A stretch of 64,000 nucleotides of DNA from Pandoraea anhela (GTDB taxonomy: Bacteria > Pseudomonadota > Gammaproteobacteria > Burkholderiales > Burkholderiaceae), in assembly GCF_902459655.1 (NCBI RefSeq), contig NZ_CABPSB010000017.1:1-64000 (forward strand). Reading direction: 5' to 3'. Of this stretch, positions 1 to 64,000 are shown one piece after another. Position numbers and translations under genes: made by a program. The notes below the pieces were generated by a model. That model ran no database searches. It saw nothing but the letters and a program-made list of their open reading frames with translations, and was not told where the DNA came from. Positions within the stretch are counted from its first letter, which is position 1. The number at the start of each line of letters is the position of its first letter.

Positions 1-66
1 GCGCTAAAGATGAAGACCCCGGCCGAGGCATTCGCTTTAGCCGCTTAACCTGTGCAGGTTTTGCTA
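1..66 (+). mobile_element. 3' end of an insertion sequence (partial DDE transposase tail)
   Basis: The first 48 bases read in frame 1 as ALKMKTPAEAFALAA and a stop. This is the kind of ending seen in DDE transposases of the IS3, IS30 and IS481 groups (a TPAEAF-type C-terminus). The element's terminal bases should lie between the stop and about position 75, where the neighbouring recombinase loses similarity to its family. Only the end is in the window, so the family cannot be fixed. Its insertion appears to have truncated the serine recombinase on the other strand. Confidence 0.6.
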
Positions 67-1149
67 GGTCAATACATAGGCGCTACCCGAAGGGCATGTA
101 GGAGCCTCATCAATTACGATGCCGGATAGATAGCCACTTCGGTGAAGCAGTTGTCGAAGCGCGTGCAACATGTCCGCATCTGAGAGTCGATAAGAGCGAG
201 CGAGAATGATCTGCCTTGCGGCTTCAAACATCATGCGATCAACCACTGGCTCGAAGACGTTCTCTGCACGAACCCATGATGCTGGAGGGTTACGAATTCG
301 CTCGTGCTTAAGCTTGAACGAAGTCCGATTCCAAACATTGTCGCCAACGTACTTGTCGTTTATCAGGATTTGGTGAACCGTCCCTCTCGTCCAATCAGTG
401 CCACGATCCGTTCGAACGCCCTCCTGATTCAGCGAAGCCGCAATCTCCACCTCGGATCGCCCCTCATCCACGAACAGTCGGTATATTCCCCGCACAATTC
501 TTTGCTCGTCATCCGGCCCCGGTACTAAGATGACGCGATCCGTTTGAATTGCCTTGTGCTCTCCCCGGGCTAGCTCCCCCTTCACCGCACCAAACTGATC
601 TACGCGTACGCGCCGAAGACCATACCCCGCAACACCACCTTGTCGAAAGCCGTTCAGCACATGACGTGTCTGTCCCGCATGAACCTTTACGCTCAGCTCT
701 CGGCTATATTCCCCTGCCATAGTCCGCTTAACGCTTTTGATGATGCTGGAGATCGGACTTCCATCATTCTCGAACTGCTCGGCACAGTAGAGGATCTGGA
801 CCCCCGCCTGTTTGCATCGAATCTCATAACTTGCACTCTCGTCCGGGTCTTGGAAGCGCCCCCATCTGCTAACGTCGTAAACCAAAATCACAGAGAAATC
901 CGCGGCCCCAGATTCGACGTCTCGCAGGAGCGATTGAAGGGAGAGACGTCCCCCGAGCGTCAAACCGCTTTTGCCTTCGTCTGCGTAGACTTTCACAACG
1001 TCCAAGTCTCGACTTTCCGCAAACGCGAAAATTACGTCCTTCTGGTTCTCCGTGGAGTACTGTTGATGCTCAGTCGACATTCGAACGTACGCAGCAGCTC
1101 GCCGCCGCCCCGATGTATCTGTCTGCCGGGCATTCTTAGTGCGTTCCAC
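64..1149 (-). pseudogene. Large serine recombinase, C-terminally truncated
   Basis: Site-specific DNA recombinase of the large serine family, 361 residues. The resolvase N-domain carries the catalytic serine at about residue 25 (YVRMSTEHQQ), followed by a Recombinase domain (about 190-310). The start is GTG with a purine-rich ribosome site (GGAGGGGG) upstream. The protein stops right after PSGSAY, where relatives continue with a conserved segment (usually RFGS...RAYE), and the adjacent sequence is an insertion-sequence tail. I read it as a recombinase broken by transposition, although the catalytic domain is whole. It is divergent from a small regulator-like gene. Confidence 0.75.
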
Positions 1150-1273
1150 CTCACTTCCCCCTCCTCGAAAGAGGAAACCACTGGCGCGAAAAAACCTTCG
1201 GCGACGGGCATATCAAACACCTATCGCGATGCAGCGCCTACGTTCTCTGAATATAGTTTTGAAGGTGAGAAAA

Positions 1274-1657
1274 ATGTTGCCGACAACAAGCAAGAAATTA
1301 CATGAGACCAAGGATGAGATAAGCGCGACCTATCCGCTTGTAATAGCGATGGCGCTTAAGACGGAGGTCGGGGAAACGAGGCGTGCGATTAAAACGCTGA
1401 CCCGATGGACTGGCGCGAGCGAACGTACCGTACAGAATTGGCTGGCCGGAGTCAGAGGTCCTAGCGGCCCCCATCTTGTCGCACTGGCACGTCATTCGGA
1501 CGCGGTGCATTCAGCCTACCTATCGCTAACCGATAGGGTGGGTAATTCTTCCCAGCAGTTGGACCAATCTGTCGCCCTCCTCAGAGAAGCAATCCTTCTT
1601 TTGACGTCAAAGTCAGGTTCTCCTCCGTCCACTGGGGCCAGAAGGAATAGCAACTAG
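1274..1657 (+). CDS. Small helix-turn-helix-like protein of mobile elements
   Basis: A 127-residue protein whose central segment (TRWTGASERTVQNWLAGVRG) reads like a helix-turn-helix, followed by PHLVALARHSDAV. Similar small proteins sit beside recombinases in proteobacterial islands, so a DNA-binding role is likely but unproven. I chose the ATG at 1274 because AAGGTGAG precedes it; a longer frame from 1139 has an arginine-rich, implausible N-terminus that overlaps the recombinase start. The serine/threonine-rich C-terminus looks disordered. Confidence 0.6.
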   Translation: MLPTTSKKLHETKDEISATYPLVIAMALKTEVGETRRAIKTLTRWTGASERTVQNWLAGVRGPSGPHLVALARHSDAVHSAYLSLTDRVGNSSQQLDQSVALLREAILLLTSKSGSPPSTGARRNSN

Positions 1658-1664
1658 CGTACGG

Positions 1665-1928
1665 TTATCGCTTTCCGGTTGGCGCGTGATTTGCTTTTAT
1701 CTTTTGGTAATACGTGCTCGCCCCGTCCTTCGACAATCCAGCCTCAGCGACAAACTGCGCGATGATCTCCTTCCGCGTTACCTGCTTGCGGCGCATCATC
1801 CGCTTGTAGACTTCCTTTGCGATCTGCATCTTCGTCTTGGTCTCTGATACCGACGAGCCAGCCTCGCCGTGATACGCCACGTCGTCACTACTTCTGCGTG
1901 AACCTGCATCATCAACATCGAGAATCAC
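1665..1928 (-). CDS. Small mobile-element protein with VTRKEII/GASTYYQKIK motif
   Basis: An 87-residue protein with a GTG start and a strong GGAGGTAATC ribosome site. The C-terminal half (KMQIAKEVYKRMMRRKQVTR, then LSKDGASTYYQKIK) matches a small family found in phages and plasmids that looks like a winged or simple helical DNA-binding module. The acidic, serine-rich N-terminus is probably flexible. It lies 65 bp downstream of the replication helicase on the same strand, with a 12-bp perfect hairpin between them whose last stem bases touch the ribosome site. Function unknown; a regulatory role is inferred. Confidence 0.6.
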   Translation of the reverse strand: MILDVDDAGSRRSSDDVAYHGEAGSSVSETKTKMQIAKEVYKRMMRRKQVTRKEIIAQFVAEAGLSKDGASTYYQKIKANHAPTGKR

Positions 1929-1936
1929 GATTACCT

Positions 1937-1969
1937 CCGGTGATGGTGAATTTCGACCACCATCACCGG
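1937..1969 (-). promoter_or_regulatory. 12-bp perfect hairpin abutting a ribosome site
   Basis: CCGGTGATGGTG (1937-1948) and CACCATCACCGG (1958-1969) are perfect inverted complements with a 9-nt loop. It sits between the primase-helicase stop and the GTG of the 87-residue gene. The last stem bases run into the GGAGG ribosome site, and no T-tract follows, so operator or translational control fits better than a terminator. Confidence 0.6.
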
Positions 1970-1993
1970 CCCCGTTGTGTCAGACAACGGTTT

Positions 1994-4900
1994 TCATTGC
2001 TCCATTTCTTCTGATGCCTTCGCGGCGGCAATATCTGCTTCCGCTCTCCTGGCTCTCTCCTCGAAGTCAGGAGATTTCTCGCGCAATCGCTCTAACTCGG
2101 CTTTCATGTAGCGCTCCATTCGCTCAACCGTCCCCGAGATAATCTGTTTGTAGTCGATTTTCCTTTGCTTACCAGTGGGAAGCGTTATGTTGGTCGAACG
2201 TTTCGGATCGTGGGCCACACCCACCAGCTCCAGCAGGTTGCCGACCAAACCGGCGGGTTTGCTGAATGCATCACGGCGCCATACCCGATCTTGTGCCCAA
2301 AGAGACTGAATCCGTGTTTCAGACTTCCTGCATTCCTCAACGAACCCTTCCAACTCGACAACTGAGTATTCAACCTCCGTCAGAAACCCTCTTTCGTCGT
2401 CATAGATGCCTGCGGAGATGAACAACTTCCGCAACATATCGATGCGATCCCAATCCCGATTCTGATCCGTCAGCATCGGCGGTCCTCCCTTGAACTGCTC
2501 ATAACGCGCCAGTTCAGCCGAATATCGCGCCCAACTCTGGTTCCGGAGCATCAGATACTGACGAACTTGACGGGGCAGGTTTCCGTCATCGAATTCCGCC
2601 ACCTTTTCAATCGTCACCGGTGCGCCCAAGTACGACTCCACACGGTAAGCCATGTACAGATTTTCTTCGTGCGGGGTCAGTTTTTCGTTGTGACGCAATT
2701 TATCGAAAATGGGGTTCATGACCTCATCAGAAACCTGCGCAGACGCGATGACGACATCTGCGGCACGTCTGTGCGCGAGCACGGTACTGGCGGCCGCTGC
2801 GCCCTTGCGCCCCTCGCGGTTTAGCTCCCGATCCGTTTCGATGATGTTGACGACCCAACCTGTCGATTTCCTAAGATCGATGAAGTTATTCTTGAGAAGA
2901 TTTTTCGACGCTCGTTGCAGCGCAGTGACATACGAAAAAATCGTCAGGAACTCGTCCTCTTCCTTGCTCAGATTCGCCTTGATGACACGTATCCCAGTGG
3001 TGTCCTCAATCGACTCCAGATGTGCCAGCGATGGTTCGTATCTCACGAGGTCGAGCTTGACAACTTCCGGGTCGGTTTCCAAATCCGCAGTTTCCGGCGA
3101 AATCCAGACATGGATTTCCTTCGGGTTACGGACTCGGGATAACTGCTGGTCGATATCAAAATGCGTCGTGATCTCCGACTTGAAGATGCCGAACGTGGCG
3201 TCAACAAGCGCCTCGCCATTCGGGAACGTGATGTCAATCCCAGTGCCGATGGCGGGGGATGCCAACAACACATCACATCCGAGGATACGGCTCGAAACAT
3301 CGCTCAAGAACTGCTGAACCTCCGCGTCCTGCGAGTTGTCGGAAGTTACCTTGAAGATCTTTTTGCTTTCACCAAAGAGTGTCTGAAACCGGATTTCCAG
3401 CGCATCTATCTCCGTCTTGGAGTTTGAACAGACGTACAAACGCTTACCGTCCACCAGCATCTGTTCCATCACGGAACGCAAATGCCCATCCCCTTGATAC
3501 ACACAGATTTCCTTACCCTCCCCTGTTGGGTAGGTGTTCTGGATCACATGGTAAGACCGGTCTTTCCCGTCGGACAAGATTTCACGCAACATGATCACTG
3601 TCGGGGCGTTCATGTCGGCGTCCAGCAAATACACGGACTTCGCATTGCGCAAGTAATACCGAAACACGTTATAGATGCGGCGACGATCAAGTCTCAGTGT
3701 CTTCGACACCAGCAGATGTGAAATCACCTGCTCGACCTCATCGAGGATGATGACGTCGTATTTGTCCTCTTGGGTATTCAACCGCCCCTGGAGGCTGTCC
3801 ATGCAAACCGCATAGTGACGGGTAGGGTTGATGTTCACCTTCACTTGTTTCACAGGACCTTGTTCTCCAGTCCCATCACCCTCTTTGCCTTCCCGCGTAA
3901 CCAAATCGAAATAACAGGTCAACCCCAGCCGTTGCGCCATCGACCTCAGTAACGTCTGCCGATGCCCCATCAGCAGGACGCTTTTTCCTTTACGTTTCGC
4001 TTCATCGACAACACTACGGAGAACCGTCGTCTTCCCACTCCCTTTCGGGCTCTTGATGATCGTCACCCCATCCTGAAGAGGGATCAGTTCGTTAGGTAAG
4101 AATCGCTCTTGAAGGAGTCCGGGAGGCGCGGTGTCAAAGTCGAACATATCGGTGTTCGTGTTTTTCTCACGCAGCCACGTGTCAAACGACTCTCGAATCA
4201 GCTTCTCAACTCGACGGTCATACTCATGCAAGTCGAATGTTGGACTACCTCGATCCGCCCAGTAGGTTCTTCCACATGCGACACAGTGAACGCCCATCCC
4301 ACCGCCGTCCGATGAGTGGACAACAAATGCGCTTGCGCGAGAGTCAACATGAACCGGGCAGTAAACCGGCGTCCGGACTTCAGCCTGATTTAGCGGGACT
4401 ACGCCACCCCGTGCCAACCGGAGTTCCGTGGTCTTGACGAGCCAGTGCTTCGACGTTGAACTCGCCTTGCGTTTGTGGGTTTGCTCTTTCCCATCCGAAT
4501 CTACATAGGCAACGGCTTCTTCCTTAATCTTGCCGTTGTCTGCCAGCAAAAGGATCTGCGCAATTTCTGACGAATCAAGGATGCCATCGAAAACCACGGA
4601 CTCGCACCCTCTGCTTCCGTAAAACACCCGTGCGGGTTCTGCACACGCTGTGTCAGCAAGAAACTTACCCACCAGCCCAACCATGACCTGCCGGTAACGC
4701 TGCGCATCAACAATCGGTTCGGAGAGCTGGAACACGATTCGAAAGCGATGGTGGTCGTCAGTGTGTGAAGCCGTCGTGTAAGCCAATGCTGCGTGAGCTT
4801 TGACATACGGATGTTCGATGGCATCGTTCCAACTCATGCCGTGGTCGACATCGACGGCGATAAATCCCGTTCGTTCGAAGTTCGCCTGCGACCGTTGACC

Positions 4901-5059
4901 ATCTTTGTACTGAGCAGAGAATGCCACGCCCATGGAGATGACCTTCGCTAGATCTTCGCGGGTCATGTCGAACGGTTCCCACCCTTTCCCGAGGTTTCCG
5001 CCATTCGCGTTCTTGTTGATGATGTGCTGATTCAGCGAGACTGCAAAAGCCGTGCTCAC
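1994..5059 (-). CDS. Primase-helicase replication protein (origin-binding-protein type helicase)
   Basis: A 1021-residue multidomain protein. Residues about 50-160 resemble an archaeo-eukaryotic-type primase/PrimPol core (AVDVDHG with D70 and D72; HTDDHHRFRIVF; ARVFYGS). A CX2H/CX2C zinc motif follows (C234, H237, C259, C262). Then comes a superfamily-2 helicase related to origin-binding proteins: Walker A SPKGSGKT (337-344), Walker B VIILDEVEQV, motif V ASPAIGTGIDI and motif VI QQLSRVR. Together these suggest a self-contained replication initiator or primase for an integrative element or phage-plasmid. It is divergent from the integrase over 75 bp, which therefore hold both promoters. Confidence 0.8.
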   Translation of the reverse strand: MSTAFAVSLNQHIINKNANGGNLGKGWEPFDMTREDLAKVISMGVAFSAQYKDGQRSQANFERTGFIAVDVDHGMSWNDAIEHPYVKAHAALAYTTASHTDDHHRFRIVFQLSEPIVDAQRYRQVMVGLVGKFLADTACAEPARVFYGSRGCESVVFDGILDSSEIAQILLLADNGKIKEEAVAYVDSDGKEQTHKRKASSTSKHWLVKTTELRLARGGVVPLNQAEVRTPVYCPVHVDSRASAFVVHSSDGGGMGVHCVACGRTYWADRGSPTFDLHEYDRRVEKLIRESFDTWLREKNTNTDMFDFDTAPPGLLQERFLPNELIPLQDGVTIIKSPKGSGKTTVLRSVVDEAKRKGKSVLLMGHRQTLLRSMAQRLGLTCYFDLVTREGKEGDGTGEQGPVKQVKVNINPTRHYAVCMDSLQGRLNTQEDKYDVIILDEVEQVISHLLVSKTLRLDRRRIYNVFRYYLRNAKSVYLLDADMNAPTVIMLREILSDGKDRSYHVIQNTYPTGEGKEICVYQGDGHLRSVMEQMLVDGKRLYVCSNSKTEIDALEIRFQTLFGESKKIFKVTSDNSQDAEVQQFLSDVSSRILGCDVLLASPAIGTGIDITFPNGEALVDATFGIFKSEITTHFDIDQQLSRVRNPKEIHVWISPETADLETDPEVVKLDLVRYEPSLAHLESIEDTTGIRVIKANLSKEEDEFLTIFSYVTALQRASKNLLKNNFIDLRKSTGWVVNIIETDRELNREGRKGAAAASTVLAHRRAADVVIASAQVSDEVMNPIFDKLRHNEKLTPHEENLYMAYRVESYLGAPVTIEKVAEFDDGNLPRQVRQYLMLRNQSWARYSAELARYEQFKGGPPMLTDQNRDWDRIDMLRKLFISAGIYDDERGFLTEVEYSVVELEGFVEECRKSETRIQSLWAQDRVWRRDAFSKPAGLVGNLLELVGVAHDPKRSTNITLPTGKQRKIDYKQIISGTVERMERYMKAELERLREKSPDFEERARRAEADIAAAKASEEMEQ

Positions 5060-5134
5060 ACTGTGCCCCGTATTGTGGTTGTCTCTCGCCCAAACACCCG
5101 TGAAACTACCCCATCTTTCGACGGTGAACGCCTC

Positions 5135-6370
5135 ATGGGATTACACAAGCGAGTGAATTCTAAGAATTGGTTTTACAGCTTCCAGATCAAGGGCAAGCGT
5201 TTTCTGGGGTCGACTGGCACACCTAACAAGACCGTTGCGGCTCAGGTGGAGCGTGACGCTCGCGCCAAGGCTCATGCGCGGGTATTTCTTGGACAGGCGG
5301 ATGAAATTCGCTTGATGGACGCGATCCATCGATACATCGAATCCCGGAAAGACAAGCCCTACTGGCCTGCTATGGACAGTATCGCAAGAAAGATCAACGG
5401 TCACAAGGTGATACCCCGTGGTGGTGGCGTGCGTTCCTGTCACTCGTTGCCGGCTGACGTGATGCTTCACGAGTTGACAACCAGGGATGTCGAACGCCTG
5501 GTACAACACCGGAAGGTCGAAGGAAATTCACACCAAACGATCAAACATGAAATCGGGCTGATCCGCGCCGCCATGAATGAAGCCGCTCGGCTCGGATACC
5601 GAATCAATCGTGAGGTGATATTCCCCGTAATTCGCACCCAATCTCGTCTGCGCTACTTGGATCAGTCTGAGGAAGACGCCCTGCTTCATGCCCTTCACCC
5701 TGACACCCTGCTCACCGAGTTGATATCCGAAAAGCTTCACACCCCCGACATGGTTCGGATGGTGCAAGACAACTACGATCTCGCAGTGTTTCTGCTCGAC
5801 ACCGGTTGTAGGTATTCGGAAGCCGCGAACATCCCTTGGTCGTCCATCGACATCGAGAACCAGACGATTAATCTCTTCCGATCGAAGGTGCAGAACGAAA
5901 GCATTTTGCACATGACTCAGCGATTGCACGCGGTGATGTACCGACGAGCGACGGTCAGGTCTGCATCAGACCGTCATGTATTCAAGAATAAACAAGGGGA
6001 GTCCCGTGGATATTCCACAAACGCGTTCAAAAAAGCGTTCATCCGTGCTGGACTGAATACCCCAACGGTAGTGAAGGAACGTGGCGGGAAAGTCACCCTG
6101 CACACGCTTCGCCACACGTTCGCCAGTAAACTCGTGAGAGCGGGTATCAGCCTTTACGAAGTATCCGTCCTGCTCGGTCACTCAGACCCAAAGATGACGC
6201 AGCGATATGCTCACCTTGCCCCGAACGAAACCAGCCGGAAAGCGGTTCAGGTGATCGACAGGATGCTTTCACCTGACACATTGAGCTTGACAACAAATCT
6301 CTCCGTCAATCACCCGCCCCTGCGGGACGGGATGATTTCCGTCGACAGAACTCAACAGCGGTGCATGTGA
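5135..6370 (+). CDS. Tyrosine recombinase / integrase
   Basis: A 411-residue phage-type integrase. A DNA-binding N-terminus (MGLHKRVNSKNWFYSFQIKG) is followed by a core-binding domain and a catalytic domain with all expected residues: R226 (GCRYSEA), K251, H323 and R326 (HTLRH), H349 (LLGHSDP) and Y358 (QRYAHL). The start at 5135 fits the family; a longer frame from 5024 would overlap the divergent replication gene. It probably excises and integrates this element. Its stop codon lies inside a TGACGG-N3-CCGTCA hairpin (6367-6383). Confidence 0.85.
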   Translation: MGLHKRVNSKNWFYSFQIKGKRFLGSTGTPNKTVAAQVERDARAKAHARVFLGQADEIRLMDAIHRYIESRKDKPYWPAMDSIARKINGHKVIPRGGGVRSCHSLPADVMLHELTTRDVERLVQHRKVEGNSHQTIKHEIGLIRAAMNEAARLGYRINREVIFPVIRTQSRLRYLDQSEEDALLHALHPDTLLTELISEKLHTPDMVRMVQDNYDLAVFLLDTGCRYSEAANIPWSSIDIENQTINLFRSKVQNESILHMTQRLHAVMYRRATVRSASDRHVFKNKQGESRGYSTNAFKKAFIRAGLNTPTVVKERGGKVTLHTLRHTFASKLVRAGISLYEVSVLLGHSDPKMTQRYAHLAPNETSRKAVQVIDRMLSPDTLSLTTNLSVNHPPLRDGMISVDRTQQRCM

Positions 6371-6383
6371 CGGTGCCCGTCAC
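6367..6383. repeat. Palindrome TGACGG-N3-CCGTCA, copy 1
   Basis: GTGACGG-TGC-CCGTCAC is a perfect 7-bp stem spanning the integrase stop codon. The six-base core with a three-base spacer recurs at 6929-6943. A terminator role is possible, but the following bases are not a clean T-run. Confidence 0.55.
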
Positions 6384-6459
6384 ACTTCCTCAGTTTTCGT
6401 TCTGACTTCCATTTATTCCCGGAGTCACCCTCCCTCTCTCCGGGTTACCCCCACACCCC

Positions 6460-6514
6460 AAAGGCAGAGTGATTTTAATTTATATAGAAGAACTTTAAGA
6501 TGTCTGCCTTTTTT
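6460..6514 (+). repeat. 55-bp inverted repeat, left arm
   Basis: It runs from AAAGGCAGAGTGATTTTAAT to a TCTGCC-plus-T-tract end and matches the reverse complement of 6756-6810 with one mismatch. The arm itself starts AAAGGCAGA and ends TCTGCCTTT, so it can also fold as a 9-bp stem with a 37-nt AT-rich loop followed by eight T residues, which resembles a terminator for the integrase transcript. Confidence 0.85.
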
Positions 6515-6605
6515 TTGTTATGCGGGGACGGGTGTGATGGGGAAAAAATCGATGAGATCGTCCACTACGTTCGGAACAGTACGATGTCGCGTCCAAATTT
6601 CAGTC

Positions 6606-6625
6606 TGTCAGTGTCACTACTGACA
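6606..6625. repeat. 7-bp hairpin TGTCAGT/ACTGACA
   Basis: A perfect 7-bp inverted repeat with a 6-nt loop, located in the 241-bp core between the two 55-bp arms. Possible protein-binding site; no further evidence. Confidence 0.4.
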
Positions 6626-6755
6626 AGTCGCGTCAGACAACTCAGGACGATACGATCACCGGTCAGTCCCCTGTCAAACCTTGTTATTTCCTGAGTCCAT
6701 CCTTACTCCCACACTCAGCAGAGGGGAAGAATCCTTCCCGTCTTAACAAAAAAAC

Positions 6756-6810
6756 AAAAAAGGCAGACATCTTAAATTTCTTCTATATAAATTAAAATCA
6801 CTCTGCCTTT
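6756..6810 (-). repeat. 55-bp inverted repeat, right arm
   Basis: Reverse complement of 6460-6514 with a single substitution. Read on the minus strand it ends in TCTGCC and a T-tract, so it could terminate transcripts of the minus-strand lipoprotein operon. The two arms and core (6460-6810, 351 bp) have the size and layout of a MITE, but I see no target-site duplication. Confidence 0.85.
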
Positions 6811-6925
6811 TTGAATGGGAGCGGGATTTGGGAACAGAAAAAATGAAGGGGAACGTCGGTGGATGAAGGTGGGGTGTCACCCGGAGTATTGGTGTTGGAG
6901 AAAAGATCAGGACGAAGACCGGGGC

Positions 6926-6946
6926 GGATGACGGTTTCCGTCATCC
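6926..6946. repeat. 9-bp hairpin with TGACGG-N3-CCGTCA core, copy 2
   Basis: GGATGACGG-TTT-CCGTCATCC is a perfect 9-bp stem. Its 15-bp core repeats that at 6368-6382 with a different spacer triplet. The two copies flank the 55-bp inverted-repeat structure, which suggests a shared binding protein. Confidence 0.55.
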
Positions 6947-6974
6947 CAGATACCGGTCGAGTCCTGTTGACGGA

Positions 6975-7003
6975 GATCATCCCAACCGCAAGGGTGGATG
7001 ATC
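6975..7003. repeat. 8-bp inverted repeat GATCATCC/GGATGATC
   Basis: Perfect 8-bp arms separated by 13 bp, in the same palindrome cluster; the right arm contains the recurring GGATGA word. Confidence 0.4.
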
Positions 7004-7169
7004 GACGGCGACACCAAAAAAGAAACCCGCACACTACGGTACGGGTAAAAACCGTGCCCCAAGGGGGCGTTACAAGGATACGGGAAGCCATCCACGATTT
7101 CTCGTCGGATGGTTATCCATCATCACGTCTGATCCCGTTTGTTGAGAACAGACCTTGATCACACGGAAA

Positions 7170-7430
7170 TCACCTCCAGCAGTTGAACTTGGTCAGCTTC
7201 TCGCCGATTTTCTCCAGATACCGCTCTTTAACGTAATCAGGAGTGTTGGCAAGTGCGGCGTCTCGGAACATGCCAGATAGCTGACGACACATCGGGTTTT
7301 CTAATCGAATCTTGTATTGAATCCACTGATCAACCTGCTGTGGGGTCGGTGATCCGACTGTCTGTGCGGATACAGCACCACCGAGTACGCAACAGATCAC
7401 GAAAACTGAGAGTCGAATTGCTCGCATCAT
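7170..7430 (-). CDS. Small secreted protein of unknown function
   Basis: An 86-residue protein with a clear Sec signal peptide (RLSVFVICCVLGGAVSA, cleavage after about residue 22). The mature part is short and charged, with two cysteines (PMCRQL and FNCWR) that could form a disulphide. The start is the first of two adjacent ATGs and overlaps the upstream lipoprotein stop as ATGA, so the two genes are translationally coupled. It could be an entry-exclusion or lysis-type accessory protein of the element, but nothing in the sequence proves this. Confidence 0.6.
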   Translation of the reverse strand: MMRAIRLSVFVICCVLGGAVSAQTVGSPTPQQVDQWIQYKIRLENPMCRQLSGMFRDAALANTPDYVKERYLEKIGEKLTKFNCWR

Positions 7431-7807
7431 CGCTCCCACGGAAGTTTTGGACGGGGTACGTAGACCTCGACCACCTTCACCTTCGTGTCGGGTGACAAGT
7501 ACGCCATCGTCTCGCGGATCGTCTCGTTCGAGTTGATACGAGTATCGCCGAACGCCCGTTTCTCCAGAACGACGCCGCCGGCATCCTTTTGAATCACACC
7601 TCCACCTTGGAGCGAGTACCACCTCGCGCCGGACGTGTTCGTGATATCGCAGTTCACGTCGGGGGTGAACCATCCTGATTGCTTGCATACGACCTTCAGG
7701 TCAGGGTTGTCGTTGAACACCTTGATCTCTGGCGGTGACACGGCACCACACGCCGTGACGAGCGTGCAGGCGGAGACTACCCCGAGTACTGTTCGAAACA
7801 TCAACAT
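7427..7807 (-). CDS. Small lipoprotein
   Basis: A 126-residue protein with a lipoprotein signal (MLMFRTVLGVVSACTLVTAC; lipobox LVTAC, lipidated Cys at residue 20). The mature domain has two further cysteines (VVCKQSG and DVNCDIT) and looks like a small beta-rich fold. The ATG at 7807 has GGAG nine bases upstream. It is first in a two-gene operon with the secreted 86-residue protein and divergent from an XRE regulator. Function unknown; an envelope role during transfer or maintenance of the element is a guess. Confidence 0.6.
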   Translation of the reverse strand: MLMFRTVLGVVSACTLVTACGAVSPPEIKVFNDNPDLKVVCKQSGWFTPDVNCDITNTSGARWYSLQGGGVIQKDAGGVVLEKRAFGDTRINSNETIRETMAYLSPDTKVKVVEVYVPRPKLPWER

Positions 7808-7870
7808 GCTCTTGTTCTCCGTAGCTGATGGCTGGGCATGATGACCAGCGTCGGTTACGATATCCCAAGT

Positions 7871-7904
7871 TAGACTAACCCACAATAGGTTATTGAATAG
7901 TCTA
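7871..7904. promoter_or_regulatory. Inverted-repeat operator candidate in divergent promoter region
   Basis: TAGACTA (7871-7877) and TAGTCTA (7898-7904) are perfect inverted repeats 20 bp apart, enclosing a second AACC/GGTT pair. The site lies between the divergent lipoprotein and XRE starts, a natural place for autoregulation by the XRE protein. Confidence 0.5.
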
Positions 7905-7926
7905 TATCCGGTTCAAGAATGACCGG

Positions 7927-8178
7927 ATGCCGAACCCTATTCATGATCCGAAGTACCAAGTGTTCCGTCAGATGTTGTTGGATGCCCGCAAGGAGAAGGG
8001 GCTACAGCAGGTTGAGGTTGCGGAGAGACTTGGGAAGACCCAGTCGTTCGTGTCGAAGTACGAACGGGGAGAAAGACGCCTCGATTTTTGTGAGTTTATC
8101 GAGGTTGCTGCTGCGTTAGAAGTCGATGTGATCCAGTTTATTGGACGTTATCAACAACTGCTTAACCGGAGTATCTAG
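7927..8178 (+). CDS. XRE-family helix-turn-helix regulator (first of two)
   Basis: An 83-residue protein that is almost entirely a Cro/CI-type HTH domain (RKEKGLQQVEVAERLGKTQS, then FVSKYERGERRLDF). It likely represses its own promoter and perhaps the ParA-HEPN pair 95 bp downstream. It is a clear paralogue of the XRE gene at 10013: both share RLGK-x2-x-FV-x2-YE-x-G and a C-terminal YQQ. The two therefore bracket the ParA and HEPN genes. The ribosome site is weak (GACCGG). Confidence 0.75.
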   Translation: MPNPIHDPKYQVFRQMLLDARKEKGLQQVEVAERLGKTQSFVSKYERGERRLDFCEFIEVAAALEVDVIQFIGRYQQLLNRSI

Positions 8179-8273
8179 TCAGCATCGCTAAGCATTTAGA
8201 TTATCGTAGAATATCCTTTGCCACGCGGGTAATCGAGCGGGTTGGATTAGAAAAAATATCGAGGGGAACTTGC

Positions 8274-9314
8274 ATGACGAAGATAATTACCTTGTTCAAT
8301 CACAAGGGTGGCGTAAGCAAAACAACTACGACGTTCAATCTGGGCTGGATGCTCGCTTCGCTCGGCAAACGTGTGCTCCTTGCCGACTTCGACCCTCAAT
8401 GCAACCTCACCGGTATGGTGTTGGGTTTCAAGGGAATCGAAGATTTAGAGGAAACGTATAAGTCTGATCCGCCGAACAACGTCAAAGACGGACTTGCGCC
8501 GGCATTTGAATCTAAACCTCGACAGATTGTCGGCGCCGAGTGCGTTCAGGTTCCAAGCAACGACAACCTCTTCCTGTTGCCCGGCCACATTGGCCTCGCA
8601 GAATACGAAACCACTCTCGGTGTAGCCCAAGAACTCAGCGGCTCATTACTCGCTCTGCGAAACCTTCCTGGATCATTACGGTTTCTTTTGGATGCAACTG
8701 CGGAAAAGTACGCGATTGATTATGTGCTGGTCGACCTTAGCCCTAGCCTCGGCCCGATGAACCAGAATCTGTTGATGACTTGCGATCACTTTATCGTACC
8801 TCTTCACCCAGATTACTTCTCTTCGATGGCCCTCAGTTCGCTGTCAAAATCTCTACCACGCTGGGCAGCGTGGGCAAAGACTGCTTATAGCATTGCCGTT
8901 TTGAGGGATGCGGATTACCCATTTCCCGAGCCCAAAGCCAAGTTCATTGGCGCGGTCGTCCAGAAGTACCGTCCCCGGAATGGGCAACCGAGCGCAGCCT
9001 TCCAGCGCTGGGTTGATCAACTAGCGAGGGGGCTTCGCAATGAGCTCATTCCTAGTCTGGAGTCGTGTGGCTTATTGAATTCTGATGAGTTCGAAGAGAA
9101 AGCTGGATTTGCTCCGTACGAACCACTCCTCAATGTCGCAGACTTCAACAGCCTAATTGCCCAGTCTCAGGAACACCTGGTTCCAGTGTATGCCTTGACG
9201 GCAGAAATGCTTCAACAGGCAGGCGCGGTGTGGGATAGTACGAAGGAAAGTATGCAGAAGTTCGAAACGGCATTCCGCGATTGCGCGAACAAAGTAATTA
9301 GCCTTACGACATGA
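8274..9314 (+). CDS. ParA-family ATPase
   Basis: A 346-residue ATPase with the deviant Walker A motif KGGVSKTT (residues 11-18), DFDPQCNLTG (switch/A' motif) and VLVDLSPSLGPMNQN (Walker B). A ribosome site GAGGGG precedes the ATG. Family members position plasmids, chromosomes or large complexes using ATP-dependent dimers on DNA or membrane. No ParB or parS is visible here. Instead the gene overlaps an HEPN gene by ATGA, so a role as the sensor or carrier of a toxin-like partner is a reasonable inference. The C-terminal 80 residues are unusual for a plain partition ATPase. Confidence 0.8.
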   Translation: MTKIITLFNHKGGVSKTTTTFNLGWMLASLGKRVLLADFDPQCNLTGMVLGFKGIEDLEETYKSDPPNNVKDGLAPAFESKPRQIVGAECVQVPSNDNLFLLPGHIGLAEYETTLGVAQELSGSLLALRNLPGSLRFLLDATAEKYAIDYVLVDLSPSLGPMNQNLLMTCDHFIVPLHPDYFSSMALSSLSKSLPRWAAWAKTAYSIAVLRDADYPFPEPKAKFIGAVVQKYRPRNGQPSAAFQRWVDQLARGLRNELIPSLESCGLLNSDEFEEKAGFAPYEPLLNVADFNSLIAQSQEHLVPVYALTAEMLQQAGAVWDSTKESMQKFETAFRDCANKVISLTT

Positions 9315-9943
9315 CCCCGATTGCACATTTCGAATCAATTTGGGGACGATGTGAGGAGTTAGCCGCAATGCATGCGTATTTGGCTAAGCAGCTTACGAAT
9401 GCATTGCGTCCGGATGAATTGCTTCGTGCCGAATGGGTCACTCGGGTTAGCGCTCTTGACTTGTACGTTCACGAACTTGTCGCCAAGGGGATGCTGGACA
9501 CGTTTGAGGGCCGCAAACCGGCCTCAAACGGATATCTCCGCTTCCAAGTTGCTAACGACGTTTTAATGAGAATCCGCTCAGCGCCTTCGCCCAATGCTGC
9601 TCGCCAGGCATTCGACTTGGAAGTTCGGACGAGACTCGGATACGTTACGTATCAAGACCCGGATAAGATCGCGGAGGGTGTGCGCTTGTGTTCCGATGTG
9701 GAACTGTGGAATGACGTAGCCATCGCACTAGGTGCTACTCAGGCAACGAAGATCGTGAAAGCGAAGGCCATCAAGCGAGAACTCTCCCTGATTGTAGAAC
9801 GCCGAAACAAGATCGCCCATGAAGGGGACTTGCAGCCCCTGCCCCCCCGCGTCCCTTGGGTAATAGATCGAGCGGATCTTCAACACGTCGCGCGTTGTAT
9901 CGAAGGGATCGTTCGTGCGATAGATAGTATCGTCACCGCTTAA
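9311..9943 (+). CDS. HEPN-domain protein (RiboL-PSP-HEPN-like), probable RNase partner of ParA
   Basis: A 210-residue, mostly helical protein. It carries the HEPN catalytic signature R-x4-H as RNKIAH (R165 to H170) in ERRNKIAHEGD, and an earlier helical segment (RVSALDLYVHELVAKGM) typical of RiboL-PSP-type HEPN proteins. HEPN domains with an intact R-x4-6-H motif are usually metal-independent RNases in toxin-antitoxin, CRISPR and abortive-infection systems. The start overlaps the ParA stop as ATGA, implying coupled translation and probably a complex. The exact family is from memory of motif style; RNase activity is inferred. Confidence 0.7.
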   Translation: MTPIAHFESIWGRCEELAAMHAYLAKQLTNALRPDELLRAEWVTRVSALDLYVHELVAKGMLDTFEGRKPASNGYLRFQVANDVLMRIRSAPSPNAARQAFDLEVRTRLGYVTYQDPDKIAEGVRLCSDVELWNDVAIALGATQATKIVKAKAIKRELSLIVERRNKIAHEGDLQPLPPRVPWVIDRADLQHVARCIEGIVRAIDSIVTA

Positions 9944-10012
9944 GCTCGACGTTGGTTGAAATGCAGTGGTAATTGCATGAAGGTTCGATCTTCATCACGA
10001 GGATCGCACCTC

Positions 10013-10255
10013 ATGAACTTCTTTCCCCATCACAAACGCAGCATCGACGCCCTCGCAGAGATCCTCATCACCACTCGGCAAGCGAAACGCTTGACAACAA
10101 AACAGGTTGCCGCCCGACTTGGCAAACCTGAAGCATTCGTTCTCGACTACGAATCCGGCAAGTACCGGCTTGATCTTCCCGAACTTGTGGATATCGCAGA
10201 TGCCATTGGGATCGACATGGTTGAACTCATCAATCTCTACCAGCAACGAATGTGA
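10013..10255 (+). CDS. XRE-family helix-turn-helix regulator (second of two)
   Basis: An 80-residue Cro/CI-type HTH protein (LTTKQVAARLGKPEAFVLDY, then ESGKYRLDLPELVDIADAIG). I chose the ATG at 10013 because GAGG lies ten bases upstream; an earlier ATG at 9977 is possible. It is a paralogue of the regulator at 7927 and ends the ParA-HEPN cassette 69 bp after the HEPN stop, in the same direction. It may be an antitoxin-like repressor of the cassette. Confidence 0.7.
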   Translation: MNFFPHHKRSIDALAEILITTRQAKRLTTKQVAARLGKPEAFVLDYESGKYRLDLPELVDIADAIGIDMVELINLYQQRM

Positions 10256-10282
10256 ATGCCTCGCGCCAGAGCAGCGTCTAAC

Positions 10283-11155
10283 TTACGCCATAGGCTCAGA
10301 CATTGTCCGCTGAATCCGCTCCATCAAATGTCGGAAATGCATATGATCCGATTTTTCTTCACAGCGCATCATAAGATCCTCCGTTTCTCTCGCCAACACG
10401 TGAATCTGCTCCATCCTTTCAGCTAATGGAACGCGTTTCGACTCCCTCAATCGTTCCAAAGAATTCGAGATTCTCTCGTACTCGATGGCGGTGATAGAAC
10501 CGCGTCGGGGGGATCTCACTCTTTCATGCATCGTGATCTCCATCAACTTCCTCACTTCTCGCATTTCAGCCTGAAGAACCTCCAAGGCCAAGCCCTCCTT
10601 TCCGCCTTTGAGATCAGGGATCTTTGCTGCGCTATTGAGCGCCAAGAGTTTTACGATTGAGTTAACGTTCCCTGCATCTCCATCCGCAGCCACAGTTGCC
10701 TCGATCGCGTCCTTCAGCTCCCCCTGCGTACGGAGTACGTCGTGATAGCGCATTTCTTTCGAATATTCGAGATATCGAAGCGGCGCAATATCAAAAATCT
10801 TAGGGGTCCCTATTTCCTGAATAATCACAACAGGTCGATCAAATGCCTGCCTAATTCCAAGCTCAAAAAGTACATTCGGATTTCTACTACTTAGATCGCA
10901 TATTGCAATGGGTGCATCGATAAGTTTTTTCAGTATGTCCAGATGAATAAGATTGGTCGCTTTTACTTCATCAGCACGGATCGCTTGATACCCTGCTTTC
11001 TCACAGGATGGGTAAATCACGTTGTCATAAACGTGCTTAAAATGCCCCTGAGGATAACCATCGACATCCGCGATTGGCATTATTACGAAGCAATCTTTCT
11101 TTTTATCTTTATCAGCCACATCCCCCCCTATCTTTTCCTTTATTTTTCCTATCAA
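10283..11155 (-). CDS. TIR-like / nucleoside 2-deoxyribosyltransferase-like protein
   Basis: A 290-residue protein. Residues 20-120 form a Rossmann-like domain: DCFVIMPIA, then AGYQAIRADE, ICDLSSRNPNVLFELGI and PVVII. The DLS-x-NPNV-x-ELG motif with E98 is typical of nucleoside deoxyribosyltransferase-like and TIR-like domains, some of which cleave NAD or nucleotides in anti-phage systems. The C-terminal half is a charged coiled-coil-like region of unknown role. It is AT-rich and converges on the XRE/ParA/HEPN cassette 27 bp away. An effector function is inferred, not shown. Confidence 0.65.
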   Translation of the reverse strand: MIGKIKEKIGGDVADKDKKKDCFVIMPIADVDGYPQGHFKHVYDNVIYPSCEKAGYQAIRADEVKATNLIHLDILKKLIDAPIAICDLSSRNPNVLFELGIRQAFDRPVVIIQEIGTPKIFDIAPLRYLEYSKEMRYHDVLRTQGELKDAIEATVAADGDAGNVNSIVKLLALNSAAKIPDLKGGKEGLALEVLQAEMREVRKLMEITMHERVRSPRRGSITAIEYERISNSLERLRESKRVPLAERMEQIHVLARETEDLMMRCEEKSDHMHFRHLMERIQRTMSEPMA

Positions 11156-11713
11156 CAGCGATCATTTTCGGCGATTCAGAAGGTTAGCATAAACCTATCC
11201 CACCGTACCCTGATCAAACCTCGACCAGTTTATCCACTCAAGATCCAACGCTGCCTGAGCTTGACAGAGCTTCGCTAGGCCAACAACCGATTACCGTGCC
11301 GCACTTTATCCTCATGCCAGTCAATCCGCGTGGGACATGGATCGGATAACAGATCACATAATTATTATATTTTTCTCTTCTCGTTATCCCACGGGGCAGG
11401 TCCACCCGCGACGACCAGCTGTCGGCGCCACCGTAATCGCCGGTTGAGGTACGTCCTTAGATAGATTAGCTGCAAGCCTGGATCGGTAAATCCGCGTATT
11501 CGGTGATGTTGCTAAAGGTCCCAACGAAAGGTGGGGGAACTCCTGGGCACAAGCTGGCGCAAAAATTTGCAAGTCCGATCTCAGAAGTATAATTTTTTGG
11601 AATGCGGAACGTTACGAGCCGAAAAATACAACCCGCCCAAGGTCACGTTTGGCAAAAAATGTGAGGCGGCAAAAACTCCCGCTCGCCGCCCTCATCTCTA
11701 TGTCTTCTTCTGC
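11156..11713. other. Non-coding stretch without recognised features
   Basis: 558 bp between the TIR-like gene and the SHOCT gene. The part next to 11156 must hold the TIR-like promoter and is AT-rich. The rest (11,280-11,700) shows no convincing frame, RNA gene or repeat; short frames there lack ribosome sites and family motifs. It may be decayed island DNA. Confidence 0.5.
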
Positions 11714-12133
11714 TCAAATACTCGCGAGAATCTCGTCGCGTCGCTTCTGGAAATCTTCGGGGCTGATGAGTCCCTTCTCGTGCAGATCCTTCAGCTTCCG
11801 AATACGGTCCTCGAGCGAGGCTGACGAACTTGCTGCTGGTGGCGTTTGCGCAGTGTTGCCTGCTCCGGCACATGCTGCATTGATGTCATTCATCAATGCC
11901 ACCTCATCAAACAGCGTGTTGCCCTTCTTGTCTCGCGTGAGATTTGAATAATGTCGACCGAGAGCAAGCGTTTCTTGCTTGATATCGGCGTTTGTAGGGG
12001 TTCCTTTCAGCTTTTCCAGAGACGAGATATACCGCTGACGCGCAGCTTCTCGTTCCCGCGCTGCCTTATTCCCAGCCATAACACCAGCGACAATTATCCC
12101 AATGACTGCTACAAGAAATATCCACCCCATCAC
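11714..12133 (-). CDS. Membrane-anchored SHOCT-domain protein
   Basis: A 139-residue protein with an N-terminal transmembrane helix (MMGWIFLVAVIGIIVAGVMA), a charged linker and a C-terminal SHOCT module (LKDLHEKGLISPEDFQKRRD). SHOCT is a short helical hairpin thought to mediate oligomerisation, common at the ends of membrane and phage-associated proteins. It lies alone at the right end of the AT-rich island, on the minus strand. Its exact function is unknown. Confidence 0.7.
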   Translation of the reverse strand: MMGWIFLVAVIGIIVAGVMAGNKAAREREAARQRYISSLEKLKGTPTNADIKQETLALGRHYSNLTRDKKGNTLFDEVALMNDINAACAGAGNTAQTPPAASSSASLEDRIRKLKDLHEKGLISPEDFQKRRDEILASI

Positions 12134-12397
12134 GTTCCCCTTGTTATCTGGTCACATCAATATTTTCGGTTTTACTGATTACCCAACGCCGAAGCAGGCC
12201 ACCAATCGACATCTAAGCTGGTTTTGGTCATGCAGTGTATGACACGCTCGACGCTTACATCAAGGTTCCCTACACCCCGGTCTTCTTCTCTTGAATCTGT
12301 CCTTTAAATGGATTTTTGCCACCGGACCCACACAAAGCGACCAAGGAAGCCCCAAAACCGCCTGAAACCGGACCAACGGGAATCTAAAAAAGCGCCT

Positions 12398-12423
12398 GCG
12401 ATGGGAATCGATCCCAAGGCTCT
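12398..12423 (-). repeat. Inverted partial copy of the tRNA-Gly 3' half
   Basis: On the minus strand, 26 bases beginning AGAGCCTTGGGATCGATTCC match the variable-loop to T-arm part of the adjacent tRNA-Gly with two mismatches, in the opposite orientation. One mismatch falls in the T-stem and one in the T-loop, so it cannot be a functional tRNA. It is probably a footprint of past integration or rearrangement. Confidence 0.65.
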
Positions 12424-12459
12424 CACCCCAGAAGCGCACCCACCTACAAAACGCGCAGA

Positions 12460-12489
12460 TTGCCAAACGCCACAATCCCCGCGTAGAAT
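12460..12489 (+). promoter_or_regulatory. Promoter of tRNA-Gly
   Basis: TTGCCA (-35) and TAGAAT (-10), 18 bp apart. The predicted start falls 4 to 6 bases before the tRNA 5' end. Confidence 0.6.
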
Positions 12490-12499
12490 GGCACCCTTC

Positions 12500-12573
12500 G
12501 CGGGCGTCGTATAATGGTAATACCCTAGCTTCCCAAGCTAGAGCCGTGGGTTCGATTCCCATCGCCCGCTCCA
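12500..12573 (+). tRNA. tRNA-Gly (anticodon CCC)
   Basis: Full cloverleaf with acceptor GCGGGCG/CGCCCGC, D-arm with GTATAATGGTAATAC, anticodon stem CTAGC/GCTAG with loop TTCCCAA (anticodon CCC), T-arm TGGGTTCGATTCCCA and an encoded CCA end. It reads GGG codons. It marks the right border of the AT-rich island, but its 3' end faces away from the island, so classical 3'-end integration does not explain the island's position. Confidence 0.95.
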
Positions 12574-12760
12574 GAACGCTTCCCTCCCCCACGGGGGTTC
12601 TCTCGGTACGTTCTGCAAGTCTTGATACTTCCCAAGAGATTTCCGCCAGCGCTCTGACGCACCCCGTCACAGCGTCATGCCGTACCCCTATCAGGAGTCG
12701 CTTCAGCGCCCCCGCAGTGCAGGCGCCGAAGCCAGCATAGCCCGACGTCGCAATTTCGAC

Positions 12761-13228
12761 TCAGAGGCCCAGTTCGGACAGCCCCGGATGATCGTCCGGA
12801 CGGCGCCCGAGCGGCCAGTGATACTTCCGCTCGCTTTCCTTGATCGGCATGTCGTTGATGCTCGCATAACGACGCTGCATCAATCCATTCGCGGCGAACT
12901 CCCAGTTCTCATTTCCATATGACCGGAACCAGTTGCCCGCATCGTCGTGCCATTCATAGGCATAACGCACCGCAATCCGGTTGCCGTCGAAGGCCCAAAG
13001 CTCCTTGATGAGCCGATAGTCGAGCTCCTTGCGCCACTTGCGCTCCAGAAAAGCCTGCGCCTCAGCACGGTTGGTCGCAAATTCAGCACGATTGCGCCAT
13101 TGCGTATCCAACGTGTAAGCAAGCGCCACCTTGGCCGCATCGCGTGTGTTCCAGCCATCTTCGGCCAAACGGATTTTCTCGATCGCGGTTTCCCGGGTGA
13201 ACGGCGGCAGCGGAGGACGTGTTTCCAT
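12761..13228 (-). CDS. NTF2-like / SnoaL-fold protein (DUF1348 family)
   Basis: A 155-residue single-domain protein of the DUF1348 branch of the NTF2-like superfamily. Recognisable segments are [33 protein letters not shown] and [14 protein letters not shown]. Family members are small cone-shaped proteins of mostly unknown enzymatic role. It is divergent from a TetR gene across 87 bp carrying two copies of one palindromic operator, so it is very likely repressed by that TetR protein. It could act on the compound the regulator senses. Confidence 0.8.
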
Positions 13229-13251
13229 GATGACTCCTGACAGTTAGCAAG

Positions 13252-13269
13252 GTAGACCGATCTGTCTAC
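13252..13269. promoter_or_regulatory. TetR operator, copy 1
   Basis: GTAGAC-CGATCT-GTCTAC, a perfect 6-bp inverted repeat with a 6-bp spacer. It is repeated with small changes at 13289, between the divergent NTF2-like and TetR genes. Confidence 0.7.
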
Positions 13270-13288
13270 ATGGCGAAGTGTAGACGCG

Positions 13289-13306
13289 GTAGAACGACCT
13301 GTCTAC
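13289..13306. promoter_or_regulatory. TetR operator, copy 2
   Basis: GTAGAA-CGACCT-GTCTAC. Same flanks (G before, A after) and spacing as copy 1; the two sites are 37 bp apart start to start. It ends ten bases before the TetR ATG, so binding would block the regulator's own transcription. Confidence 0.7.
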
Positions 13307-13315
13307 AATTCCCCT

Positions 13316-13891
13316 ATGAATCCTACTCATGACTGCCCCGCCCAACCGTCACCCCGCGATCGCATCCTCGTCGCAGCGCACGATCTGTTCTATCGCGACG
13401 GCGTGAGGGCGACGGGAATCGACAAGATCATCGAGCGGTCGAAAGTCACCAAGGTCACGTTCTATCGTCAGTACCCGAGCAAAGACGACCTCATCCGCGC
13501 ATACCTGGATTACCGGCATGTCCACTGGATGCGCTGGTTTCGCACGACGCTCGAAGATCATGTGGCCAACGGACAGGCACCGTCCGAGGCGCTCGTCGCC
13601 ACGCTGACGCAATGGTTCTCACAGGACGAATTCCGAGGCTGCGCCTTCCTGAACTCATCGGCCGAACTCGGGACCGCCGACCCCGAAATCCTGAAAATCG
13701 TGCGACAGCATAAAGACGACATGACGGCCGTCCTCGAAGGACTCGTCCCCCCCGGCGCCGCCCGCGCCACGAAAGCACGAGCCCTTGCCCTGGCCGTCGA
13801 CGGCGCAATCGTGCATGCGCAGATGGGACATCCCCTGCCCCTCGTTCTCGACGGCCTCAGAACGCTCATCCACCCCGTGCTCACGCCGTGA
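13316..13891 (+). CDS. TetR-family regulator
   Basis: A 191-residue one-component repressor. The N-terminal HTH (GVRATGIDKIIERSKVTKVT, then FYRQYPSKDDLI) is followed by a helical ligand domain with a conserved WFSQDEFRGCAFLNSSAELG segment typical of TetR regulators in this subgroup. It is divergent from the NTF2-like gene and probably autoregulated through the two palindromes upstream. The ligand is unknown. Confidence 0.9.
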   Translation: MNPTHDCPAQPSPRDRILVAAHDLFYRDGVRATGIDKIIERSKVTKVTFYRQYPSKDDLIRAYLDYRHVHWMRWFRTTLEDHVANGQAPSEALVATLTQWFSQDEFRGCAFLNSSAELGTADPEILKIVRQHKDDMTAVLEGLVPPGAARATKARALALAVDGAIVHAQMGHPLPLVLDGLRTLIHPVLTP

Positions 13892-14131
13892 TGCCGACGT
13901 GCCGACGGCCAAAAGCATCGCCCGACGGCACAGTCCTTGCGCGGTCGGTGCACAGTCTCTGCTGCGGTTTCGCTGCATTTGCCGGCGCTCATGCCATCCG
14001 CACCACATCAAACCCATGCCTGATATCCGGTTATTTGAACGTTGAGTCAAAAATAACCTATAGTCACGGCATTGCAGCCACGCAGCAGGTGCGCTGCCCC
14101 ATCGATTGCTCCCGATAGACGAGGCTCAGCC

Positions 14132-14713
14132 ATGAGCGGCAGACCCAGAGAATTCGACGACGCGGCCGTCATCGACGCCGCAATGGACGTCTTCTGGACG
14201 CATGGCTATGAAGGCACGTCCGCGCAAACGCTCGTCGAATGCACCGGCCTCGGACGCGGCAGCCTCTATAACGCCTTCGGCAGCAAGCTCAACCTCTATC
14301 ACGAAGCGCTCGACCGCTATCAGGCGCTCGGACTCCAGAAGCAGGCCGACATTCTCAGCACGCCCGGCCCCGTCAAGGATCGGCTGCGTGCGCTCATGCA
14401 ATGGGGCATCGACGACGATCTCGATCCGGTCAAACAACGCGGCTGCATGGCCCTGTTCGCCGCGTTCGAGCGCGGCGCCAAGGACGAGAAAGTCCGACAG
14501 ATCAGTCAGGCTTACTTCACCCGCATCGAACAAGTGCTCGTCCATCTGATCGCCGTCGGGCAGCACAACGGTGAACTGTCCACCGACCGCTCACCCGTCG
14601 TCGTGGCGCGCACATTCCTGTCGAGCTACTACGGCCTGCGCGCCCTCGGGCGCACCGTCTGCGACCGCGCCTTCCTAGAAGGCATCATGCAAGGCACGCT
14701 CGATCAACTCTGA
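14132..14713 (+). CDS. TetR-family regulator
   Basis: A 193-residue repressor with HTH GYEGTSAQTLVECTGLGRGS followed by LYNAFGSKLNLYHEAL, and a ligand domain containing KQRGCMALFAAFERG. I used the ATG at 14132 (GAGGCTCAGCC upstream) rather than a longer frame. It is followed 157 bp downstream in the same direction by an MFS exporter, so control of that exporter is likely. It is separate from the TetR at 13316 and uses different promoter DNA. Confidence 0.88.
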   Translation: MSGRPREFDDAAVIDAAMDVFWTHGYEGTSAQTLVECTGLGRGSLYNAFGSKLNLYHEALDRYQALGLQKQADILSTPGPVKDRLRALMQWGIDDDLDPVKQRGCMALFAAFERGAKDEKVRQISQAYFTRIEQVLVHLIAVGQHNGELSTDRSPVVVARTFLSSYYGLRALGRTVCDRAFLEGIMQGTLDQL

Positions 14714-14755
14714 CGCCCGACCCAGGCCGTCATTTCGTCGCTGACCTTACCGCTG

Positions 14756-14791
14756 ACCTCATCGCTCACCTCATCGCTCACCTCATCGCTT
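14756..14791. repeat. Three tandem 12-bp repeats
   Basis: ACCTCATCGCTC occurs at 14756, 14768 and 14780, the last with one change, with looser copies just before. It lies between the TetR stop and the MFS gene. Probably slippage-derived; no known role. Confidence 0.7.
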
Positions 14792-14870
14792 AACTTCTCG
14801 CGCTGCACATCACTCACCACACCTGACACCCTGCCCCCTCGCGGGCCGCACCCTCACCCGCGATTATGGA

Positions 14871-16085
14871 ATGATCGTTATAGATATGAAGCAAAAATCG
14901 ACAATGCCGCCCGTCGTCTACCTGCTTGGACTGACCGTCTTCGCGATGACCACAGCGGAATTCATGGTCGCCGGCATGATGCCGGCGCTCGCCCACGCGA
15001 TGCATGTCGGGATCGGCGACATCGGCAATCTCATCTCGCTCTATGCATTGGGGATGACCGTTGGCGGGCCGGTGCTGACGGCACTGCTGCTCGCCCTGCG
15101 CACGCCGCACAAGCGCGCGCTGATCTGGTTGCTGACGATTAACGTCGCAGGCGGCGTACTTGCCGCGATCTCGACTCGCTACGAGGTGATGGCCGTCGCG
15201 CGCATCATCATGGGCGTCGCCAGCTCGGCGACGTTCGGCGTCGCGCTCACGCTCTGCGCCGATCTCGTCGCGCCGTCCGTACGCGGACGCGCTGCTTCCT
15301 TCGTGCTCGGAGGGCTCATGTTCTCGCCCGTGGTCGGTGTGCCGCTCACGGCCTTCATCGAGCAGCACTTCGGCTGGCGCGCCAGTTTCTGGCTCGTGGC
15401 CGTGCTCGCCGCGTTGTGTACCGTGGCCGTCGCGCTGTGGGCGCCCAAGCGTGAGAGGCAGGCGGGGGAAGTTGTCAGCCTGGCGGCTGAATTCCGCTCG
15501 CTGCGCAATCGTCCGCTGTGGGCCGCGTTCACGACCAGCGGTCTGATCATCGGGGCGACGTTCGCCGCGTTCAGCTACTTTTCGCCGATCTTTTTGAATG
15601 TCGGCGGGGTATCGGCCGCCGCCATTCCGAACCTGCTCGCGATGTACGGCATCGCCAACATCATCGGTAACGCCGTGGTGGGACGCTTCGCCGACCGTCA
15701 TACGCTGACCGTGCTGATGACGGGTTTGTCGGTGCTCGCACTGGCGCTGATCAGCTTTGCACTTTGGGCACCATTGACGCCGGTCGGTATCGCTGCGTTC
15801 GCCGCTATCGGACTAACGGGCGTGTCGCTCAATCCGGCGATGGTCGCGCGGGTGATGCGGGCCGCTGCGCCGGGGCCGCTCGTCAATACGATGCACACGT
15901 CGGTGATTACCGCGGGCCTCGCGTTCGGCACGTGGGCCGGCGGCGCCGCCATCGACGCCGGCTACGGCTTGCGTGCCCCCCTCTGGATCGGTGCCGCGAT
16001 GGCTGCGCTCGGTCTTGCCAGCTTATTACCCTACCTCCGTTCGGGTCTTGCTCAAGCCCCCGAGACGGTTTGCTCCGCGTCCTGA
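14871..16085 (+). CDS. MFS exporter, DHA1 (AraJ/Cml-like) group
   Basis: A 404-residue permease with about 12 membrane helices. The first has TTAEFMVAGMMPALA, a hallmark of drug/sugar efflux MFS proteins. A second conserved segment, VLGGLMFSPVVGVPLTAFIE, matches the motif-C region typical of antiporters. It probably exports a small toxic compound by proton antiport. The start is uncertain: ATG at 14871 or 14886, both with poor ribosome sites. The AT-rich start region contains AATGATCGTT, close to a palindromic TetR-type site, so the upstream TetR may bind there. Confidence 0.85.
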   Translation: MIVIDMKQKSTMPPVVYLLGLTVFAMTTAEFMVAGMMPALAHAMHVGIGDIGNLISLYALGMTVGGPVLTALLLALRTPHKRALIWLLTINVAGGVLAAISTRYEVMAVARIIMGVASSATFGVALTLCADLVAPSVRGRAASFVLGGLMFSPVVGVPLTAFIEQHFGWRASFWLVAVLAALCTVAVALWAPKRERQAGEVVSLAAEFRSLRNRPLWAAFTTSGLIIGATFAAFSYFSPIFLNVGGVSAAAIPNLLAMYGIANIIGNAVVGRFADRHTLTVLMTGLSVLALALISFALWAPLTPVGIAAFAAIGLTGVSLNPAMVARVMRAAAPGPLVNTMHTSVITAGLAFGTWAGGAAIDAGYGLRAPLWIGAAMAALGLASLLPYLRSGLAQAPETVCSAS

Positions 16086-16231
16086 TTCGTCAGAGACGCG
16101 CCTGACAGCCATGTCCGCACCGCGGTCGCCGACCGCCGCGGACTGGCTGCCCGTCGCGACGACCAGCGCCAATTCGCGCCTCTCTCACCCCGTGTCGTCG
16201 GCTTGATCCGGTTTCGCTCATCGCGGACGGA

Positions 16232-16339
16232 TCAGAACAGCGCCATCACATCGTTGATGAACTTGGCGACCGGTGCTGCCCGGCTTGCCCACGTGCCTAC
16301 CGTCACCAGTGCGTCGCAGATCGGTCCAATAGCTGCCAT
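16232..16339 (-). CDS. 35-residue amphipathic peptide, copy B
   Basis: Encodes MAAIGPICDALVTVGTWASR and then AAPVAKFINDVMALF. A strong ribosome site GGAGGTGTG sits directly before the ATG. It is nearly identical to the upstream copy: 29 of 35 residues match and the last 18 are the same. One Cys at residue 8, one Trp, an alternating hydrophobic/polar C-terminus. Such short, strongly translated, duplicated peptides are often membrane-active toxins, small regulators or secreted peptides. I recognise no family. Confidence 0.7.
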   Translation of the reverse strand: MAAIGPICDALVTVGTWASRAAPVAKFINDVMALF

Positions 16340-16388
16340 GTCACACCTCCAGTCAGTTCGATTCGGTTTGCGTTTCGTCGCGAATGGG

Positions 16389-16496
16389 TCAGAACAGCGC
16401 CATCACATCGTTGATGAATTTGGCGACCGGCGCCGCCCGGCTTGCCCACGTGCCAAAGACCACCAGTCCATCGCAGATCGGTCCAATCAGAGCCAT
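16389..16496 (-). CDS. 35-residue amphipathic peptide, copy A
   Basis: Encodes MALIGPICDGLVVFGTWASR and then AAPVAKFINDVMALF, preceded by GGAGGTGTGAA. It is upstream of copy B in the same direction, 49 bp apart, and the surrounding DNA is duplicated as a unit of about 157 bp. Differences from copy B are confined to the N-terminal half, while the C-terminal 18 residues are invariant. This pattern suggests selection on the peptide. A promoter with a CRP/FNR-like site appears upstream. Confidence 0.7.
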   Translation of the reverse strand: MALIGPICDGLVVFGTWASRAAPVAKFINDVMALF

Positions 16497-16522
16497 TTCA
16501 CACCTCCGGTTTCGTTAGCCTT

Positions 16523-16554
16523 CGTTTCGTCGTTTCGTCGTTTCGTCGTTTCGC
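16523..16554. repeat. Four tandem 8-bp repeats
   Basis: CGTTTCGT three times followed by CGTTTCGC. It lies in the predicted 5' untranslated leader of the small-peptide transcript. Confidence 0.7.
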
Positions 16555-16602
16555 GTTTGTCGCGAGTTGGCTCAAAGATAAACCTCGGGTCGGGAGCTGA
16601 AA

Positions 16603-16618
16603 ACTGAGATAAATCACA
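16603..16618 (-). promoter_or_regulatory. CRP/FNR-like site upstream of the peptide pair
   Basis: On the minus strand TGTGA-TTTATC-TCAGT. The first half is a perfect CRP half-site and the second matches three of five positions. Its centre is about 42 bp before the start point expected from the TATCTT -10, the spacing of a class II activator site. Confidence 0.4.
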
Positions 16619-16818
16619 GTCGGGCGTGGCAGACGGATCGACGGCTGCGGCGCAGGCCGCGCACATCGGCCGCAATGTCATCGTCATGACATCTGTCGAC
16701 AGTCCCAAGCGACGGGGAAAAGCGCCGTCTCACGCCCGTCAACCCCTGTCGCACAGAGCAGTCGGGGGTCGGAAGGCGCGCGCAGTGTAAACTGCTGGGT
16801 TTTTGACCCCCCAGTGGA

Positions 16819-17616
16819 ATGGTGCAAGTGTCCCGGCGTCCCGTTATCAGCGCCCCAACACTCATACGCTCGCTGGCCCGCCTGAGCGCGTTCACGCCCC
16901 CCGAGGCCGCGCCGTCGCTCTCGGACCGAATGAGCCAGTGGCTGGGCTGGACCGACGCCATCGCGTTGTCGTCGGCCCTGAAAGCCCACCCGCCGGCGGC
17001 AACGCCCGGCGCGCGTCCGGCTGCGCAGGACCCGGCGAGCGAACTCGCACGCGTGCGCGCCGAGCTGGCCGCCGCCATCGCCCGCGATTGCGGTCTGGCC
17101 GCCGCGCCCGGCGGGCAGATTCGCGCACTGAGCGCCGCCGAGCGTCAACGCGCCGCGTCCTTCGCCGAATTCCCGGCGTATCGACAACGCTACGCGACCT
17201 CGCAGCAGACGATGGATACGGCGATTAGCGCCCTGCGCACCCGCCTGCGGGCTCAGTTGGCCACGCAGTCGCCAGACGCTGCCCGACTCGCCAGCGTCGA
17301 CGCCGTTATGGAACGCGTGATGGGCGCACGTGAGCGCACACTGCTGTCGAGCGTGCCGAATTTGCTCGAAGGACACTTCGTGCGGCTGCGCGATACGGAA
17401 CAGGCGGCAATGGCCGCTCCGCGCGTGCCCGGTGCACCGCCGCTCCCCCCGGCCGGCACCTGGCTCGACACCTTCCACCGGGATATGCAGAGCGTTTTGC
17501 TCGCGGAACTGGATATACGCCTGGAACCGATCGAAGGGCTGATCGCCGCCCTCGCCTCGGTCGCCACCGGCGAAAACGTTATTGAACCCGGACAACATGA
17601 CCCGTTACCTCGTTGA
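16819..17616 (+). CDS. DUF3348 protein, first gene of the stator-like operon
   Basis: A 265-residue, Ala/Arg-rich helical protein without signal peptide or membrane segment, matching the DUF3348 family of Burkholderiales and Xanthomonadales. The N-terminal VQVSRRPVISAPTLIRSLAR and the C-terminal DTFHRDMQSVLLAELDIRLE are the most characteristic parts. It overlaps the DUF802 start by 20 bp, so they are probably co-translated. Its job is unknown; a cytoplasmic partner or assembly factor of the DUF802/OmpA membrane complex is the natural inference. Confidence 0.8.
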   Translation: MVQVSRRPVISAPTLIRSLARLSAFTPPEAAPSLSDRMSQWLGWTDAIALSSALKAHPPAATPGARPAAQDPASELARVRAELAAAIARDCGLAAAPGGQIRALSAAERQRAASFAEFPAYRQRYATSQQTMDTAISALRTRLRAQLATQSPDAARLASVDAVMERVMGARERTLLSSVPNLLEGHFVRLRDTEQAAMAAPRVPGAPPLPPAGTWLDTFHRDMQSVLLAELDIRLEPIEGLIAALASVATGENVIEPGQHDPLPR

Positions 17617-20600
17617 TCTCGTTGCCTTTGTCGCAGGGCTGGCCGTCGTCGGCTGGATCGCCATCGGCTATGCCGGCACCAATACCCTCGCGCTTGCCGT
17701 CGCGCTGCTGATCGCCGCCGTTTATCTCATCGGCGCGCTCGAACTCAAGCGCTTCCATCAGTCGACGAACGCTCTCGCCAATGCCGTGGCCGGCCTGAAC
17801 GCTCCCCCCGCCTCGCTGCCGTCATGGCTCGACACGCTGCCCGCCGGATTGCGCACCGCCGTGCGGCTGCGCGTGGAAGGCGAACGGGTGGGCCTGCCCG
17901 GCCCGGCCCTCACGCCTTACCTCGTTGGCCTGCTCGTGCTGCTCGGCATGCTCGGCACGTTCCTCGGGATGGCCGCCACGCTGCGCGGCACCGGCATCGC
18001 CCTCGAAGGCGCGACCGATCTGCAAGCGATTCGCGCCTCGCTCGCCTCGCCGGTCAAGGGTCTCGGCTTCGCGTTCGGCACGTCGGTCGCCGGTGTCGCG
18101 ACCTCGGCCATGCTCGGCCTGCTCGCCGCACTCGCGCGCAAGGAACGCGCCCACGTCGTCCAATCGCTCGACGCCCGCATCGTCACGACGCTGCGCGGTT
18201 TCTCCCAGCAGCATCAACGCGAAACCACGCTGCAACTGCTTCAGCAGCAAGCGACAGTCATGCCGGCGCTCGTCGAGCGTCTGCAAGACATGATGGCCGC
18301 GATGGAGCGCCAGAGTCAGGCGCTCGGCGAACGTCTGGTCGCGAATCAGGACGCGCTGCACGCCAAGACGGACGCCTCCTACGCACAACTGACCAGCGCG
18401 ATGCAGCAGTACCTGAAGGACAGCGTCGCCACCACGGCAAGCGCCGCTGGCGCGGCGATTCGTCCGGAGGTGGAAGCGACGATGGCCAGCCTCGCGCGCG
18501 AGACCGCCACCTGGCACCAGACCGTGTCCAACGCCGTGCAAGACCGCATGGATGGCCTGTCCGATCGCTTCGAAGCGACGACCACCCGCGTGGCCAACGT
18601 CTGGAAGGATTCGCTCGACGCGCAATTGCGCACCAATGAATCGCTCGCCACCGACCTGCGCGCCGCGCTCGGCGACTTCACGCAAACGTTCGAGACCCGC
18701 TCGTCGCGACTCGTCGACGATGTCGCCGCCCGACTCGAATCGGCGACGACGCACGTCGGCAATGCGCATGCGGACGTCGCGAAAACATGGGAGGCGTCGC
18801 TCGTCACGCAACAGCGCAGCAACGACGCGCTCGCCGAGAACCTCGGCGCCGCTCTGGCGCAATTCGCGCAGACCTTCGAGACACGCTCGGCCAAGCTGGT
18901 CGACGATGTTGCCGCACGCCTCGACGCCACAACGGGCCACGTCAGCGCTGCACATGCCGGCATCGCGCACACATGGGAGACGTCGCTCAGCACGCAACAG
19001 CAAACGAACGACGCGCTCGCCAAAGCCCTCGGCGCCACGCTCGCACAGTTCACCGAGTCGTTCCAGGCACGCTCTGCCGGTCTGCTCGCAGACGTCGCCA
19101 CACGTCTGGACAGCGCCACCGGCAGCATCGCCACGGCACAGACGACCGTGGCCGAAGCCTGGGCGCAGGCGCTCGGTCAGCAGCAGCAATCGCACGACGC
19201 CCTCACGCAATCGCTCGGCACTGCGCTGGAGCGTTTCGCCCAAACGTTCGAAGCGCGCTCCGGCGCGTTGCTGGGCGACATCGCCGCCAAGCTCGACACC
19301 GCGAGCGGCAACGTGAGCGGCGCGCACGCGCGCGTTGCACAGGCATGGGACCAGTCCATCGCGTTGCAGCAGCAAGCCAATGCCGCGCTGAACACCGAAC
19401 TATCCGCAGCGCTCACGCGCTTCACCGACACCTTCGAGCAGCGCTGCGCACATCTCATCGACGGCGTGAGCCAGCGCACCGAAGGCGCAATGCACAGCGT
19501 GTCGGAGACGGCCGCCGTCGTCTCCGGCGAATGGCAGCAGGCGATCACCGCGCAGCAATCGGCCAACGATACCCTCGCCCGCGATCTCGCCAACGCCCTC
19601 ACCCGCTTTGCCGAGACGTTCGAAGCGCACGCGTCGCAGTTGCTGCAAAGCGTCTCCGCGCAGATGGATTCGACGTCTGCCAACGTCGCACAGACGTGGC
19701 GCGACGCCGTTGCGGCGCACGCGCGCACGAACGAGCGTCTGGCCGACGGCAATCAGCAACTCGTCGCCGCAACCACTCAGGCGTTCACCGAACACAGCGC
19801 CTCGCTGCTCCAAGCGCTCAGCGCCGCCAACACCGCACATCACGACGCCACCGCCGAGCGCGAGACGCAACGCCTGTCCGCCTGGACCGAAACGCTCGAA
19901 GGCACGCTCGCCACGCTGCGCGCGGAATGGCAGCAAGTCGGCGCGCAAACGGCCAGCCAACAGCAGGCGATCTGCGACACGCTGGCCCGCACCGCATTGG
20001 AGATGTCCGAACAGACGCGCGCCAACGCCAGCGACACCCTCGCGGAAATCTCGCGTCTGGTGCAAACGGCGTCCGAAGCGCCGAAGGCCGCCGCCGAGAT
20101 CATCGGCGAACTGCGTCAGAAGCTCTCCGACAGCATGGTGCGCGACAACGCGATGCTCGAAGAGCGCTCGCGACTGCTCGACACGCTGGGCACACTACTC
20201 GACACCGTCAAGCACGCGGGCAACGAGCAACGCGCCGCCGTCGACGAACTGGTGACGACATCCGCCCAGTTGCTGGAGCGCGCCGGCGCGAATCTGGGCG
20301 AGGCGCTCGCCGCGCAAACGGAGAAGCTCACGCAGGCATCCGCACAAGTCACCGGCAGCGTGATCGAGATCGCGAGCCTGGGCGACGCCTTCGGTGCGGC
20401 CGTGCAATCGTTCGGCGAATCGAACACGCAATTGCTCGAACACCTGCAACGCATCGAAGCCGCGCTCGACAAGTCGATGGCGCGCAGCGACGAACAACTC
20501 GGCTACTACGTCGCGCAGGCGCGCGAAGTCGTGGAACTGAGCGTGATGTCGCAGAAGCAAATCCTCGAGAATCTTCAGGACATGGCGCAAACGCGTGCAC

Positions 20601-20656
20601 ACGCCGCATTGGCCGCAACCTCGCAGGCGGCGCAACCGGGTAGCGTGGCAGCATGA
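17597..20656 (+). CDS. DUF802 protein: MotA/ZorA-like membrane protein with 62-residue repeat tail
   Basis: A 1019-residue protein. Four membrane segments lie in the first 190 residues (around 2-25, 29-49, 110-130 and 155-180), with a LVLLGMLGTFLGMAATLRG segment like MotA/ExbB/ZorA proteins. From about residue 336 come six tandem repeats of 62 residues, each opening with Trp and containing a QQ-x2-ND-x-LA...F-x2-TFE pattern, then a long coiled coil. This matches the design of a ZorA-type stator whose tail reaches into the cytoplasm. The ATG at 17597 is used; a TTG at 17582 is the alternative. The stop overlaps the OmpA start. Confidence 0.8.
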   Translation: MTRYLVDLVAFVAGLAVVGWIAIGYAGTNTLALAVALLIAAVYLIGALELKRFHQSTNALANAVAGLNAPPASLPSWLDTLPAGLRTAVRLRVEGERVGLPGPALTPYLVGLLVLLGMLGTFLGMAATLRGTGIALEGATDLQAIRASLASPVKGLGFAFGTSVAGVATSAMLGLLAALARKERAHVVQSLDARIVTTLRGFSQQHQRETTLQLLQQQATVMPALVERLQDMMAAMERQSQALGERLVANQDALHAKTDASYAQLTSAMQQYLKDSVATTASAAGAAIRPEVEATMASLARETATWHQTVSNAVQDRMDGLSDRFEATTTRVANVWKDSLDAQLRTNESLATDLRAALGDFTQTFETRSSRLVDDVAARLESATTHVGNAHADVAKTWEASLVTQQRSNDALAENLGAALAQFAQTFETRSAKLVDDVAARLDATTGHVSAAHAGIAHTWETSLSTQQQTNDALAKALGATLAQFTESFQARSAGLLADVATRLDSATGSIATAQTTVAEAWAQALGQQQQSHDALTQSLGTALERFAQTFEARSGALLGDIAAKLDTASGNVSGAHARVAQAWDQSIALQQQANAALNTELSAALTRFTDTFEQRCAHLIDGVSQRTEGAMHSVSETAAVVSGEWQQAITAQQSANDTLARDLANALTRFAETFEAHASQLLQSVSAQMDSTSANVAQTWRDAVAAHARTNERLADGNQQLVAATTQAFTEHSASLLQALSAANTAHHDATAERETQRLSAWTETLEGTLATLRAEWQQVGAQTASQQQAICDTLARTALEMSEQTRANASDTLAEISRLVQTASEAPKAAAEIIGELRQKLSDSMVRDNAMLEERSRLLDTLGTLLDTVKHAGNEQRAAVDELVTTSAQLLERAGANLGEALAAQTEKLTQASAQVTGSVIEIASLGDAFGAAVQSFGESNTQLLEHLQRIEAALDKSMARSDEQLGYYVAQAREVVELSVMSQKQILENLQDMAQTRAHAALAATSQAAQPGSVAA
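18602..19711 (+). repeat. Intragenic 186-bp repeats coding for 62-residue units
   Basis: Trp-to-Trp spacing is 62 residues for five consecutive units and 55 for the sixth. The units diverge in sequence but keep TFE and the hydrophobic pattern, so they are old and under selection for length. Confidence 0.8.
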
Positions 20657-21330
20657 GGGACGGCATGAGGGAGGAGGTCGACGTCGATATCGCAGACGGC
20701 GACATCGGTGCCGCCGCGCCGACCTGGGCCGTCTTTGGCGATCTGATGTCGGTGATGCTCGGCGCGTTCGTGCTCATCATGCTCGGGGTGATCGGCATGC
20801 AGATCGAACTGTCCGCCAAGCTCGAACGCGAGGTGAGGGAGCGTCAGGTCGAGACGCAACGCCGCGAGACGCTTGAAAAAGCACTCGCCGGGCCGCTCGC
20901 GGGCGGTCGCGTCACGCTGGTGAACGGTCGTATCGGCATCAGCGGGAACGTGCTTTTCGCGCTGAACTCGGATCAACTGCAACCGCAGGGTCGCGAAGTG
21001 CTCCGAAGCCTCGCCGCTCCGCTTGCCGCCTATCTGCGTGCCAGCGACGAGATCCTCATGGTCAGCGGCTTTACCGACGACCAGCAAGTGCGCGAGACGA
21101 ACCGTCGATTCGCGGATAACTGGGAATTGTCGGCGCAGCGCGCGCTCACCGTCACGCGCGAGCTGATCGCCGCCGGCGTGCCGCCGTCCTCCGTCTTCTC
21201 CGCCGCTTTCGGTGCGGAACAACCGGTAACGTCGAATGCCGACGAAGCCGGTCGCGCGAAGAACCGGCGCGTGGAAATCGCACCGATGCCACGCAGCAGC
21301 GCCAGCAACGCGGGCAAACCGAATGCCTGA
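20653..21330 (+). CDS. OmpA-family MotB/ZorB-like protein
   Basis: A 225-residue protein with a short N-terminal cytoplasmic part, one membrane helix (VFGDLMSVMLGAFVLIMLGV) and a periplasmic OmpA-like peptidoglycan-binding domain (about 90-215: LFALNSDQLQPQG, GFTDDQQVRETNRRFADNWE, NRRVEI). D30 in FGDLM sits at the position of the ion-carrying Asp of MotB and ZorB. It starts within the DUF802 stop (ATGA); a second ATG at 20665 with GAGGGACGG upstream is possible. It likely forms the plug/anchor half of an ion-driven complex with DUF802. Confidence 0.85.
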   Translation: MRDGMREEVDVDIADGDIGAAAPTWAVFGDLMSVMLGAFVLIMLGVIGMQIELSAKLEREVRERQVETQRRETLEKALAGPLAGGRVTLVNGRIGISGNVLFALNSDQLQPQGREVLRSLAAPLAAYLRASDEILMVSGFTDDQQVRETNRRFADNWELSAQRALTVTRELIAAGVPPSSVFSAAFGAEQPVTSNADEAGRAKNRRVEIAPMPRSSASNAGKPNA

Positions 21331-22300
21331 CATGCGCGACGCCCGGCCCCCGATGCATGAACACCCGACGCCAGCCGACGAAACGGTCACGCCCGATCGC
21401 CCTGAAGCCGCGCACGAGTCGGACACCTTGACGCAGGCGTCGGATCTTCCGAGGCAAATATACGCGCAAGCGCACGCGCAGGCAGAAACCACCGACGCCA
21501 TTGCTGCCCCCCTCGCGCGCCCTGTCGCGGAACAACTCGCCGCATGGCGCGATGGGGGTGTCGATAAGCGCGACCCGGTTCGGTTTCATCGCATCGAAGC
21601 GCTTTCGCTGCGTATGCACGCGTACGACGGCGACGTGCGCCGCGTACTGGAAACCCGCCTCGGACGGCTGACCGCCGAACTTGCGAAATCGTTCGACGGC
21701 CCGCCGCCATCGTCTGTGACGCGCGAGGCCCGGGCATCCGACGCCGCCTCGCCGCTCGTCGCGCTGACGACGGAGATTGCGCAACGCGTCGGCGTGCGCG
21801 AGTTTCCCACGCCATCGGCCGCGCCCACCACGACCGCGCGCGCGCCCGCACACGCGGCGCCTGGCGCTGCGGTGTCCCCGAAGCGCCCCGTCGCGCCGAC
21901 CGCCCCTGCACCGGTGGCGATCACGCCGACGGTCATCGCGACGGACGACGCCTTCGAAGACCTCGACGTGCTCGAATACTTCCGTGAGACGTGGTCGAAG
22001 CTGAGCACCGACGGCAATCTGCGCCAGTCGCTCGCGCAAGTGCCCGAAAACGCCGGACCGCTCAATTCCAGCCATCTCGTGCATCGTGCGCTGTCGCTCA
22101 TGCACGACGTGTCCCCCGATTATTTGCGCCATTTCCTGCGCCATGCCGACGCCCTGTCATGGCTCGAAGACATGGAAACCACCGGTGTCTTCGGCAACAA
22201 GAGCGCCGCGCGCCGCAGCGAGCGCCAAGCCGACGCGCGCGAAGGCGCGCTGAAGCGTTCTGGTCGTGACGCGTTGCGGATTGCGCGACGGTTGGCGTAA
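21323..22300 (+). CDS. DUF2894 protein, last gene of the stator-like operon
   Basis: A 325-residue soluble protein with a Pro/Ala-rich middle (about residues 140-200). Conserved blocks are VDKRDPVRFHRIEALSLRMH and a C-terminal LEYFRETWSKLSTDGNLRQS with LRHFLRHADALSWLEDME. Family DUF2894, found in this same four-gene order. The start at 21323 overlaps the OmpA stop by 8 bp; ATG at 21332 or 21353 is also possible. Unknown function, presumed partner of the membrane complex. Confidence 0.8.
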   Translation: MPDMRDARPPMHEHPTPADETVTPDRPEAAHESDTLTQASDLPRQIYAQAHAQAETTDAIAAPLARPVAEQLAAWRDGGVDKRDPVRFHRIEALSLRMHAYDGDVRRVLETRLGRLTAELAKSFDGPPPSSVTREARASDAASPLVALTTEIAQRVGVREFPTPSAAPTTTARAPAHAAPGAAVSPKRPVAPTAPAPVAITPTVIATDDAFEDLDVLEYFRETWSKLSTDGNLRQSLAQVPENAGPLNSSHLVHRALSLMHDVSPDYLRHFLRHADALSWLEDMETTGVFGNKSAARRSERQADAREGALKRSGRDALRIARRLA

Positions 22301-22315
22301 CGTCTGCCCGTCAAC

Positions 22316-22345
22316 TTGCCAGTCATGGGGGTTCCGAGGGATAAT
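22316..22345 (+). promoter_or_regulatory. Promoter of the trmB leader
   Basis: TTGCCA (22316-22321) and GATAAT (22340-22345) with an 18-bp spacer, just after the DUF2894 stop. The expected start is near 22352. Confidence 0.55.
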
Positions 22346-22351
22346 CGAGCC

Positions 22352-22472
22352 CGATCCCGCCGCCACGGCACGGGAAAATCCTTTGAAAAATCATCGTGTT
22401 GGGCGCTGCTTGCACCGCCTGTCGCACGCAGCACTCCCTCGACAAGCCGTCGTCCCAGACGGCTTTTTGTTT
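22352..22472 (+). ncRNA. Candidate leader RNA or small RNA upstream of trmB
   Basis: About 120 nt from the predicted start to an intrinsic terminator that ends three bases before the trmB ATG. The transcript has a GCGCTGC...GCAGCAC pairing potential in its middle. It is either an attenuating leader of trmB or an independent sRNA; it does not carry the 4.5S or 6S signatures I know. Boundaries are predictions. Confidence 0.4.
22444..22472 (+). terminator. Intrinsic terminator directly before trmB
   Basis: AAGCCGTC-GTCCCA-GACGGCTT, an 8-bp perfect stem, followed by TTTGTTT. The hairpin and T-run occupy the place where a ribosome site for the ATG at 22475 should be. Confidence 0.75.
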
Positions 22473-22474
22473 CC

Positions 22475-23308
22475 ATGACGAACCACGGACAACCGCCGGC
22501 TGACGACGCGCTCCCGGCCCACGACGACGCCGACCTCGACGCGTCGCCCACCCACGCCTCCCCCGATTCGGAACACGACGAGCACGACGAGCACGGCGAA
22601 CATTATGTCGGCCCGGACGGCGTGGCCCATCCGCGCCGCATCCGCAGTTTCGTGCGTCGCGCCGGACGTAGCTCGGAAGCGCAGAAGCGTGCCTTCGACG
22701 AGCTCGGCCCGAAGTTCTTGCTGCCCTATGCCCCCGAGACGCTCGACTGGCCCGCGGCATTCGACCGTGCGAATGCCCCGCGCATTCTCGAAATCGGCTT
22801 CGGCATGGGCGACGGCACCGCGCATATCGCGAAGCTGCGCCCGCACGACGATTTCCTCGGCGTGGAAGTGCACGAGCCGGGCGTGGGCGCGCTGCTCAAG
22901 CTCATCGGCACGACACCGCTGTCCAACGTGCGCATCATCCAGCACGACGCCGTGGAAGTCGTCCAGCACATGCTGCCGGAAGGCTCGCTCGATGGCGTGC
23001 ACGTCTTCTTCCCGGATCCGTGGCACAAGAAGCGCCACCACAAGCGCCGCCTGCTGCAACCGCCGTTCGTGGCGTTGCTGGCATCGCGTCTGAAGCCGGG
23101 CGGTTATCTGCACTGCGCAACCGACTGGCAGGCGTATGCCGAGCAGATGCTCGAAGTGCTTGGCGGCGAGGCGTCGCTCGAGAACACGTCGTCCGAGGCG
23201 ACCGGTTACGCGCCGCGGCCGGACTATCGTCCCGTGACGAAGTTCGAGAACCGTGGCCTGCGCCTCGGTCATGGCGTGTGGGATCTGGTGTTCCGCAAGC
23301 GCGGCTGA
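22475..23308 (+). CDS. trmB: tRNA (guanine-N7)-methyltransferase
   Basis: Methylates G46 in the variable loop of tRNAs using S-adenosylmethionine. 277 residues; the SAM site is [13 protein letters not shown], with [16 protein letters not shown] and a C-terminal [11 protein letters not shown] typical of TrmB. The first 48 residues are a low-complexity Asp/His/Glu-rich extension absent from most homologues. No ribosome site precedes the ATG, since an intrinsic terminator ends three bases upstream. An in-frame GTG at 22622 would give a normal-length enzyme, so the true start is open. Confidence 0.92.
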
Positions 23309-23335
23309 TCTCGCCTCGGGCATCTCGCGCACGAC

Positions 23336-23425
23336 AAAAAAAGGGCACCCCGCTGAAGTGCCCCCAAACACTGGATTGCTGTCCGATGCTTGGGGGTGTC
23401 TTCGCACTCGGGTGCCCGCTTTTTC
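23336..23425. terminator. Bidirectional terminator between trmB and uppP
   Basis: For the minus strand, GGGCAC/GTGCCC (23343-23363) is followed by seven T residues (23336-23342 as A on plus). On the plus strand GGGTGCCC (23410-23417) can pair with GGGCACCC and is followed by GCTTTTT. Confidence 0.65.
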
Positions 23426-23449
23426 ATGCGACGTCCGACCGCACGATCG

Positions 23450-24292
23450 TCAGTCCGTCCAGACCACCAGCCCGCTGTAAGCCGACGCCAGCACGACCAG
23501 ACCGAAGACGATCCGGTACCACGCGAACGCCGTGAAGTCGTGCGAGGCAATGTAGCGCAGCAGCCAGCGCACGCAGATGAAGGCGCTGATGAACGCGAAC
23601 ACGAAGCCGATGCCGAACAGGCCGAAGTCCTCGACCTCGAGCATCGAGCGCGACTTGTAAAGCTCGTAAATCGTCGCGCCGAACAGAATCGGAATCGCGA
23701 GGAAGAACGAAAACTCGGTCGCTACGCGCCGCTCCAGCCCGAACATCATGCCGCCGATGATCGTCGCCCCCGAGCGCGACGTGCCGGGCACCAGCGCGAG
23801 GCACTGCGCGAAGCCGACCTTCAGCGCGTCGACGGCGCTCAGATCGTCGATCGATCGCACGCGCGGCAACTTGCCCGCCGCCACGTTGCGACGGTTGTGA
23901 CGCTCCACGAACAGAATGATCACGCCGCCGACGATGAACGCCGTGGCCACCACGAGCGGATTGAACAGCACCGCCTTGATGTGCTTGCCGAACAGCAAGC
24001 CCAGCAAGATGGCAGGCACGCACGCGATCACGACGTTCACCGCGAAGCGACGCGCCTTCGCATCGTGGCCGAGTCCGCTCACGACCTGTGCGATCTTCGC
24101 GCGAAACTCCCAGCACACTGCGAGAATCGCGCCGAACTGAATCACGATGTCGAAGATCTTGCCCTTGTCGTCGTTGAAGTTCAGCAAGCTGCCGACGAGG
24201 ATCAGATGCCCGGTCGAGGAGATCGGCAGAAACTCGGTCAGACCTTCGACGACACCGAGAATGACGGCTTTGAGCGCCAGCAACAAGTCCAT
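23450..24292 (-). CDS. uppP: Undecaprenyl-diphosphatase
   Basis: Integral membrane enzyme (BacA/UppP) that dephosphorylates undecaprenyl diphosphate to recycle the lipid carrier for peptidoglycan and surface glycans. 280 residues with about eight helices. Signature motifs are present: [15 protein letters not shown] near the N-terminus and [16 protein letters not shown] in the second active-site loop. It supplies the carrier used by the WecA-like and Wzx genes further right. The family is also linked to bacitracin tolerance. Confidence 0.95.
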
Positions 24293-24341
24293 GCAATGCG
24301 TTCCTGAAAAGGGAAGAATCGAGGCGATGACAGTGCGCAGA

Positions 24342-24959
24342 TCAGCGCGTGTCGAACTTGACGTTCACGCCATGCGACAGCACGGTGATGGCCCCCGGCT
24401 GACGCACGGCGCCGCCGATGTTGAGCTGCTCCGGCTTGAACGTGTAGATCGGCGCGCCCTGCAACAACTGCGTTGCGATCAATGCGCCTGCGGCGTTCAA
24501 CTGACGTGACCACCGCTCCGGCAAGCCGTCGATGGTGAAGGTCTCGACCTCCGGATCCCGTAACACGACGGACAATGTGGCCGGATCGTAGGCGAGTGCG
24601 CCGCCGAGGGGAAGCGTTACGGTCGCATCGACTGCCACCGCGAGACGATTGCGCTCGGGCAGCAGGGTCAGACGCGGATGCGACAAATTGACGTCGAGCA
24701 CCGCCAGCACGCGACGGTCGAACGGAAACTTGCGTTCGAGCGCGCGCTGCAACTGCCCCTCGGAGAAGGTGTAGTCGTTGCCGAAAGGCAGGCCCGCGCA
24801 TCCGGCAAGGCCAGCGGCCAGCGCGGCCGCGCCGGTCATCGTCAGCCAGCGGCGACGCGACAGACCATAGGCCCGCGAGGTGCGCGGCAAGACATCTTGC
24901 GACGCCAGCGCGTCGCACTGCTGACGAACGATCGAATCTGGAGGAGTGTTAACCGGCAT
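24342..24959 (-). CDS. DUF1439 lipoprotein with Tat-like signal
   Basis: A 205-residue YceB-like protein. A leader with twin arginines ([20 protein letters not shown]) runs into a lipobox LAGC, suggesting a Tat-exported lipoprotein. The mature part ([40 protein letters not shown]) is a lipid-binding-like DUF1439 domain. The start at 24959 leaves about 35 residues before the signal, so a start closer to the SRRRW motif is possible. It lies upstream of uppP on the same strand with a 49-bp gap; physiological role unknown. Confidence 0.8.
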
Positions 24960-25080
24960 GAGGCGTTCCGCTTCAGGGCGTCAGACGCCCGACACGCGCG
25001 ACTATAGCACTCGCCTATGACACGGCCCCGCGTCTGCCTAAGCCTTCTTGATATCTGCCTGACGTCTGTCCGGGATGCGC

Positions 25081-25344
25081 TCACGCGGTCACCGGCGCGG
25101 TCATCGCTTCGAGATGCGACAGCCATGCGATCGCTTGTCGGCGATCGTCGCCGCACATCTCGGCCGATGGCTGCAACGACCCGCACACGGCCGGGCGCTG
25201 CGCGCTGCCGAAGATCCGGCAGCGGTCGTCGTCGTCGAGCTGCACGCAGCGCGTGTTCGCCGGCTTGCCGTTCGGCATGCCGGGAATGGGCGTCGAGATG
25301 GAAGGCGCGATGCAGCAGGCCGCGCAATGAGGTCGGCAGTTCAT
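25081..25344 (-). CDS. YkgJ-family cysteine-cluster protein
   Basis: An 87-residue protein with the YkgJ arrangement of cysteines: CRPHCAACC near the N-terminus, then [14 protein letters not shown] and [14 protein letters not shown]. The cluster probably binds zinc or an iron-sulphur centre. Small YkgJ proteins are widespread and uncharacterised. The C-terminal [10 protein letters not shown] is the usual ending in this family. Confidence 0.85.
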
Positions 25345-25516
25345 GAACGATACAGAACAGAACGGAACGGGACAGAACGAAACAGAGTGATATGGCGCAG
25401 AGGCTGACCACTCAGGCGAGCGGTGCCGGCCATTCGGGACGACGTCGTTCGAGGCCGCGCATTTTACCGCGAGGGCGGCGTCGGACGGCGGAACCGACGG
25501 ATGTCCCGATACCGGT

Positions 25517-26299
25517 TCACCAGGGCAGATCGCCCTTGAGGTCGTAGAATCCGCCCGTCACCGGGCCGCGCTCGCCCAGCGCGAGCATCACCACGCTGCG
25601 CACGCCGTCCGCCAGCCCGTGACGGCAACGCTTGCCGCCGGCGTCGATCGTCAGATCCGCAGGCGCGCCCGGATCGACCGAGTTCACCGTGATCGACGTC
25701 TCGCGCAACGTCTGCGACAACTGCACCGTCAGCATGTTCAGCGCCGCCTTCGACGCATTGAATCCGATCTGCCGGAACGCAGCGTGCTCCCACGCGGGAT
25801 CGTTGTTGTACGCGAGCGAACCGAGGCCGCTCGACACGTTGACGATACGAGCACCCGCCGAGCGCGACAGCCACGGCAACATGGCCTGTGTCACGCGCAA
25901 GGTGCCGAAGAAGTTGGTCTGGAAGACCCGCTCCACCGCTTCGATCGACGCCTTCTCCGGAGTGTCGTCGCGCGGATCGGTCACGCCGGCGTTGTTCACC
26001 AGCACGTCCAGCCGCCCGTGGTAGCGGCCGATGCGATAAGCCGCCGCGTGCAGCGTCTCCGGACGCAGCAAATCCAGCACCAGCGTCTCCGCCTGGAAAC
26101 CCGCCTTGCGCAACGGCGCGACGACTTCATCGCCCCTCGCCTCGTCGCGCGCGCCCACCAGCACCGTCATGCCCGCCTCGGCCAGCTCGCGCGCGACTTC
26201 CTGTCCGATACCCCGGGTCGCGCCCGTCACCAACGCCACTTTGCCCAGATGGCGTTCGGCGTCTGCGCGCACTGCACTCTCGATAGCGTCCCGTTTCAT
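25517..26299 (-). CDS. Short-chain dehydrogenase/reductase with Tyr-to-Phe active site
   Basis: A 260-residue SDR of the carbonyl-reductase-like group. Cofactor loop TGATRGIG (25-32), NNAG (102-105), NVSSG with the catalytic Ser, and C-terminal [15 protein letters not shown]. The catalytic YxxxK reads F180-NAS-K184: the codon is TTC where Tyr would be TAC. Loss of the Tyr hydroxyl usually abolishes reductase activity, so it may be inactive or use another mechanism. GGGAGCAGTG precedes the ATG. It is divergent from a TetR gene that likely controls it. Confidence 0.88.
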
Positions 26300-26397
26300 C
26301 ACTGCTCCCGTCGAATTCCCTGTTGTTCTGCGCCCGACCGCACGCAAATTTGTTAGGATCGAGTTTATGAAGAATCCTTCAGATTTTCTATTCGCAT

Positions 26398-27117
26398 ATG
26401 AAACCGGCCGGTCGATCCCCTGCAACGCCCCGTAAATCGCCGCAGCAAGCGCGTTCTCGGGTCACTATCGACGCCATTTTCGAAGCCGCGCTTCAGGTTT
26501 TGCTGCTCGACGGCGGGCGTCAGTTGACCACGACCCGCGTGGCGGAACGCGCGGGCGTGTCCGTCGGCACCCTTTATCAATACTTCCAGAACAAGCAGGT
26601 GTTGCTCTACGCCGTGCTGGAGCGTCATATCGACCGGATCGTGGAGACGGTCGAGCAAACATGTCAGGCCGCGCGCGGCCGGTCGCTGGATGTGATGGCG
26701 CGGGAGTTGGCGAGGGCGTATGTCGGCGCGAAGATGCGCGATATCGAGGAAGCGCAGGCGCTCTACCGGCTGTCCGAGGATCTGGACGGGCGCGAGGTGT
26801 TCGCCGGGGCCGCGGCGCGCATGCATGCGGCGGTTGTCGGCATGCTCAAGACGGCGCGCAACGCGCGCTTCGACGATCCCGAGACGGTCGCCTTCGTCTT
26901 CCTGAACTCGATGAGCGGCCCCATCAAGGCCATTCTGGAAAACCGCGCGCCGGCAGACACGTGCCACGCAACCCTGGCCGGCCAGATCGCCGATCAGATG
27001 GCGACGATGTGCGGGGCCTATTTGCAGTGCGTCGCACGATGCACCGACGAAGATTCGCAGGCCGTTGCGCCCGACGGCGGGCTTGCAGCGTCGCCGTTGC
27101 CGGAGCGCGCCGCCTAG
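26398..27117 (+). CDS. TetR-family regulator
   Basis: A 239-residue regulator with a basic N-terminus, HTH TTTRVAERAGVSVGTLYQYF, and a ligand domain (TetR_C-type) with LENRAPADTCHATLAGQIAD. The start lies 98 bp from the divergent SDR start; that interval is AT-rich with GGATCGAGTTTATGAAGAATCC around the promoters. Control of the SDR is likely. Ligand unknown. Confidence 0.88.
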   Translation: MKPAGRSPATPRKSPQQARSRVTIDAIFEAALQVLLLDGGRQLTTTRVAERAGVSVGTLYQYFQNKQVLLYAVLERHIDRIVETVEQTCQAARGRSLDVMARELARAYVGAKMRDIEEAQALYRLSEDLDGREVFAGAAARMHAAVVGMLKTARNARFDDPETVAFVFLNSMSGPIKAILENRAPADTCHATLAGQIADQMATMCGAYLQCVARCTDEDSQAVAPDGGLAASPLPERAA

Positions 27118-27267
27118 GCGCCCCGCGGCGCCTGTCGAACGGCGGATTGCCCGGCAATCTCTCCGAATGGCGGCAAAAGTTTGCCCGTCATCATGACCAT
27201 CGCCCGGAACTGGTAAAATGCCGGGTTGTGTTTGCCTCGTTTGCCATACTACCCACGAGTAATCGAA

Positions 27268-27936
27268 ATGAATTACGAACAGGCCCGCTTTAACATGATC
27301 GAGCAGCAGATCCGTCCCTGGGACGTGCTCGACCAGGAAGTGCTCAAGCTGCTGGAAGTCGTCAAGCGCGAAGACTTCGTGCCGACGGCACTGCGCGATA
27401 TCGCGTTCACGGACGTGGAACTGCCGCTGCCGGGCGCCGCGATTCCCAACAAGAGCCAGCACATGATGTTCCCGCGCGTCGAAGCGCGCATTCTGCAAGC
27501 GCTCGCGCCGAAGAAGAACGAGAACGTGCTCGAAATCGGCACGGGCTCGGGTTACATGGCCGCACTGCTGGCCTACAACGCCCATCACGTCACCACCGTC
27601 GAATTCGACGCGAACCTCGCCCAAACGGCTCAGCAGACGCTGCGTGCGAATGGCGTGACCAATGTGGAAGTCGTCAACGCCGACGGCGCCCAGGGCTGGA
27701 GCGCCGCCGCACCGTACGACGTGATCGCGATCTCGGGCGCACTGGCGGAACTGCCGCAGGCGTTCCTGAACCAGTTGAAGGTCGGTGGCCGTCTGGCCGC
27801 GTTCGTGGGCGGCAGCCCGGTCATGGAAGCCGTGCTCATCACGCGCCTGTCCGAGACCGAATACCGCCGCGAAAACCTGTTCGAGACGCAAGTGACCTAT
27901 CTGGTCGCACCGCAACCGTCGAGCTTCAAGTTCTAA
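27268..27936 (+). CDS. Protein-L-isoaspartate O-methyltransferase-like protein
   Basis: A 222-residue SAM-dependent methyltransferase of the PIMT family. N-terminal MNYEQARFNMIEQQIRPWDV, SAM motif LEIGTGSGYMAALLA, acidic loop VEFD and a C-terminal FVGGSPVMEAV. PIMT repairs isoaspartyl residues in damaged proteins. This Burkholderiales type diverges from the E. coli enzyme (the usual GTGSGYQ is GTGSGYM), so substrate identity is inferred. It precedes a rhodanese and a TolC-type gene in the same direction, an arrangement common in Burkholderia relatives. Confidence 0.88.
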   Translation: MNYEQARFNMIEQQIRPWDVLDQEVLKLLEVVKREDFVPTALRDIAFTDVELPLPGAAIPNKSQHMMFPRVEARILQALAPKKNENVLEIGTGSGYMAALLAYNAHHVTTVEFDANLAQTAQQTLRANGVTNVEVVNADGAQGWSAAAPYDVIAISGALAELPQAFLNQLKVGGRLAAFVGGSPVMEAVLITRLSETEYRRENLFETQVTYLVAPQPSSFKF

Positions 27937-28085
27937 GCCCGGCGACCGGGCCGGCGCACGGTTCGCTCGCGGACCGCGCACTTCCCGGACGCCGCGAGCG
28001 AACCGGTCCCGCGTGCCTTCGTTTGGGGACGAATGCACGGATGGACGAGGACCGGACGCCACCGATTCGACACACGTAGAACATC

Positions 28086-28409
28086 ATGCAAAACATTACA
28101 CCGGCGCAATTGGCACAGTGGCTCGCGGATGGGGAACGCGGCCAACCCACGCTCCTCGACGTGCGTGAGGACTGGGAAGTGCAGACCTGCCGCATCGCGC
28201 AGAGCAAGAACGTGCCGCTCGGGGAAGTGCCTGGTCGTCTGACCGAACTCGACGCCGACGCGCCCATCGTGTGCATCTGCCATCACGGCATGCGCAGCGC
28301 GCGCGCCGCCATGTTTCTGGAACAACAAGGTTTTTCTCAGCTGTTCAATCTGGACGGCGGAATCGATGCCTGGGCTCGCCAGGTCGATCCGTCGATGCCG
28401 ACTTACTGA
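28086..28409 (+). CDS. Rhodanese-domain protein
   Basis: A 107-residue single rhodanese domain. LLDVRE (23-28) and the active-site loop CHHGMR with C65 identify a GlpE/PspE-like sulphurtransferase, which moves sulphane sulphur between small thiols or proteins. It is cytoplasmic, without a signal peptide, and lies between the methyltransferase and the TolC-family gene. Confidence 0.93.
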   Translation: MQNITPAQLAQWLADGERGQPTLLDVREDWEVQTCRIAQSKNVPLGEVPGRLTELDADAPIVCICHHGMRSARAAMFLEQQGFSQLFNLDGGIDAWARQVDPSMPTY

Positions 28410-28418
28410 GCCAGGGCC

Positions 28419-29960
28419 GTGCGCCCCGCGAGGTTTGCCGCGCGACTGCGTGCGGCCAGGCGTGCGCCTGCTCTGCGCACCCCCTCTGCGAGCGCCCTCG
28501 TCTCCACGACGGCGCTCTCAGCCCTCATTACCCTCATGGCGCTCATGGGGCACGCCGCGCCGGTCGGCGCCACGGACCTCCTTCAGCTCTACGGCGAAGC
28601 CCAGAACCGCGACGCGCTGATCGCCAGCGCCCGCTCGGCCTACCTCGCCAACATCGAGGCGCTGCCGCAAGCCCGCGCCGCGCTCCTGCCACAAGTCACC
28701 GCCCGCTGGGGCGCCGTCAATACGCATTACGGCGCGGGCAACATCTCGAACACGTTCGGCAGCAGCGGCTACAGCCTGGCGCTCACACAGCCCGTCTTCC
28801 ACTGGGATAGCTGGCAGTCGTATCAACAAGGCAAGCTCACGGTCGCAAGCGCCGAAGCGACGTTTGCGCAAGCCCAGCAGGACCTGATTCTGCGCGTGGC
28901 GACCGCCTACTTCGACGTACTCGCCGCGCAGGACGATCTCGCGCTCGCCGGCACGCACAAGCAGGCCATTGCGGAACAACTGGCGTCCGCCAAACGCAAC
29001 TTCGAAGTCGGCAACGCGACCATCGTCGACGCGAACGAAGCACAAGCCAGCTTCGATCAGGCCACCGCGCAGGAAATCGCCGCGCAGAACACGCTCGACG
29101 TGCGCCGTGCGGCGTTCGCCCGCATCGTCGGGCATCCGGTCGGCTCGCTTGCCACGTTGCGTGCCGGCTCGACGCTGCCCTCGCCCGAACCGAACAACGT
29201 AGCCGACTGGGTCGCGCAGGCCGAGCAGGCCAACTACGGGGTGCAGTTGCAGACGCTCACGCTGGAAATCGCGCGCCGCGAAACATCCAAGGCCAGATCG
29301 GGCTACATGCCGTCGGTCGATCTGGTCGCCGCCGGTGCGCATTCGAACGTGGGCAACGCCAACAGCTTGCTCAGCTCCGCAGTGTCGAGTCCGTCGAGTC
29401 AGGGTTCGGGGCCCAGCTCCGCCGGACAGATCGGCATTCAGATCAGCATTCCGATCTTCTCGGGTGGCTCGGTGCAGAGCAAGATGCGGCAGACGCTCGC
29501 GCTGGAAGACAAGGCGCAGAGCGATCTGGACGACGCGCGACGGCTCGCGGTGCTCGGCGCACGCACGTCATATCTCGGTGTGTCGAGCGGGCTGGCGCAA
29601 GTCAAGGCGCTGGAAGCGGCCGAGCAATCGGCGCAATCGTCGGTCGCGTCGACCAAGCTTGGGTATCAGGTCGGCATTCGCATCAACGCCGACGTGCTCA
29701 ACGCCGAAGACAAACTCTTCACGACGCGACGCGATCTCGCAAAGGCGCGCTACAGCACGTTGCTCTCCAGCCTGCAACTGAAGGCCAGCGCCGCCACGCT
29801 CGTCGATACCGATCTGCAATTGCTCAACGCGTTGCTCACCGAGAATCCGGATGCCTCTGCCGCCATGGCAGGCGCTCGCGAATCGGTGCCGCCCAATGCG
29901 GGCGCCGGACTGCCGGCGCGCGGCGTCCGGCCCGGGACGACGCCGCCGCTGCCTCGCTAA
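28419..29960 (+). CDS. TolC-family outer-membrane channel
   Basis: A 513-residue outer-membrane efflux/secretion channel. After a long basic leader and signal peptide (ALSALITLMALMGHAAPVGA) it shows two OEP repeats: an N-terminal LLQLYGEAQNRDALIASARS and later SKARSGYMPSVDLVAAGAHS, with PIFSGG strand motifs. It would form the trimeric duct for a type I exporter or RND pump; no inner-membrane partner is adjacent. The start is GTG ten bases after the rhodanese stop; an internal ATG could shorten the leader. A serine-rich loop precedes the second strand region. Confidence 0.92.
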   Translation: MRPARFAARLRAARRAPALRTPSASALVSTTALSALITLMALMGHAAPVGATDLLQLYGEAQNRDALIASARSAYLANIEALPQARAALLPQVTARWGAVNTHYGAGNISNTFGSSGYSLALTQPVFHWDSWQSYQQGKLTVASAEATFAQAQQDLILRVATAYFDVLAAQDDLALAGTHKQAIAEQLASAKRNFEVGNATIVDANEAQASFDQATAQEIAAQNTLDVRRAAFARIVGHPVGSLATLRAGSTLPSPEPNNVADWVAQAEQANYGVQLQTLTLEIARRETSKARSGYMPSVDLVAAGAHSNVGNANSLLSSAVSSPSSQGSGPSSAGQIGIQISIPIFSGGSVQSKMRQTLALEDKAQSDLDDARRLAVLGARTSYLGVSSGLAQVKALEAAEQSAQSSVASTKLGYQVGIRINADVLNAEDKLFTTRRDLAKARYSTLLSSLQLKASAATLVDTDLQLLNALLTENPDASAAMAGARESVPPNAGAGLPARGVRPGTTPPLPR

Positions 29961-30026
29961 CGAGCGAGGGCCGGCGGCAGCAACAACAGCAACTACCACG
30001 GCAGCCACCGTCGTCAGCAGGCAAAC

Positions 30027-30066
30027 AAAAAGCCTCGCATCGCCATGACGGCATGCGAGGCTTTTT
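30027..30066. terminator. Bidirectional terminator between tolC-like gene and waaA
   Basis: AAAAAGCCTCGCAT / ATGCGAGGCTTTTT, a 14-bp perfect stem with a 12-nt loop. It serves both convergent genes because A- and T-runs flank the stem. Confidence 0.92.
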
Positions 30067-30101
30067 GTTCTCCGACGTCCGCTGTCAAGGCGAGCCGGGC
30101 G

Positions 30102-31433
30102 TCACTCCTGCTGCGCGACGACACCGCCGACGCGTCCGCCACCGCTCGTATCGAGCCAGCGTCCGAGGGCGGTGACGGTGCGCGCCGTCGCGCCCTGATG
30201 CTGCTTTGCGAACAGCAACGCCGCCGTTCGCATCGCAAGCCGCTTGTCGTCGTGGATCAGCAGGTCGGCAACGGTCGAGGCGAGTTCGCCCGCGTCGCTC
30301 ACCCGGCGAGCCGCACCCGCCGCCAGCGCGTTCTCACTGGCCTGCGTGAAGTTGAACATGTGCGGACCGAAGACGACCGGCGTGCCTGCCGCGCAGGCTT
30401 CGATCAGATTCTGCCCGCCTAACGGCAACAAACTCCCACCGATGAACGCGACGTCAACCGCCGCAAAGTACGCGGCCATCTCGCCCATCGAATCGCCGAG
30501 CACGACGTCGACATCGGCGGGCAACGGCGCATCGTCATCCGGCCAGACACTCCGGCGAACGTAATTCAGACGCACCTTCTCAATCATCGCCGCCACTTCG
30601 TCGAAGCGCTGCGGGTGACGCGGCACCAGCACCAGCAACGAACGGCGTCCCACATCGGAGGCCGCCGAAAGCATCGCCCGCGCCTGAAGCACGAGCGCCT
30701 CCTCGCCGTCGCGCGTACTTGCCGCGAGCCACACCTTCCGGTCGCCGAAGCGCTCGCGCCAGCGCGCACCGAGCGCCGTCAGCGCAGGCGGCGGCGTCAT
30801 GTCGAATTTGAGGTTGCCCATCACGTCGACGTCGCTCGCCCCCAACATGCGCAGACGCTCGGCGTCCGCGTCGCTTTGCGCCAGCACGCGACTGAATCCG
30901 CCGAAGACAGGCCGCGTCGCGTCGCCGAAGCGCGCCGCGCGACGGAACGAACGCGCCGACATACGGGCGTTGGTCAGCACGAGCGGTACGCCGTCTTCCT
31001 GACACGTGAAGATGAGATTCGGCCAGACTTCGGTCTCCATCACCACACCGACGCTCGGCCGCCAGTGCTTCAAAAAACGCCGGATGGGACCGACCATGTC
31101 GTACGGCAAATAGCAACGCACCACGCGATCGCCGAACAACCCTTCGCCGGTCGCGCGCCCGGTCGGCGTCATATGCGTGAGCAACACGCCATGCGACGGG
31201 TAGCGTTCGAGCAACGCGTCGATGAGCGGCTGCGCGGCACGCGTCTCCCCAACGGAGACGGCATGCACCCAGATCAGCGGACGGCCGGTGTAAGGCGGTG
31301 TGTTGTAGATGCCGAAGCGTTCACCGATATGACGGCGATAGCCCGGCTCGAAGCGGCCGCGCCACCACAGCCGAACCACCGCCAGCGGTGCAACGACCCA
31401 CCAGAGCGCGCGATAGACGAGACGCAGCAACAT
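30102..31433 (-). CDS. waaA: 3-deoxy-D-manno-octulosonic acid (Kdo) transferase
   Basis: Transfers Kdo from CMP-Kdo to lipid A precursor in the inner membrane, starting LPS core assembly. 443 residues, GT30. An N-terminal membrane anchor is followed by LIWVHAVSVGETRAAQPLID (acceptor side, catalytic Glu), METEVWPNL and the C-domain FIGGSLLPLGGQNLIEACA. It is directly preceded by kdoO with the stop codon touching the ATG, and waaC before that, forming an inner-core operon. Confidence 0.95.
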   Translation of the reverse strand: MLLRLVYRALWWVVAPLAVVRLWWRGRFEPGYRRHIGERFGIYNTPPYTGRPLIWVHAVSVGETRAAQPLIDALLERYPSHGVLLTHMTPTGRATGEGLFGDRVVRCYLPYDMVGPIRRFLKHWRPSVGVVMETEVWPNLIFTCQEDGVPLVLTNARMSARSFRRAARFGDATRPVFGGFSRVLAQSDADAERLRMLGASDVDVMGNLKFDMTPPPALTALGARWRERFGDRKVWLAASTRDGEEALVLQARAMLSAASDVGRRSLLVLVPRHPQRFDEVAAMIEKVRLNYVRRSVWPDDDAPLPADVDVVLGDSMGEMAAYFAAVDVAFIGGSLLPLGGQNLIEACAAGTPVVFGPHMFNFTQASENALAAGAARRVSDAGELASTVADLLIHDDKRLAMRTAALLFAKQHQGATARTVTALGRWLDTSGGGRVGGVVAQQE

Positions 31434-32348
31434 TCAGACCAACGCGCGATGCGTGAGACGTTGCAACACTGCCAGCGGCGAGCACTCGGGGTGCACCATG
31501 GCCTCGGCAGGCAGGAAGAAGGTCTGCTCCATCATGAATTGCCCCGACATCACGGCGTGCGAGGTCTGGTCCGAAAAGCAGATCCAGACGCTACCGGGCG
31601 GGAACGGCATGGTCTGCTGCCCCGCATCGCGCTGATAAGCCATGTCGGCCTTCATGCCGTCGTGCAGATGCAGCATGATGTGATCGTAGCCGCTGCGCGG
31701 ACGCTTGGTGATGCCCACGGCGTTTTGCAGCCACGCGGAGCCCGGCCACTGCGTCGGGACTTTCGGCAGGAAGCGTTTCGCCACGTCTTCGAACGGCTCG
31801 CCCACGCGCCATACGCGCGGCTGTCCGGCCGGATTGATGTTGGTGAACACGCGCAGAATGCGCTCGCCGTAGTTCGGGCGCGACGGGAAGGCGTCGACAT
31901 GCAGACGGCTGTCGTCCTTGCGCCACGACGTCTGGCGCGTCTCCACCTGATGCAGACGCAGGCTCGTCGGTGCCGCGCGCAGCTTGCCGCGATACTCCGG
32001 CATCAGGCCGTCGATCAGGCTGCTCGCCTGTGTGTAGTACCGCTTGACCAGCGCATGGACGGCGCGCTGCGTGGCGTCGTCGGCGGCCACACCCACGAGC
32101 ACGTCGGTCTTCGGATCCAGACTGATGTTCTTGCGCTTCGGATCGGCGATGGCCGGGTCGAGCAGACGTTGCTCGGCGGTATCGATCGCGAAGGCCAGAT
32201 GCGGGAAGAACAGCACCTTGCCGGCTTCGACGTCCGCGACCAGCGCTTCGCGCGAGACCGGCAGTTGCCCGCCATGCCAATCGCCGGACGGCACCGTCAC
32301 GATCTGGCTGCTCTCGTCGGCTTCCCTGGCTTCGTTTACTGAATTCAT
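31434..32348 (-). CDS. kdoO: Kdo 3-hydroxylase (KdoO family)
   Basis: A 304-residue iron/2-oxoglutarate-type oxygenase that converts Kdo in lipid A-core to Ko. The metal motif is in SRLHVDAFPSRPNYGERILR (HxD), followed by FTNINPAGQPRVWRVGEPFE, both typical of the family first found in Burkholderia and Yersinia. GGAGG precedes the ATG at 32348. Placement between waaC and waaA supports the assignment. The product would replace a C3 deoxy position by hydroxyl, altering outer-membrane charge and peptide resistance. Confidence 0.85.
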   Translation of the reverse strand: MNSVNEAREADESSQIVTVPSGDWHGGQLPVSREALVADVEAGKVLFFPHLAFAIDTAEQRLLDPAIADPKRKNISLDPKTDVLVGVAADDATQRAVHALVKRYYTQASSLIDGLMPEYRGKLRAAPTSLRLHQVETRQTSWRKDDSRLHVDAFPSRPNYGERILRVFTNINPAGQPRVWRVGEPFEDVAKRFLPKVPTQWPGSAWLQNAVGITKRPRSGYDHIMLHLHDGMKADMAYQRDAGQQTMPFPPGSVWICFSDQTSHAVMSGQFMMEQTFFLPAEAMVHPECSPLAVLQRLTHRALV

Positions 32349-32353
32349 GCGAG

Positions 32354-33364
32354 TCAGTCCTCCTCGGACGCGGCGGCGCCAGCCGGCACGGGCGTGAGCG
32401 ATGGTGCAAGCTCGCGCACGGCATCGCGCACTTGTGCGAGCGTTGGCTTGTGTTCGGCGTCGCCGAGATTGACGATGCGCGGCGACCAGAATCCGCCGGT
32501 ACGCCACGCGGTGCTGAAATTGTATAGCTCGATGGTCGGACGGTTCAGCGCGGCGGCAATGTGCACCAGCCCCGTGTCCACCCCGACGGTGATCGCCCCG
32601 CGGTCGATGAGCCCCACGACCTGCGACAGATTCATCTTCGGCGGCACCCACGCCGCATCGCCCAGAGCGGCCGCCAGTCGCAGCGACACCTCGCGTTCGG
32701 CAGCACTGCCCCAGGGCAGCACGATCAGGAACCCCTGCGACGCCAGATCGCGTCCCAGGGCAATCCAGTCGTCTTCCGGCCAGGTCTTGTCGTCACGCGA
32801 CGTCGCATGCACGAACACCGCATACGGACGATCGGGGCACTGGCTGTGATCCGCGCGTTCGGTAGCGATACCGAAGTCGATCTCGCCCGGCACCTTGAAG
32901 CCCAGCGCCTGCGCCACGAGCAGACGCGAGCGCGTCACCACGTGCGTATGCGGTTCGATACGCACCATGTGCTGATAGAGATAACGCACCGGCCATTCGT
33001 AGCTCGCGCCCTCGGTGCGGTTGCCCAGCCCCCATACCGCGCCGCGCGCGGTGCGCGCGATCCAGCCGGTCTTGACCAGACCTTGCGTGTCGATCACGTA
33101 GTCGTACGGGGTTTCGCGCAGCGCACGGCGAAATGTGCCGATTTCCCGCCACGTGCGCGCCGCGAAAGGGGTCTTGCGCCAGCGGCGCAGCGCAAAGGGA
33201 ATAACCCGGCGCACACCGCGCACGAGTTTGACGAGGTCGACGAAGCCCTCTTCCACGACCCAGTCGATCTGGGCATCGGGATACCGGCGCAGGATGTCCT
33301 GCACCACGGGCATGTTATGGACGACGTCGCCGAGCGACGAGACTTTGACGATCAGAACCTGCAA
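32354..33364 (-). CDS. waaC: LPS heptosyltransferase I
   Basis: GT9 enzyme adding the first heptose to Kdo in the LPS inner core. 336 residues. N-terminal VLIVKVSSLGDVVHNMPVVQ, TQGLVKTGWIAR, and the donor site VGVDTGLVHIAAALNRP are all diagnostic. First gene of the waaC-kdoO-waaA operon, five bases before kdoO. A C-terminal Ala/Glu-rich tail is slightly longer than in enterobacteria. Confidence 0.95.
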   Translation of the reverse strand: MQVLIVKVSSLGDVVHNMPVVQDILRRYPDAQIDWVVEEGFVDLVKLVRGVRRVIPFALRRWRKTPFAARTWREIGTFRRALRETPYDYVIDTQGLVKTGWIARTARGAVWGLGNRTEGASYEWPVRYLYQHMVRIEPHTHVVTRSRLLVAQALGFKVPGEIDFGIATERADHSQCPDRPYAVFVHATSRDDKTWPEDDWIALGRDLASQGFLIVLPWGSAAEREVSLRLAAALGDAAWVPPKMNLSQVVGLIDRGAITVGVDTGLVHIAAALNRPTIELYNFSTAWRTGGFWSPRIVNLGDAEHKPTLAQVRDAVRELAPSLTPVPAGAAASEED

Positions 33365-33522
33365 CCGAACGCCCCGGCGGTTCGGCCGGGCCTCGTGAGC
33401 AAAACCGCGATTTTACCCCGACCCGGCCCGCCGATCATGATTGTCGCCGTCGTTTGGAAAACGACCGCCTTACCGTGCCGCTCCGGCCAGCCGTGCGGCA
33501 TGATTCCGACGGCCGCGCGACC

Positions 33523-34920
33523 TCAGAACGGCAGCTTGGCGTCCGGCTTGACGGCCAGGATGGCGCGACGGAAATCGTCCTGAATACGCCGGATCGCGGC
33601 GTCGCTGTCGGCCTCGAAGCGCAGCACGACGACCGGCGTGGTGTTCGACGAGCGCGCCAGCCCGAAACCGTCCGGGTACTCGACACGAACGCCGTCGATC
33701 TTGACGATGTCCTGCGCCCCGTCGAACTTCGCAGTCTCGCGCAGCTTGTCGATCAGCGCGAAGTTCTCGCCCTCGGCCAGCGGAATCTGCAACTCCGGGG
33801 TCGAGATCGAATTCGGCAACGCGTTGAGCACCGCGCTCGGATCGGCCGATTTCGACAGGATTTCCAGCAGACGCGCGCCCGTGTACAGGCCGTCGTCGAA
33901 ACCGTACCAGCGGTCCTTGAAGAACACGTGACCGCTCATTTCGCCGGCCAGCGGCGCGCCGGTTTCCTTGAGCTTGGCCTTGACCAGCGAGTGACCCGTC
34001 TTCCACATCAGCGGCTCGCCGCCATGCTTGCGCACCCAGCTCGCGAGGTTACGCGTGCACTTCACGTCGTAAATGATCTTCTCGCCCGGATTGCGGCTCA
34101 GCACTTCGGCGGCAAAGAGCATCAGCTGACGGTCCGGATAGATGATCTGACCGTCCTTGGTGACCACACCGAGACGATCGCCGTCGCCATCGAAGGCCAG
34201 ACCGATTTCCGCATCGGTGGTTTGCAGCGTGCGGATCAGGTCCTGAAGGTTCTCGGGATGCGCCGGATCCGGATGGTGGTTCGGGAACGTGCCGTCGACG
34301 TCGCAGAACAACTCGATGACTTCGCAGCCCAGCGCGTGGAACAGCGCCGGCGCGAACGCGCCCGCCACGCCGTTACCGCAATCCACGGCGATCTTCATCG
34401 GACGCGCCAGATGCACGTCGTTGACGATGCGCGAGCGATACGATTCGCCGATTTCGTCGGCCGTATAAGTGCCCTGTCCGGTCTCGAAGTCCTGCGCCTC
34501 GATCAGCCTGGCGAGGCCCTGAATCGCGTCGCCGTAGATCGCACGACCACGCAGCACCATCTTGAAACCGTTGTAGTCGGGCGGGTTGTGGCTGCCCGTG
34601 ACCATGATGCCGGAGTCGACCACGCGACCGTGCAGCGTCACGTTCGTGGCGAAGTACACCATCGGCGTGACGACGACGCCGATATCGACCACATCGATGC
34701 CCGATGCGCGCAGGCCGTCGGCCAATGCCCCGACCAGCTCGGGACCGGACAGACGACCGTCGCGGCCGACGACGACGGCATTGCCGCCCTCGCGACGCAG
34801 TGCCGTGCCGAAGGCGCGCCCGATCAGATGCGCGACGTTGGCGTCCAGCGTCTTGCCGACGATGCCGCGAATATCGTATGCCTTGAAAATCGCAGGCGAA
34901 ACTTGCGTGGTTTGCGTCAT
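33523..34920 (-). CDS. Phosphomannomutase/phosphoglucomutase
   Basis: A 465-residue alpha-D-phosphohexomutase (AlgC/ManB type) interconverting 6- and 1-phosphates of mannose or glucose for LPS and capsule precursors. FKAYDIRGIVG at the N-terminus, phosphoserine loop TGSHNPPDYNG with S110, metal loop FDGDGDRLGV and sugar loop GEMSGHVFFKD. I chose the ATG at 34920 because homologues start shortly before FKAYDIRG. It is upstream of waaC on the same strand, with 158 bp between. Confidence 0.94.
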   Translation of the reverse strand: MTQTTQVSPAIFKAYDIRGIVGKTLDANVAHLIGRAFGTALRREGGNAVVVGRDGRLSGPELVGALADGLRASGIDVVDIGVVVTPMVYFATNVTLHGRVVDSGIMVTGSHNPPDYNGFKMVLRGRAIYGDAIQGLARLIEAQDFETGQGTYTADEIGESYRSRIVNDVHLARPMKIAVDCGNGVAGAFAPALFHALGCEVIELFCDVDGTFPNHHPDPAHPENLQDLIRTLQTTDAEIGLAFDGDGDRLGVVTKDGQIIYPDRQLMLFAAEVLSRNPGEKIIYDVKCTRNLASWVRKHGGEPLMWKTGHSLVKAKLKETGAPLAGEMSGHVFFKDRWYGFDDGLYTGARLLEILSKSADPSAVLNALPNSISTPELQIPLAEGENFALIDKLRETAKFDGAQDIVKIDGVRVEYPDGFGLARSSNTTPVVVLRFEADSDAAIRRIQDDFRRAILAVKPDAKLPF

Positions 34921-34990
34921 GGGAAAGAGTCTCTCGGAAACGAGGGGGAGATTTGACTGGAATGTGCCTGGAAAAAGCAACGTTCGGAAA

Positions 34991-35032
34991 AATGCAAGGC
35001 CCGAAATGCAAGGCCCGGAATGCAAGGCCAGA
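34991..35032. repeat. Three tandem 14-bp repeats
   Basis: AATGCAAGGCCCGA, AATGCAAGGCCCGG and AATGCAAGGCCAGA follow one another without gaps. They fall 71 bp upstream of the mutase start, within its likely promoter or leader. Confidence 0.75.
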
Positions 35033-35253
35033 AAAATGCCGTGGCGTGCAAGGACGCCACAAACATCGAATCCCAGCGGGAAGCCCGGCCGGGAGTTGCC
35101 GCATTACGCTAAAATTATACGGGACTTCGCCGCACTGCGGCATTTCCCCAAACCCTTGTCAGCCTGCGCCTACATTCGCCTGCGCCGTTGCCTGCACCGT
35201 CGTCGGACCGCGAGTCGGGCAGGTCGCGACAGCCCAAGTTTCGGTCCACCCGC

Positions 35254-35277
35254 ACCGGCCTCACGAGGCCGGTTTTG
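35254..35277 (+). terminator. Intrinsic terminator upstream of the flippase gene
   Basis: ACCGGCCT-CACG-AGGCCGGT followed by TTTGC. It lies 37 bp before the flippase ATG, so either a short RNA ends here or the hairpin attenuates the glycan operon. Confidence 0.65.
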
Positions 35278-35313
35278 CTTATCTTGAGAACGAGTGAGAC
35301 GCGCGAGCGCCAC

Positions 35314-36540
35314 ATGCCCTACCGAACGTACCGGACCATCTTACGCAACATCCTCTGGATGCTGACCGAGCGCGGCGCGCAGATCGCCGGCGGCATCGCG
35401 GTCTCCGGCCTGCTCGCCCGCAGTCTCGGCGCCGCGCAATTCGGCCTGTTCCAGTACGCACAATCGCTCGTGTTTCTCGCGGCCTCGCTCACGTTGCTGT
35501 GCGGCAGCGAAGTCGTGGTGCCGCGGCTGGTCGGCAAGCCCGAAGCCGAGCAACGTACCGTCATCGCTCACGCGTTCGTGCTGCGACTGGCCGCCGCCGC
35601 CGTCGCCTATACGCTGCTCACGATCTACGTCGTTTGCTTCGCCGAATCGAATCTCGTCGCCGTAACGCTATGGCTCGGCGTCGCGCTGTGGTTTCGCGAG
35701 CCATCGGGCATCGTGATCGCCTGGCTGCAAGCGCGGACCTTCAACCGGCCCAGCGTGACGGCCAACCTGTGTGCGCTCGGCGTGAAGCTCGCGCTCGTGG
35801 CGGTGCTGTTCGTCACGCACGCCGATGTCACAGCCTTCGCCATCGTCTACGCCGTGGAGGCCGTCGTCGCAGCCGCTTTGCTCGTACGCTATTACCTGAA
35901 GCACTCGCCGAAGACGCGCATCGTCTGGCGTCGCACGCTGCTGCTCGAACTGCTCGCCAGCGGTGCGACCTTCTGGGGCGGGCTGATGCTCATGATTCTG
36001 TTCAAGCGCATCGATCAGCTCGTGCTCAAACCGATCGTCCCGCTGGCGGAACTCGGCGCTTACGCGGCCGCCATGCAGATCACGGAGAACTTCGTGCTCG
36101 TCGCGCCGATCATCGCGAATTCACTCGCGCCGCAACTCATCTTTCAGACGACGGACAATGTCATGGCCCGACGCAACACCGTTCGGGCCGTCTGGCTGAT
36201 GGTCGCCGCCGGGGCCAGTCTGGCCGTGCCGATCGCGTTGCTCGCACCATGGATCGTCCATCTGATCTACGGCGCCGGCTTTGCCGAGTCGGCGCAGATT
36301 CTGCGCATCTCCGCATTGATGGGCATTCTCGTGTTCGCCGATGCCGCGCTGAACCTCACCCTCATCCGGCGCGGCGCAGGACGCTGGGTCATCGCGAAAT
36401 GGCTGTGTGCAGCGCTGGTTGCGTTCGCTGTCGTGCGCGGTCTGGCGCCGCAGCTCGGCGCCCTCGCCGGCGCGCTGGGCTACGGGGCAGGCTACGCTGC
36501 GGCGCTGATTCTCGGCGTGTGGCTGCTGCGACGGGACTAA
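35314..36540 (+). CDS. Wzx-type polysaccharide flippase
   Basis: A 408-residue membrane protein of the MOP (oligosaccharide flippase) superfamily with about 12 helices; RTILRNILWMLTERGAQIAG at the start and LLELLASGATFWGGLMLMIL in the second half fit Wzx/PST transporters. It flips undecaprenyl-linked glycan units to the periplasm. First gene of a five-gene glycan cluster on the plus strand (35,314-41,040). I used the ATG at 35314; a longer frame would cover the terminator. Confidence 0.85.
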   Translation: MPYRTYRTILRNILWMLTERGAQIAGGIAVSGLLARSLGAAQFGLFQYAQSLVFLAASLTLLCGSEVVVPRLVGKPEAEQRTVIAHAFVLRLAAAAVAYTLLTIYVVCFAESNLVAVTLWLGVALWFREPSGIVIAWLQARTFNRPSVTANLCALGVKLALVAVLFVTHADVTAFAIVYAVEAVVAAALLVRYYLKHSPKTRIVWRRTLLLELLASGATFWGGLMLMILFKRIDQLVLKPIVPLAELGAYAAAMQITENFVLVAPIIANSLAPQLIFQTTDNVMARRNTVRAVWLMVAAGASLAVPIALLAPWIVHLIYGAGFAESAQILRISALMGILVFADAALNLTLIRRGAGRWVIAKWLCAALVAFAVVRGLAPQLGALAGALGYGAGYAAALILGVWLLRRD

Positions 36541-36544
36541 GGCG

Positions 36545-37660
36545 ATGACGACGATCGATTCACGCACATCGCCTGGCGGCGCCCGCACCCTCTGCCTGTT
36601 CACGGGTACGCTCGCCGCGTTCGCCGGTGCGGAGCGCGCCACCGCCACGCTCGCCAACGCGCTCGCCGCGCGCGGACATCGCGTGCATGTCCTCTCGCTG
36701 TGGGGACACGCGCCCGTGTTCCCGCTCTCGCCCGACGTCGTGCACCATGCGATGTTCGAGGCGCGCGTCGCGTTCAAGCGCCATTACCCGTCGATCGTGT
36801 GTCAGTTCAGGCGCTACGTGCTTGAACACGGTATCGAGGTGATGGTGGACGTCGACCCGATGCTTGCCCTTTACACCGTGCCGGCCACGCTGGGACTTGC
36901 CGTACGACGCATCGCCTGGGAACACAGCACCTATGCGAGCGACCTCGGCCGCCGCGCGCGCCGCTGGGCACGTGCGCTCGCGGCGCGGCGCTACGACGCC
37001 GTCGTCGTGCTCACCGATGCCGACCGCAAGGCGTGGCAGACGCACCATCCCCATGCCCGCGCGCAGTTCGTCACGTTACCGAACCCCCTCGGCATTCCCA
37101 TGCCGGACATCGCCCCTGAACACGCAGACGAGCGCTGCATACTCGCCGTCGGACGTCTCGTGCCGGAAAAGGGATTCGACCGCCTGATCGACGCATGGTC
37201 GCGTATCGCCCACGACGCGCCGGGCTGGCGCGTGCGGATCGTCGGCGACGGGCCGCTGCGCGACGCCCTGATCGCGCAGGCGCGCAGCGCAGGCGTGGCC
37301 GATTCGGTACAGGTCTTGCCGGCCGTCGCCGAAATTGCGCAGCACTATGCGCAGGCATCGATCTACTGCCTGCCCTCGCGTCGCGAGAGCTTCGGCCTCG
37401 TGCTCATTGAAACGCAGGCCTACGCCGTGCCTATCGTGGCGTTCGCCGCCGACGCCGGGCCGCGCGCGCTGCTGCATCACGGCATCGACAGTCTGGTCGT
37501 GAACGACGGCGACATCGCCGCGCTGGCCGAGGCGTTGCGCCGGCTGATCGGCGACGCCCCCCTGCGTCGCCAACTTGGGCGGGCGGGTTACGCCCATGCG
37601 CAGCACTTCCGAGCCGACGCCATCGCCGCGCGCTGGGAAGCGCTTTGGGAGACACGATGA
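36545..37660 (+). CDS. Glycosyltransferase, GT4 family
   Basis: A 371-residue GT-B fold enzyme using a nucleotide-sugar donor. N-terminal FTGTLAAFAGAERATATLAN is the acceptor domain. The donor domain has ILAVGRLVPEKGFDRLIDAW and the E-x7-E region SRRESFGLVLIETQAYAVP. It follows the flippase by four bases and overlaps the next transferase as ATGA. The sugar specificity cannot be read from sequence. Confidence 0.88.
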   Translation: MTTIDSRTSPGGARTLCLFTGTLAAFAGAERATATLANALAARGHRVHVLSLWGHAPVFPLSPDVVHHAMFEARVAFKRHYPSIVCQFRRYVLEHGIEVMVDVDPMLALYTVPATLGLAVRRIAWEHSTYASDLGRRARRWARALAARRYDAVVVLTDADRKAWQTHHPHARAQFVTLPNPLGIPMPDIAPEHADERCILAVGRLVPEKGFDRLIDAWSRIAHDAPGWRVRIVGDGPLRDALIAQARSAGVADSVQVLPAVAEIAQHYAQASIYCLPSRRESFGLVLIETQAYAVPIVAFAADAGPRALLHHGIDSLVVNDGDIAALAEALRRLIGDAPLRRQLGRAGYAHAQHFRADAIAARWEALWETR

Positions 37661-38793
37661 AAATCGCCCTGTTCGTCACTGGCCTGCAACTCGGCGGTGC
37701 GGAAACGCAAGTCGCGGATCTCGCGCGCGGCTTTCTCGCGCGCGGTCACGACGTCGCACTCATCTCGCTGACCGGCCCATGCACGATCGCGCTGCCGCAG
37801 TCCCCACGTCTCACGCTCGTGGAACTGAGAGCCGGCAAATCGCCGCACTCGCTGCTCGGCGCCATGTTGCGTTTCACCGCATATTTGCGCGAGTGGCAGC
37901 CCGACGTCGTCCACGCGCACATGGTGCATGCGAATCTGATGGCGCGTGTCGCGCGGTGGTTCGTCGCGATGCCGGTGCTGGTCACCAGCGCGCACAGCCG
38001 CAACGAAGGCGGCCGCGCGCGCATGCTGGCGTATCGGCTGACCGACCGGTGGACCGACCTCACGACCAACGTGAGCGACGACGCCGTCGCCGCATTCGTC
38101 GCCCAGCGTGCCGCGCCTGCCGCACGCATCGTGAGCATGCCCAACGGCATCGACACCGCACGCTACCGTCCCGATACGCAAGTGCGCGTGCATTGGCGCG
38201 AGATGTTGTTGGGCCCCGGCAGCGCCGCGGCGACTACGCCCGTCGTGTTTGCCGCAGGGCGCATGGTCGAAGCGAAGGATTATCCGACGTTGGTCGACGC
38301 CTTCGTCCACGTGTTGGAGGGCATGCCCGACGCCCGCCTTTTCATCGCGGGCGAAGGCCCGTTACGCGCTCAGGTGCAATCGCTGATCGACGCGAAGGGC
38401 GTAGCGCACGCCATCACGCTGCTCGGCCGACGCAACGATGTGGCGCAGTTGCTCTGTGCAGCCGACGTCTATGCGATGTCGTCTGCCTGGGAAGGACTGC
38501 CACTCGTGGTCGGCGAGGCGATGGCGAGCGCGCTGACGATCGTCTCCACCGACTGCGGGGGCGTTCGCGAGCTGACCGGCGAGCGACCTCACAACACACT
38601 CGTGCCCGTGGGCGACGCCGCTGCCCTCGGCGACGCGCTGCTGCGTCACCTGCGCACAGCGCCGAGCGAACGGCTCGCTGCCGGCGCCGGGAACCGGCAA
38701 CGCATCGTGGCGCACTACTCGCTCGACGCCATCGTCACGCGCTGGATTGCAACGTACACAAGCTTGCGCAACGCCCGTCATGCAAACGCCTGA
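37657..38793 (+). CDS. Glycosyltransferase, GT4 family
   Basis: A 378-residue GT-B enzyme. FVTGLQLGGAETQVADLARG at the N-terminus is the classic GGAE loop of GT4. The donor half has FAAGRMVEAKDYPTLVDAFV and SSAWEGLPLVVGEAMASALT. ATGA overlap with the preceding transferase shows tight co-expression. It probably adds one residue of the repeat unit flipped by the Wzx protein; donor and linkage unknown. Confidence 0.88.
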   Translation: MKIALFVTGLQLGGAETQVADLARGFLARGHDVALISLTGPCTIALPQSPRLTLVELRAGKSPHSLLGAMLRFTAYLREWQPDVVHAHMVHANLMARVARWFVAMPVLVTSAHSRNEGGRARMLAYRLTDRWTDLTTNVSDDAVAAFVAQRAAPAARIVSMPNGIDTARYRPDTQVRVHWREMLLGPGSAAATTPVVFAAGRMVEAKDYPTLVDAFVHVLEGMPDARLFIAGEGPLRAQVQSLIDAKGVAHAITLLGRRNDVAQLLCAADVYAMSSAWEGLPLVVGEAMASALTIVSTDCGGVRELTGERPHNTLVPVGDAAALGDALLRHLRTAPSERLAAGAGNRQRIVAHYSLDAIVTRWIATYTSLRNARHANA

Positions 38794-38812
38794 CTCCATC
38801 AGAACATCGTCA

Positions 38813-39955
38813 ATGTCATCTCCGGTCCTGCTCTGCTCCAACACGTTCTGGTCGATCTACAACTTCCGGCGGGGGCCGATTGCGGCCCTGCTCGCGGCAG
38901 GACACCCGGTCCATGTCGCCGCACCGGACGACGAATTCGCCGCCAGACTCGCGCAGATGGGATGCGTCGTGCATCGGGTGCCGATGGCGGCGAAGGGACA
39001 GAACCCCCTTCAGGATCTCGGGCTGATGTGGCGGTTGTACCGGCTCTATCGGCAAATCCGGCCGGCCGTCGTCTTCCACTACACCATCAAGCCGAACATC
39101 TACGGCGCTATCGCCGCCCGTTTCGCCCGTATTCCCGCCGTGTCGATGACGACCGGCCTCGGCTACGTCTTCATCCGCGAATCGATCACCACGCGTCTGG
39201 CTCGCCGGCTATATCGCGTGGCGTTCCGGCACACGCTCGAGAACTGGTTCCTGAACGTCGAGGATCATCGCGCGTTCGTCGATGGCGGACTCGTGGCGCT
39301 CGCCAAGACACGTCTGCTGCCCGGCGAAGGCGTCGATCTCACGCATTTCGCGCGAGCGCCGTGGCCACCGTCGGCCACCCCGCCCGACGCGCCGCCGTCG
39401 CCCATGCGATATCTTCTGATCGCGCGCCTGCTGCGCGACAAAGGCGTGCTCGAGTATGTGGAGGCGGCACGCGCGTTGCGCGCCGAGATGCCGCACGTCG
39501 TCTTCCAGATCCTCGGAGCGGCAGACGTCGAAAACCCGACGGCGATCACGCGGGCGGAAGTCGAGGCATGGCAACGCGAGGGCGTCGTCGAATATCTCGG
39601 CACGACCCACGATGTGCGCCCCTTCATTGCAAACGCGCATTGCGTAGTGCTGCCTTCCTACCGCGAAGGTCTGTCGCGCACATTGCTCGAAGCCGCCGCC
39701 ATGGGCCGCCCCCTGATCGCCACGGACGTACCGGGGTGCCGCGATGTCATCGACGACGGTGTCACCGGCTACCTCGTTGCGGCGCGCGACGCCGCTGCGC
39801 TGACCGCCCGCCTGCGCACCGTAGCGGTCACACCGGCCACGGCGCTTGCGCAGATGGGCGATGCCGGGCGTGCTAAAGTAGCGCGCGAATTCGACGAACA
39901 CGTCGTCATTGCAGAGTATTTTCGGATTCTCGGATCCCTTCCCGCATCATGCTGA
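38813..39955 (+). CDS. Glycosyltransferase, GT4 family (PglA/galacturonosyltransferase-like)
   Basis: A 380-residue GT-B enzyme. LLCSNTFWSIYNFRRGPIAA, FHYTIKPNIYGAIAARFARI and SMTTGLGYVF are characteristic of the PglA/CapM-like branch, which often transfers the second sugar onto undecaprenyl-PP-linked acceptors. C-terminal SYREGLSRTLLEAAAMGRPL is the donor site. The ATG at 38813 fits the family N-terminus; 38780 is an alternative overlapping the previous gene. It overlaps the WecA-like gene by 7 bp. Confidence 0.88.
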   Translation: MSSPVLLCSNTFWSIYNFRRGPIAALLAAGHPVHVAAPDDEFAARLAQMGCVVHRVPMAAKGQNPLQDLGLMWRLYRLYRQIRPAVVFHYTIKPNIYGAIAARFARIPAVSMTTGLGYVFIRESITTRLARRLYRVAFRHTLENWFLNVEDHRAFVDGGLVALAKTRLLPGEGVDLTHFARAPWPPSATPPDAPPSPMRYLLIARLLRDKGVLEYVEAARALRAEMPHVVFQILGAADVENPTAITRAEVEAWQREGVVEYLGTTHDVRPFIANAHCVVLPSYREGLSRTLLEAAAMGRPLIATDVPGCRDVIDDGVTGYLVAARDAAALTARLRTVAVTPATALAQMGDAGRAKVAREFDEHVVIAEYFRILGSLPASC

Positions 39956-41040
39956 GCCTTGTCATCGCCCTCGTGGTGTCGTTTGTCGCGACGCTGCTGA
40001 TCGTCCGTTACGCGCACGTTCATTCTCGTTTCTCCGGCGATAGCGATGTTGCCGGCGTGCAGAAGTTTCACGTGCGCCCGGTGCCGCGTATCGGCGGCGT
40101 GGGCATTCTCGCCGGGCTGCTCGTCGCGGGGACGGCGCTCAGTCTTTCGTACCCGATCGTCTCGCGCGACATTCTGTTGCTGGTCGCGTGCGGCCTGCCT
40201 GCATTTCTGTCCGGCTTCATCGAAGACCTGACCAAGAAGGTGTCGCCCACCGCACGGCTGATCTGCACGATGTTCGCCGCGCTGCTGGCCTGGCTGGTGC
40301 TCGATATCCACATCACCCGCGTCGACATCGGCGTGGCCGACCGGGCACTGGCCATCGCGGCGGTATCGGTGCCGCTCACGGTACTGTGCGTGGCCGGCAT
40401 GGCCAACGCCGTGAACATCATCGACGGCTTCAACGGTCTTGCCGCCATGGTCGCGATGATCATGTTCGCCTCGCTGGGCTACGTCGGGTTTCAGGTGCAG
40501 GACCCGATCGTACTCACCACGTCGATGATCATGGTCGGCGCCATCCTGGGCTTCTTCATCTTCAACTTCCCCGGCGGGCTAATCTTCCTGGGTGACGGCG
40601 GCGCGTATTTCCTGGGTTTCATGCTCGCCGAAATCGCCGTGCTGCTCGTGATGCGCAACCCGCAGGTGTCGCCGTGGTATCCCGCGCTGATGGTGATTTA
40701 TCCCGCGTTCGAAGTCTGCTTCTCGATCTATCGCAAGCGCTTCGTGCGCGGCATCTCGCCGGGCATTCCCGACGGCGTGCATCTGCACATGCTCGTGTAT
40801 AAACGACTGATGCGCTGGGCCGCGGGCGCACGCACGGCCAGTGCGCTCACGCAACGCAATTCTTTGACCTCCCCCTACCTTTGGCTGCTATGCTTGCTGG
40901 CAGTGATCCCCGCGACGGTCTTCTGGCGGCATAGCGTGGTGCTGGCACTGTGCTGCGTCGCCTTCATGGTGACGTATGTGTGGCTGTACCTGAGCATCGT
41001 CCGCTTCAAAGCACCGCGCTGGCTGATCTACAAGAAATGA
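39949..41040 (+). CDS. WecA/MraY-like undecaprenyl-phosphate sugar-1-phosphate transferase
   Basis: A 363-residue polytopic enzyme (about 10-11 helices) that starts glycan synthesis by moving a HexNAc-1-phosphate to undecaprenyl phosphate. Conserved loops are present: FHVRPVPRIGGVGILAG, the Mg-binding NAVNIIDGFNGLAAM, FLGDGGAYFLGF and GIPDGVHLHMLVYKR (HIHH-like carbohydrate loop). Last gene of the glycan cluster; the initiating enzyme for the three GT4 proteins before it. It could be a WbpL-type for O-antigen or protein glycosylation. Confidence 0.92.
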   Translation: MLSLVIALVVSFVATLLIVRYAHVHSRFSGDSDVAGVQKFHVRPVPRIGGVGILAGLLVAGTALSLSYPIVSRDILLLVACGLPAFLSGFIEDLTKKVSPTARLICTMFAALLAWLVLDIHITRVDIGVADRALAIAAVSVPLTVLCVAGMANAVNIIDGFNGLAAMVAMIMFASLGYVGFQVQDPIVLTTSMIMVGAILGFFIFNFPGGLIFLGDGGAYFLGFMLAEIAVLLVMRNPQVSPWYPALMVIYPAFEVCFSIYRKRFVRGISPGIPDGVHLHMLVYKRLMRWAAGARTASALTQRNSLTSPYLWLLCLLAVIPATVFWRHSVVLALCCVAFMVTYVWLYLSIVRFKAPRWLIYKK

Positions 41041-41133
41041 ACGACCACGGGGGCGGCGCACCGAAAGTGCGCGGCTGCGGCACACGCAATCCCCCGGATC
41101 GGGACAACAAGACAAGACAGCGCCACCAACGCG

Positions 41134-42144
41134 ATGCGTGACATCTATGCCATCGGCGACCTGCAAGGTTGCCAAACGTCGTTCGAACAACTGCTCGCGC
41201 GCCTGCCGCAAGACGCCGATCTCTGGCTCGCCGGCGATCTCATCAATCGCGGGCCGCGCTCGCTCGATACGCTGCGCCAGGTCATGGCGCTGGGCGAGCG
41301 TGTCACCGCCGTGCTCGGCAATCACGATTTGCATCTGCTGGCGGTCGCCGCCGGCGTGCGTCAGGCGCACGGCAGCGATACGCTCGACGACATTCTCAAC
41401 GCCCCCGACCGCGATGCCCTCATCGACTGGGTGCGCCGTCAGCCGTTGGCGCACTTCGCGCACGGGCATCTGATGGTGCACGCCGGTGTACTGCCGCAAT
41501 GGGATGCCGAACAGGTCGTCGCGCTCGCCCGCGATGTCGAGACGCAGTTGCGCAGCCCGGACTGGAAAGCGTTCCTCTCGCGCATGTTCGGCAATCAACC
41601 CGATCAATGGCACGAAGGACTGAGCGACGAGGACCGTCGTCGTCTCACGATCAACGCCCTCACCCGCATGCGTTTTTGCAGCGCGGACGGACGCATCGAC
41701 TTCAAGATCAAGGAAGGCGCCGACGCCGCCACCGACGCCCTGAAGCCATGGTTCGACGTGCCGGGCCGACGCACCGCAGATGTCACGATGGTCTTCGGTC
41801 ACTGGTCGGCGCTCGGGCTCGTGATGCGCGACAAGGTGCTCGGACTCGACACGGGCTGCGTGTGGGGCGGCAAGCTCACGGCCGTGAAGCTCGCCGCGTC
41901 GCCGGCGGGTCGCCAACTGATTCAGATCGACTGCCCGCAGATTCGCGACCCACTCGCGTCGGGCGACAAGAAGCGCAGCAAGATGAAAACGGCGGACAAG
42001 GCCGAAGACGCGCTCAAAGCCGCCAAAGCCGAGAAGCTCGACAAGTTCGGCAAAGCAGCGCGCAAGCTGGAGAAGCTGGAGAAAGCGGCGAAGGCAGACA
42101 AGTCGGACAAGTCGGACAGGGGAGCGAAGCGCAAAGGCGAGTGA
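41134..42144 (+). CDS. apaH: Bis(5'-nucleosyl)-tetraphosphatase, symmetrical
   Basis: Hydrolyses Ap4A to two ADP and can remove Np4 caps from RNA. 336 residues. Metallophosphatase motifs include IYAIGDLQGCQ (DxH-like first motif with D and Q), LAGDLINRGPRSLDTLR, LGNHDLHLLAVA and VFGHWSALG. The last 60 residues are a Lys/Ala-rich, probably disordered tail absent from the E. coli enzyme (about 280 residues); repeats such as KLEKLEKAAKADKSDKSD suggest slippage expansion. Confidence 0.94.
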   Translation: MRDIYAIGDLQGCQTSFEQLLARLPQDADLWLAGDLINRGPRSLDTLRQVMALGERVTAVLGNHDLHLLAVAAGVRQAHGSDTLDDILNAPDRDALIDWVRRQPLAHFAHGHLMVHAGVLPQWDAEQVVALARDVETQLRSPDWKAFLSRMFGNQPDQWHEGLSDEDRRRLTINALTRMRFCSADGRIDFKIKEGADAATDALKPWFDVPGRRTADVTMVFGHWSALGLVMRDKVLGLDTGCVWGGKLTAVKLAASPAGRQLIQIDCPQIRDPLASGDKKRSKMKTADKAEDALKAAKAEKLDKFGKAARKLEKLEKAAKADKSDKSDRGAKRKGE

Positions 42145-42174
42145 TCGCCGGACCGGTTCGCGCGTCGCGGGGTT

Positions 42175-43005
42175 TCAGACCTGTACCGCCTGTGCGGCAT
42201 CGTCCTCTTCGTCACCCAATGTCAGCGGTTGCGATCCGACTGCACCATTCGCCGGCAACACCGCTTCGGGCAGGAAGCACTGCAACGCGGCCCCGACGGC
42301 CTGCTGTGCCCCGAGGGTGAATTCGCGACGATGCTGCCCCGGCTGCGGATACTGCGGCGCACCGATCGACAGACGCACCGTCATCGGGGGCGCCCTCAGA
42401 ATCATGTCGATGGATTCGATCAGACTCGTCTCGCCGATATAAGCCGGCGCCATCGTGTGGCGTCCGCTCGCAGCATCGGTGTAGAACAGGCACATCGGCT
42501 GCACCGGCTTGCCCGTCGACACCGGTGCTTGCAGCAGATTGGCATGGAACGGCAGCAGACTGCGTCCGTCCGTTGTGGTGCCTTCCGGGAAGACCGTGAT
42601 GATGTCGCCGTCTCGCAGGCAATCGGACAGGTAATGCATGATGCGGCGCGCGTCTGCACGACGCTCGCGTTGCAGGAAGATGGTGCGCGTCTGCACGCAC
42701 AGCCAGCCGACGAGCGGCCAATGGCGAATCTCCGCCTTGGCGACGAAACGCACCGGCTGCCACGCGTTGAGCGCGAAGATGTCGATCCACGACACGTGAT
42801 TGCACAACAGCATCACGCCGCCTTCAGGCACCGGCGCGTGTTGCTCGACTTCGAGACGCATGCCGCACAATTTCAACAGCTTTTGCGACCACGCGCGAAT
42901 GCGACGGTCCTTCTGTGCTTGCGACAGAAACGGGAACAAGGTCGCTGCGGTCAGCATGCCGCGCGCAAGGTGCAGGCCCAGACGAAGTTTTTTGATCAAC
43001 AGCAC
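42175..43005 (-). CDS. plsC: 1-acyl-sn-glycerol-3-phosphate acyltransferase
   Basis: Membrane-associated acyltransferase making phosphatidic acid from lysophosphatidic acid. 276 residues. HX4D motif in LLCNHVSWIDIFAL, FPEGTTTDG in the third block, and an N-terminal hydrophobic anchor. The start is GTG at 43005 preceded by AGGAT. It is 12 bp downstream of the dihydroorotase stop on the same strand, so it may be co-transcribed with pyrBC'. Confidence 0.92.
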   Translation of the reverse strand: MLLIKKLRLGLHLARGMLTAATLFPFLSQAQKDRRIRAWSQKLLKLCGMRLEVEQHAPVPEGGVMLLCNHVSWIDIFALNAWQPVRFVAKAEIRHWPLVGWLCVQTRTIFLQRERRADARRIMHYLSDCLRDGDIITVFPEGTTTDGRSLLPFHANLLQAPVSTGKPVQPMCLFYTDAASGRHTMAPAYIGETSLIESIDMILRAPPMTVRLSIGAPQYPQPGQHRREFTLGAQQAVGAALQCFLPEAVLPANGAVGSQPLTLGDEEDDAAQAVQV

Positions 43006-43017
43006 GGCAATCGCATC

Positions 43018-44286
43018 CTAGACGGCGAGCGCTTCGTACGCCACGCGGCCACCGACCAGCGTGAGCCGTACCTGGCCCGGTAATTCATATCCCAGAAACG
43101 GGGTGTTGTGACCTGCACTGCGCAGATGCGGCGCGGACACGGTCCAGTGTGTCGACGGCGCAAAGACACAAACGTCTGCGGGCTGGCCGACCGACAGGCG
43201 ACCCGCCCCCGGGGCAACCGCCGTCAGGCGTTGTCCCGGCCCGTGCGTGACGCGGGCGAGCGCGTCGACAAGCGGCACACGCGCCGCTTCGGCCCACTTC
43301 AACACCAGCGACAGCAGCAATTCGAGCCCCGTGGCGCCCGGCGTCGCTTCCGCGAAGGGCACGAGACGAGCGTCGGCAGCAAGCGGCGTGTGATCCGAAC
43401 AGATAGCATCAATCGTACCGTCGCGCGCAGCGTCGCGCACGGCCTCACGGTCGCGTTGAGTCCGCAGCGGCGGGTCGAGCCGGTACTGGGCATCGAAGTA
43501 CCCGATGTCCATGTCCGTGAGGTGGAGGTGATGCGCGGCAACGTCGCATGTCACCGGCAGTCCTTCGGCTTTCGCCGCGCGCACCAGCGCCAGTCCGGCG
43601 GCGGACGACAGGCGGCAAAGGTGCACGCGTGTACCCGTGACCCGCACCAGCTCGAGAATCGTATGCAGGGCGATGGTCTCGGCGACCACCGGAATGCCCG
43701 CCAGTCCGAGACGCGACGCGACCGCTCCGCTTGCCGCCACACCGCCCGCCGCCAGCGACGCGTCCTGCGCGCGCAGCCATACCGTCAGTCCGAAGGTACC
43801 GGCGTATTGCAGCGCGCGCAGCAGCGTCCGGTGATCCGCCATCGCGGCGTTCGCCTGCGACAAACCGATGCAACCCGCCCGCGTCAATTGCGCCATTTCG
43901 GTGAGTTCGCGTCCTGCCAGCCCGACCGTCAGCGCCCCGAGCGGATGGAGCTGCGCAGAATGCGTCGCGCGGGCGCGCAATTGCAGCATCTCCACGAGGT
44001 CGGGTTCGTCGAGCACCGGATCGGTGTCGGGCGGGCAGACGACGCGCGTGACGCCACCGGCGAGCGCCGCCGCCCCTTCCGTCGCCGCCGTCACACGGCG
44101 CGCCGACAGATCGACCAGTCCCGGAGCGATCAGCATGCCCGTGGCGTCCACGGTGCGCTCGGCAGTGAAGTCGGCAGGCGACATGTCCAGCGCAACGATG
44201 TTGCCGTCGGCAATGTAGACGTCTTGCACACAATCGGTACGTGTGGCGGGATCGACGACGCGGCCACCCTTCAGATGCAGTTTCAT
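43018..44286 (-). CDS. pyrC: Dihydroorotase-like protein PyrC' (metal motif lost)
   Basis: A 422-residue amidohydrolase-fold protein in the dihydroorotase position after pyrB. True dihydroorotases have a metal-binding HxH after PGxxD; here the segment reads PGLVDLSARR, with Ser61 and Arg63 in place of both His. A downstream CSDHTPLA motif is retained. In Pseudomonas an inactive PyrC' is required for assembly of the PyrB complex, and this protein fits that role. An active dihydroorotase should exist elsewhere in the genome. Gap to pyrB is 7 bp. Confidence 0.9.
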   Translation of the reverse strand: MKLHLKGGRVVDPATRTDCVQDVYIADGNIVALDMSPADFTAERTVDATGMLIAPGLVDLSARRVTAATEGAAALAGGVTRVVCPPDTDPVLDEPDLVEMLQLRARATHSAQLHPLGALTVGLAGRELTEMAQLTRAGCIGLSQANAAMADHRTLLRALQYAGTFGLTVWLRAQDASLAAGGVAASGAVASRLGLAGIPVVAETIALHTILELVRVTGTRVHLCRLSSAAGLALVRAAKAEGLPVTCDVAAHHLHLTDMDIGYFDAQYRLDPPLRTQRDREAVRDAARDGTIDAICSDHTPLAADARLVPFAEATPGATGLELLLSLVLKWAEAARVPLVDALARVTHGPGQRLTAVAPGAGRLSVGQPADVCVFAPSTHWTVSAPHLRSAGHNTPFLGYELPGQVRLTLVGGRVAYEALAV

Positions 44287-44293
44287 GGCGCGC

Positions 44294-45271
44294 TTACCCG
44301 TTGTTCGCGGCGACGATGCTCATCACCGCCATGCGCACGGCAATGCCGAACGAGACTTGTTCGAGAATGACCGACTGCGGGCCGTCCGCGACGCACGAGT
44401 CGATCTCCACGCCCCGGTTCATCGGGCCGGGGTGCATGACGATGGCGTCGGGTTTCGCCAGCGCGAGACGCGCCGGCGTCAGGCCGTAATACTGGAAATA
44501 CTCGCTTGCCGAGGGCAGCAGCGCGCCGTTCATCCGCTCGTTCTGCAAGCGCAGCATGATGATCACGTCAACGTCGCGAAGTCCTTCGTCCATGTCGTGG
44601 AACACGCGCACGCCGAGTTGTTCGAGCCCGGCGGGCAGGAGCGTGCGCGGACCGATGGCGCGCACTTCGGGCACGCCGAGCGTCGTCAGCGCATGGATAT
44701 CGGAGCGCGCCACGCGCGAGTGCAGAATGTCCCCGACGATCGCCACCGTGAGATTCTGGAATTCGCCCTTGTGATGGCGAATCGTGTACATATCGAGCAG
44801 CCCTTGCGTGGGATGCGCGTGACGTCCGTCGCCGGCATTGATGACGTGCACATGCGGCGCGCAATGCTCGGCGATCAGATAGGGCGCGCCCGACTGCGCG
44901 TGACGCACGACGAACAGATCCGCATGCATCGCCGACAGATTGCCGATGGTGTCGAGCAACGTCTCGCCCTTGCTCGTCGACGACGCATTGATATTCAGAT
45001 TGAGCACATCCGCCGACAGGCGTGCCGCGGCGATCTCGAACGTCGTTCGCGTGCGCGTCGAGTTTTCGAAAAACAGATTGAAAACCGACTTGCCGCTGAG
45101 CAGCGGCACCTTCTTGACATCGGCATCGTTCACGCTGACGAACTGCGTGGCGGTGTCGAGAATGTGCATGAGCACGGCGCGCGGCAACCCCTCTACCGTC
45201 AGCAAATGCTTCAGCTCGCCGTGACGGTTGAGTTGCGGATGACCGCGCCGCCCGAGGATGCCGTTAGCCAT
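44294..45271 (-). CDS. pyrB: Aspartate carbamoyltransferase, catalytic subunit
   Basis: Second step of pyrimidine synthesis: carbamoyl phosphate plus aspartate to carbamoyl aspartate. 325 residues. Carbamoyl-phosphate loop [36 protein letters not shown] and [11 protein letters not shown] are all intact. Its N-terminus has about ten extra residues compared with E. coli PyrB, as in class A enzymes that associate with PyrC'. The usual pyrR between ruvX and pyrB in related Burkholderia is absent; only 44 bp separate them. Confidence 0.96.
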
Positions 45272-45315
45272 GCTGCGGCTCCGCGGCGAGCGATGTCACG
45301 AGGGACGGGGGAAGG

Positions 45316-45744
45316 TCAGGCAGGCACATGCTCGTCGAAGTACTGCTGAAGGATGATGCGGGCGGCCTCGGCGTCGAGCGATGTTTTTTGCGAGACCTTG
45401 ACGCCCGCCTCGGCCAGCGCCGCCGCGGCGGCCACCGACGAATAACGCTCGTCGACCCAGACGACGGGCACGCCGAACCGCCCGTTGAGTTGATTGCCGA
45501 AGCGTTTGGCCTGCTGGGTCATTTCATGCGGCGTGCCGTCGGGGTGACACGGCAGGCCGACGACGATCAGCTCCGGTTGCCATTCGGCAATGAGCTTGCC
45601 CGTTTCGGCGAAACGAACTTCACGATTGAGATTGGCGACGACGGTAAGGGCGCGGGCTTCGCGCAGCATCAGATTGCCCATCGCGACGCCGATGCGGCGC
45701 TCGCCGTAATCGAAAGCGAGCACCGTGCGACTACCAGCCGTCAT
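45316..45744 (-). CDS. ruvX: Holliday-junction resolvase-like RuvX / pre-16S nuclease YqgF
   Basis: A 142-residue RNase H-fold protein. [16 protein letters not shown] holds the first catalytic Asp, [16 protein letters not shown] the second block and [12 protein letters not shown] the third. YqgF matures the 5' end of 16S rRNA and has been linked to Holliday junctions. It overlaps yqgE by 4 bp and precedes pyrB. Confidence 0.94.
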
Positions 45745-46310
45745 GCGTGACCTGCGTCGGCAGAGAGCATCGACGATGTGACCCCGAGCAGCGCCAGGGC
45801 AGCATCGAAGCGTTCGGCGGGCGGCACATCGAACACGATGCCGGGATCCGCCGCGACGGTCAGCCAGCCGTTACGGCTGATCTCGTCCTCCAGTTGCCCG
45901 GCGCTCCAGCCCGAGTGCCCCAGCGTGAGTAGGAAGCGATTCGGCCCCTGCCCGTTGGCGACGGCTTCGAGCACGTCTTTGGACGTCGTCATCTCGAGCC
46001 CGCCTGGCACCGACAGCGACGAGCTGTACGACGTGCCCGTCGCCTCATGCAGCACGAAGCCGCGCTCGGTCTGCACCGGCCCACCGAAGAAGACCGGCTG
46101 ATGGGCGAGCGGATCGATTTCGAGCTTGAGATCGAGCCGCTCGAAGAGCGACGCGAGATCGATGTCGGTAGGACGATTGATCACCAGCCCGATCGCGCCT
46201 TTTTCGCTGTGCTCGCACAGATAGACGACGGTGCCGGAAAAGGTGGGATCGGCCATGCCGGGCATGGCGATGAGGAATTGATTCGTAAGGTTGATACGGT
46301 CGTTCGGCAT
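45741..46310 (-). CDS. yqgE: UPF0301 / AlgH-family protein YqgE
   Basis: A 189-residue protein of the YqgE/AlgH family. Typical blocks are [50 protein letters not shown] and [11 protein letters not shown]. Function is unsettled; in Pseudomonas AlgH was linked to alginate regulation. The start is clear and the gene is tightly coupled to ruvX, the usual order in proteobacteria. Confidence 0.94.
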
Positions 46311-46486
46311 AGGGCCAAGTTTAACGGAACCTGTTTGACGGTCTGCCGCGCGACCTCACGCCGCAGCGAGGCGCCGACGCCCTGAGCGGGCTTCGCGTCA
46401 CCTGCCGGCGGCCGGTCGGCGGACGAACTTTTTCCGCATCGTGATACGGCCATCGGCCACCAGGGGCAGCCTTTGGGCCGACTGTA

Positions 46487-47941
46487 TCACGGAACGTCGC
46501 GCCCGGTGACTAGCCGCTGCCCGAACACGCTGGCGTCCAACGCCCGCTCGCGCCACAAGGCCATCTCCGCGATCAGGTCGGGACGCGGCTCGGGATAGGT
46601 ATCTGCCGCGAACTGATGGAGCATGCCCCGCAATGTCTTGACCGTCATGGCCAAGGCGGCCGGACCGCGCGGCTCGGCCGGTGGCGACGCCGCCAGACGC
46701 TCGCCCGTCGCGGCGACGGCGGCAGCCAGCCGCGCGACCGGGGCCAACCCGATGGCCGCTGCGTATTGCGCCACCTGCGCCGCCACGGCCGGATCGTTCA
46801 AATTCGGAAGCGCCTCATCCGCAAGGCTCAGGAATGTCTGGCAAACGTCCTGTCTGACCGCCAACGGGCCGATACGCAGCCAATCGCGCGAACTGGTGCC
46901 CGCGCCTTGCTTCTCACCGGCTTGCGCGGCGTCCGCCAACGGTTCGGGCAGGTGGCCGGGGCGGCGTAAGACGCCAAAATCGGCCAACAGCGTCCCCAGC
47001 CAGCTATCGGGCGCTTGCGCATGCCATGTGGCGAGCGCTTCGAGCAGATCGTGACCGGGAATGGCGTCGGCAGACGCTTTGGCGGCCCCCGCCGACGACG
47101 TAGCGGATAGGGATGTCGTCCCAATCTCGTCGGGACCGCCCGGCCGGGCGAGTTGCTTGCGCAGCGCCATGTTCATCCGCCCGATCTGGCGCTTGTCGGC
47201 AAGACTCAGCGGCGCCCGGGCGAAGCGCAGCCACGCCGCAGCGAGACGCCAGTAATCGAGCGGCGCGGTCGCACCGGCGCGATGCAGATCGGCGGCAAGA
47301 TCGGCCAATTGGCCCAACGCGGCCGTGGTGTCGGTCGCGTCGGCATCAGGGCGCAACAAGCGCAGCAGCACGCGCTCGACATCGGCGCGCAGCGGGGCGG
47401 TGCCCGCCGGCAGGCCGTGCAGACGCGGGCGGGCAATCGCCCATCCGGCCATCCGCAGCTCGCCCGGTGTCGGCGCACCGGACCAGTTGCCGCCGGCCGT
47501 GCCTTGCGAGAGCGAGGGTTCGGCTGACGATGCGGATGCCGCAGACGGCACCGTCTGCACCGTCTGCACGACGCCCGCCTGCCAGATATCGCGTTCGAAC
47601 TGGCGCAGGGCGTTGCGCTGGGCGTCCTGACCGCCCGGCTCACCGTAGGCCGCCTCGGCGATCGCCTGCACGAGACGCTCGCCTTGCAGCGCCCAGTCGA
47701 CGTGACCGCTCGTTTGCAGCAGACGATTGGCGCGGCGCAACGGACCGAGCGCCGCCGCCGGGCCATTGGACCACGCGTCGGACGCCTCGGTCAGCGCTTC
47801 GGCGACCTCCGGCAGACGCCACAACGGCGCCTCGCGCATCTCGCGCGCGACGTTTGCCGTGACGTTATCAGGGGAATCGGGAGACGATTGAGACGTACCG
47901 GCCGCGCGGGACGCGGCACCGGACGATTCAGACATCACCAT
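46487..47941 (-). CDS. Hypothetical helical protein
   Basis: A 484-residue, Ala/Leu-rich protein without signal peptide or membrane segment. I recognise no domain with certainty; segments such as ATAPLDYWRLAAAWLRFARA and SLADKRQIGRMNMALRKQLA give a helical, scaffold-like impression. AGGAGACG precedes the first ATG. It lies 24 bp after the rubredoxin gene on the same strand, so they may form an operon. The N-terminal 35 residues are Ser/Ala-rich and likely disordered. Confidence 0.65.
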   Translation of the reverse strand: MVMSESSGAASRAAGTSQSSPDSPDNVTANVAREMREAPLWRLPEVAEALTEASDAWSNGPAAALGPLRRANRLLQTSGHVDWALQGERLVQAIAEAAYGEPGGQDAQRNALRQFERDIWQAGVVQTVQTVPSAASASSAEPSLSQGTAGGNWSGAPTPGELRMAGWAIARPRLHGLPAGTAPLRADVERVLLRLLRPDADATDTTAALGQLADLAADLHRAGATAPLDYWRLAAAWLRFARAPLSLADKRQIGRMNMALRKQLARPGGPDEIGTTSLSATSSAGAAKASADAIPGHDLLEALATWHAQAPDSWLGTLLADFGVLRRPGHLPEPLADAAQAGEKQGAGTSSRDWLRIGPLAVRQDVCQTFLSLADEALPNLNDPAVAAQVAQYAAAIGLAPVARLAAAVAATGERLAASPPAEPRGPAALAMTVKTLRGMLHQFAADTYPEPRPDLIAEMALWRERALDASVFGQRLVTGRDVP

Positions 47942-47965
47942 AGGCCGTCTCCTGGCCGTTCGGCC

Positions 47966-48136
47966 TCAGATCTGCACCATCTCGAAGTCTTCCTTGCGGG
48001 CCCCGCACTCCGGACAGGTCCAATTGATGGGCACGTCTTCCCAGCGCGTGCCGGGCGCAATGCCCTCGTCGGGCAATCCTGCCTCTTCGTCGTAGATCCA
48101 ACCGCAAATGAGGCACATCCAGCTCTTGTATTCCAT
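47966..48136 (-). CDS. rubA: Rubredoxin
   Basis: A 56-residue electron carrier. Two CXXC knuckles bind one iron: WMCLICGWIYDEEAGLPDEG and WTCPECGARKEDFEMV. Length and sequence are standard for the alkane-hydroxylase-type or general rubredoxin of Burkholderiales. It is divergent from thiD. No rubredoxin reductase is adjacent. Confidence 0.96.
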   Translation of the reverse strand: MEYKSWMCLICGWIYDEEAGLPDEGIAPGTRWEDVPINWTCPECGARKEDFEMVQI

Positions 48137-48349
48137 GCTTTCTTCAGCGACGAGCGTTCCGTTACAATGGCTTGTCAACCGCTTCGGGTCCCGTCGGCAG
48201 ACATGCCGGACGGTCTTGTGGGAACCCTGCCGGTGCATTGCCCGGCGGGCGCTGCCCACGGCGCTTTCAAGCGCTCCGAAACGGGCATTTAAGGCGTGAT
48301 GGTACCAACGAACCCAAGGCCTGACCAGATCGCCGTCTATCCTGCTTCC

Positions 48350-49186
48350 ATGCAAACAGAATCCCCACCCATTCTCCTGACCTTCGGGCTTTCCGACCCC
48401 ACTTCGGCAACCGGCGTGCAGGCCGACCTGCTCACTTTCGCGAGCATGGGCGGCTATGGCGTATCGGTACTCACCGGCTACTCCTCGCAAGACTCGCGCG
48501 CGTGCGACGACGTGCAGCCCATCGATCCCGACTGGATCGCCGATCAGGCACGCATGCTGCTTGAAGACATGCCGGTGGCCGCCTTCAAGGTGGGCAGCGC
48601 GGTGAATGCCGAGAACGTTGCCGCCATCGCCGAAATCGTGGCCGACTACGACGAGACGCCCCTCGTCGTCTCCCCCGACTTCGGGTTGGCCGGCGACCAT
48701 CTGCTCTCGGCGGACGAATTGCGCGAAGCCACGGCCAGTCTGCTCGTGCCGCAGGCGAGCGTACTCGTCGTGAGCCCGGCCAGCGCCATCGCCCTCGCAC
48801 AGACGATTACGGAGAACGAAAACCTCTCGCTCGACGAGGCCGTCACGATCCTGCTGGAGAACGGCTGCGAGTTCGTGCTGGTGAGCGACGGCAATGCGCC
48901 GCAGTTCACGCATACGCTGTACAGCGACGGCGGCGTGGTCCGTGAAGACGCGTGGGATCGTCCGCCGCACAACGTGGCCGGCGCCATGGACACGCTCGCC
49001 GCTGCGGTCACGGCCATGCTCGCCAACGGCCTGGCCGTTCCGGAAGCCGTACGCGAGGCGCAGGAGTATCTTCAGCAAGTGCTGGAGAATGCGTTCCGCC
49101 CCGGCATGGGACGCCACTTTCCGGATCGTTTCTTTTGGGCTCGCACCGAGGAAACCGAGCAGGACGGCAACACGCCCGAGGCCTGA
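48350..49186 (+). CDS. thiD: Hydroxymethylpyrimidine/phosphomethylpyrimidine kinase
   Basis: A 278-residue ribokinase-fold enzyme of thiamine synthesis phosphorylating HMP and HMP-P. LLTFGLSDPTSATGVQADLL (substrate loop), TFASMGGYGVSVLTGYSSQD and PPHNVAGAMDTLAAAVTAML. The catalytic-loop GxGD/GTGCT of classical ThiD appears here as VAGAMDTLA, a divergent form, so activity as HMP kinase is slightly uncertain. The Glu/Asp-rich C-terminus is extended. The start at 48350 is chosen by family fit; 48299 is possible. Confidence 0.82.
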   Translation: MQTESPPILLTFGLSDPTSATGVQADLLTFASMGGYGVSVLTGYSSQDSRACDDVQPIDPDWIADQARMLLEDMPVAAFKVGSAVNAENVAAIAEIVADYDETPLVVSPDFGLAGDHLLSADELREATASLLVPQASVLVVSPASAIALAQTITENENLSLDEAVTILLENGCEFVLVSDGNAPQFTHTLYSDGGVVREDAWDRPPHNVAGAMDTLAAAVTAMLANGLAVPEAVREAQEYLQQVLENAFRPGMGRHFPDRFFWARTEETEQDGNTPEA

Positions 49187-49387
49187 TGCATCAGGTCGTC
49201 GCGACGACGACCGACATGGCAATCAAAAACGCCCGCGAGTCCGAAGCGTCCCAAAGCGTTGAACTTCCATCCAACGTTTGGGCGTCCCTTCCGACGCACG
49301 GGCGTTTTGTCATCTGCCGGTCTCGTGCGCCGGCATTCGAGATGGGTGACGAAGCGTGAGCGACGAGAGACGAGAGATGAGCGACGG

Positions 49388-51262
49388 CTACGACAGACGA
49401 CGCGCACCGTCCCCCGGCGACATCATGGCGTCGGTGTCGGATTCGCCGGTCGGTCGTCCATAGGTATCGATAACGCGCTTGACGAACGGCTTCAGGTCGT
49501 CCCCCTGCGCGCGCAACATGCGCACGAGTGCGGCGTACTGCCCTTCGAAGATGCGCGAGTTGTAGTTTTTCAACCGCTGGATGTCGAGCAATGCTTCGTC
49601 GTCGCGTCCCGCCAGCGCCAGTAGCACGACATAACGCTTGATCATCGTCGGCCCGGCGCCCAGCGCCAGCGCCTCACGATGTGCGGCGAGCTTCTCGTCG
49701 AGTTGATCCCGATTCAGGTACAGCGCCCCCGTCACCGCATAATCGCCGTAGGGTGCGAAGAACAACGCCGGATCGGTGCGATAGGTCTCGATCTTGCCAG
49801 CACGATACGCAACCTCCACGCGCTGATAGTCGCCATACAGCCACGGAATCGCCACGCACGCGAACAACACGATCACACCGTTGATGGCGCCGGTCGCCGT
49901 CGGCGACACACTCTCAATCGGCTTCGTCTCGCAGAAGCCGAGCAGGAACAACGCCGGCAGCAGGAAGAATGCGTAATGTTGCGGGTACTCCAGCAGCGCG
50001 TGAATCGCGAGCATGCCGAGCATTACGAAAGCGAGCGCAATCGGCGCCGTCTTGATGCCGCGCACCGCACGCACGAACCAGAACGCCAGCGGCAGCAACA
50101 CGACCAGTGTGCCCACGATCCCCGTCTTCGCCAGCAGATCCAGCAGCACGTTATGCGCGTTGTCCGCCATTTCAACGGGACCGAGCTTATCGACGAGCGC
50201 GAACTGCGCATCGATGTAGTTCGACCATCCCGCACCGGAGAGCCAGTGCTCGCGGAAAATGGCCAGCCCGTACTCCCACAGGTTCAGACGCCCCGTCACC
50301 TGCCCCGCCTGCTGCATGCGCGCGACGGCGCTGCCATCGAGTTGCAGCCCCCACGCCACGTTCGCCCACCCGACGAACATCGTGATCAGAGCGAGCAGCG
50401 GCAAGATCGCAACCGGCGCAAACCAGCGCATCGAGCGACGCATGTTGCGCGTCTCTTCACTGCGCTCCATCCACACGAGCCACAACCCGAACGCCGCAAG
50501 CAAGGCCAGTTGCAACCAGGGCGTGCGCGAGCCCGTCAGGCAGATGCCGATATCGAATGCCGCACACGCGACCAGCAGCGCCCAGGCCGGCAACTTGCGC
50601 TGATACCAGAGATAGAACGCGCCCGCGCTCGCCAGCGACAGATACGTTGCCAGATGATTCGGCTGATACATGTTGCCGAACAGACGCCTCGCCGCCGTCA
50701 CCGTGTACTTGGCCACCAGCCAGGGCACATGCGCCTCAAGATGAAACGCCTGCACGATCTGCGCGCCCACGGCGTACAGACCGCCCAGCGTCAGCGCGAC
50801 CGCACTCCAGCGCATGAGCACACCACGCCACCCCAACTGCGCCAGCCAATATCCCGCGTTGACGGCGACGATCATCGCCACGCCATAAAGCAGTGCCGTC
50901 ATCATCAACTGCGGCAACTCGGTCGGCATCGCGGCGCGCTGTACGAGGATCACCGCCACGAACGCCAGCGGCATCCACGTCACGCGCGGCATGCGCAGCA
51001 CCCGTGCGTCACGTTGCCACACGGCCACCATCGAGAGCGCGCCGAGCAGCGCAAAGAGCGAAAACGCCAGCGCTTCCGAGTAGAACGTGGAGATCGGATA
51101 CGTGTGCTTGACGAGGTTGTAGGGCAGGGCCCAGATCAGGGCCAGCGTGAGCCCGATCATCGAGAGAAGCAGAGGAGGAAACAAGGTCGCCGCCGTGCAA
51201 TGCACCGGTTGGAAGATGCGCAAGCATAACGAAAAACGGCCGCCCGGGGGCAGCCATTTCAT
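49388..51262 (-). CDS. PglL-type oligosaccharyltransferase / Wzy-like protein
   Basis: A 624-residue polytopic protein with about 12 helices followed by a soluble C-terminal domain. The N-terminal part matches PglL_A, the large loop with GNMYQPNHLATYL and SGAGWSNYIDAQF matches Wzy_C, and the C-terminal LNRDQLDEKLAAHREAL region matches Wzy_C_2. Such enzymes transfer a lipid-linked glycan onto serines of pilins and other proteins. The neighbouring upstream gene is a type IV pilin. The start is uncertain; 51262 is chosen over an implausible longer leader. Confidence 0.88.
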   Translation of the reverse strand: MKWLPPGGRFSLCLRIFQPVHCTAATLFPPLLLSMIGLTLALIWALPYNLVKHTYPISTFYSEALAFSLFALLGALSMVAVWQRDARVLRMPRVTWMPLAFVAVILVQRAAMPTELPQLMMTALLYGVAMIVAVNAGYWLAQLGWRGVLMRWSAVALTLGGLYAVGAQIVQAFHLEAHVPWLVAKYTVTAARRLFGNMYQPNHLATYLSLASAGAFYLWYQRKLPAWALLVACAAFDIGICLTGSRTPWLQLALLAAFGLWLVWMERSEETRNMRRSMRWFAPVAILPLLALITMFVGWANVAWGLQLDGSAVARMQQAGQVTGRLNLWEYGLAIFREHWLSGAGWSNYIDAQFALVDKLGPVEMADNAHNVLLDLLAKTGIVGTLVVLLPLAFWFVRAVRGIKTAPIALAFVMLGMLAIHALLEYPQHYAFFLLPALFLLGFCETKPIESVSPTATGAINGVIVLFACVAIPWLYGDYQRVEVAYRAGKIETYRTDPALFFAPYGDYAVTGALYLNRDQLDEKLAAHREALALGAGPTMIKRYVVLLALAGRDDEALLDIQRLKNYNSRIFEGQYAALVRMLRAQGDDLKPFVKRVIDTYGRPTGESDTDAMMSPGDGARRLS

Positions 51263-51477
51263 GCCTGACGCGCGTGGTTCAAGTGGCTCGGGTGGTTCGA
51301 GGAGTTCGAGGGGTGCGGCTTCGTTCGAGGTCGCCGTGCGTCCCGCCGAAGCCGCCATCGTCGTGACAGTCGCGACAGTCACGATCGCCCTGATCGTCAC
51401 TCACAGCAATGGCGGCGGCGCCGGGCGTGGTATCGCGTGATGCAACGTCACGTCATCCGGCCAGCCGCCAATCGGAC

Positions 51478-51999
51478 TCAGGCGCCCTTGGCCGCCGCTT
51501 CGCCACGGCACTCCGGCGGCGCCAGCTTGCCCGGCAGCGTGGCGCCGTTCGGCGCGCCTTCGCGACCTTGGGCATAGCACGTCCAGACGATCTGGCCCTC
51601 GGGCGCTTTGCCGACGGTCAGCGTTTCCGGCTTGCCGGTCACGCCGGTGCTCGTGGGCACCAGAACGATCGCACCGTCACCGGCGCGCTGCGTGTAAGCC
51701 ACCGTCACATTGCCGCTGACCGAATCGATGCTCACGCCGCTCACGTTGTCGGTGGCGCTCGGTGCCTGCCAACCGCTGTTGAACGGTGCGCCATGCATGG
51801 CGTTCTCACTGACGAGCGCCTTGGCCGAAGCCGCTGCGCCCAACCCTTCGACGACGCGCGCGCGCACCAGATAATTCTGAAGATACGGAACCCCTGCCGT
51901 AACCAGCACGCCGATGATCGCGAGCACGATCATCAACTCGATCAGGGTGAAACCCCGGGATTTGGCGAGACCGGTAGTCCGGTGGCCGAAACGACGCAT
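51478..51999 (-). CDS. pilA: Type IV major pilin
   Basis: A 173-residue prepilin. The leader ends in G16 before F17 (KSRG/FTLIELMIVLAIIG), with the conserved Glu at mature position 5 for assembly and methylation at F1. The C-terminal disulphide loop is formed by WTCYAQG and PPECRGE. It is located just upstream of the PglL-type transferase on the same strand, so it is the likely glycosylation substrate. The C-terminal AAAKGA tail is not conserved. Confidence 0.94.
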   Translation of the reverse strand: MRRFGHRTTGLAKSRGFTLIELMIVLAIIGVLVTAGVPYLQNYLVRARVVEGLGAAASAKALVSENAMHGAPFNSGWQAPSATDNVSGVSIDSVSGNVTVAYTQRAGDGAIVLVPTSTGVTGKPETLTVGKAPEGQIVWTCYAQGREGAPNGATLPGKLAPPECRGEAAAKGA

Positions 52000-52277
52000 T
52001 GTGTAACTCCCTGCAAAAGCAATGAAAACAAAAGGGACATCGGGGGGAAGTGGGCGGAGTATGCCATAGCCCTCCCCGCGAACGCCCTGCCGCAGATCAA
52101 AATCGGCCGGCGCCGCATGGGGTCTTCGGAATCATCCGAACCAACGTCGAAGGAATCGTCGATGGGCGGGCTTTACCAAGGGATTGACGAGCCGCCGCGA
52201 TCCGTCACGTTGTGCACGCGCCCCGGCAAAGCGCCGCGATGCCGCACGCTCATGTCCGGACCCGGCAATGGACTCGA

Positions 52278-53006
52278 TTATTTCGAAGAGGTTGCACGCA
52301 TCTGACGTGCTTCGCTGCGACGCCTGAGCACCAGCCCCATCACGAGAACCAGCCCCGCACCGATCGCGGACGCCACGTAGTGCGTGTATCGGGCGGCATC
52401 GCCCGGCAAATGCAGCAGGTGACCGATCCCCGGATCCGACACGATCAGCCCACCCGCGATCCAGCCGAGCAGCGCGGCCCCGGCCATCACGATGATCGGA
52501 AACCGGTCGAGCGCCTTGAGCACCAGTTGCGAGCCCCAGACGATCAGCGGAATGCTCACGAGCAGACCGAAAATGACGAGCGGCAATTGATGGTGCTCGG
52601 CGGCGCCTTCCGCTGCGCCGGCAATCGCGATCACGTTGTCGATGCTCATCACGAGATCGGCAACGATGATGGTCTTGACCGCCGTCCAGAGCTTGTCCGC
52701 TGGCTTTACGCTGTCATGCGCGTCATGGTCGGGCACCAGCAGCTTGATACCGATCCAGAGCAGCAGCAGCCCGCCAATGGCCTTGAGATACGGCACGGCG
52801 AGCAGCGTCACGGCGAACGCGATCAGAATCACGCGCAATACAATCGCACCGGCCGTTCCCCAAACGATCCCTTGCAGGCGTTGCTTGGCCGGCAGATTGC
52901 GGCACGCGAGCGCGATCACCACGGCGTTGTCGCCACCCAGCAGGATGTCGATCATGATGATCTGTGCCACAGCGGCCCAGTTCAGCTCGGCAAAAAACGC
53001 AAGCAT
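52278..53006 (-). CDS. TerC/YjbE-family membrane protein
   Basis: A 242-residue integral membrane protein with seven or so helices. The two mirror motifs IDILLGGDNAVVIALACRNL and DLVMSIDNVIAIAGAAEGAA carry conserved Asp/Asn that bind metal. Family members export manganese or metallate secreted proteins; the tellurite-resistance name is historical. It is monocistronic, downstream of the sucCD terminator on the same strand. Confidence 0.92.
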   Translation of the reverse strand: MLAFFAELNWAAVAQIIMIDILLGGDNAVVIALACRNLPAKQRLQGIVWGTAGAIVLRVILIAFAVTLLAVPYLKAIGGLLLLWIGIKLLVPDHDAHDSVKPADKLWTAVKTIIVADLVMSIDNVIAIAGAAEGAAEHHQLPLVIFGLLVSIPLIVWGSQLVLKALDRFPIIVMAGAALLGWIAGGLIVSDPGIGHLLHLPGDAARYTHYVASAIGAGLVLVMGLVLRRRSEARQMRATSSK

Positions 53007-53093
53007 GGCGCGAATATCCTCGGGAACGATGAAGACGAGACGATAGCGACCGATGAAACGTTTGCAGCAAAGGATTGCGCAAACACAATAGTA

Positions 53094-53127
53094 AAAGAGG
53101 GAGCCCGATGCCCTGGGCTCCCTCTTT
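53094..53127 (-). terminator. Terminator of the sucCD operon
   Basis: AAAGAGGGAGCCC (53094-53106) and GGGCTCCCTCTTT (53115-53127) form a 13-bp perfect stem with an 8-nt loop, followed by TTTTAC on the minus strand. Confidence 0.88.
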
Positions 53128-53185
53128 CATGACCCGTTACGCTGCCGCCGGTTCCGACGGCAGTAACGAGGTCGTCCGGCGGGAA

Positions 53186-54067
53186 TTACAGCACCGACTT
53201 GAGCAGACGGCCCATTTCCGACGGGTTCTTGGTCACCTTGATGCCGCAGGCATCCATGATGGCCAGCTTGGCTTCGGCCGTATCGGCACCGCCCGAGATC
53301 AGCGCGCCGGCGTGGCCCATGCGCTTGCCCGGAGGCGCCGTCACGCCTGCGATGAAGCCGACGACCGGCTTCTTCATGTTGCCCTTGATCCATTCGGCGG
53401 CAGCGGCTTCGTCCGGACCACCGATTTCACCGATCATGATCACGGCGTCCGTTTCCGGATCGTCGTTAAACATCTTCATGACGTCGATGTGCTTCAGACC
53501 GTTGATCGGGTCGCCACCGATACCGACGGCGCTCGACTGGCCCAGACCCAGTGCGGTCAGCTGGCCCACGGCTTCGTACGTCAGGGTACCCGAGCGCGAC
53601 ACCACGCCGATGCGACCCTTCTTGTGGATGTGACCCGGCATGATGCCGATCTTCAGTTCGTCCGGCGTGATCACGCCCGGGCAGTTCGGGCCGAGCAGCA
53701 GGGTCTTGCGACCTTCGCGACGCATGCGGTCCTTCACTTCGATCATGTCACGGACCGGGATACCTTCCGTGATACAGATCGCCAGATCCAGGTCGGCTTC
53801 GACAGCTTCCCAGATGGCGGCAGCCGCGCCTGCGGGCGGCACGTAGATCACCGACACGGTCGCGCCGGTCTGTTCCTTGGCGTCCTTCACCGAACCGTAG
53901 ATCGGAATGCCTTCGAAGTCTTCGCCAGCCTTCTTCGGGTTCACGCCAGCGACGAACGCGTTCTTGCCGTTCGCGTATTCGCGGCACATGCGGGTATGGA
54001 ACTGGCCGGTCTTGCCAGTGATACCCTGGGTGATGACCTTGGTGTCTTTGTTGATCAGAATCGACAT
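53186..54067 (-). CDS. sucD: Succinyl-CoA synthetase, alpha subunit
   Basis: TCA-cycle enzyme converting succinyl-CoA to succinate with ATP or GTP formation, in an alpha2beta2 complex with SucC. 293 residues. CoA-binding [32 protein letters not shown] and the phosphorylated histidine in [14 protein letters not shown] are present. It follows sucC by 84 bp and ends at a strong terminator. Confidence 0.97.
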
Positions 54068-54151
54068 TGCTTGATTTCCTTCGTCCTGTTGCCTGGCGGT
54101 GCGCGCTTCTCCTCTCGGAGTGGCGCGCCGCGACGGCTTCGACTGTTCTGG

Positions 54152-55318
54152 TTACTTGCCTGCGGCGGCCGCGACAACCTTCTGGGCAGCTTCTTCCATG
54201 CTGTCCGCAGAGATGATCGGCAGGCCCGACTCGGCGAGCATCTTCTTGCCCAGGTCTTCGTTCGTGCCCTTCATGCGCACGACGAGCGGCACCTTCAGCG
54301 ACACGGCCTTCGATGCGGTGATCACGCCTTCGGCGATCACGTCGCAGCGCATGATGCCGCCGAAGATGTTGACCAGAATGGCCGTCAGGTTCGGGTTCTT
54401 CAGCATGATCTTGAACGCTTCGGTCACCTTCTCTGCCGTGGCGCCACCGCCCACGTCCAGGAAGTTGGCCGGCTCGCCGCCGAACAGCTTGATGGTGTCC
54501 ATCGTGGCCATGGCCAGACCGGCGCCGTTCACCAGGCAGCCGATGTTACCGTCGAGCGAGATGTAAGCCAGATCGAACTTCGAGGCTTCGACTTCCGCCG
54601 GATCTTCTTCGTCCAGATCGCGGTAAGCGACGATTTCCGGATGACGGAACAGGGCGTTCGAATCGAAGTTGAACTTGGCGTCCAGTGCCGTGACCGTGCC
54701 GTTCTTGCTCACGTTCAGCGGGTTGATTTCGGCCAGCGATGCGTCCGTTTCCCAGAAGGCCTTGTACAGACCTTGCAGGATCGTACGGGCTTGCGGCACC
54801 GAGGCGTCGGGCACGCTGATCTTCTTCGCGAAGTCGTCGGCTTGCGCGTCGGTCAGGCCAACCGACGGATCGATCACGACGTGATGGATCAGTTCCGGAT
54901 GCTTTTCAGCGACTTCTTCGATGTCCATGCCGCCTTCGCTCGAACCCATCATCACGATCTTCTGCGTGACGCGGTCAACCACCAGGCTGACGTACAGTTC
55001 GTTGTGGATGTCGGCGCCTTCTTCGATCAGCAGGCGATTGACCTTCTGACCTTCCGGACCGGTCTGGTGCGTGACCAGTTGCATACCGAGGATCTGGCCG
55101 GCGTATTCGCGCACTTGCTCGATCGACTTGGCAACCTTCACGCCGCCGCCCTTACCGCGACCGCCTGCGTGAATCTGGGCCTTAACCACCCAAACCGGAC
55201 CGCCGAGTTCTTCGGCTGCCTTCACGGCCTCGTCCACGGAAAACGCCGGAATGCCGCGGGGCACCGCGACTCCGAATTTCCGGAGGATTTCCTTGCCTTG
55301 ATACTCATGAATCTTCAT
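54152..55318 (-). CDS. sucC: Succinyl-CoA synthetase, beta subunit
   Basis: ATP-grasp subunit that binds nucleotide and succinate. 388 residues; [37 protein letters not shown] and a C-terminal [20 protein letters not shown]. The start overlaps the upstream DUF2889 stop as ATGA, a Burkholderiales-typical coupling. Confidence 0.97.
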
Positions 55319-56010
55319 GCGTGATTCCCTTCTTGCTGAGTTGGAAGTTTGGGTTCGAGCTTGCGAGTCGAGGCCTCATCGCGCACCGCTTCTGATGTGA
55401 CGGGCGTCGTGGGCTCGTTCGCTCGATCGTTTGCGCGGCCGTTGAACCAGCGCGGGTAAAACCGGCGCACCGCCTCGCCATCGAACCGCAGGGCGTGACA
55501 ATGTCCGAGTTGGAAAGGAGGCGCCGAATCGTTGATGTCGTTGGCGTCGTTGGCGGCCTTGAGCGCCGTATCGGGCGTGTGGATCACCACCCCGGCAAAG
55601 GCCTGAATCGCTGCCGTGGGCAGGACATTGCAAAGTTCTGTCAGATGGGTACAGCCCGCCGCGCCGCCAAGGCGCTCGCGAACCCCGCGCCGGAAACCCC
55701 GTCGCAAGTTGAGACCGATCAACTGACGATATTCCGGGCCGATCTGATCGCAAATACCCGGATAGGGCACCCAGTCGGACACGGCCTCGACGTCATGCAC
55801 CTCGAAGGATTCATCGATCGTCAACCGCAGCCAAAGCTCGTGAATCGGCGTGCCCGCCTTGCGAAGGCCGGTCGCCAACGTAAAGTCGCGATCCTTATGA
55901 TCGGTCAGACAGGCTTCGATGTCCCATAGGCCATCGTCGCGCGAAAACGCTTCGACAGCGATCGTGCGACGGTGACGCAAGGTACGAGAGGCAGGCGCGG
56001 AGAGCGGCAT
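55315..56010 (-). CDS. DUF2889 protein
   Basis: A 231-residue soluble protein of family DUF2889. [56 protein letters not shown] and [20 protein letters not shown] with its two Cys are the conserved parts. Function is unknown. It is translationally coupled to sucC (ATGA overlap). A longer in-frame extension upstream has no ribosome site and crosses the hairpin region, so the ATG at 56010 is preferred. Confidence 0.85.
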
Positions 56011-56319
56011 GCGAAAGTGTGCAATGCATGAACGCAGAAAGACCTTGATTCTAGCATAGGCGACAGCACCGTCTGCCGCAGCGCAGCAGAAGCCCGCCGC
56101 ATAAGGCCGAATAACCCGACCCATCGGTCGGGTTATCAACATCGCCTGCATGCCATGTGCATGGTGCGGCGCCATAACGGGATAACCGAGCAACGACGCG
56201 TCACGCGAGATTCATGGCTTTGTCACGCCGGCGTTGAAGCCAGTTACACGATGCGGCGCGTCATTCGCCGTCTGGCGATGAATGTGCGCCGATCCATAAC
56301 GAATGCGATGCCCCCCGCT
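56011..56319. other. Intergenic region recX-DUF2889 with a strong hairpin
   Basis: 309 bp. ATAACCCGACC-CATC-GGTCGGGTTAT (56111-56136) is an 11-bp perfect stem with a tetraloop, without a T-run on either strand. No gene is credible here; the DUF2889-sucCD promoter must lie between it and 56011. Confidence 0.6.
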
Positions 56320-56865
56320 TTAAACATCGTCCGAAAAGTCGTCTGCGCCTCGTACGATTTTGCTGATAACGGTACGCGAAAAACCGCGTGCCGCGAGAAA
56401 GCGCATTTGTTTGGCGCGCGCCTCGGGCGTCGTCGCCACTTCGCCGAACTTCTTCTGCCAGACAGCGCGGGCGCGGGACAGTTCGGTCTCGCGCAATTGC
56501 TCCGAGATGGCCGCAACGGTCTGTGCATCGACCTGATGCTGTTTGAGCTCCCCGACGATTCGCGTCGTGCCCATTCGCGACGCGCGCCGGTTCACCACAC
56601 TCTCGGCGAACCGCTCGTTCGATAGCCAGCGCTCCTGCTCAAGGCTGTCGAGCACGCGATCGAGTGCTTCGGGGTCCTCGGCCTCGGCATACGGCGCGAG
56701 TTTGCGGCGCAACTCGGCACGGCTGTACTCGCGACGCGCAAGATAAGACAGCGCACGCCCCTTCAGACTCAGCGCAGGCTTACGGGATGGTTTGACGGCG
56801 ACGTCCGGATCCCCCGGCGGGGGCGGCGGCGCATTCGGATCACGGGGAGGACGGCGATTGATCAT
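56320..56865 (-). CDS. recX: RecX, regulator of RecA
   Basis: A 181-residue inhibitor of RecA filament growth. The tandem three-helix repeats are visible: LSYLARREYSRAELRRKLAP, LDSLEQERWLSNERFAESVV and RFLAARGFSRTVISKIVRGA. A proline-rich N-terminal extension (DPNAPPPPPGDPD) is unusual. It is downstream of recA; the recA terminator between them means RecX is made mostly by read-through or its own promoter. Confidence 0.93.
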   Translation of the reverse strand: MINRRPPRDPNAPPPPPGDPDVAVKPSRKPALSLKGRALSYLARREYSRAELRRKLAPYAEAEDPEALDRVLDSLEQERWLSNERFAESVVNRRASRMGTTRIVGELKQHQVDAQTVAAISEQLRETELSRARAVWQKKFGEVATTPEARAKQMRFLAARGFSRTVISKIVRGADDFSDDV

Positions 56866-56971
56866 GCGTTCATCGTAGCGCCATCAACCACAATCTGCCG
56901 GGCGAGATACCCCCACCCGGAGCTTGAGGCACGGCACGGGAAATTAAGAAAGCGGCGCAACCAAATAAAAA

Positions 56972-57005
56972 CGGCAGCGCGAAGCCGTCTGACTTCGCGC
57001 TGCCG
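56972..57005 (-). terminator. Terminator between recA and recX
   Basis: CGGCAGCGCGAAG / CTTCGCGCTGCCG, a 13-bp perfect stem with an 8-nt loop, followed by TTTTTATTT on the minus strand. It would limit recX expression relative to recA. Confidence 0.9.
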
Positions 57006-57023
57006 CTCCGACAACTTCGGCGC

Positions 57024-58088
57024 TTAAGCCTCGTCGTCTTCTTCGATTTCACCGGTTTCGTTGATCGCCGTCACCCCCAGCGATGCACGTACCTTATTCT
57101 CGATTTCGTGGGCAATGTCCGGATTCTCACGCAGGAACTCGCGCGCGTTGTCCTTGCCCTGACCGATCTTCTCGCCGTTGTAGCTGTACCAGGCGCCTGC
57201 CTTCTCGACGATCTTCGCATTCACACCCAGATCGATGATTTCGCCTTCGCGCGAAATGCCCTGACCGTAGAGGATGTCGAAAATCGCTTCGCGGAACGGC
57301 GGCGACACCTTGTTCTTCACGACCTTGACACGGGTTTCGTTACCGACCACCTCGTCGCCCTTCTTGATCGAGCCGATACGACGGATGTCCAGGCGCACCG
57401 ACGAGTAGAACTTCAGCGCGTTACCGCCGGTCGTGGTTTCCGGGTTGCCGAACATCACACCGATCTTCATACGAATCTGGTTGATGAAGATCACCGTACA
57501 GTTCGTCCGCTTGATCGTACCGGTCAGCTTACGCAGCGCCTGCGACATCAGACGTGCCTGAAGCCCCGGCAGCGAATCGCCCATTTCCCCCTCGATTTCG
57601 GCCTTCGGCACCAGCGCCGCCACCGAGTCGATGATGATCAGGTCGATCGAACCCGAGCGCACCAGCGCATCGGCGATTTCCAGAGCCTGTTCGCCCGTGT
57701 CCGGCTGCGAGATCAGCAGCTCCGGCACCGAGACGCCCAGCTTGCTGGCGTAACCGACGTCGAGCGCGTGTTCCGCGTCGATGAACGCGCAGGTACCGCC
57801 GATCTTCTGCATTTCCGCCACGACTTGCAGCGTGAGCGTGGTCTTACCCGACGATTCCGGGCCGTAGATCTCGATCACACGACCCCGCGGCAGGCCGCCG
57901 ACGCCGAGCGCAATGTCCAGACCCAGCGAGCCCGTGGAGACGACCTGGATGTCCGCTTCGACCTCGCCGTCGCCCAGACGCATGATCGAGCCCTTGCCGA
58001 ATTGCTTCTCGATCTGCGCGAGGGCGGCGGCGAGCGCCTTGCCTTTCTCGGCCGACAGATTGGCAGACCCTTTCTTGCTTTCTTCCAT
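57024..58088 (-). CDS. recA: RecA recombinase
   Basis: ATP-dependent strand-exchange protein and co-protease for LexA. 354 residues. Walker [10 protein letters not shown], Walker [16 protein letters not shown], and loop L2 [18 protein letters not shown] are standard. The acidic tail ends [12 protein letters not shown]. The ATG at 58088 matches the family start (MEESKKG). An SOS box lies 57 bp upstream. Confidence 0.98.
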
Positions 58089-58144
58089 GAATCGTCCTTT
58101 GATATGATGAGCGAGACGGCTCGAGTGAGGCGTGACTGCCGGTA

Positions 58145-58160
58145 CTGTATAAAAAACCAG
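58145..58160 (-). promoter_or_regulatory. LexA (SOS) box of recA
   Basis: On the minus strand CTGG-TTTTTTAT-ACAG, which matches the LexA consensus CTGT-N8-ACAG in seven of eight conserved positions and lies in the recA promoter region. Confidence 0.75.
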
Positions 58161-58290
58161 TGCTCTTTGCAAGTGCCTGTTGTCCGAAAGCGCCGAAACG
58201 ACAAAAAAAGCCGCGAACCACGCGCCGCAACATCACAGGAGACACACCGCTGCCGTCAGGCGACGGTGCCTACACAAGCCTATCACGCCC

Positions 58291-58980
58291 ATGCGAATTC
58301 TCATCGCAGAGGATGACAGCATTCTGGCCGACGCCCTGACCCGCTCGCTACGTCAGGGGGGCTACGCCGTCGATCACGTCAAGACGGGGCTCGAAGCGGA
58401 TTCCGCCCTCTCCGCACAGACGTTCGATCTGCTGATTCTCGATCTCGGTTTGCCCCGCCTGCCCGGTCACGAGGTGTTACGCCGGTTGCGCGCCCGCAAT
58501 TCCCATCTGCCCGTGCTGATTCTGACGGCTTCCGACAGCGTCGACGCCCGCGTGAAGGGACTCGACCTCGGCGCCGACGATTACATGGCCAAGCCCTTCG
58601 CGCTCGCCGAACTCGAGGCGCGCGTGCGAGCCCTGACCCGGCGCGGCGCGGGCGGCGGCTCGACGGTCATCCGCCACGGCCCGCTCAGCTTCGATCAGGT
58701 CGGGCGCACCGCCTATATCCATGAGCAGATGCTCGACCTGTCAGCGCGCGAACTCGAATTGCTCGAAGTGTTGCTGCTGCGCACGGGGCGGCTCGTCTCC
58801 AAGGAGCAGCTCGTCGACCATCTATGCGGCTGGGGCGAAGAGGTCAGCAATAACGCCATCGAGGTATACATGCACCGGCTGCGCAAGAAGATCGAGCCGA
58901 GCGGTGTGCGCATCGCAACGATCCGCGGACTGGGGTATTGTCTGGAGAAACCGGCTGCGACGCCGGCGAACGCAGCCTGA
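58291..58980 (+). CDS. Response regulator, OmpR/TctD-like
   Basis: A 229-residue transcription regulator. Receiver domain with acidic pocket EDD (7-9), phospho-acceptor D51 (LILDLGLPRLPG) and K101 (MAKPF), then an OmpR/PhoB winged-helix DNA-binding domain ending IRGLGYCLEKP. It is divergent from recA and followed by its histidine kinase, 115 bp later. The TctD-like label rests on the kinase's sensor domain. Confidence 0.93.
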   Translation: MRILIAEDDSILADALTRSLRQGGYAVDHVKTGLEADSALSAQTFDLLILDLGLPRLPGHEVLRRLRARNSHLPVLILTASDSVDARVKGLDLGADDYMAKPFALAELEARVRALTRRGAGGGSTVIRHGPLSFDQVGRTAYIHEQMLDLSARELELLEVLLLRTGRLVSKEQLVDHLCGWGEEVSNNAIEVYMHRLRKKIEPSGVRIATIRGLGYCLEKPAATPANAA

Positions 58981-59095
58981 GGCTCCCACGTCAGGCGCGC
59001 ACGCGACGCCGCCGCCTGCTTGCCTGCATGCCTGCATGCCTGCCGCGCGACGTGCCATCGTCCGGCTGCCTCAGCCTCTTTAGCCTTCCTGCCCG

Positions 59096-60694
59096 ATGCG
59101 CCTGAGCTTTCGTCACCCCCATCGCGCCACGGATCCGGACGCCGCTCGCCGTTCCGGTGACGCCGCGCATGGGGCCGACGCCACCGATCCGTTCGACCCC
59201 TACGCCGACCCGTTCGTGCGCCCCGGCTTCGGCGCGCCGCTGGAGCGCGAAGCCGAGCCGCCGCCGCGCTCGCTGTTCGGCGAGATTCTCGACTGGATGC
59301 TCGCGCCGCTGCTGCTGCTCTGGCCGATGAGCATTGCCGTGACGTACCTCGTTGCGAAGTCGATCGCCAACGGCCCGTTCGACCGCGCGCTGGAAACCAA
59401 TACCTACGTGCTTGCCCAGCAAGTCCATTCGGATCGGGGTCAGGTCACGCTCACCTTGCCGATGCCCGCACGCGATCTGCTGCGCGCCGACGCCACCGAC
59501 AACATCTACTTTCAGGTTCTTGGCGCCAAGGGAGAACTGGTCGGCGGCACGGCCGAGCTGCCGCTGCCGCATGAAGACGACCGGCCGCAACCCGGCGTCG
59601 TCCAGTTTCGGGACGAGACGGTCGGCGGCAACGACATTCGCGTGGCCTTCACTTACGTCGATCTACCGCGCATGGAGCCGCCCGGGAGCATGGCGCTCGT
59701 TCAGGTCGCGGAGACGCTCGACAAACGCAGTCAACTCGCCAACGAGATCATCAAGGGCGTGATCCTGCCGCAGTTCGTGATTCTGCCGCTGGCCATCGTG
59801 CTCGTATGGTTCGGGCTGTCACGCGGTCTGGCGCCGCTGCATGCGTTGCAAGAACACATTCGTGCACGTCGCCCCGACGATCTGTCGCCGCTCGAAGCGC
59901 GTCAGGCCCCGCCGGAGATCGCTCCGCTCGTCAATTCGCTGAACGATCTGCTCGGACGTCTCGAGCAGAACATGAAACTCCAGCAACGCTTCATTGCAGA
60001 CGCGGCGCACCAACTCAAGACACCGCTGGCCGGTTTGCGCATGCAGGCCGAACTCGCCTTGCGTCAGACTTCCCCCGATGAATTACGCCGCTCGCTCTCG
60101 CAAATTGCGGTGAGTTCCGAACAGGCGGCGCGCCTCGTCAACCAGTTGCTCGCGCTGGCGCGCGCCGAGAATAGCGCGAACGACGCCGCCGCGTTCACGC
60201 CGGTCAACCTCAGCCTGCTCGCCCGCAGCGCCATGCAGGACTGGTTCCAGGCGGCCTTCGCCAAACGGATCGATCTCGGCTTCGAGGAGCCGCCGTTCCC
60301 GGTGCATCTGTCGGGTCAGCCGGTGATGTTGCGCGAGCTGCTCAACAACCTCATCGACAACGCGATCCGCTACACGCCGGCGGGCGGCAAGGTGACGGTG
60401 CGTCTGCGCCACGAAGCCTCGGACGGCTTCGTGCATCTCGAAGTCGAGGACACCGGGCCGGGCATTCCCGCGGCGGAGCGTCCGCGCGTGTTCGAGCGCT
60501 TTTATCGCATTCTCGGCAGCGACAGCGACGGCAGCGGTCTCGGCCTGGCGATCGTTCGCGAGATCGTGCAGATCCATCGGGGCGATGTCAGCGTGCTCGA
60601 CCATGTCGATGCACAGCATCCCGAAGCAACCGGCACCCTGATACGCGTGACGTTACCGCTCGCCGAGGCGCTTATCGAAAACCCTCATGCGTGA
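59096..60694 (+). CDS. Sensor histidine kinase, TctE-like
   Basis: A 532-residue membrane kinase. An N-terminal 60-residue charged extension, first membrane helix (71-88), periplasmic 2CSK_N-type sensor with DATDNIYFQVL, second helix (223-242), HAMP-like stretch, and the H-box with H305 (FIADAAHQLKTPLAGLRMQA). N-box NNLIDNAIRYTP, DTGPGIP and GSGLGLAIV complete the ATPase. The sensor type is common to tricarboxylate-sensing TctE. The MFS transporter 171 bp downstream may be its target. A TGCCTGCA slippage repeat lies before the gene (59022-59045). Confidence 0.93.
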   Translation: MRLSFRHPHRATDPDAARRSGDAAHGADATDPFDPYADPFVRPGFGAPLEREAEPPPRSLFGEILDWMLAPLLLLWPMSIAVTYLVAKSIANGPFDRALETNTYVLAQQVHSDRGQVTLTLPMPARDLLRADATDNIYFQVLGAKGELVGGTAELPLPHEDDRPQPGVVQFRDETVGGNDIRVAFTYVDLPRMEPPGSMALVQVAETLDKRSQLANEIIKGVILPQFVILPLAIVLVWFGLSRGLAPLHALQEHIRARRPDDLSPLEARQAPPEIAPLVNSLNDLLGRLEQNMKLQQRFIADAAHQLKTPLAGLRMQAELALRQTSPDELRRSLSQIAVSSEQAARLVNQLLALARAENSANDAAAFTPVNLSLLARSAMQDWFQAAFAKRIDLGFEEPPFPVHLSGQPVMLRELLNNLIDNAIRYTPAGGKVTVRLRHEASDGFVHLEVEDTGPGIPAAERPRVFERFYRILGSDSDGSGLGLAIVREIVQIHRGDVSVLDHVDAQHPEATGTLIRVTLPLAEALIENPHA

Positions 60695-60865
60695 CAGAAT
60701 CACGCGAAATACGGTCGATTTCAGGCCAAAGTCGAGGGTAAGTCCCTAGCAACGTAAGGTTCGAGTCAGTTTGGCGTCAGACGGCGGTAAGGTTGTCCTC
60801 CAATAATCAGTTGCAACGGCCCGGGTGCGTCCCAGGGGCGTGCTTACATTACAGGAGACAACCGC

Positions 60866-62524
60866 ATGGCTACTGCAACGACAGCCACCTCCCATGCACC
60901 GATGACCAAAGAAGAGCGCAAGGTCATCTTCGCGTCGTCGCTGGGCACGGTGTTCGAGTGGTACGACTTTTACCTGGCCGGTTCGTTGGCCGCATTCATC
61001 AGCCGTCACTTCTTCTCGGGGATCAATCCCACGGCGGCCTTCATCTTCACGCTGCTGTCGTTTGCTGCCGGTTTCGCGGTGCGTCCGTTCGGCGCCATCG
61101 TGTTCGGTCGCATCGGCGACCTCGTCGGTCGTAAGTACACGTTCCTCGTAACCATCACGCTGATGGGTCTGTCGACGCTGGTCGTCGGTTTGCTGCCGGG
61201 CTATGCCTCCTGGGGCATCGCGGCGCCGGTGATCTTCATCGCCATGCGTCTGCTTCAGGGTCTGGCGCTGGGCGGCGAATACGGCGGTGCTGCCACGTAC
61301 GTTGCCGAGCACGCGCCGCATGGCCGTCGCGGCTTCTACACGTCGTGGATTCAGACGACCGCTACGCTGGGTCTGTTCCTCTCCCTGCTCGTGATTCTCG
61401 GCACTCGCATGGTGCTGGGCGAAGAAGCGTTTGGTGACTGGGGCTGGCGTATTCCGTTCATCCTGTCGATCGTGCTGCTGCTGATCTCGCTGTGGATCCG
61501 TCTGCAACTGAACGAATCGCCGGCATTCCAGCGCATGAAGGCCGAAGGCAAAGGCTCGAAGGCGCCGCTCAAGGAATCGTTCGGTGAGTGGAAGAACCTG
61601 AAGATCGTGATTCTGGCGCTGGTCGGCCTTACGGCGGGTCAGGCGGTCGTGTGGTACACGGGCCAGTTCTACTCGCTGTTCTTCATGACGCAGGTGCTCA
61701 AGGTCGACGGCAACACCGCGAACATCATGGTCGCGCTGGGTCTGTTGATCGGCAGCCCGTTCTTCGTGTTCTTCGGCGCCCTATCGGACAAGATCGGTCG
61801 CAAGCCGATCATCATGGCGGGTTGCCTGCTGGCAGCACTGCTGTACTTCCCGATCTTCAAGGCGCTCACGCACTATGCCAACCCGGCGCTGGAAGCCGCG
61901 ACGGCCCGTTCGCCGATCACGGTCATCGCCGATCCGAACGAGTGCTCGTTCCAGTTCAACCCGGTGGGCACCTCGAAGTTCACCAGCTCGTGCGATATCG
62001 CGAAGAGCTATCTGTCGCGCGCCGGTCTGAACTATCAGAACCAGGCGGCACCGGCGGGCACGATGGCGTCGGTGAAGATCGGCGACAAGGTGATCCAGTC
62101 GGTCGACGGCAAGGCGGCAGACGCGAAGGACAAGACCAAGGTGTTCGAGACCGACATGTCGGCTACGCTCAAGGCGGACGGCTACCCGGCGAAGGCCGAC
62201 CCGGCGCAGATGAACAAGCCGATGGTCGTGGTCCTGCTGGCGATCCTCGTGATCTTCGTGACGATGGTGTATGGCCCGATCGCGGCGATGCTGGTGGAAA
62301 TGTTCCCGACGCGTATCCGCTATACCTCGATGTCGCTGCCGTATCACATCGGTAACGGCTGGTTCGGCGGCTTCCTGCCGGCTACGGCATTCGCCATCGT
62401 GGCGGCCAAGGGCGATATCTACTCCGGCCTGTGGTACCCGATCGTGATCGCGCTGATTACCTTCGTGATCGGCATGCTGTTCATCAAGGAGACGAAGGAC
62501 GTCGACATCTACGCCAACGACTGA
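60866..62524 (+). CDS. MHS-family MFS transporter with periplasmic insert
   Basis: A 552-residue metabolite:H+ symporter of the ShiA/ProP-like group (about 430 residues in most members). Motifs: GTVFEWYDFYLAGSLAAFIS, RPFGAIVFGRIGDLVGRKYT, GGEYGGAATYVAEHAP, GALSDKIGRKPIIMAGCL. An additional stretch of about 115 residues (336-450) between helices contains two Cys and a VKIGDKVIQSVDGKAADAKD segment resembling a small binding domain. Substrate unknown, perhaps an organic acid given the upstream TctDE-like system. Confidence 0.9.
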   Translation: MATATTATSHAPMTKEERKVIFASSLGTVFEWYDFYLAGSLAAFISRHFFSGINPTAAFIFTLLSFAAGFAVRPFGAIVFGRIGDLVGRKYTFLVTITLMGLSTLVVGLLPGYASWGIAAPVIFIAMRLLQGLALGGEYGGAATYVAEHAPHGRRGFYTSWIQTTATLGLFLSLLVILGTRMVLGEEAFGDWGWRIPFILSIVLLLISLWIRLQLNESPAFQRMKAEGKGSKAPLKESFGEWKNLKIVILALVGLTAGQAVVWYTGQFYSLFFMTQVLKVDGNTANIMVALGLLIGSPFFVFFGALSDKIGRKPIIMAGCLLAALLYFPIFKALTHYANPALEAATARSPITVIADPNECSFQFNPVGTSKFTSSCDIAKSYLSRAGLNYQNQAAPAGTMASVKIGDKVIQSVDGKAADAKDKTKVFETDMSATLKADGYPAKADPAQMNKPMVVVLLAILVIFVTMVYGPIAAMLVEMFPTRIRYTSMSLPYHIGNGWFGGFLPATAFAIVAAKGDIYSGLWYPIVIALITFVIGMLFIKETKDVDIYAND

Positions 62525-62571
62525 CGATGGCGTGACCTGCCCCGACACACGAGGCAGGTCAGGATGCGATG

Positions 62572-62601
62572 CAACGCCGGGGCCTTCGGGTCCCGGCGTT
62601 G
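62572..62601 (+). terminator. Hairpin terminator after the MHS transporter
   Basis: CAACGCCGGG / CCCGGCGTTG, a 10-bp stem with a 10-nt loop. A second hairpin GACCTGCC/GGCAGGTC (62534-62560) precedes it. The T-run is weak, so termination may be inefficient. Confidence 0.65.
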
Positions 62602-62684
62602 TCGTTGAAGAGGACGCCTTGGGGCGACCTCTTCAATCCCGATGAACGTCATCAGGATATTTTCATGATTTCGCAAAATACCTG

Positions 62685-62713
62685 TTGACAGTCCATAGGG
62701 GTCTACCTATAAT
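62685..62713 (+). promoter_or_regulatory. Consensus promoter of tRNA-Met
   Basis: TTGACA (62685-62690) and TATAAT (62708-62713) with a 17-bp spacer: a perfect sigma-70 consensus, 12 bases before the tRNA. Confidence 0.93.
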
Positions 62714-62724
62714 CTTTCTTCTAC

Positions 62725-62801
<77 letters not shown>

Positions 62802-62810
62802 AATTTAAGA

Positions 62811-62840
62811 ACGGCTTCCAGCAATGGAAGCCGTTTTTTT
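62811..62840 (+). terminator. Terminator of tRNA-Met
   Basis: ACGGCTTCCA-GCAA-TGGAAGCCGT, a 10-bp perfect stem, followed by TTTTTT. Confidence 0.92.
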
Positions 62841-63059
62841 ATTCTCTTCCGAATCTCGATCGAACACGATTTCGTGTGCATCGTCATTGGGCTTGGCGAG
62901 GTCGGCACCGTCCGCCGGCAATTCCCAGCCACACCATTAGGCCCTCACCCATAGGTCGGCAAGTCCGGCATCGCTTTCGATAATCCAACGCCTTGTAACG
63001 CAAAGTACGTCACGCTCAAAGTGCCACGATGAAGTCCCGCCATCCATTGGAGGAACATC

Positions 63060-63587
63060 ATGGACCCCGTATCGAACATCACGCCGCAAATCTCTAACGC
63101 ATCTACCGACACGTCGGTGCAACGCACCTCAACGCCAAACGTGGGAGCCCTGCCATCAGACCTGATGTCCGTGCAACTGTCTCCTCAGTCTTCAATGGGG
63201 GTGTCTGAGCAGCCCCTCGCAGGGATTCGCTTTCTCTCCAAGTCCGATAAGGACTTCTGGACGAGAGCAATTCGATTGGGAAATCAATCAAGTGACTGGA
63301 ACGCATTCTGCCTCCACACCCACATACACTTCTTGCACGGACACAACCGCGATAGGGGGGACACCAACGTTCGGCACTCGGTGTTGGTACTGCTCGCTGG
63401 CAGTCTGGGACATTTGGATGCTCAGGCGCGTCTCCCTGGGCTTCAATGCATCCTGACAGATGAGCCTTACGGATGGAGCGCGGTCAACGAAGCAGTCAAG
63501 ACAGGACAGCTCGACCTCAATATACTGCCGCCAGGCGACGAAACGATTGTCCGCGAACTCTTCGTCAAAGCACGCATCCCCAGTTAA
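63060..63587 (+). CDS. Orphan 175-residue protein with Ser/Thr-rich N-terminus
   Basis: I recognise no family. GGAGGAACATC before the ATG is a strong ribosome site. The first 50 residues are Ser/Thr/Pro/Gln-rich and lack charge (MDPVSNITPQISNASTDTSV), the style of a type III secretion signal. Then comes a folded-looking domain (IRFLSKSDKDFWTRAIRLGN, CLHTHIHFLHGHNRDRGDTN). It is lower in GC than its surroundings and located right after a tRNA, which suggests acquisition. An effector role is speculation. Confidence 0.55.
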   Translation: MDPVSNITPQISNASTDTSVQRTSTPNVGALPSDLMSVQLSPQSSMGVSEQPLAGIRFLSKSDKDFWTRAIRLGNQSSDWNAFCLHTHIHFLHGHNRDRGDTNVRHSVLVLLAGSLGHLDAQARLPGLQCILTDEPYGWSAVNEAVKTGQLDLNILPPGDETIVRELFVKARIPS

Positions 63588-63722
63588 GTCCGCCATGTTG
63601 ACCGAGCCGGTCATTTCGGCAGCGCCGCTTACCGATGCATCGGGGACTGCACGCCCATCCCCGATGCACGAAACATAGCGTGGCGACAATCGCCGCCGAT
63701 GCCTTCGCGGCGCCCCGCCTAA

Positions 63723-64000
63723 TCAATCGAAGTCGAACATCTCGAATAGCGACTTCTTTTTGCGCGGGCGGTCGTAATAGCGACGGCGGTTGTCGTCGCC
63801 ATGTTGGCGGTCGTGACTGTCACGTTTGTCACGATTGTCACGATTGTCGCGACGCTCCCAATACCCTCGATCGTCGTCGCGATACTCCTGCGCGTTCGCA
63901 TGGCCATTCGAACGCCCGCCGGACTCGCGACGACTCCTGTCATGCTCGCCCCGGACCATCGGGGCCGACGCCGCCGCCGCGCCATCCGTGCGCTCAATCA
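63723..64000 (-). CDS. C-terminal part of a charged, low-complexity protein (cut by window end)
   Basis: The frame is open to the window edge, so only about 92 residues are seen. They are Arg/Asp/Asn-rich with short RDN repeats (RDNRDNRDKRDSHDR) encoded by 9-bp DNA repeats around 63826-63855, and end in KKKSLFEMFDFD. The region looks disordered and perhaps RNA- or protein-binding. An internal ATG at 63959 could be the start, but the open frame beyond it makes a longer protein more likely. Confidence 0.5.
   Translation of the reverse strand, partial: IERTDGAAAASAPMVRGEHDRSRRESGGRSNGHANAQEYRDDDRGYWERRDNRDNRDKRDSHDRQHGDDNRRRYYDRPRKKKSLFEMFDFD

Follow-up and report, generated by a model that had tools for sequence, protein, structure and literature searches.

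Zorya type III in Pandoraea anhela: a probable ion-driven motor, nearly universal in its genus, with a ZorA shaft of quantised length

Four overlapping genes on the + strand at 16819-22300 of the window (the whole 64,000-nucleotide stretch of Pandoraea anhela DNA analysed here) very probably encode a complete Zorya type III system, a 5:2 ion-driven inner-membrane motor whose distal tip would meet the DUF3348 and DUF2894 proteins as adaptors or regulators. Two observations go beyond the literature that we found in print: the locus is nearly universal in Pandoraea, and the length of its ZorA shaft is quantised.

The operon and its identity

The gene order is DUF3348-DUF802-OmpA-DUF2894, as the initial annotation described it, and Pfam matches were found for all four genes. 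The first gene (16819..17616, +) encodes a DUF3348 protein of 265 aa (PF11828, E 3.8e-80) that matches ZorG3 of PADLOC-DB (E 8.9e-90). It is followed by zorA3 (17597..20656, +), whose 1019-aa DUF802 product matches PADLOC ZorA3 with E 0 (best 1392 bits) and Pfam DUF802 in 7 stretches (E 4.4e-73). The zorA start is probably the ATG at 17597 and not the TTG at 17582 given in the list of open reading frames, as three of the four ZorA3 profiles start at residue 6 of the frame that opens with the TTG. The third gene, zorB3 (20653..21330, +), encodes 225 aa with one membrane helix and an OmpA peptidoglycan-binding domain at residues 101-205 (20953..21267, +; PF00691, E 4e-18), and matches PADLOC ZorB3 (E 1.6e-112). 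The DUF2894 gene (21323..22300, +) corresponds to ZorF3 of PADLOC-DB (E 5.2e-90; PF11445, E 2.6e-48) and would encode 325 aa from ATG 21323, a tentative start placed 8 bp ahead of the zorB end. A start at 21236 need not be assumed, and profiles of the protein begin only at residues 81-94 of that longer frame. With these starts the overlaps are 20 bp (DUF3348/zorA), 4 bp (ATGA, zorA/zorB) and 8 bp (zorB/DUF2894).

Matches of all four proteins to PADLOC type III profiles identify the operon, by sequence, as Zorya type III, an already described system. It was named by Payne 2021 (PMC8565338), and that paper reports that a Stenotrophomonas copy protected E. coli from phage and proposes the DUF3348 and DUF2894 proteins as motor adaptors or regulators. 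The initial annotation had put forward a ZorAB/MotAB-like motor core, which stands, and had known of no described function, which the 2021 naming and the reported protection of E. coli overturn. The system described there has the same ZorA and ZorB between DUF3348 and DUF2894 genes, with no difference in kind; the P. anhela copy has a shaft of 62-residue repeats within its 1019-aa ZorA. The names of the two flanking proteins are reversed between sources, DUF3348 being ZorG in PADLOC-DB and ZorF in the published papers, Payne 2021 included, and DUF2894 the opposite (ZorF and ZorG, respectively). In the open-licence literature, as far as its accessible text goes, type III is the Zorya type with neither a structure nor a known effector.

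The gene content is that of type III, with the ZorA3 and ZorB3 genes adjacent and the DUF3348 and DUF2894 genes flanking them. Type I has ZorC and ZorD; neither these nor the type II protein ZorE was found among the four operon genes and the near neighbours (TetR, MFS, trmB and uppP). The order of the four genes is intact in 40/40 loci from 40 other family genomes, picked for having a match, and in 6/6 class-level matches outside the family, so it is not due to chance. Of 80 named loci, every one carries DUF2894; DUF3348 accompanies it in 75, and the remaining five are cut off by a contig end.

The motor core and its partners

The membrane core of ZorA lies at residues 5-180 (17609..18136, +). 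A Kyte-Doolittle scan gave four hydrophobic segments (5-23, 30-48, 109-127 and 162-180), in agreement with the roughly four membrane segments first proposed. The core carries a conserved GT (120-121) and TS (162-163); the motif LLGMLGTxLGM is found in 114/116 ZorA and GTSxAG in 115/116, and T121, T162 and S163 are invariant in 22/22 aligned sequences. A ZorA profile matches chain C of 8VVN, the solved type I ZorA, weakly at 147-217 (E 0.0057), and Pfam MotA_ExbB (PF01618) gave no match in ZorA at E up to 1. Judged from its sequence, ZorA has a MotA/ExbB-like membrane core with a putative Ser/Thr ring, and the proposed resemblance of the DUF802 N-terminus to such cores holds at this level.

ZorB has a single hydrophobic segment in the same scan, at 31-49, and matches chain B of 8VVN across 9-202 of the 216 profile positions (E 1.9e-6). 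The Asp of FGDLM is conserved in 121/121 loci; a stricter motif with Ser or Thr after DLM fits 118, the other three reading DLMA. Here it is Asp30 in FGDLMSVML (codon 20740..20742, +), the candidate ion-binding residue, whose equivalents are given in PMC11890865 as D24 in type I and D21 in type II. ZorB thus combines a conserved-Asp helix with an OmpA-type peptidoglycan-binding domain, as the initial annotation had it. The ZorA3/B3/F3/G3 profiles, the 8VVN matches and the conserved ion-path residues bear out the suggestion of an ion-driven, defence-like motor of the ZorAB type with two cytoplasmic partners.

Structures with five ZorA and two ZorB have been published for types I and II only. 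The type I system of Shewanella (8VVN), as described in PMC11890865, has the same MotA-like ZorA core with a long C-terminal tail, and a ZorB with the Asp and an OmpA-type domain; its ZorA, at 696 residues, is close to the repeat-free type III form (698). Type II shares the ZorAB motor, and NCBIfam ZorA_2 matches the present ZorA at E 2.2e-9 with 37 bits, under its cut-off of 100. According to the same paper it differs in having the nickase ZorE and in the tail of its ZorA, which is shorter (residues 100-378).

Flagellar MotAB and ExbBD/TolQR follow the same ion-driven stator design, with an Asp in the B-subunit helix, and the MotA/ExbB-like membrane core and OmpA-domain partner might suggest a stator of the flagellar or Ton/Tol type that carries additional genes. 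We consider this very improbable. Unlike those stators, type III ZorA has a long coiled-coil shaft and its own DUF3348 and DUF2894 partners. ZorB scored 88 bits against NCBIfam MotD (cut-off 283), far under the MotB-type cut-offs, yet 375 bits against NF006547 (PRK09040; cut-off 194, E 9.4e-113). The six PF01618 (MotA/ExbB) matches in the P. anhela genome are all on other contigs, and flagellar or TonB genes were not found among the neighbours searched (TetR, MFS, trmB, uppP and SDR).

The DUF3348 protein is predicted to be all-helical (AlphaFold2 mean pLDDT 82.5). In the DUF2894 protein both terminal regions are predicted to be helical, and the linker between them is poorly conserved (mean pLDDT 66.5). 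Fold comparison of the models gave an informative match for neither. Recognised nuclease or helicase domains are absent from both proteins, which suggests that they are most likely adaptors or regulators of the motor rather than DNA-cutting effectors.

We infer stoichiometry, rotation, docking of the tip and output as follows. Five ZorA and two ZorB, the ratio taken from types I and II, would form an ion-driven motor in the inner membrane, with Asp30 of ZorB facing the Thr/Ser ring of ZorA along the ion path. On a disturbance of the envelope, as in phage injection, the OmpA domain of ZorB would grip peptidoglycan, a step taken from the type I hypothesis told in PMC12904381. That grip would license ZorA to turn, together with its long coiled-coil shaft. 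It is most likely the constant distal tip of this shaft, not its length, that would engage DUF3348 and DUF2894.

Quantised length of the ZorA shaft

The tail of the DUF802 protein had been described as built from 62-residue repeats. Self-comparison located six copies at residues 339-710 (18611..19726, +), and TRF found the matching DNA-level period of 186 at 18611-19043. When conservation of repeat-free ZorA is scored in 25-residue blocks, membrane segments three and four reach 0.97-0.98, the shaft (326-475) has 0.66-0.75 and the distal part (476-675) has 0.82-0.93. The distal tip of the P. anhela protein (residues 916-993; 20342..20575, +) has a conservation of 0.82-0.91 per 13-residue block across 116 ZorA C-termini.

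ZorA ranges from 697 to 1229 residues, and it does so in quanta. The length of 61 of the 74 distinct repeat-bearing proteins equals 698 + n x their own unit, where 7.6 would be expected; the other 13 miss by more than 3 residues. These counts are taken over related sequences and are thus not independent events, and short-read assemblies may miscount repeats. The units are 62, 69, 80, 87, 51, 29... residues, and arrays located directly occupy different sites in different lineages. The earliest array starts at residue 273; repeats were searched from residue 230 on and arrays located from residue 200, making their absence from the core partly a matter of construction.

The rule has exceptions. 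With unit 62, 7 of the 20 ZorA miss it, by 4 to 13 residues, and the P. anhela protein differs from one 698-residue form, beyond its repeats, by 11 extra C-terminal residues and a 7-residue insertion. Only 18 of the 35 ZorA in which no repeat was detected are 695-702 residues long. Five of seven Achromobacter ZorA have 1076-1229 aa and a clear unit was not found in them; they may carry diverged repeats or have lengthened by another route. Type I was represented by a small control: eight ZorA-I-like ORFs were found, all under the model cut-off, and in the five that were checked (563-781 aa) shaft repeats were undetected.

Three MAFFT comparisons placed the insertions at a single hotspot, residue 437 of the 698-residue form. 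As the repeats located directly lie at lineage-specific sites, the single hotspot most likely arose from the way the alignments placed their gaps. Expressing the units as 7a + 11b was uninformative, because any length greater than 59 has such an expression. Every unit found in at least two ZorA makes whole turns at 3.60-3.67 residues per turn, and unit 103, found once, fails this test; 45% of all lengths from 20 to 129 also pass, and the pattern is weak.

We found no report of quantised ZorA shaft length in the open-licence literature. A published statement, made for types I and II, holds that within any one Zorya family the components vary little in size.

Distribution and core status of the locus

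DUF3348 is present in 31/32 Pandoraea genomes and in 279/398 genomes of the family. By genus it reaches 60/60 in g35, 15/16 in g48 and 53/59 in g44. It is absent from all 60 genomes of g36 and from a 1.2 Mb Pandoraea genome (G003), and some larger genomes also lack it (8/59 in g3, 6/59 in g44 and 10/58 in g34). At class level the count is 7/274. Within Pandoraea, 340/351 locus pairs have at least two flanking ORFs in common and the locus tree follows that of GyrB (r 0.82). Outside the genus the agreement with GyrB is poor (r 0.35) and the neighbours change, suggesting that the locus moves between lineages over long times. In these bacteria Zorya type III behaves like a core locus, and we found no report of this near-universality in the open-licence literature. 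Defence systems are usually patchy, and a system nearly universal in its genus sits uneasily with our best explanation.

Could the operon be an ordinary, horizontally mobile set of defence genes, with nothing special about it? Type III members are catalogued in PADLOC, the deep incongruence with GyrB fits such a set, and there is a mobile island 4-17 kb upstream. The island, however, has its own integrase and sits beyond the TetR-MFS pair, and in the window the operon is bordered not by other defence genes but by trmB, uppP, a TetR gene and a gene for an MFS transporter. We regard this explanation as improbable, and near-universality and synteny disfavour it in Pandoraea in particular.

The same distribution might instead reflect an envelope motor with mainly housekeeping duties in Burkholderiaceae, such as envelope-stress sensing or cell-wall maintenance, the protection seen in E. 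coli being secondary. Its presence in 31 of 32 Pandoraea and throughout or nearly throughout g35, g48 and g44, together with the synteny and GyrB-like tree in Pandoraea, would fit this, as would the lower frequency of type I restriction (54/150 genomes drawn from the same family). Selection points the same way, being purifying and comparable to that on adjacent housekeeping genes: median dN/dS among 20 Pandoraea was 0.059 for ZorB, 0.077 for ZorA 1-230, 0.055 for the distal part of ZorA and 0.129 for DUF3348, against 0.104 for trmB, 0.115 for uppP and 0.081 for MFS. Over its full length, DUF2894 is fast-evolving in Pandoraea (0.283). Yet PMC8565338 reports phage protection of E. coli by a type III relative, many small genomes (all of g36; the 1.2 Mb Pandoraea genome) and some larger ones do without the operon, and its rarity at class level and its discordance with GyrB and changing neighbours outside Pandoraea speak against a housekeeping role, which we consider doubtful.

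Equally tentative is the possibility that type III in Burkholderiaceae is a core envelope-surveillance motor, not a patchy add-on, with a modular shaft lengthened independently in each lineage, by whole units, from a 698-residue ancestor. Units of 62, 69, 80, 87, 51 or 29 residues would have been added at differing sites while core and tip stayed constant. If this is true, each lineage would have tuned the length of its shaft (to set cytoplasmic reach or torsional compliance, for instance), and the shaft would not be the fixed ruler that the published statement on component size suggests.

The 698 + n x unit rule supplies natural shaft-length variants of the same system in close relatives, and these could be used to probe whether tail length, helical register or an intact tip alone matters in a Zorya motor. 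The near-universality in Pandoraea and g35 is a warning that type III should not be scored as strain-specific immunity in these bacteria, and raises the question of whether some 'defence' systems may be core cell machinery.

A Zorya type III operon and its motor core

The initial annotation described a four-gene operon built around a MotAB-like stator, and this was borne out. The genes for DUF3348 (16819-17616), the DUF802 protein ZorA (likely 17597-20656), the OmpA-domain protein ZorB (20653-21330) and the DUF2894 protein (start taken as 21323, which is not settled, end 22300) overlap on the + strand; four hydrophobic segments occur in ZorA and a single one in ZorB. All four proteins matched the Zorya type III models of PADLOC-DB: ZorG3 (E 8.9e-90), ZorA3 (1392 bits), ZorB3 (E 1.6e-112) and ZorF3 (E 5.2e-90), respectively. 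Payne et al. 2021 (PMC8565338) reported 6,401 gene clusters of this make-up, named Zorya type III, and a Stenotrophomonas nitritireducens copy that gave E. coli reduced plaquing with at least one phage. The operon's kind is thus already known and its function described in outline. The sections of PMC8565338 and PMC11890865 that name the proteins call DUF3348 ZorF and DUF2894 ZorG; the PADLOC-DB entries concerned (PDLC00652-00658) swap the two.

A profile of 22 aligned ZorA N-termini matched residues 147-217 of the solved Zorya type I ZorA of Shewanella (8VVN chain C) with E 0.0057. Positions 9-202 of 216 in a ZorB profile from 23 sequences matched 8VVN chain B (E 1.9e-6), and this profile also matched many MotB/OmpA structures. 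The Asp of ZorB is kept in 121/121 loci, and ZorA keeps the motifs around T121 (114/116) and T162-S163 (115/116). According to PMC11890865, the residue corresponding to this Asp (D24 in type I, D21 in type II) packs against a Ser/Thr ring in the 5:2 complexes of both types. Pfam MotA_ExbB did not detect the window's ZorA and the six MotA_ExbB genes of the host genome all lie on contigs other than the operon's, so by these tests the operon is not the host's flagellar or Tol/Ton stator.

Distribution and inheritance

DUF802 was present in 31/32 Pandoraea genomes, own included, and in 1/29 other relatives; the Pandoraea genome lacking it is 1.2 Mb in size. Across the family DUF3348 was found in 279/398 genomes. 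Per genus, with a RecA search serving as the list of all genomes and genera named by handle, it reached 31/32 in Pandoraea, 60/60 in g35, 15/16 in g48, 10/11 in g49 and 3/3 in g37. The counts were 53/59 (g44), 51/59 (g3) and 48/58 (g34), and lower ones came from g39 and g40 (2/3 each) and g32 (4/8). It was not found in g36 (0/60) or in thirteen sparsely sampled genera (0/26). For comparison, in a smaller sample of the family type I restriction HsdR_N occurred in 54/150 genomes, with 5/15 of the Pandoraea in that sample having it. At class level 7/274 genomes had DUF3348, own included; the other six all carried the four genes in the same order.

Two assemblies were irregular. In G017 (89% complete, 4% contaminated) DUF3348 matched twice and DUF802 occurred on two contigs (C38, C47), possibly through contamination. 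In G011 the DUF802 matches were split over contigs C12 and C14, one lying where its contig ends; the assembly probably broke within the repeats.

Among 20 fetched Pandoraea loci, trmB lay downstream in 19 and uppP in 18 (names by NCBIfam). The exception, G025 (4.5 Mb, filed under Pandoraea), carries a diverged copy (L080) with other neighbours, DUF3348 at 46% identity and a repeat-free ZorA of 701 aa, and its GyrB groups outside other Pandoraea. At least two flanking ORFs were common to 340/351 Pandoraea locus pairs (27 loci, five being repeats of the same genomes), 101/253 Paraburkholderia pairs and 11/36 Cupriavidus pairs. The correlation of the DUF3348-ZorA-ZorB tree with GyrB was r 0.82 for 20 Pandoraea (reached by 0/1000 permutations), 0.35 for 19 non-Pandoraea (1/1000) and 0.61 for all 39. 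The trees had 13 well-supported splits in common, and 5/20 well-supported Zor splits conflicted. Conserved flanks, together with this agreement and conflict, argue that the operon is vertical within Pandoraea and was exchanged at depth.

Median dN/dS in the 20 Pandoraea was 0.059 for ZorB, 0.077 for ZorA 1-230, 0.055 for the distal part of ZorA and 0.129 for DUF3348. DUF2894 gave 0.283 whole and 0.076 in its last 110 residues; the neighbours trmB, uppP and MFS gave 0.104, 0.115 and 0.081.

Surroundings of the operon

By eye we spotted cgtttcgt-like units as a short direct repeat at 16500-16560, about 260 bases upstream. Plasmid records of Klebsiella, Neisseria and Aeromonas gave a few matches to a 7.5 kb query. 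Further upstream lies a mobile island (1-12573, limits guessed) with a serine recombinase (64-1149, -), a Herpes_ori_bp/ResIII-type helicase match (1994-5059, -), a phage integrase (5024-6370, +) and, at its edge, a tRNA-Gly gene (12500-12573), a possible attachment site. Within it, at 8274-9943, a ParA-like ATPase gene overlaps a RiboL-PSP-HEPN protein gene (Pfam E 2e-8). The two genes resemble a toxin-antitoxin or defence pair; PADLOC gave short matches only, at the ParA end. A TIR-effector-like protein also encoded in this island (10283-11155; PADLOC Effector/TIR E 6.1e-7) had no Pfam match at 0.001.

A quantised ZorA shaft

After dropping identical sequences and one locus whose frame is open to the contig end (L219), 109 ZorA spanned 697-1229 residues. 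No repeat was detected in 35, of which 18 were 695-702 long. The other 74 carry an internal repeat in the shaft, the long tail behind the membrane core, and for 61 of them total length equals 698 plus a whole number of their own repeat units, within 3 residues, where 7.6 were expected. Scanning base lengths of 640-759 gave 698 as best (61 fits; mean 6.4). Unit 62, that of the window's ZorA, occurs in 20 sequences, all Pandoraea; unit 87 in 33, from Cupriavidus, Paraburkholderia, Caballeronia and further relatives; unit 80 in four (one Burkholderia, three g35); and unit 69 in four (two Ralstonia, two g48). Units 29 (three sequences), 51 and 124 (two each) and singletons are rarer.

Type III ZorA in Burkholderiaceae differs from types I and II, for which PMC11890865, in its treatment of those types, states that component size is well conserved inside each Zorya family. 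The solved type I ZorA has 696 residues, near the 698 base, which may be coincidence, this being one type I sequence only. The same test found no repeat in five ZorA-I-like ORFs or in the type III ZorA of the six class-level genomes outside Burkholderiaceae.

Median array positions (duplicate loci retained; unit 62 includes one Bordetella locus) ran from about residue 336 to 322 before the C-terminus for unit 62, 435 to 165 for unit 87, 420 to 200 for units 80 and 69, 446 to 218 for unit 29 and 473 to 171 for unit 51. These differing places by unit argue that the shaft expanded several times independently. For units with at least two members, arrays end at least 164 residues short of the C-terminus; the earliest start was residue 273, the scan itself having begun at 200-230.

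Among 20 repeat-free loci, one of which duplicates another, shaft hydrophobicity peaked at 3.67 residues per turn in 12 cases, at 3.675 in seven and at 3.56 in one, with median power 14.8 against 7.8 for the 99th percentile of shuffles. In 94 longer ZorA the median peak was 3.655. Such a period fits an 11-residue (hendecad) coiled coil, a label of our own. Conservation in repeat-free ZorA was 0.97-0.98 at membrane segments three and four, 0.66-0.75 at 326-475 and 0.82-0.93 at 476-675.

The locus adds one more copy of Zorya type III; the surprise is its near-universality and quantised shaft, which bring the role of the Zorya tail within reach of direct tests.
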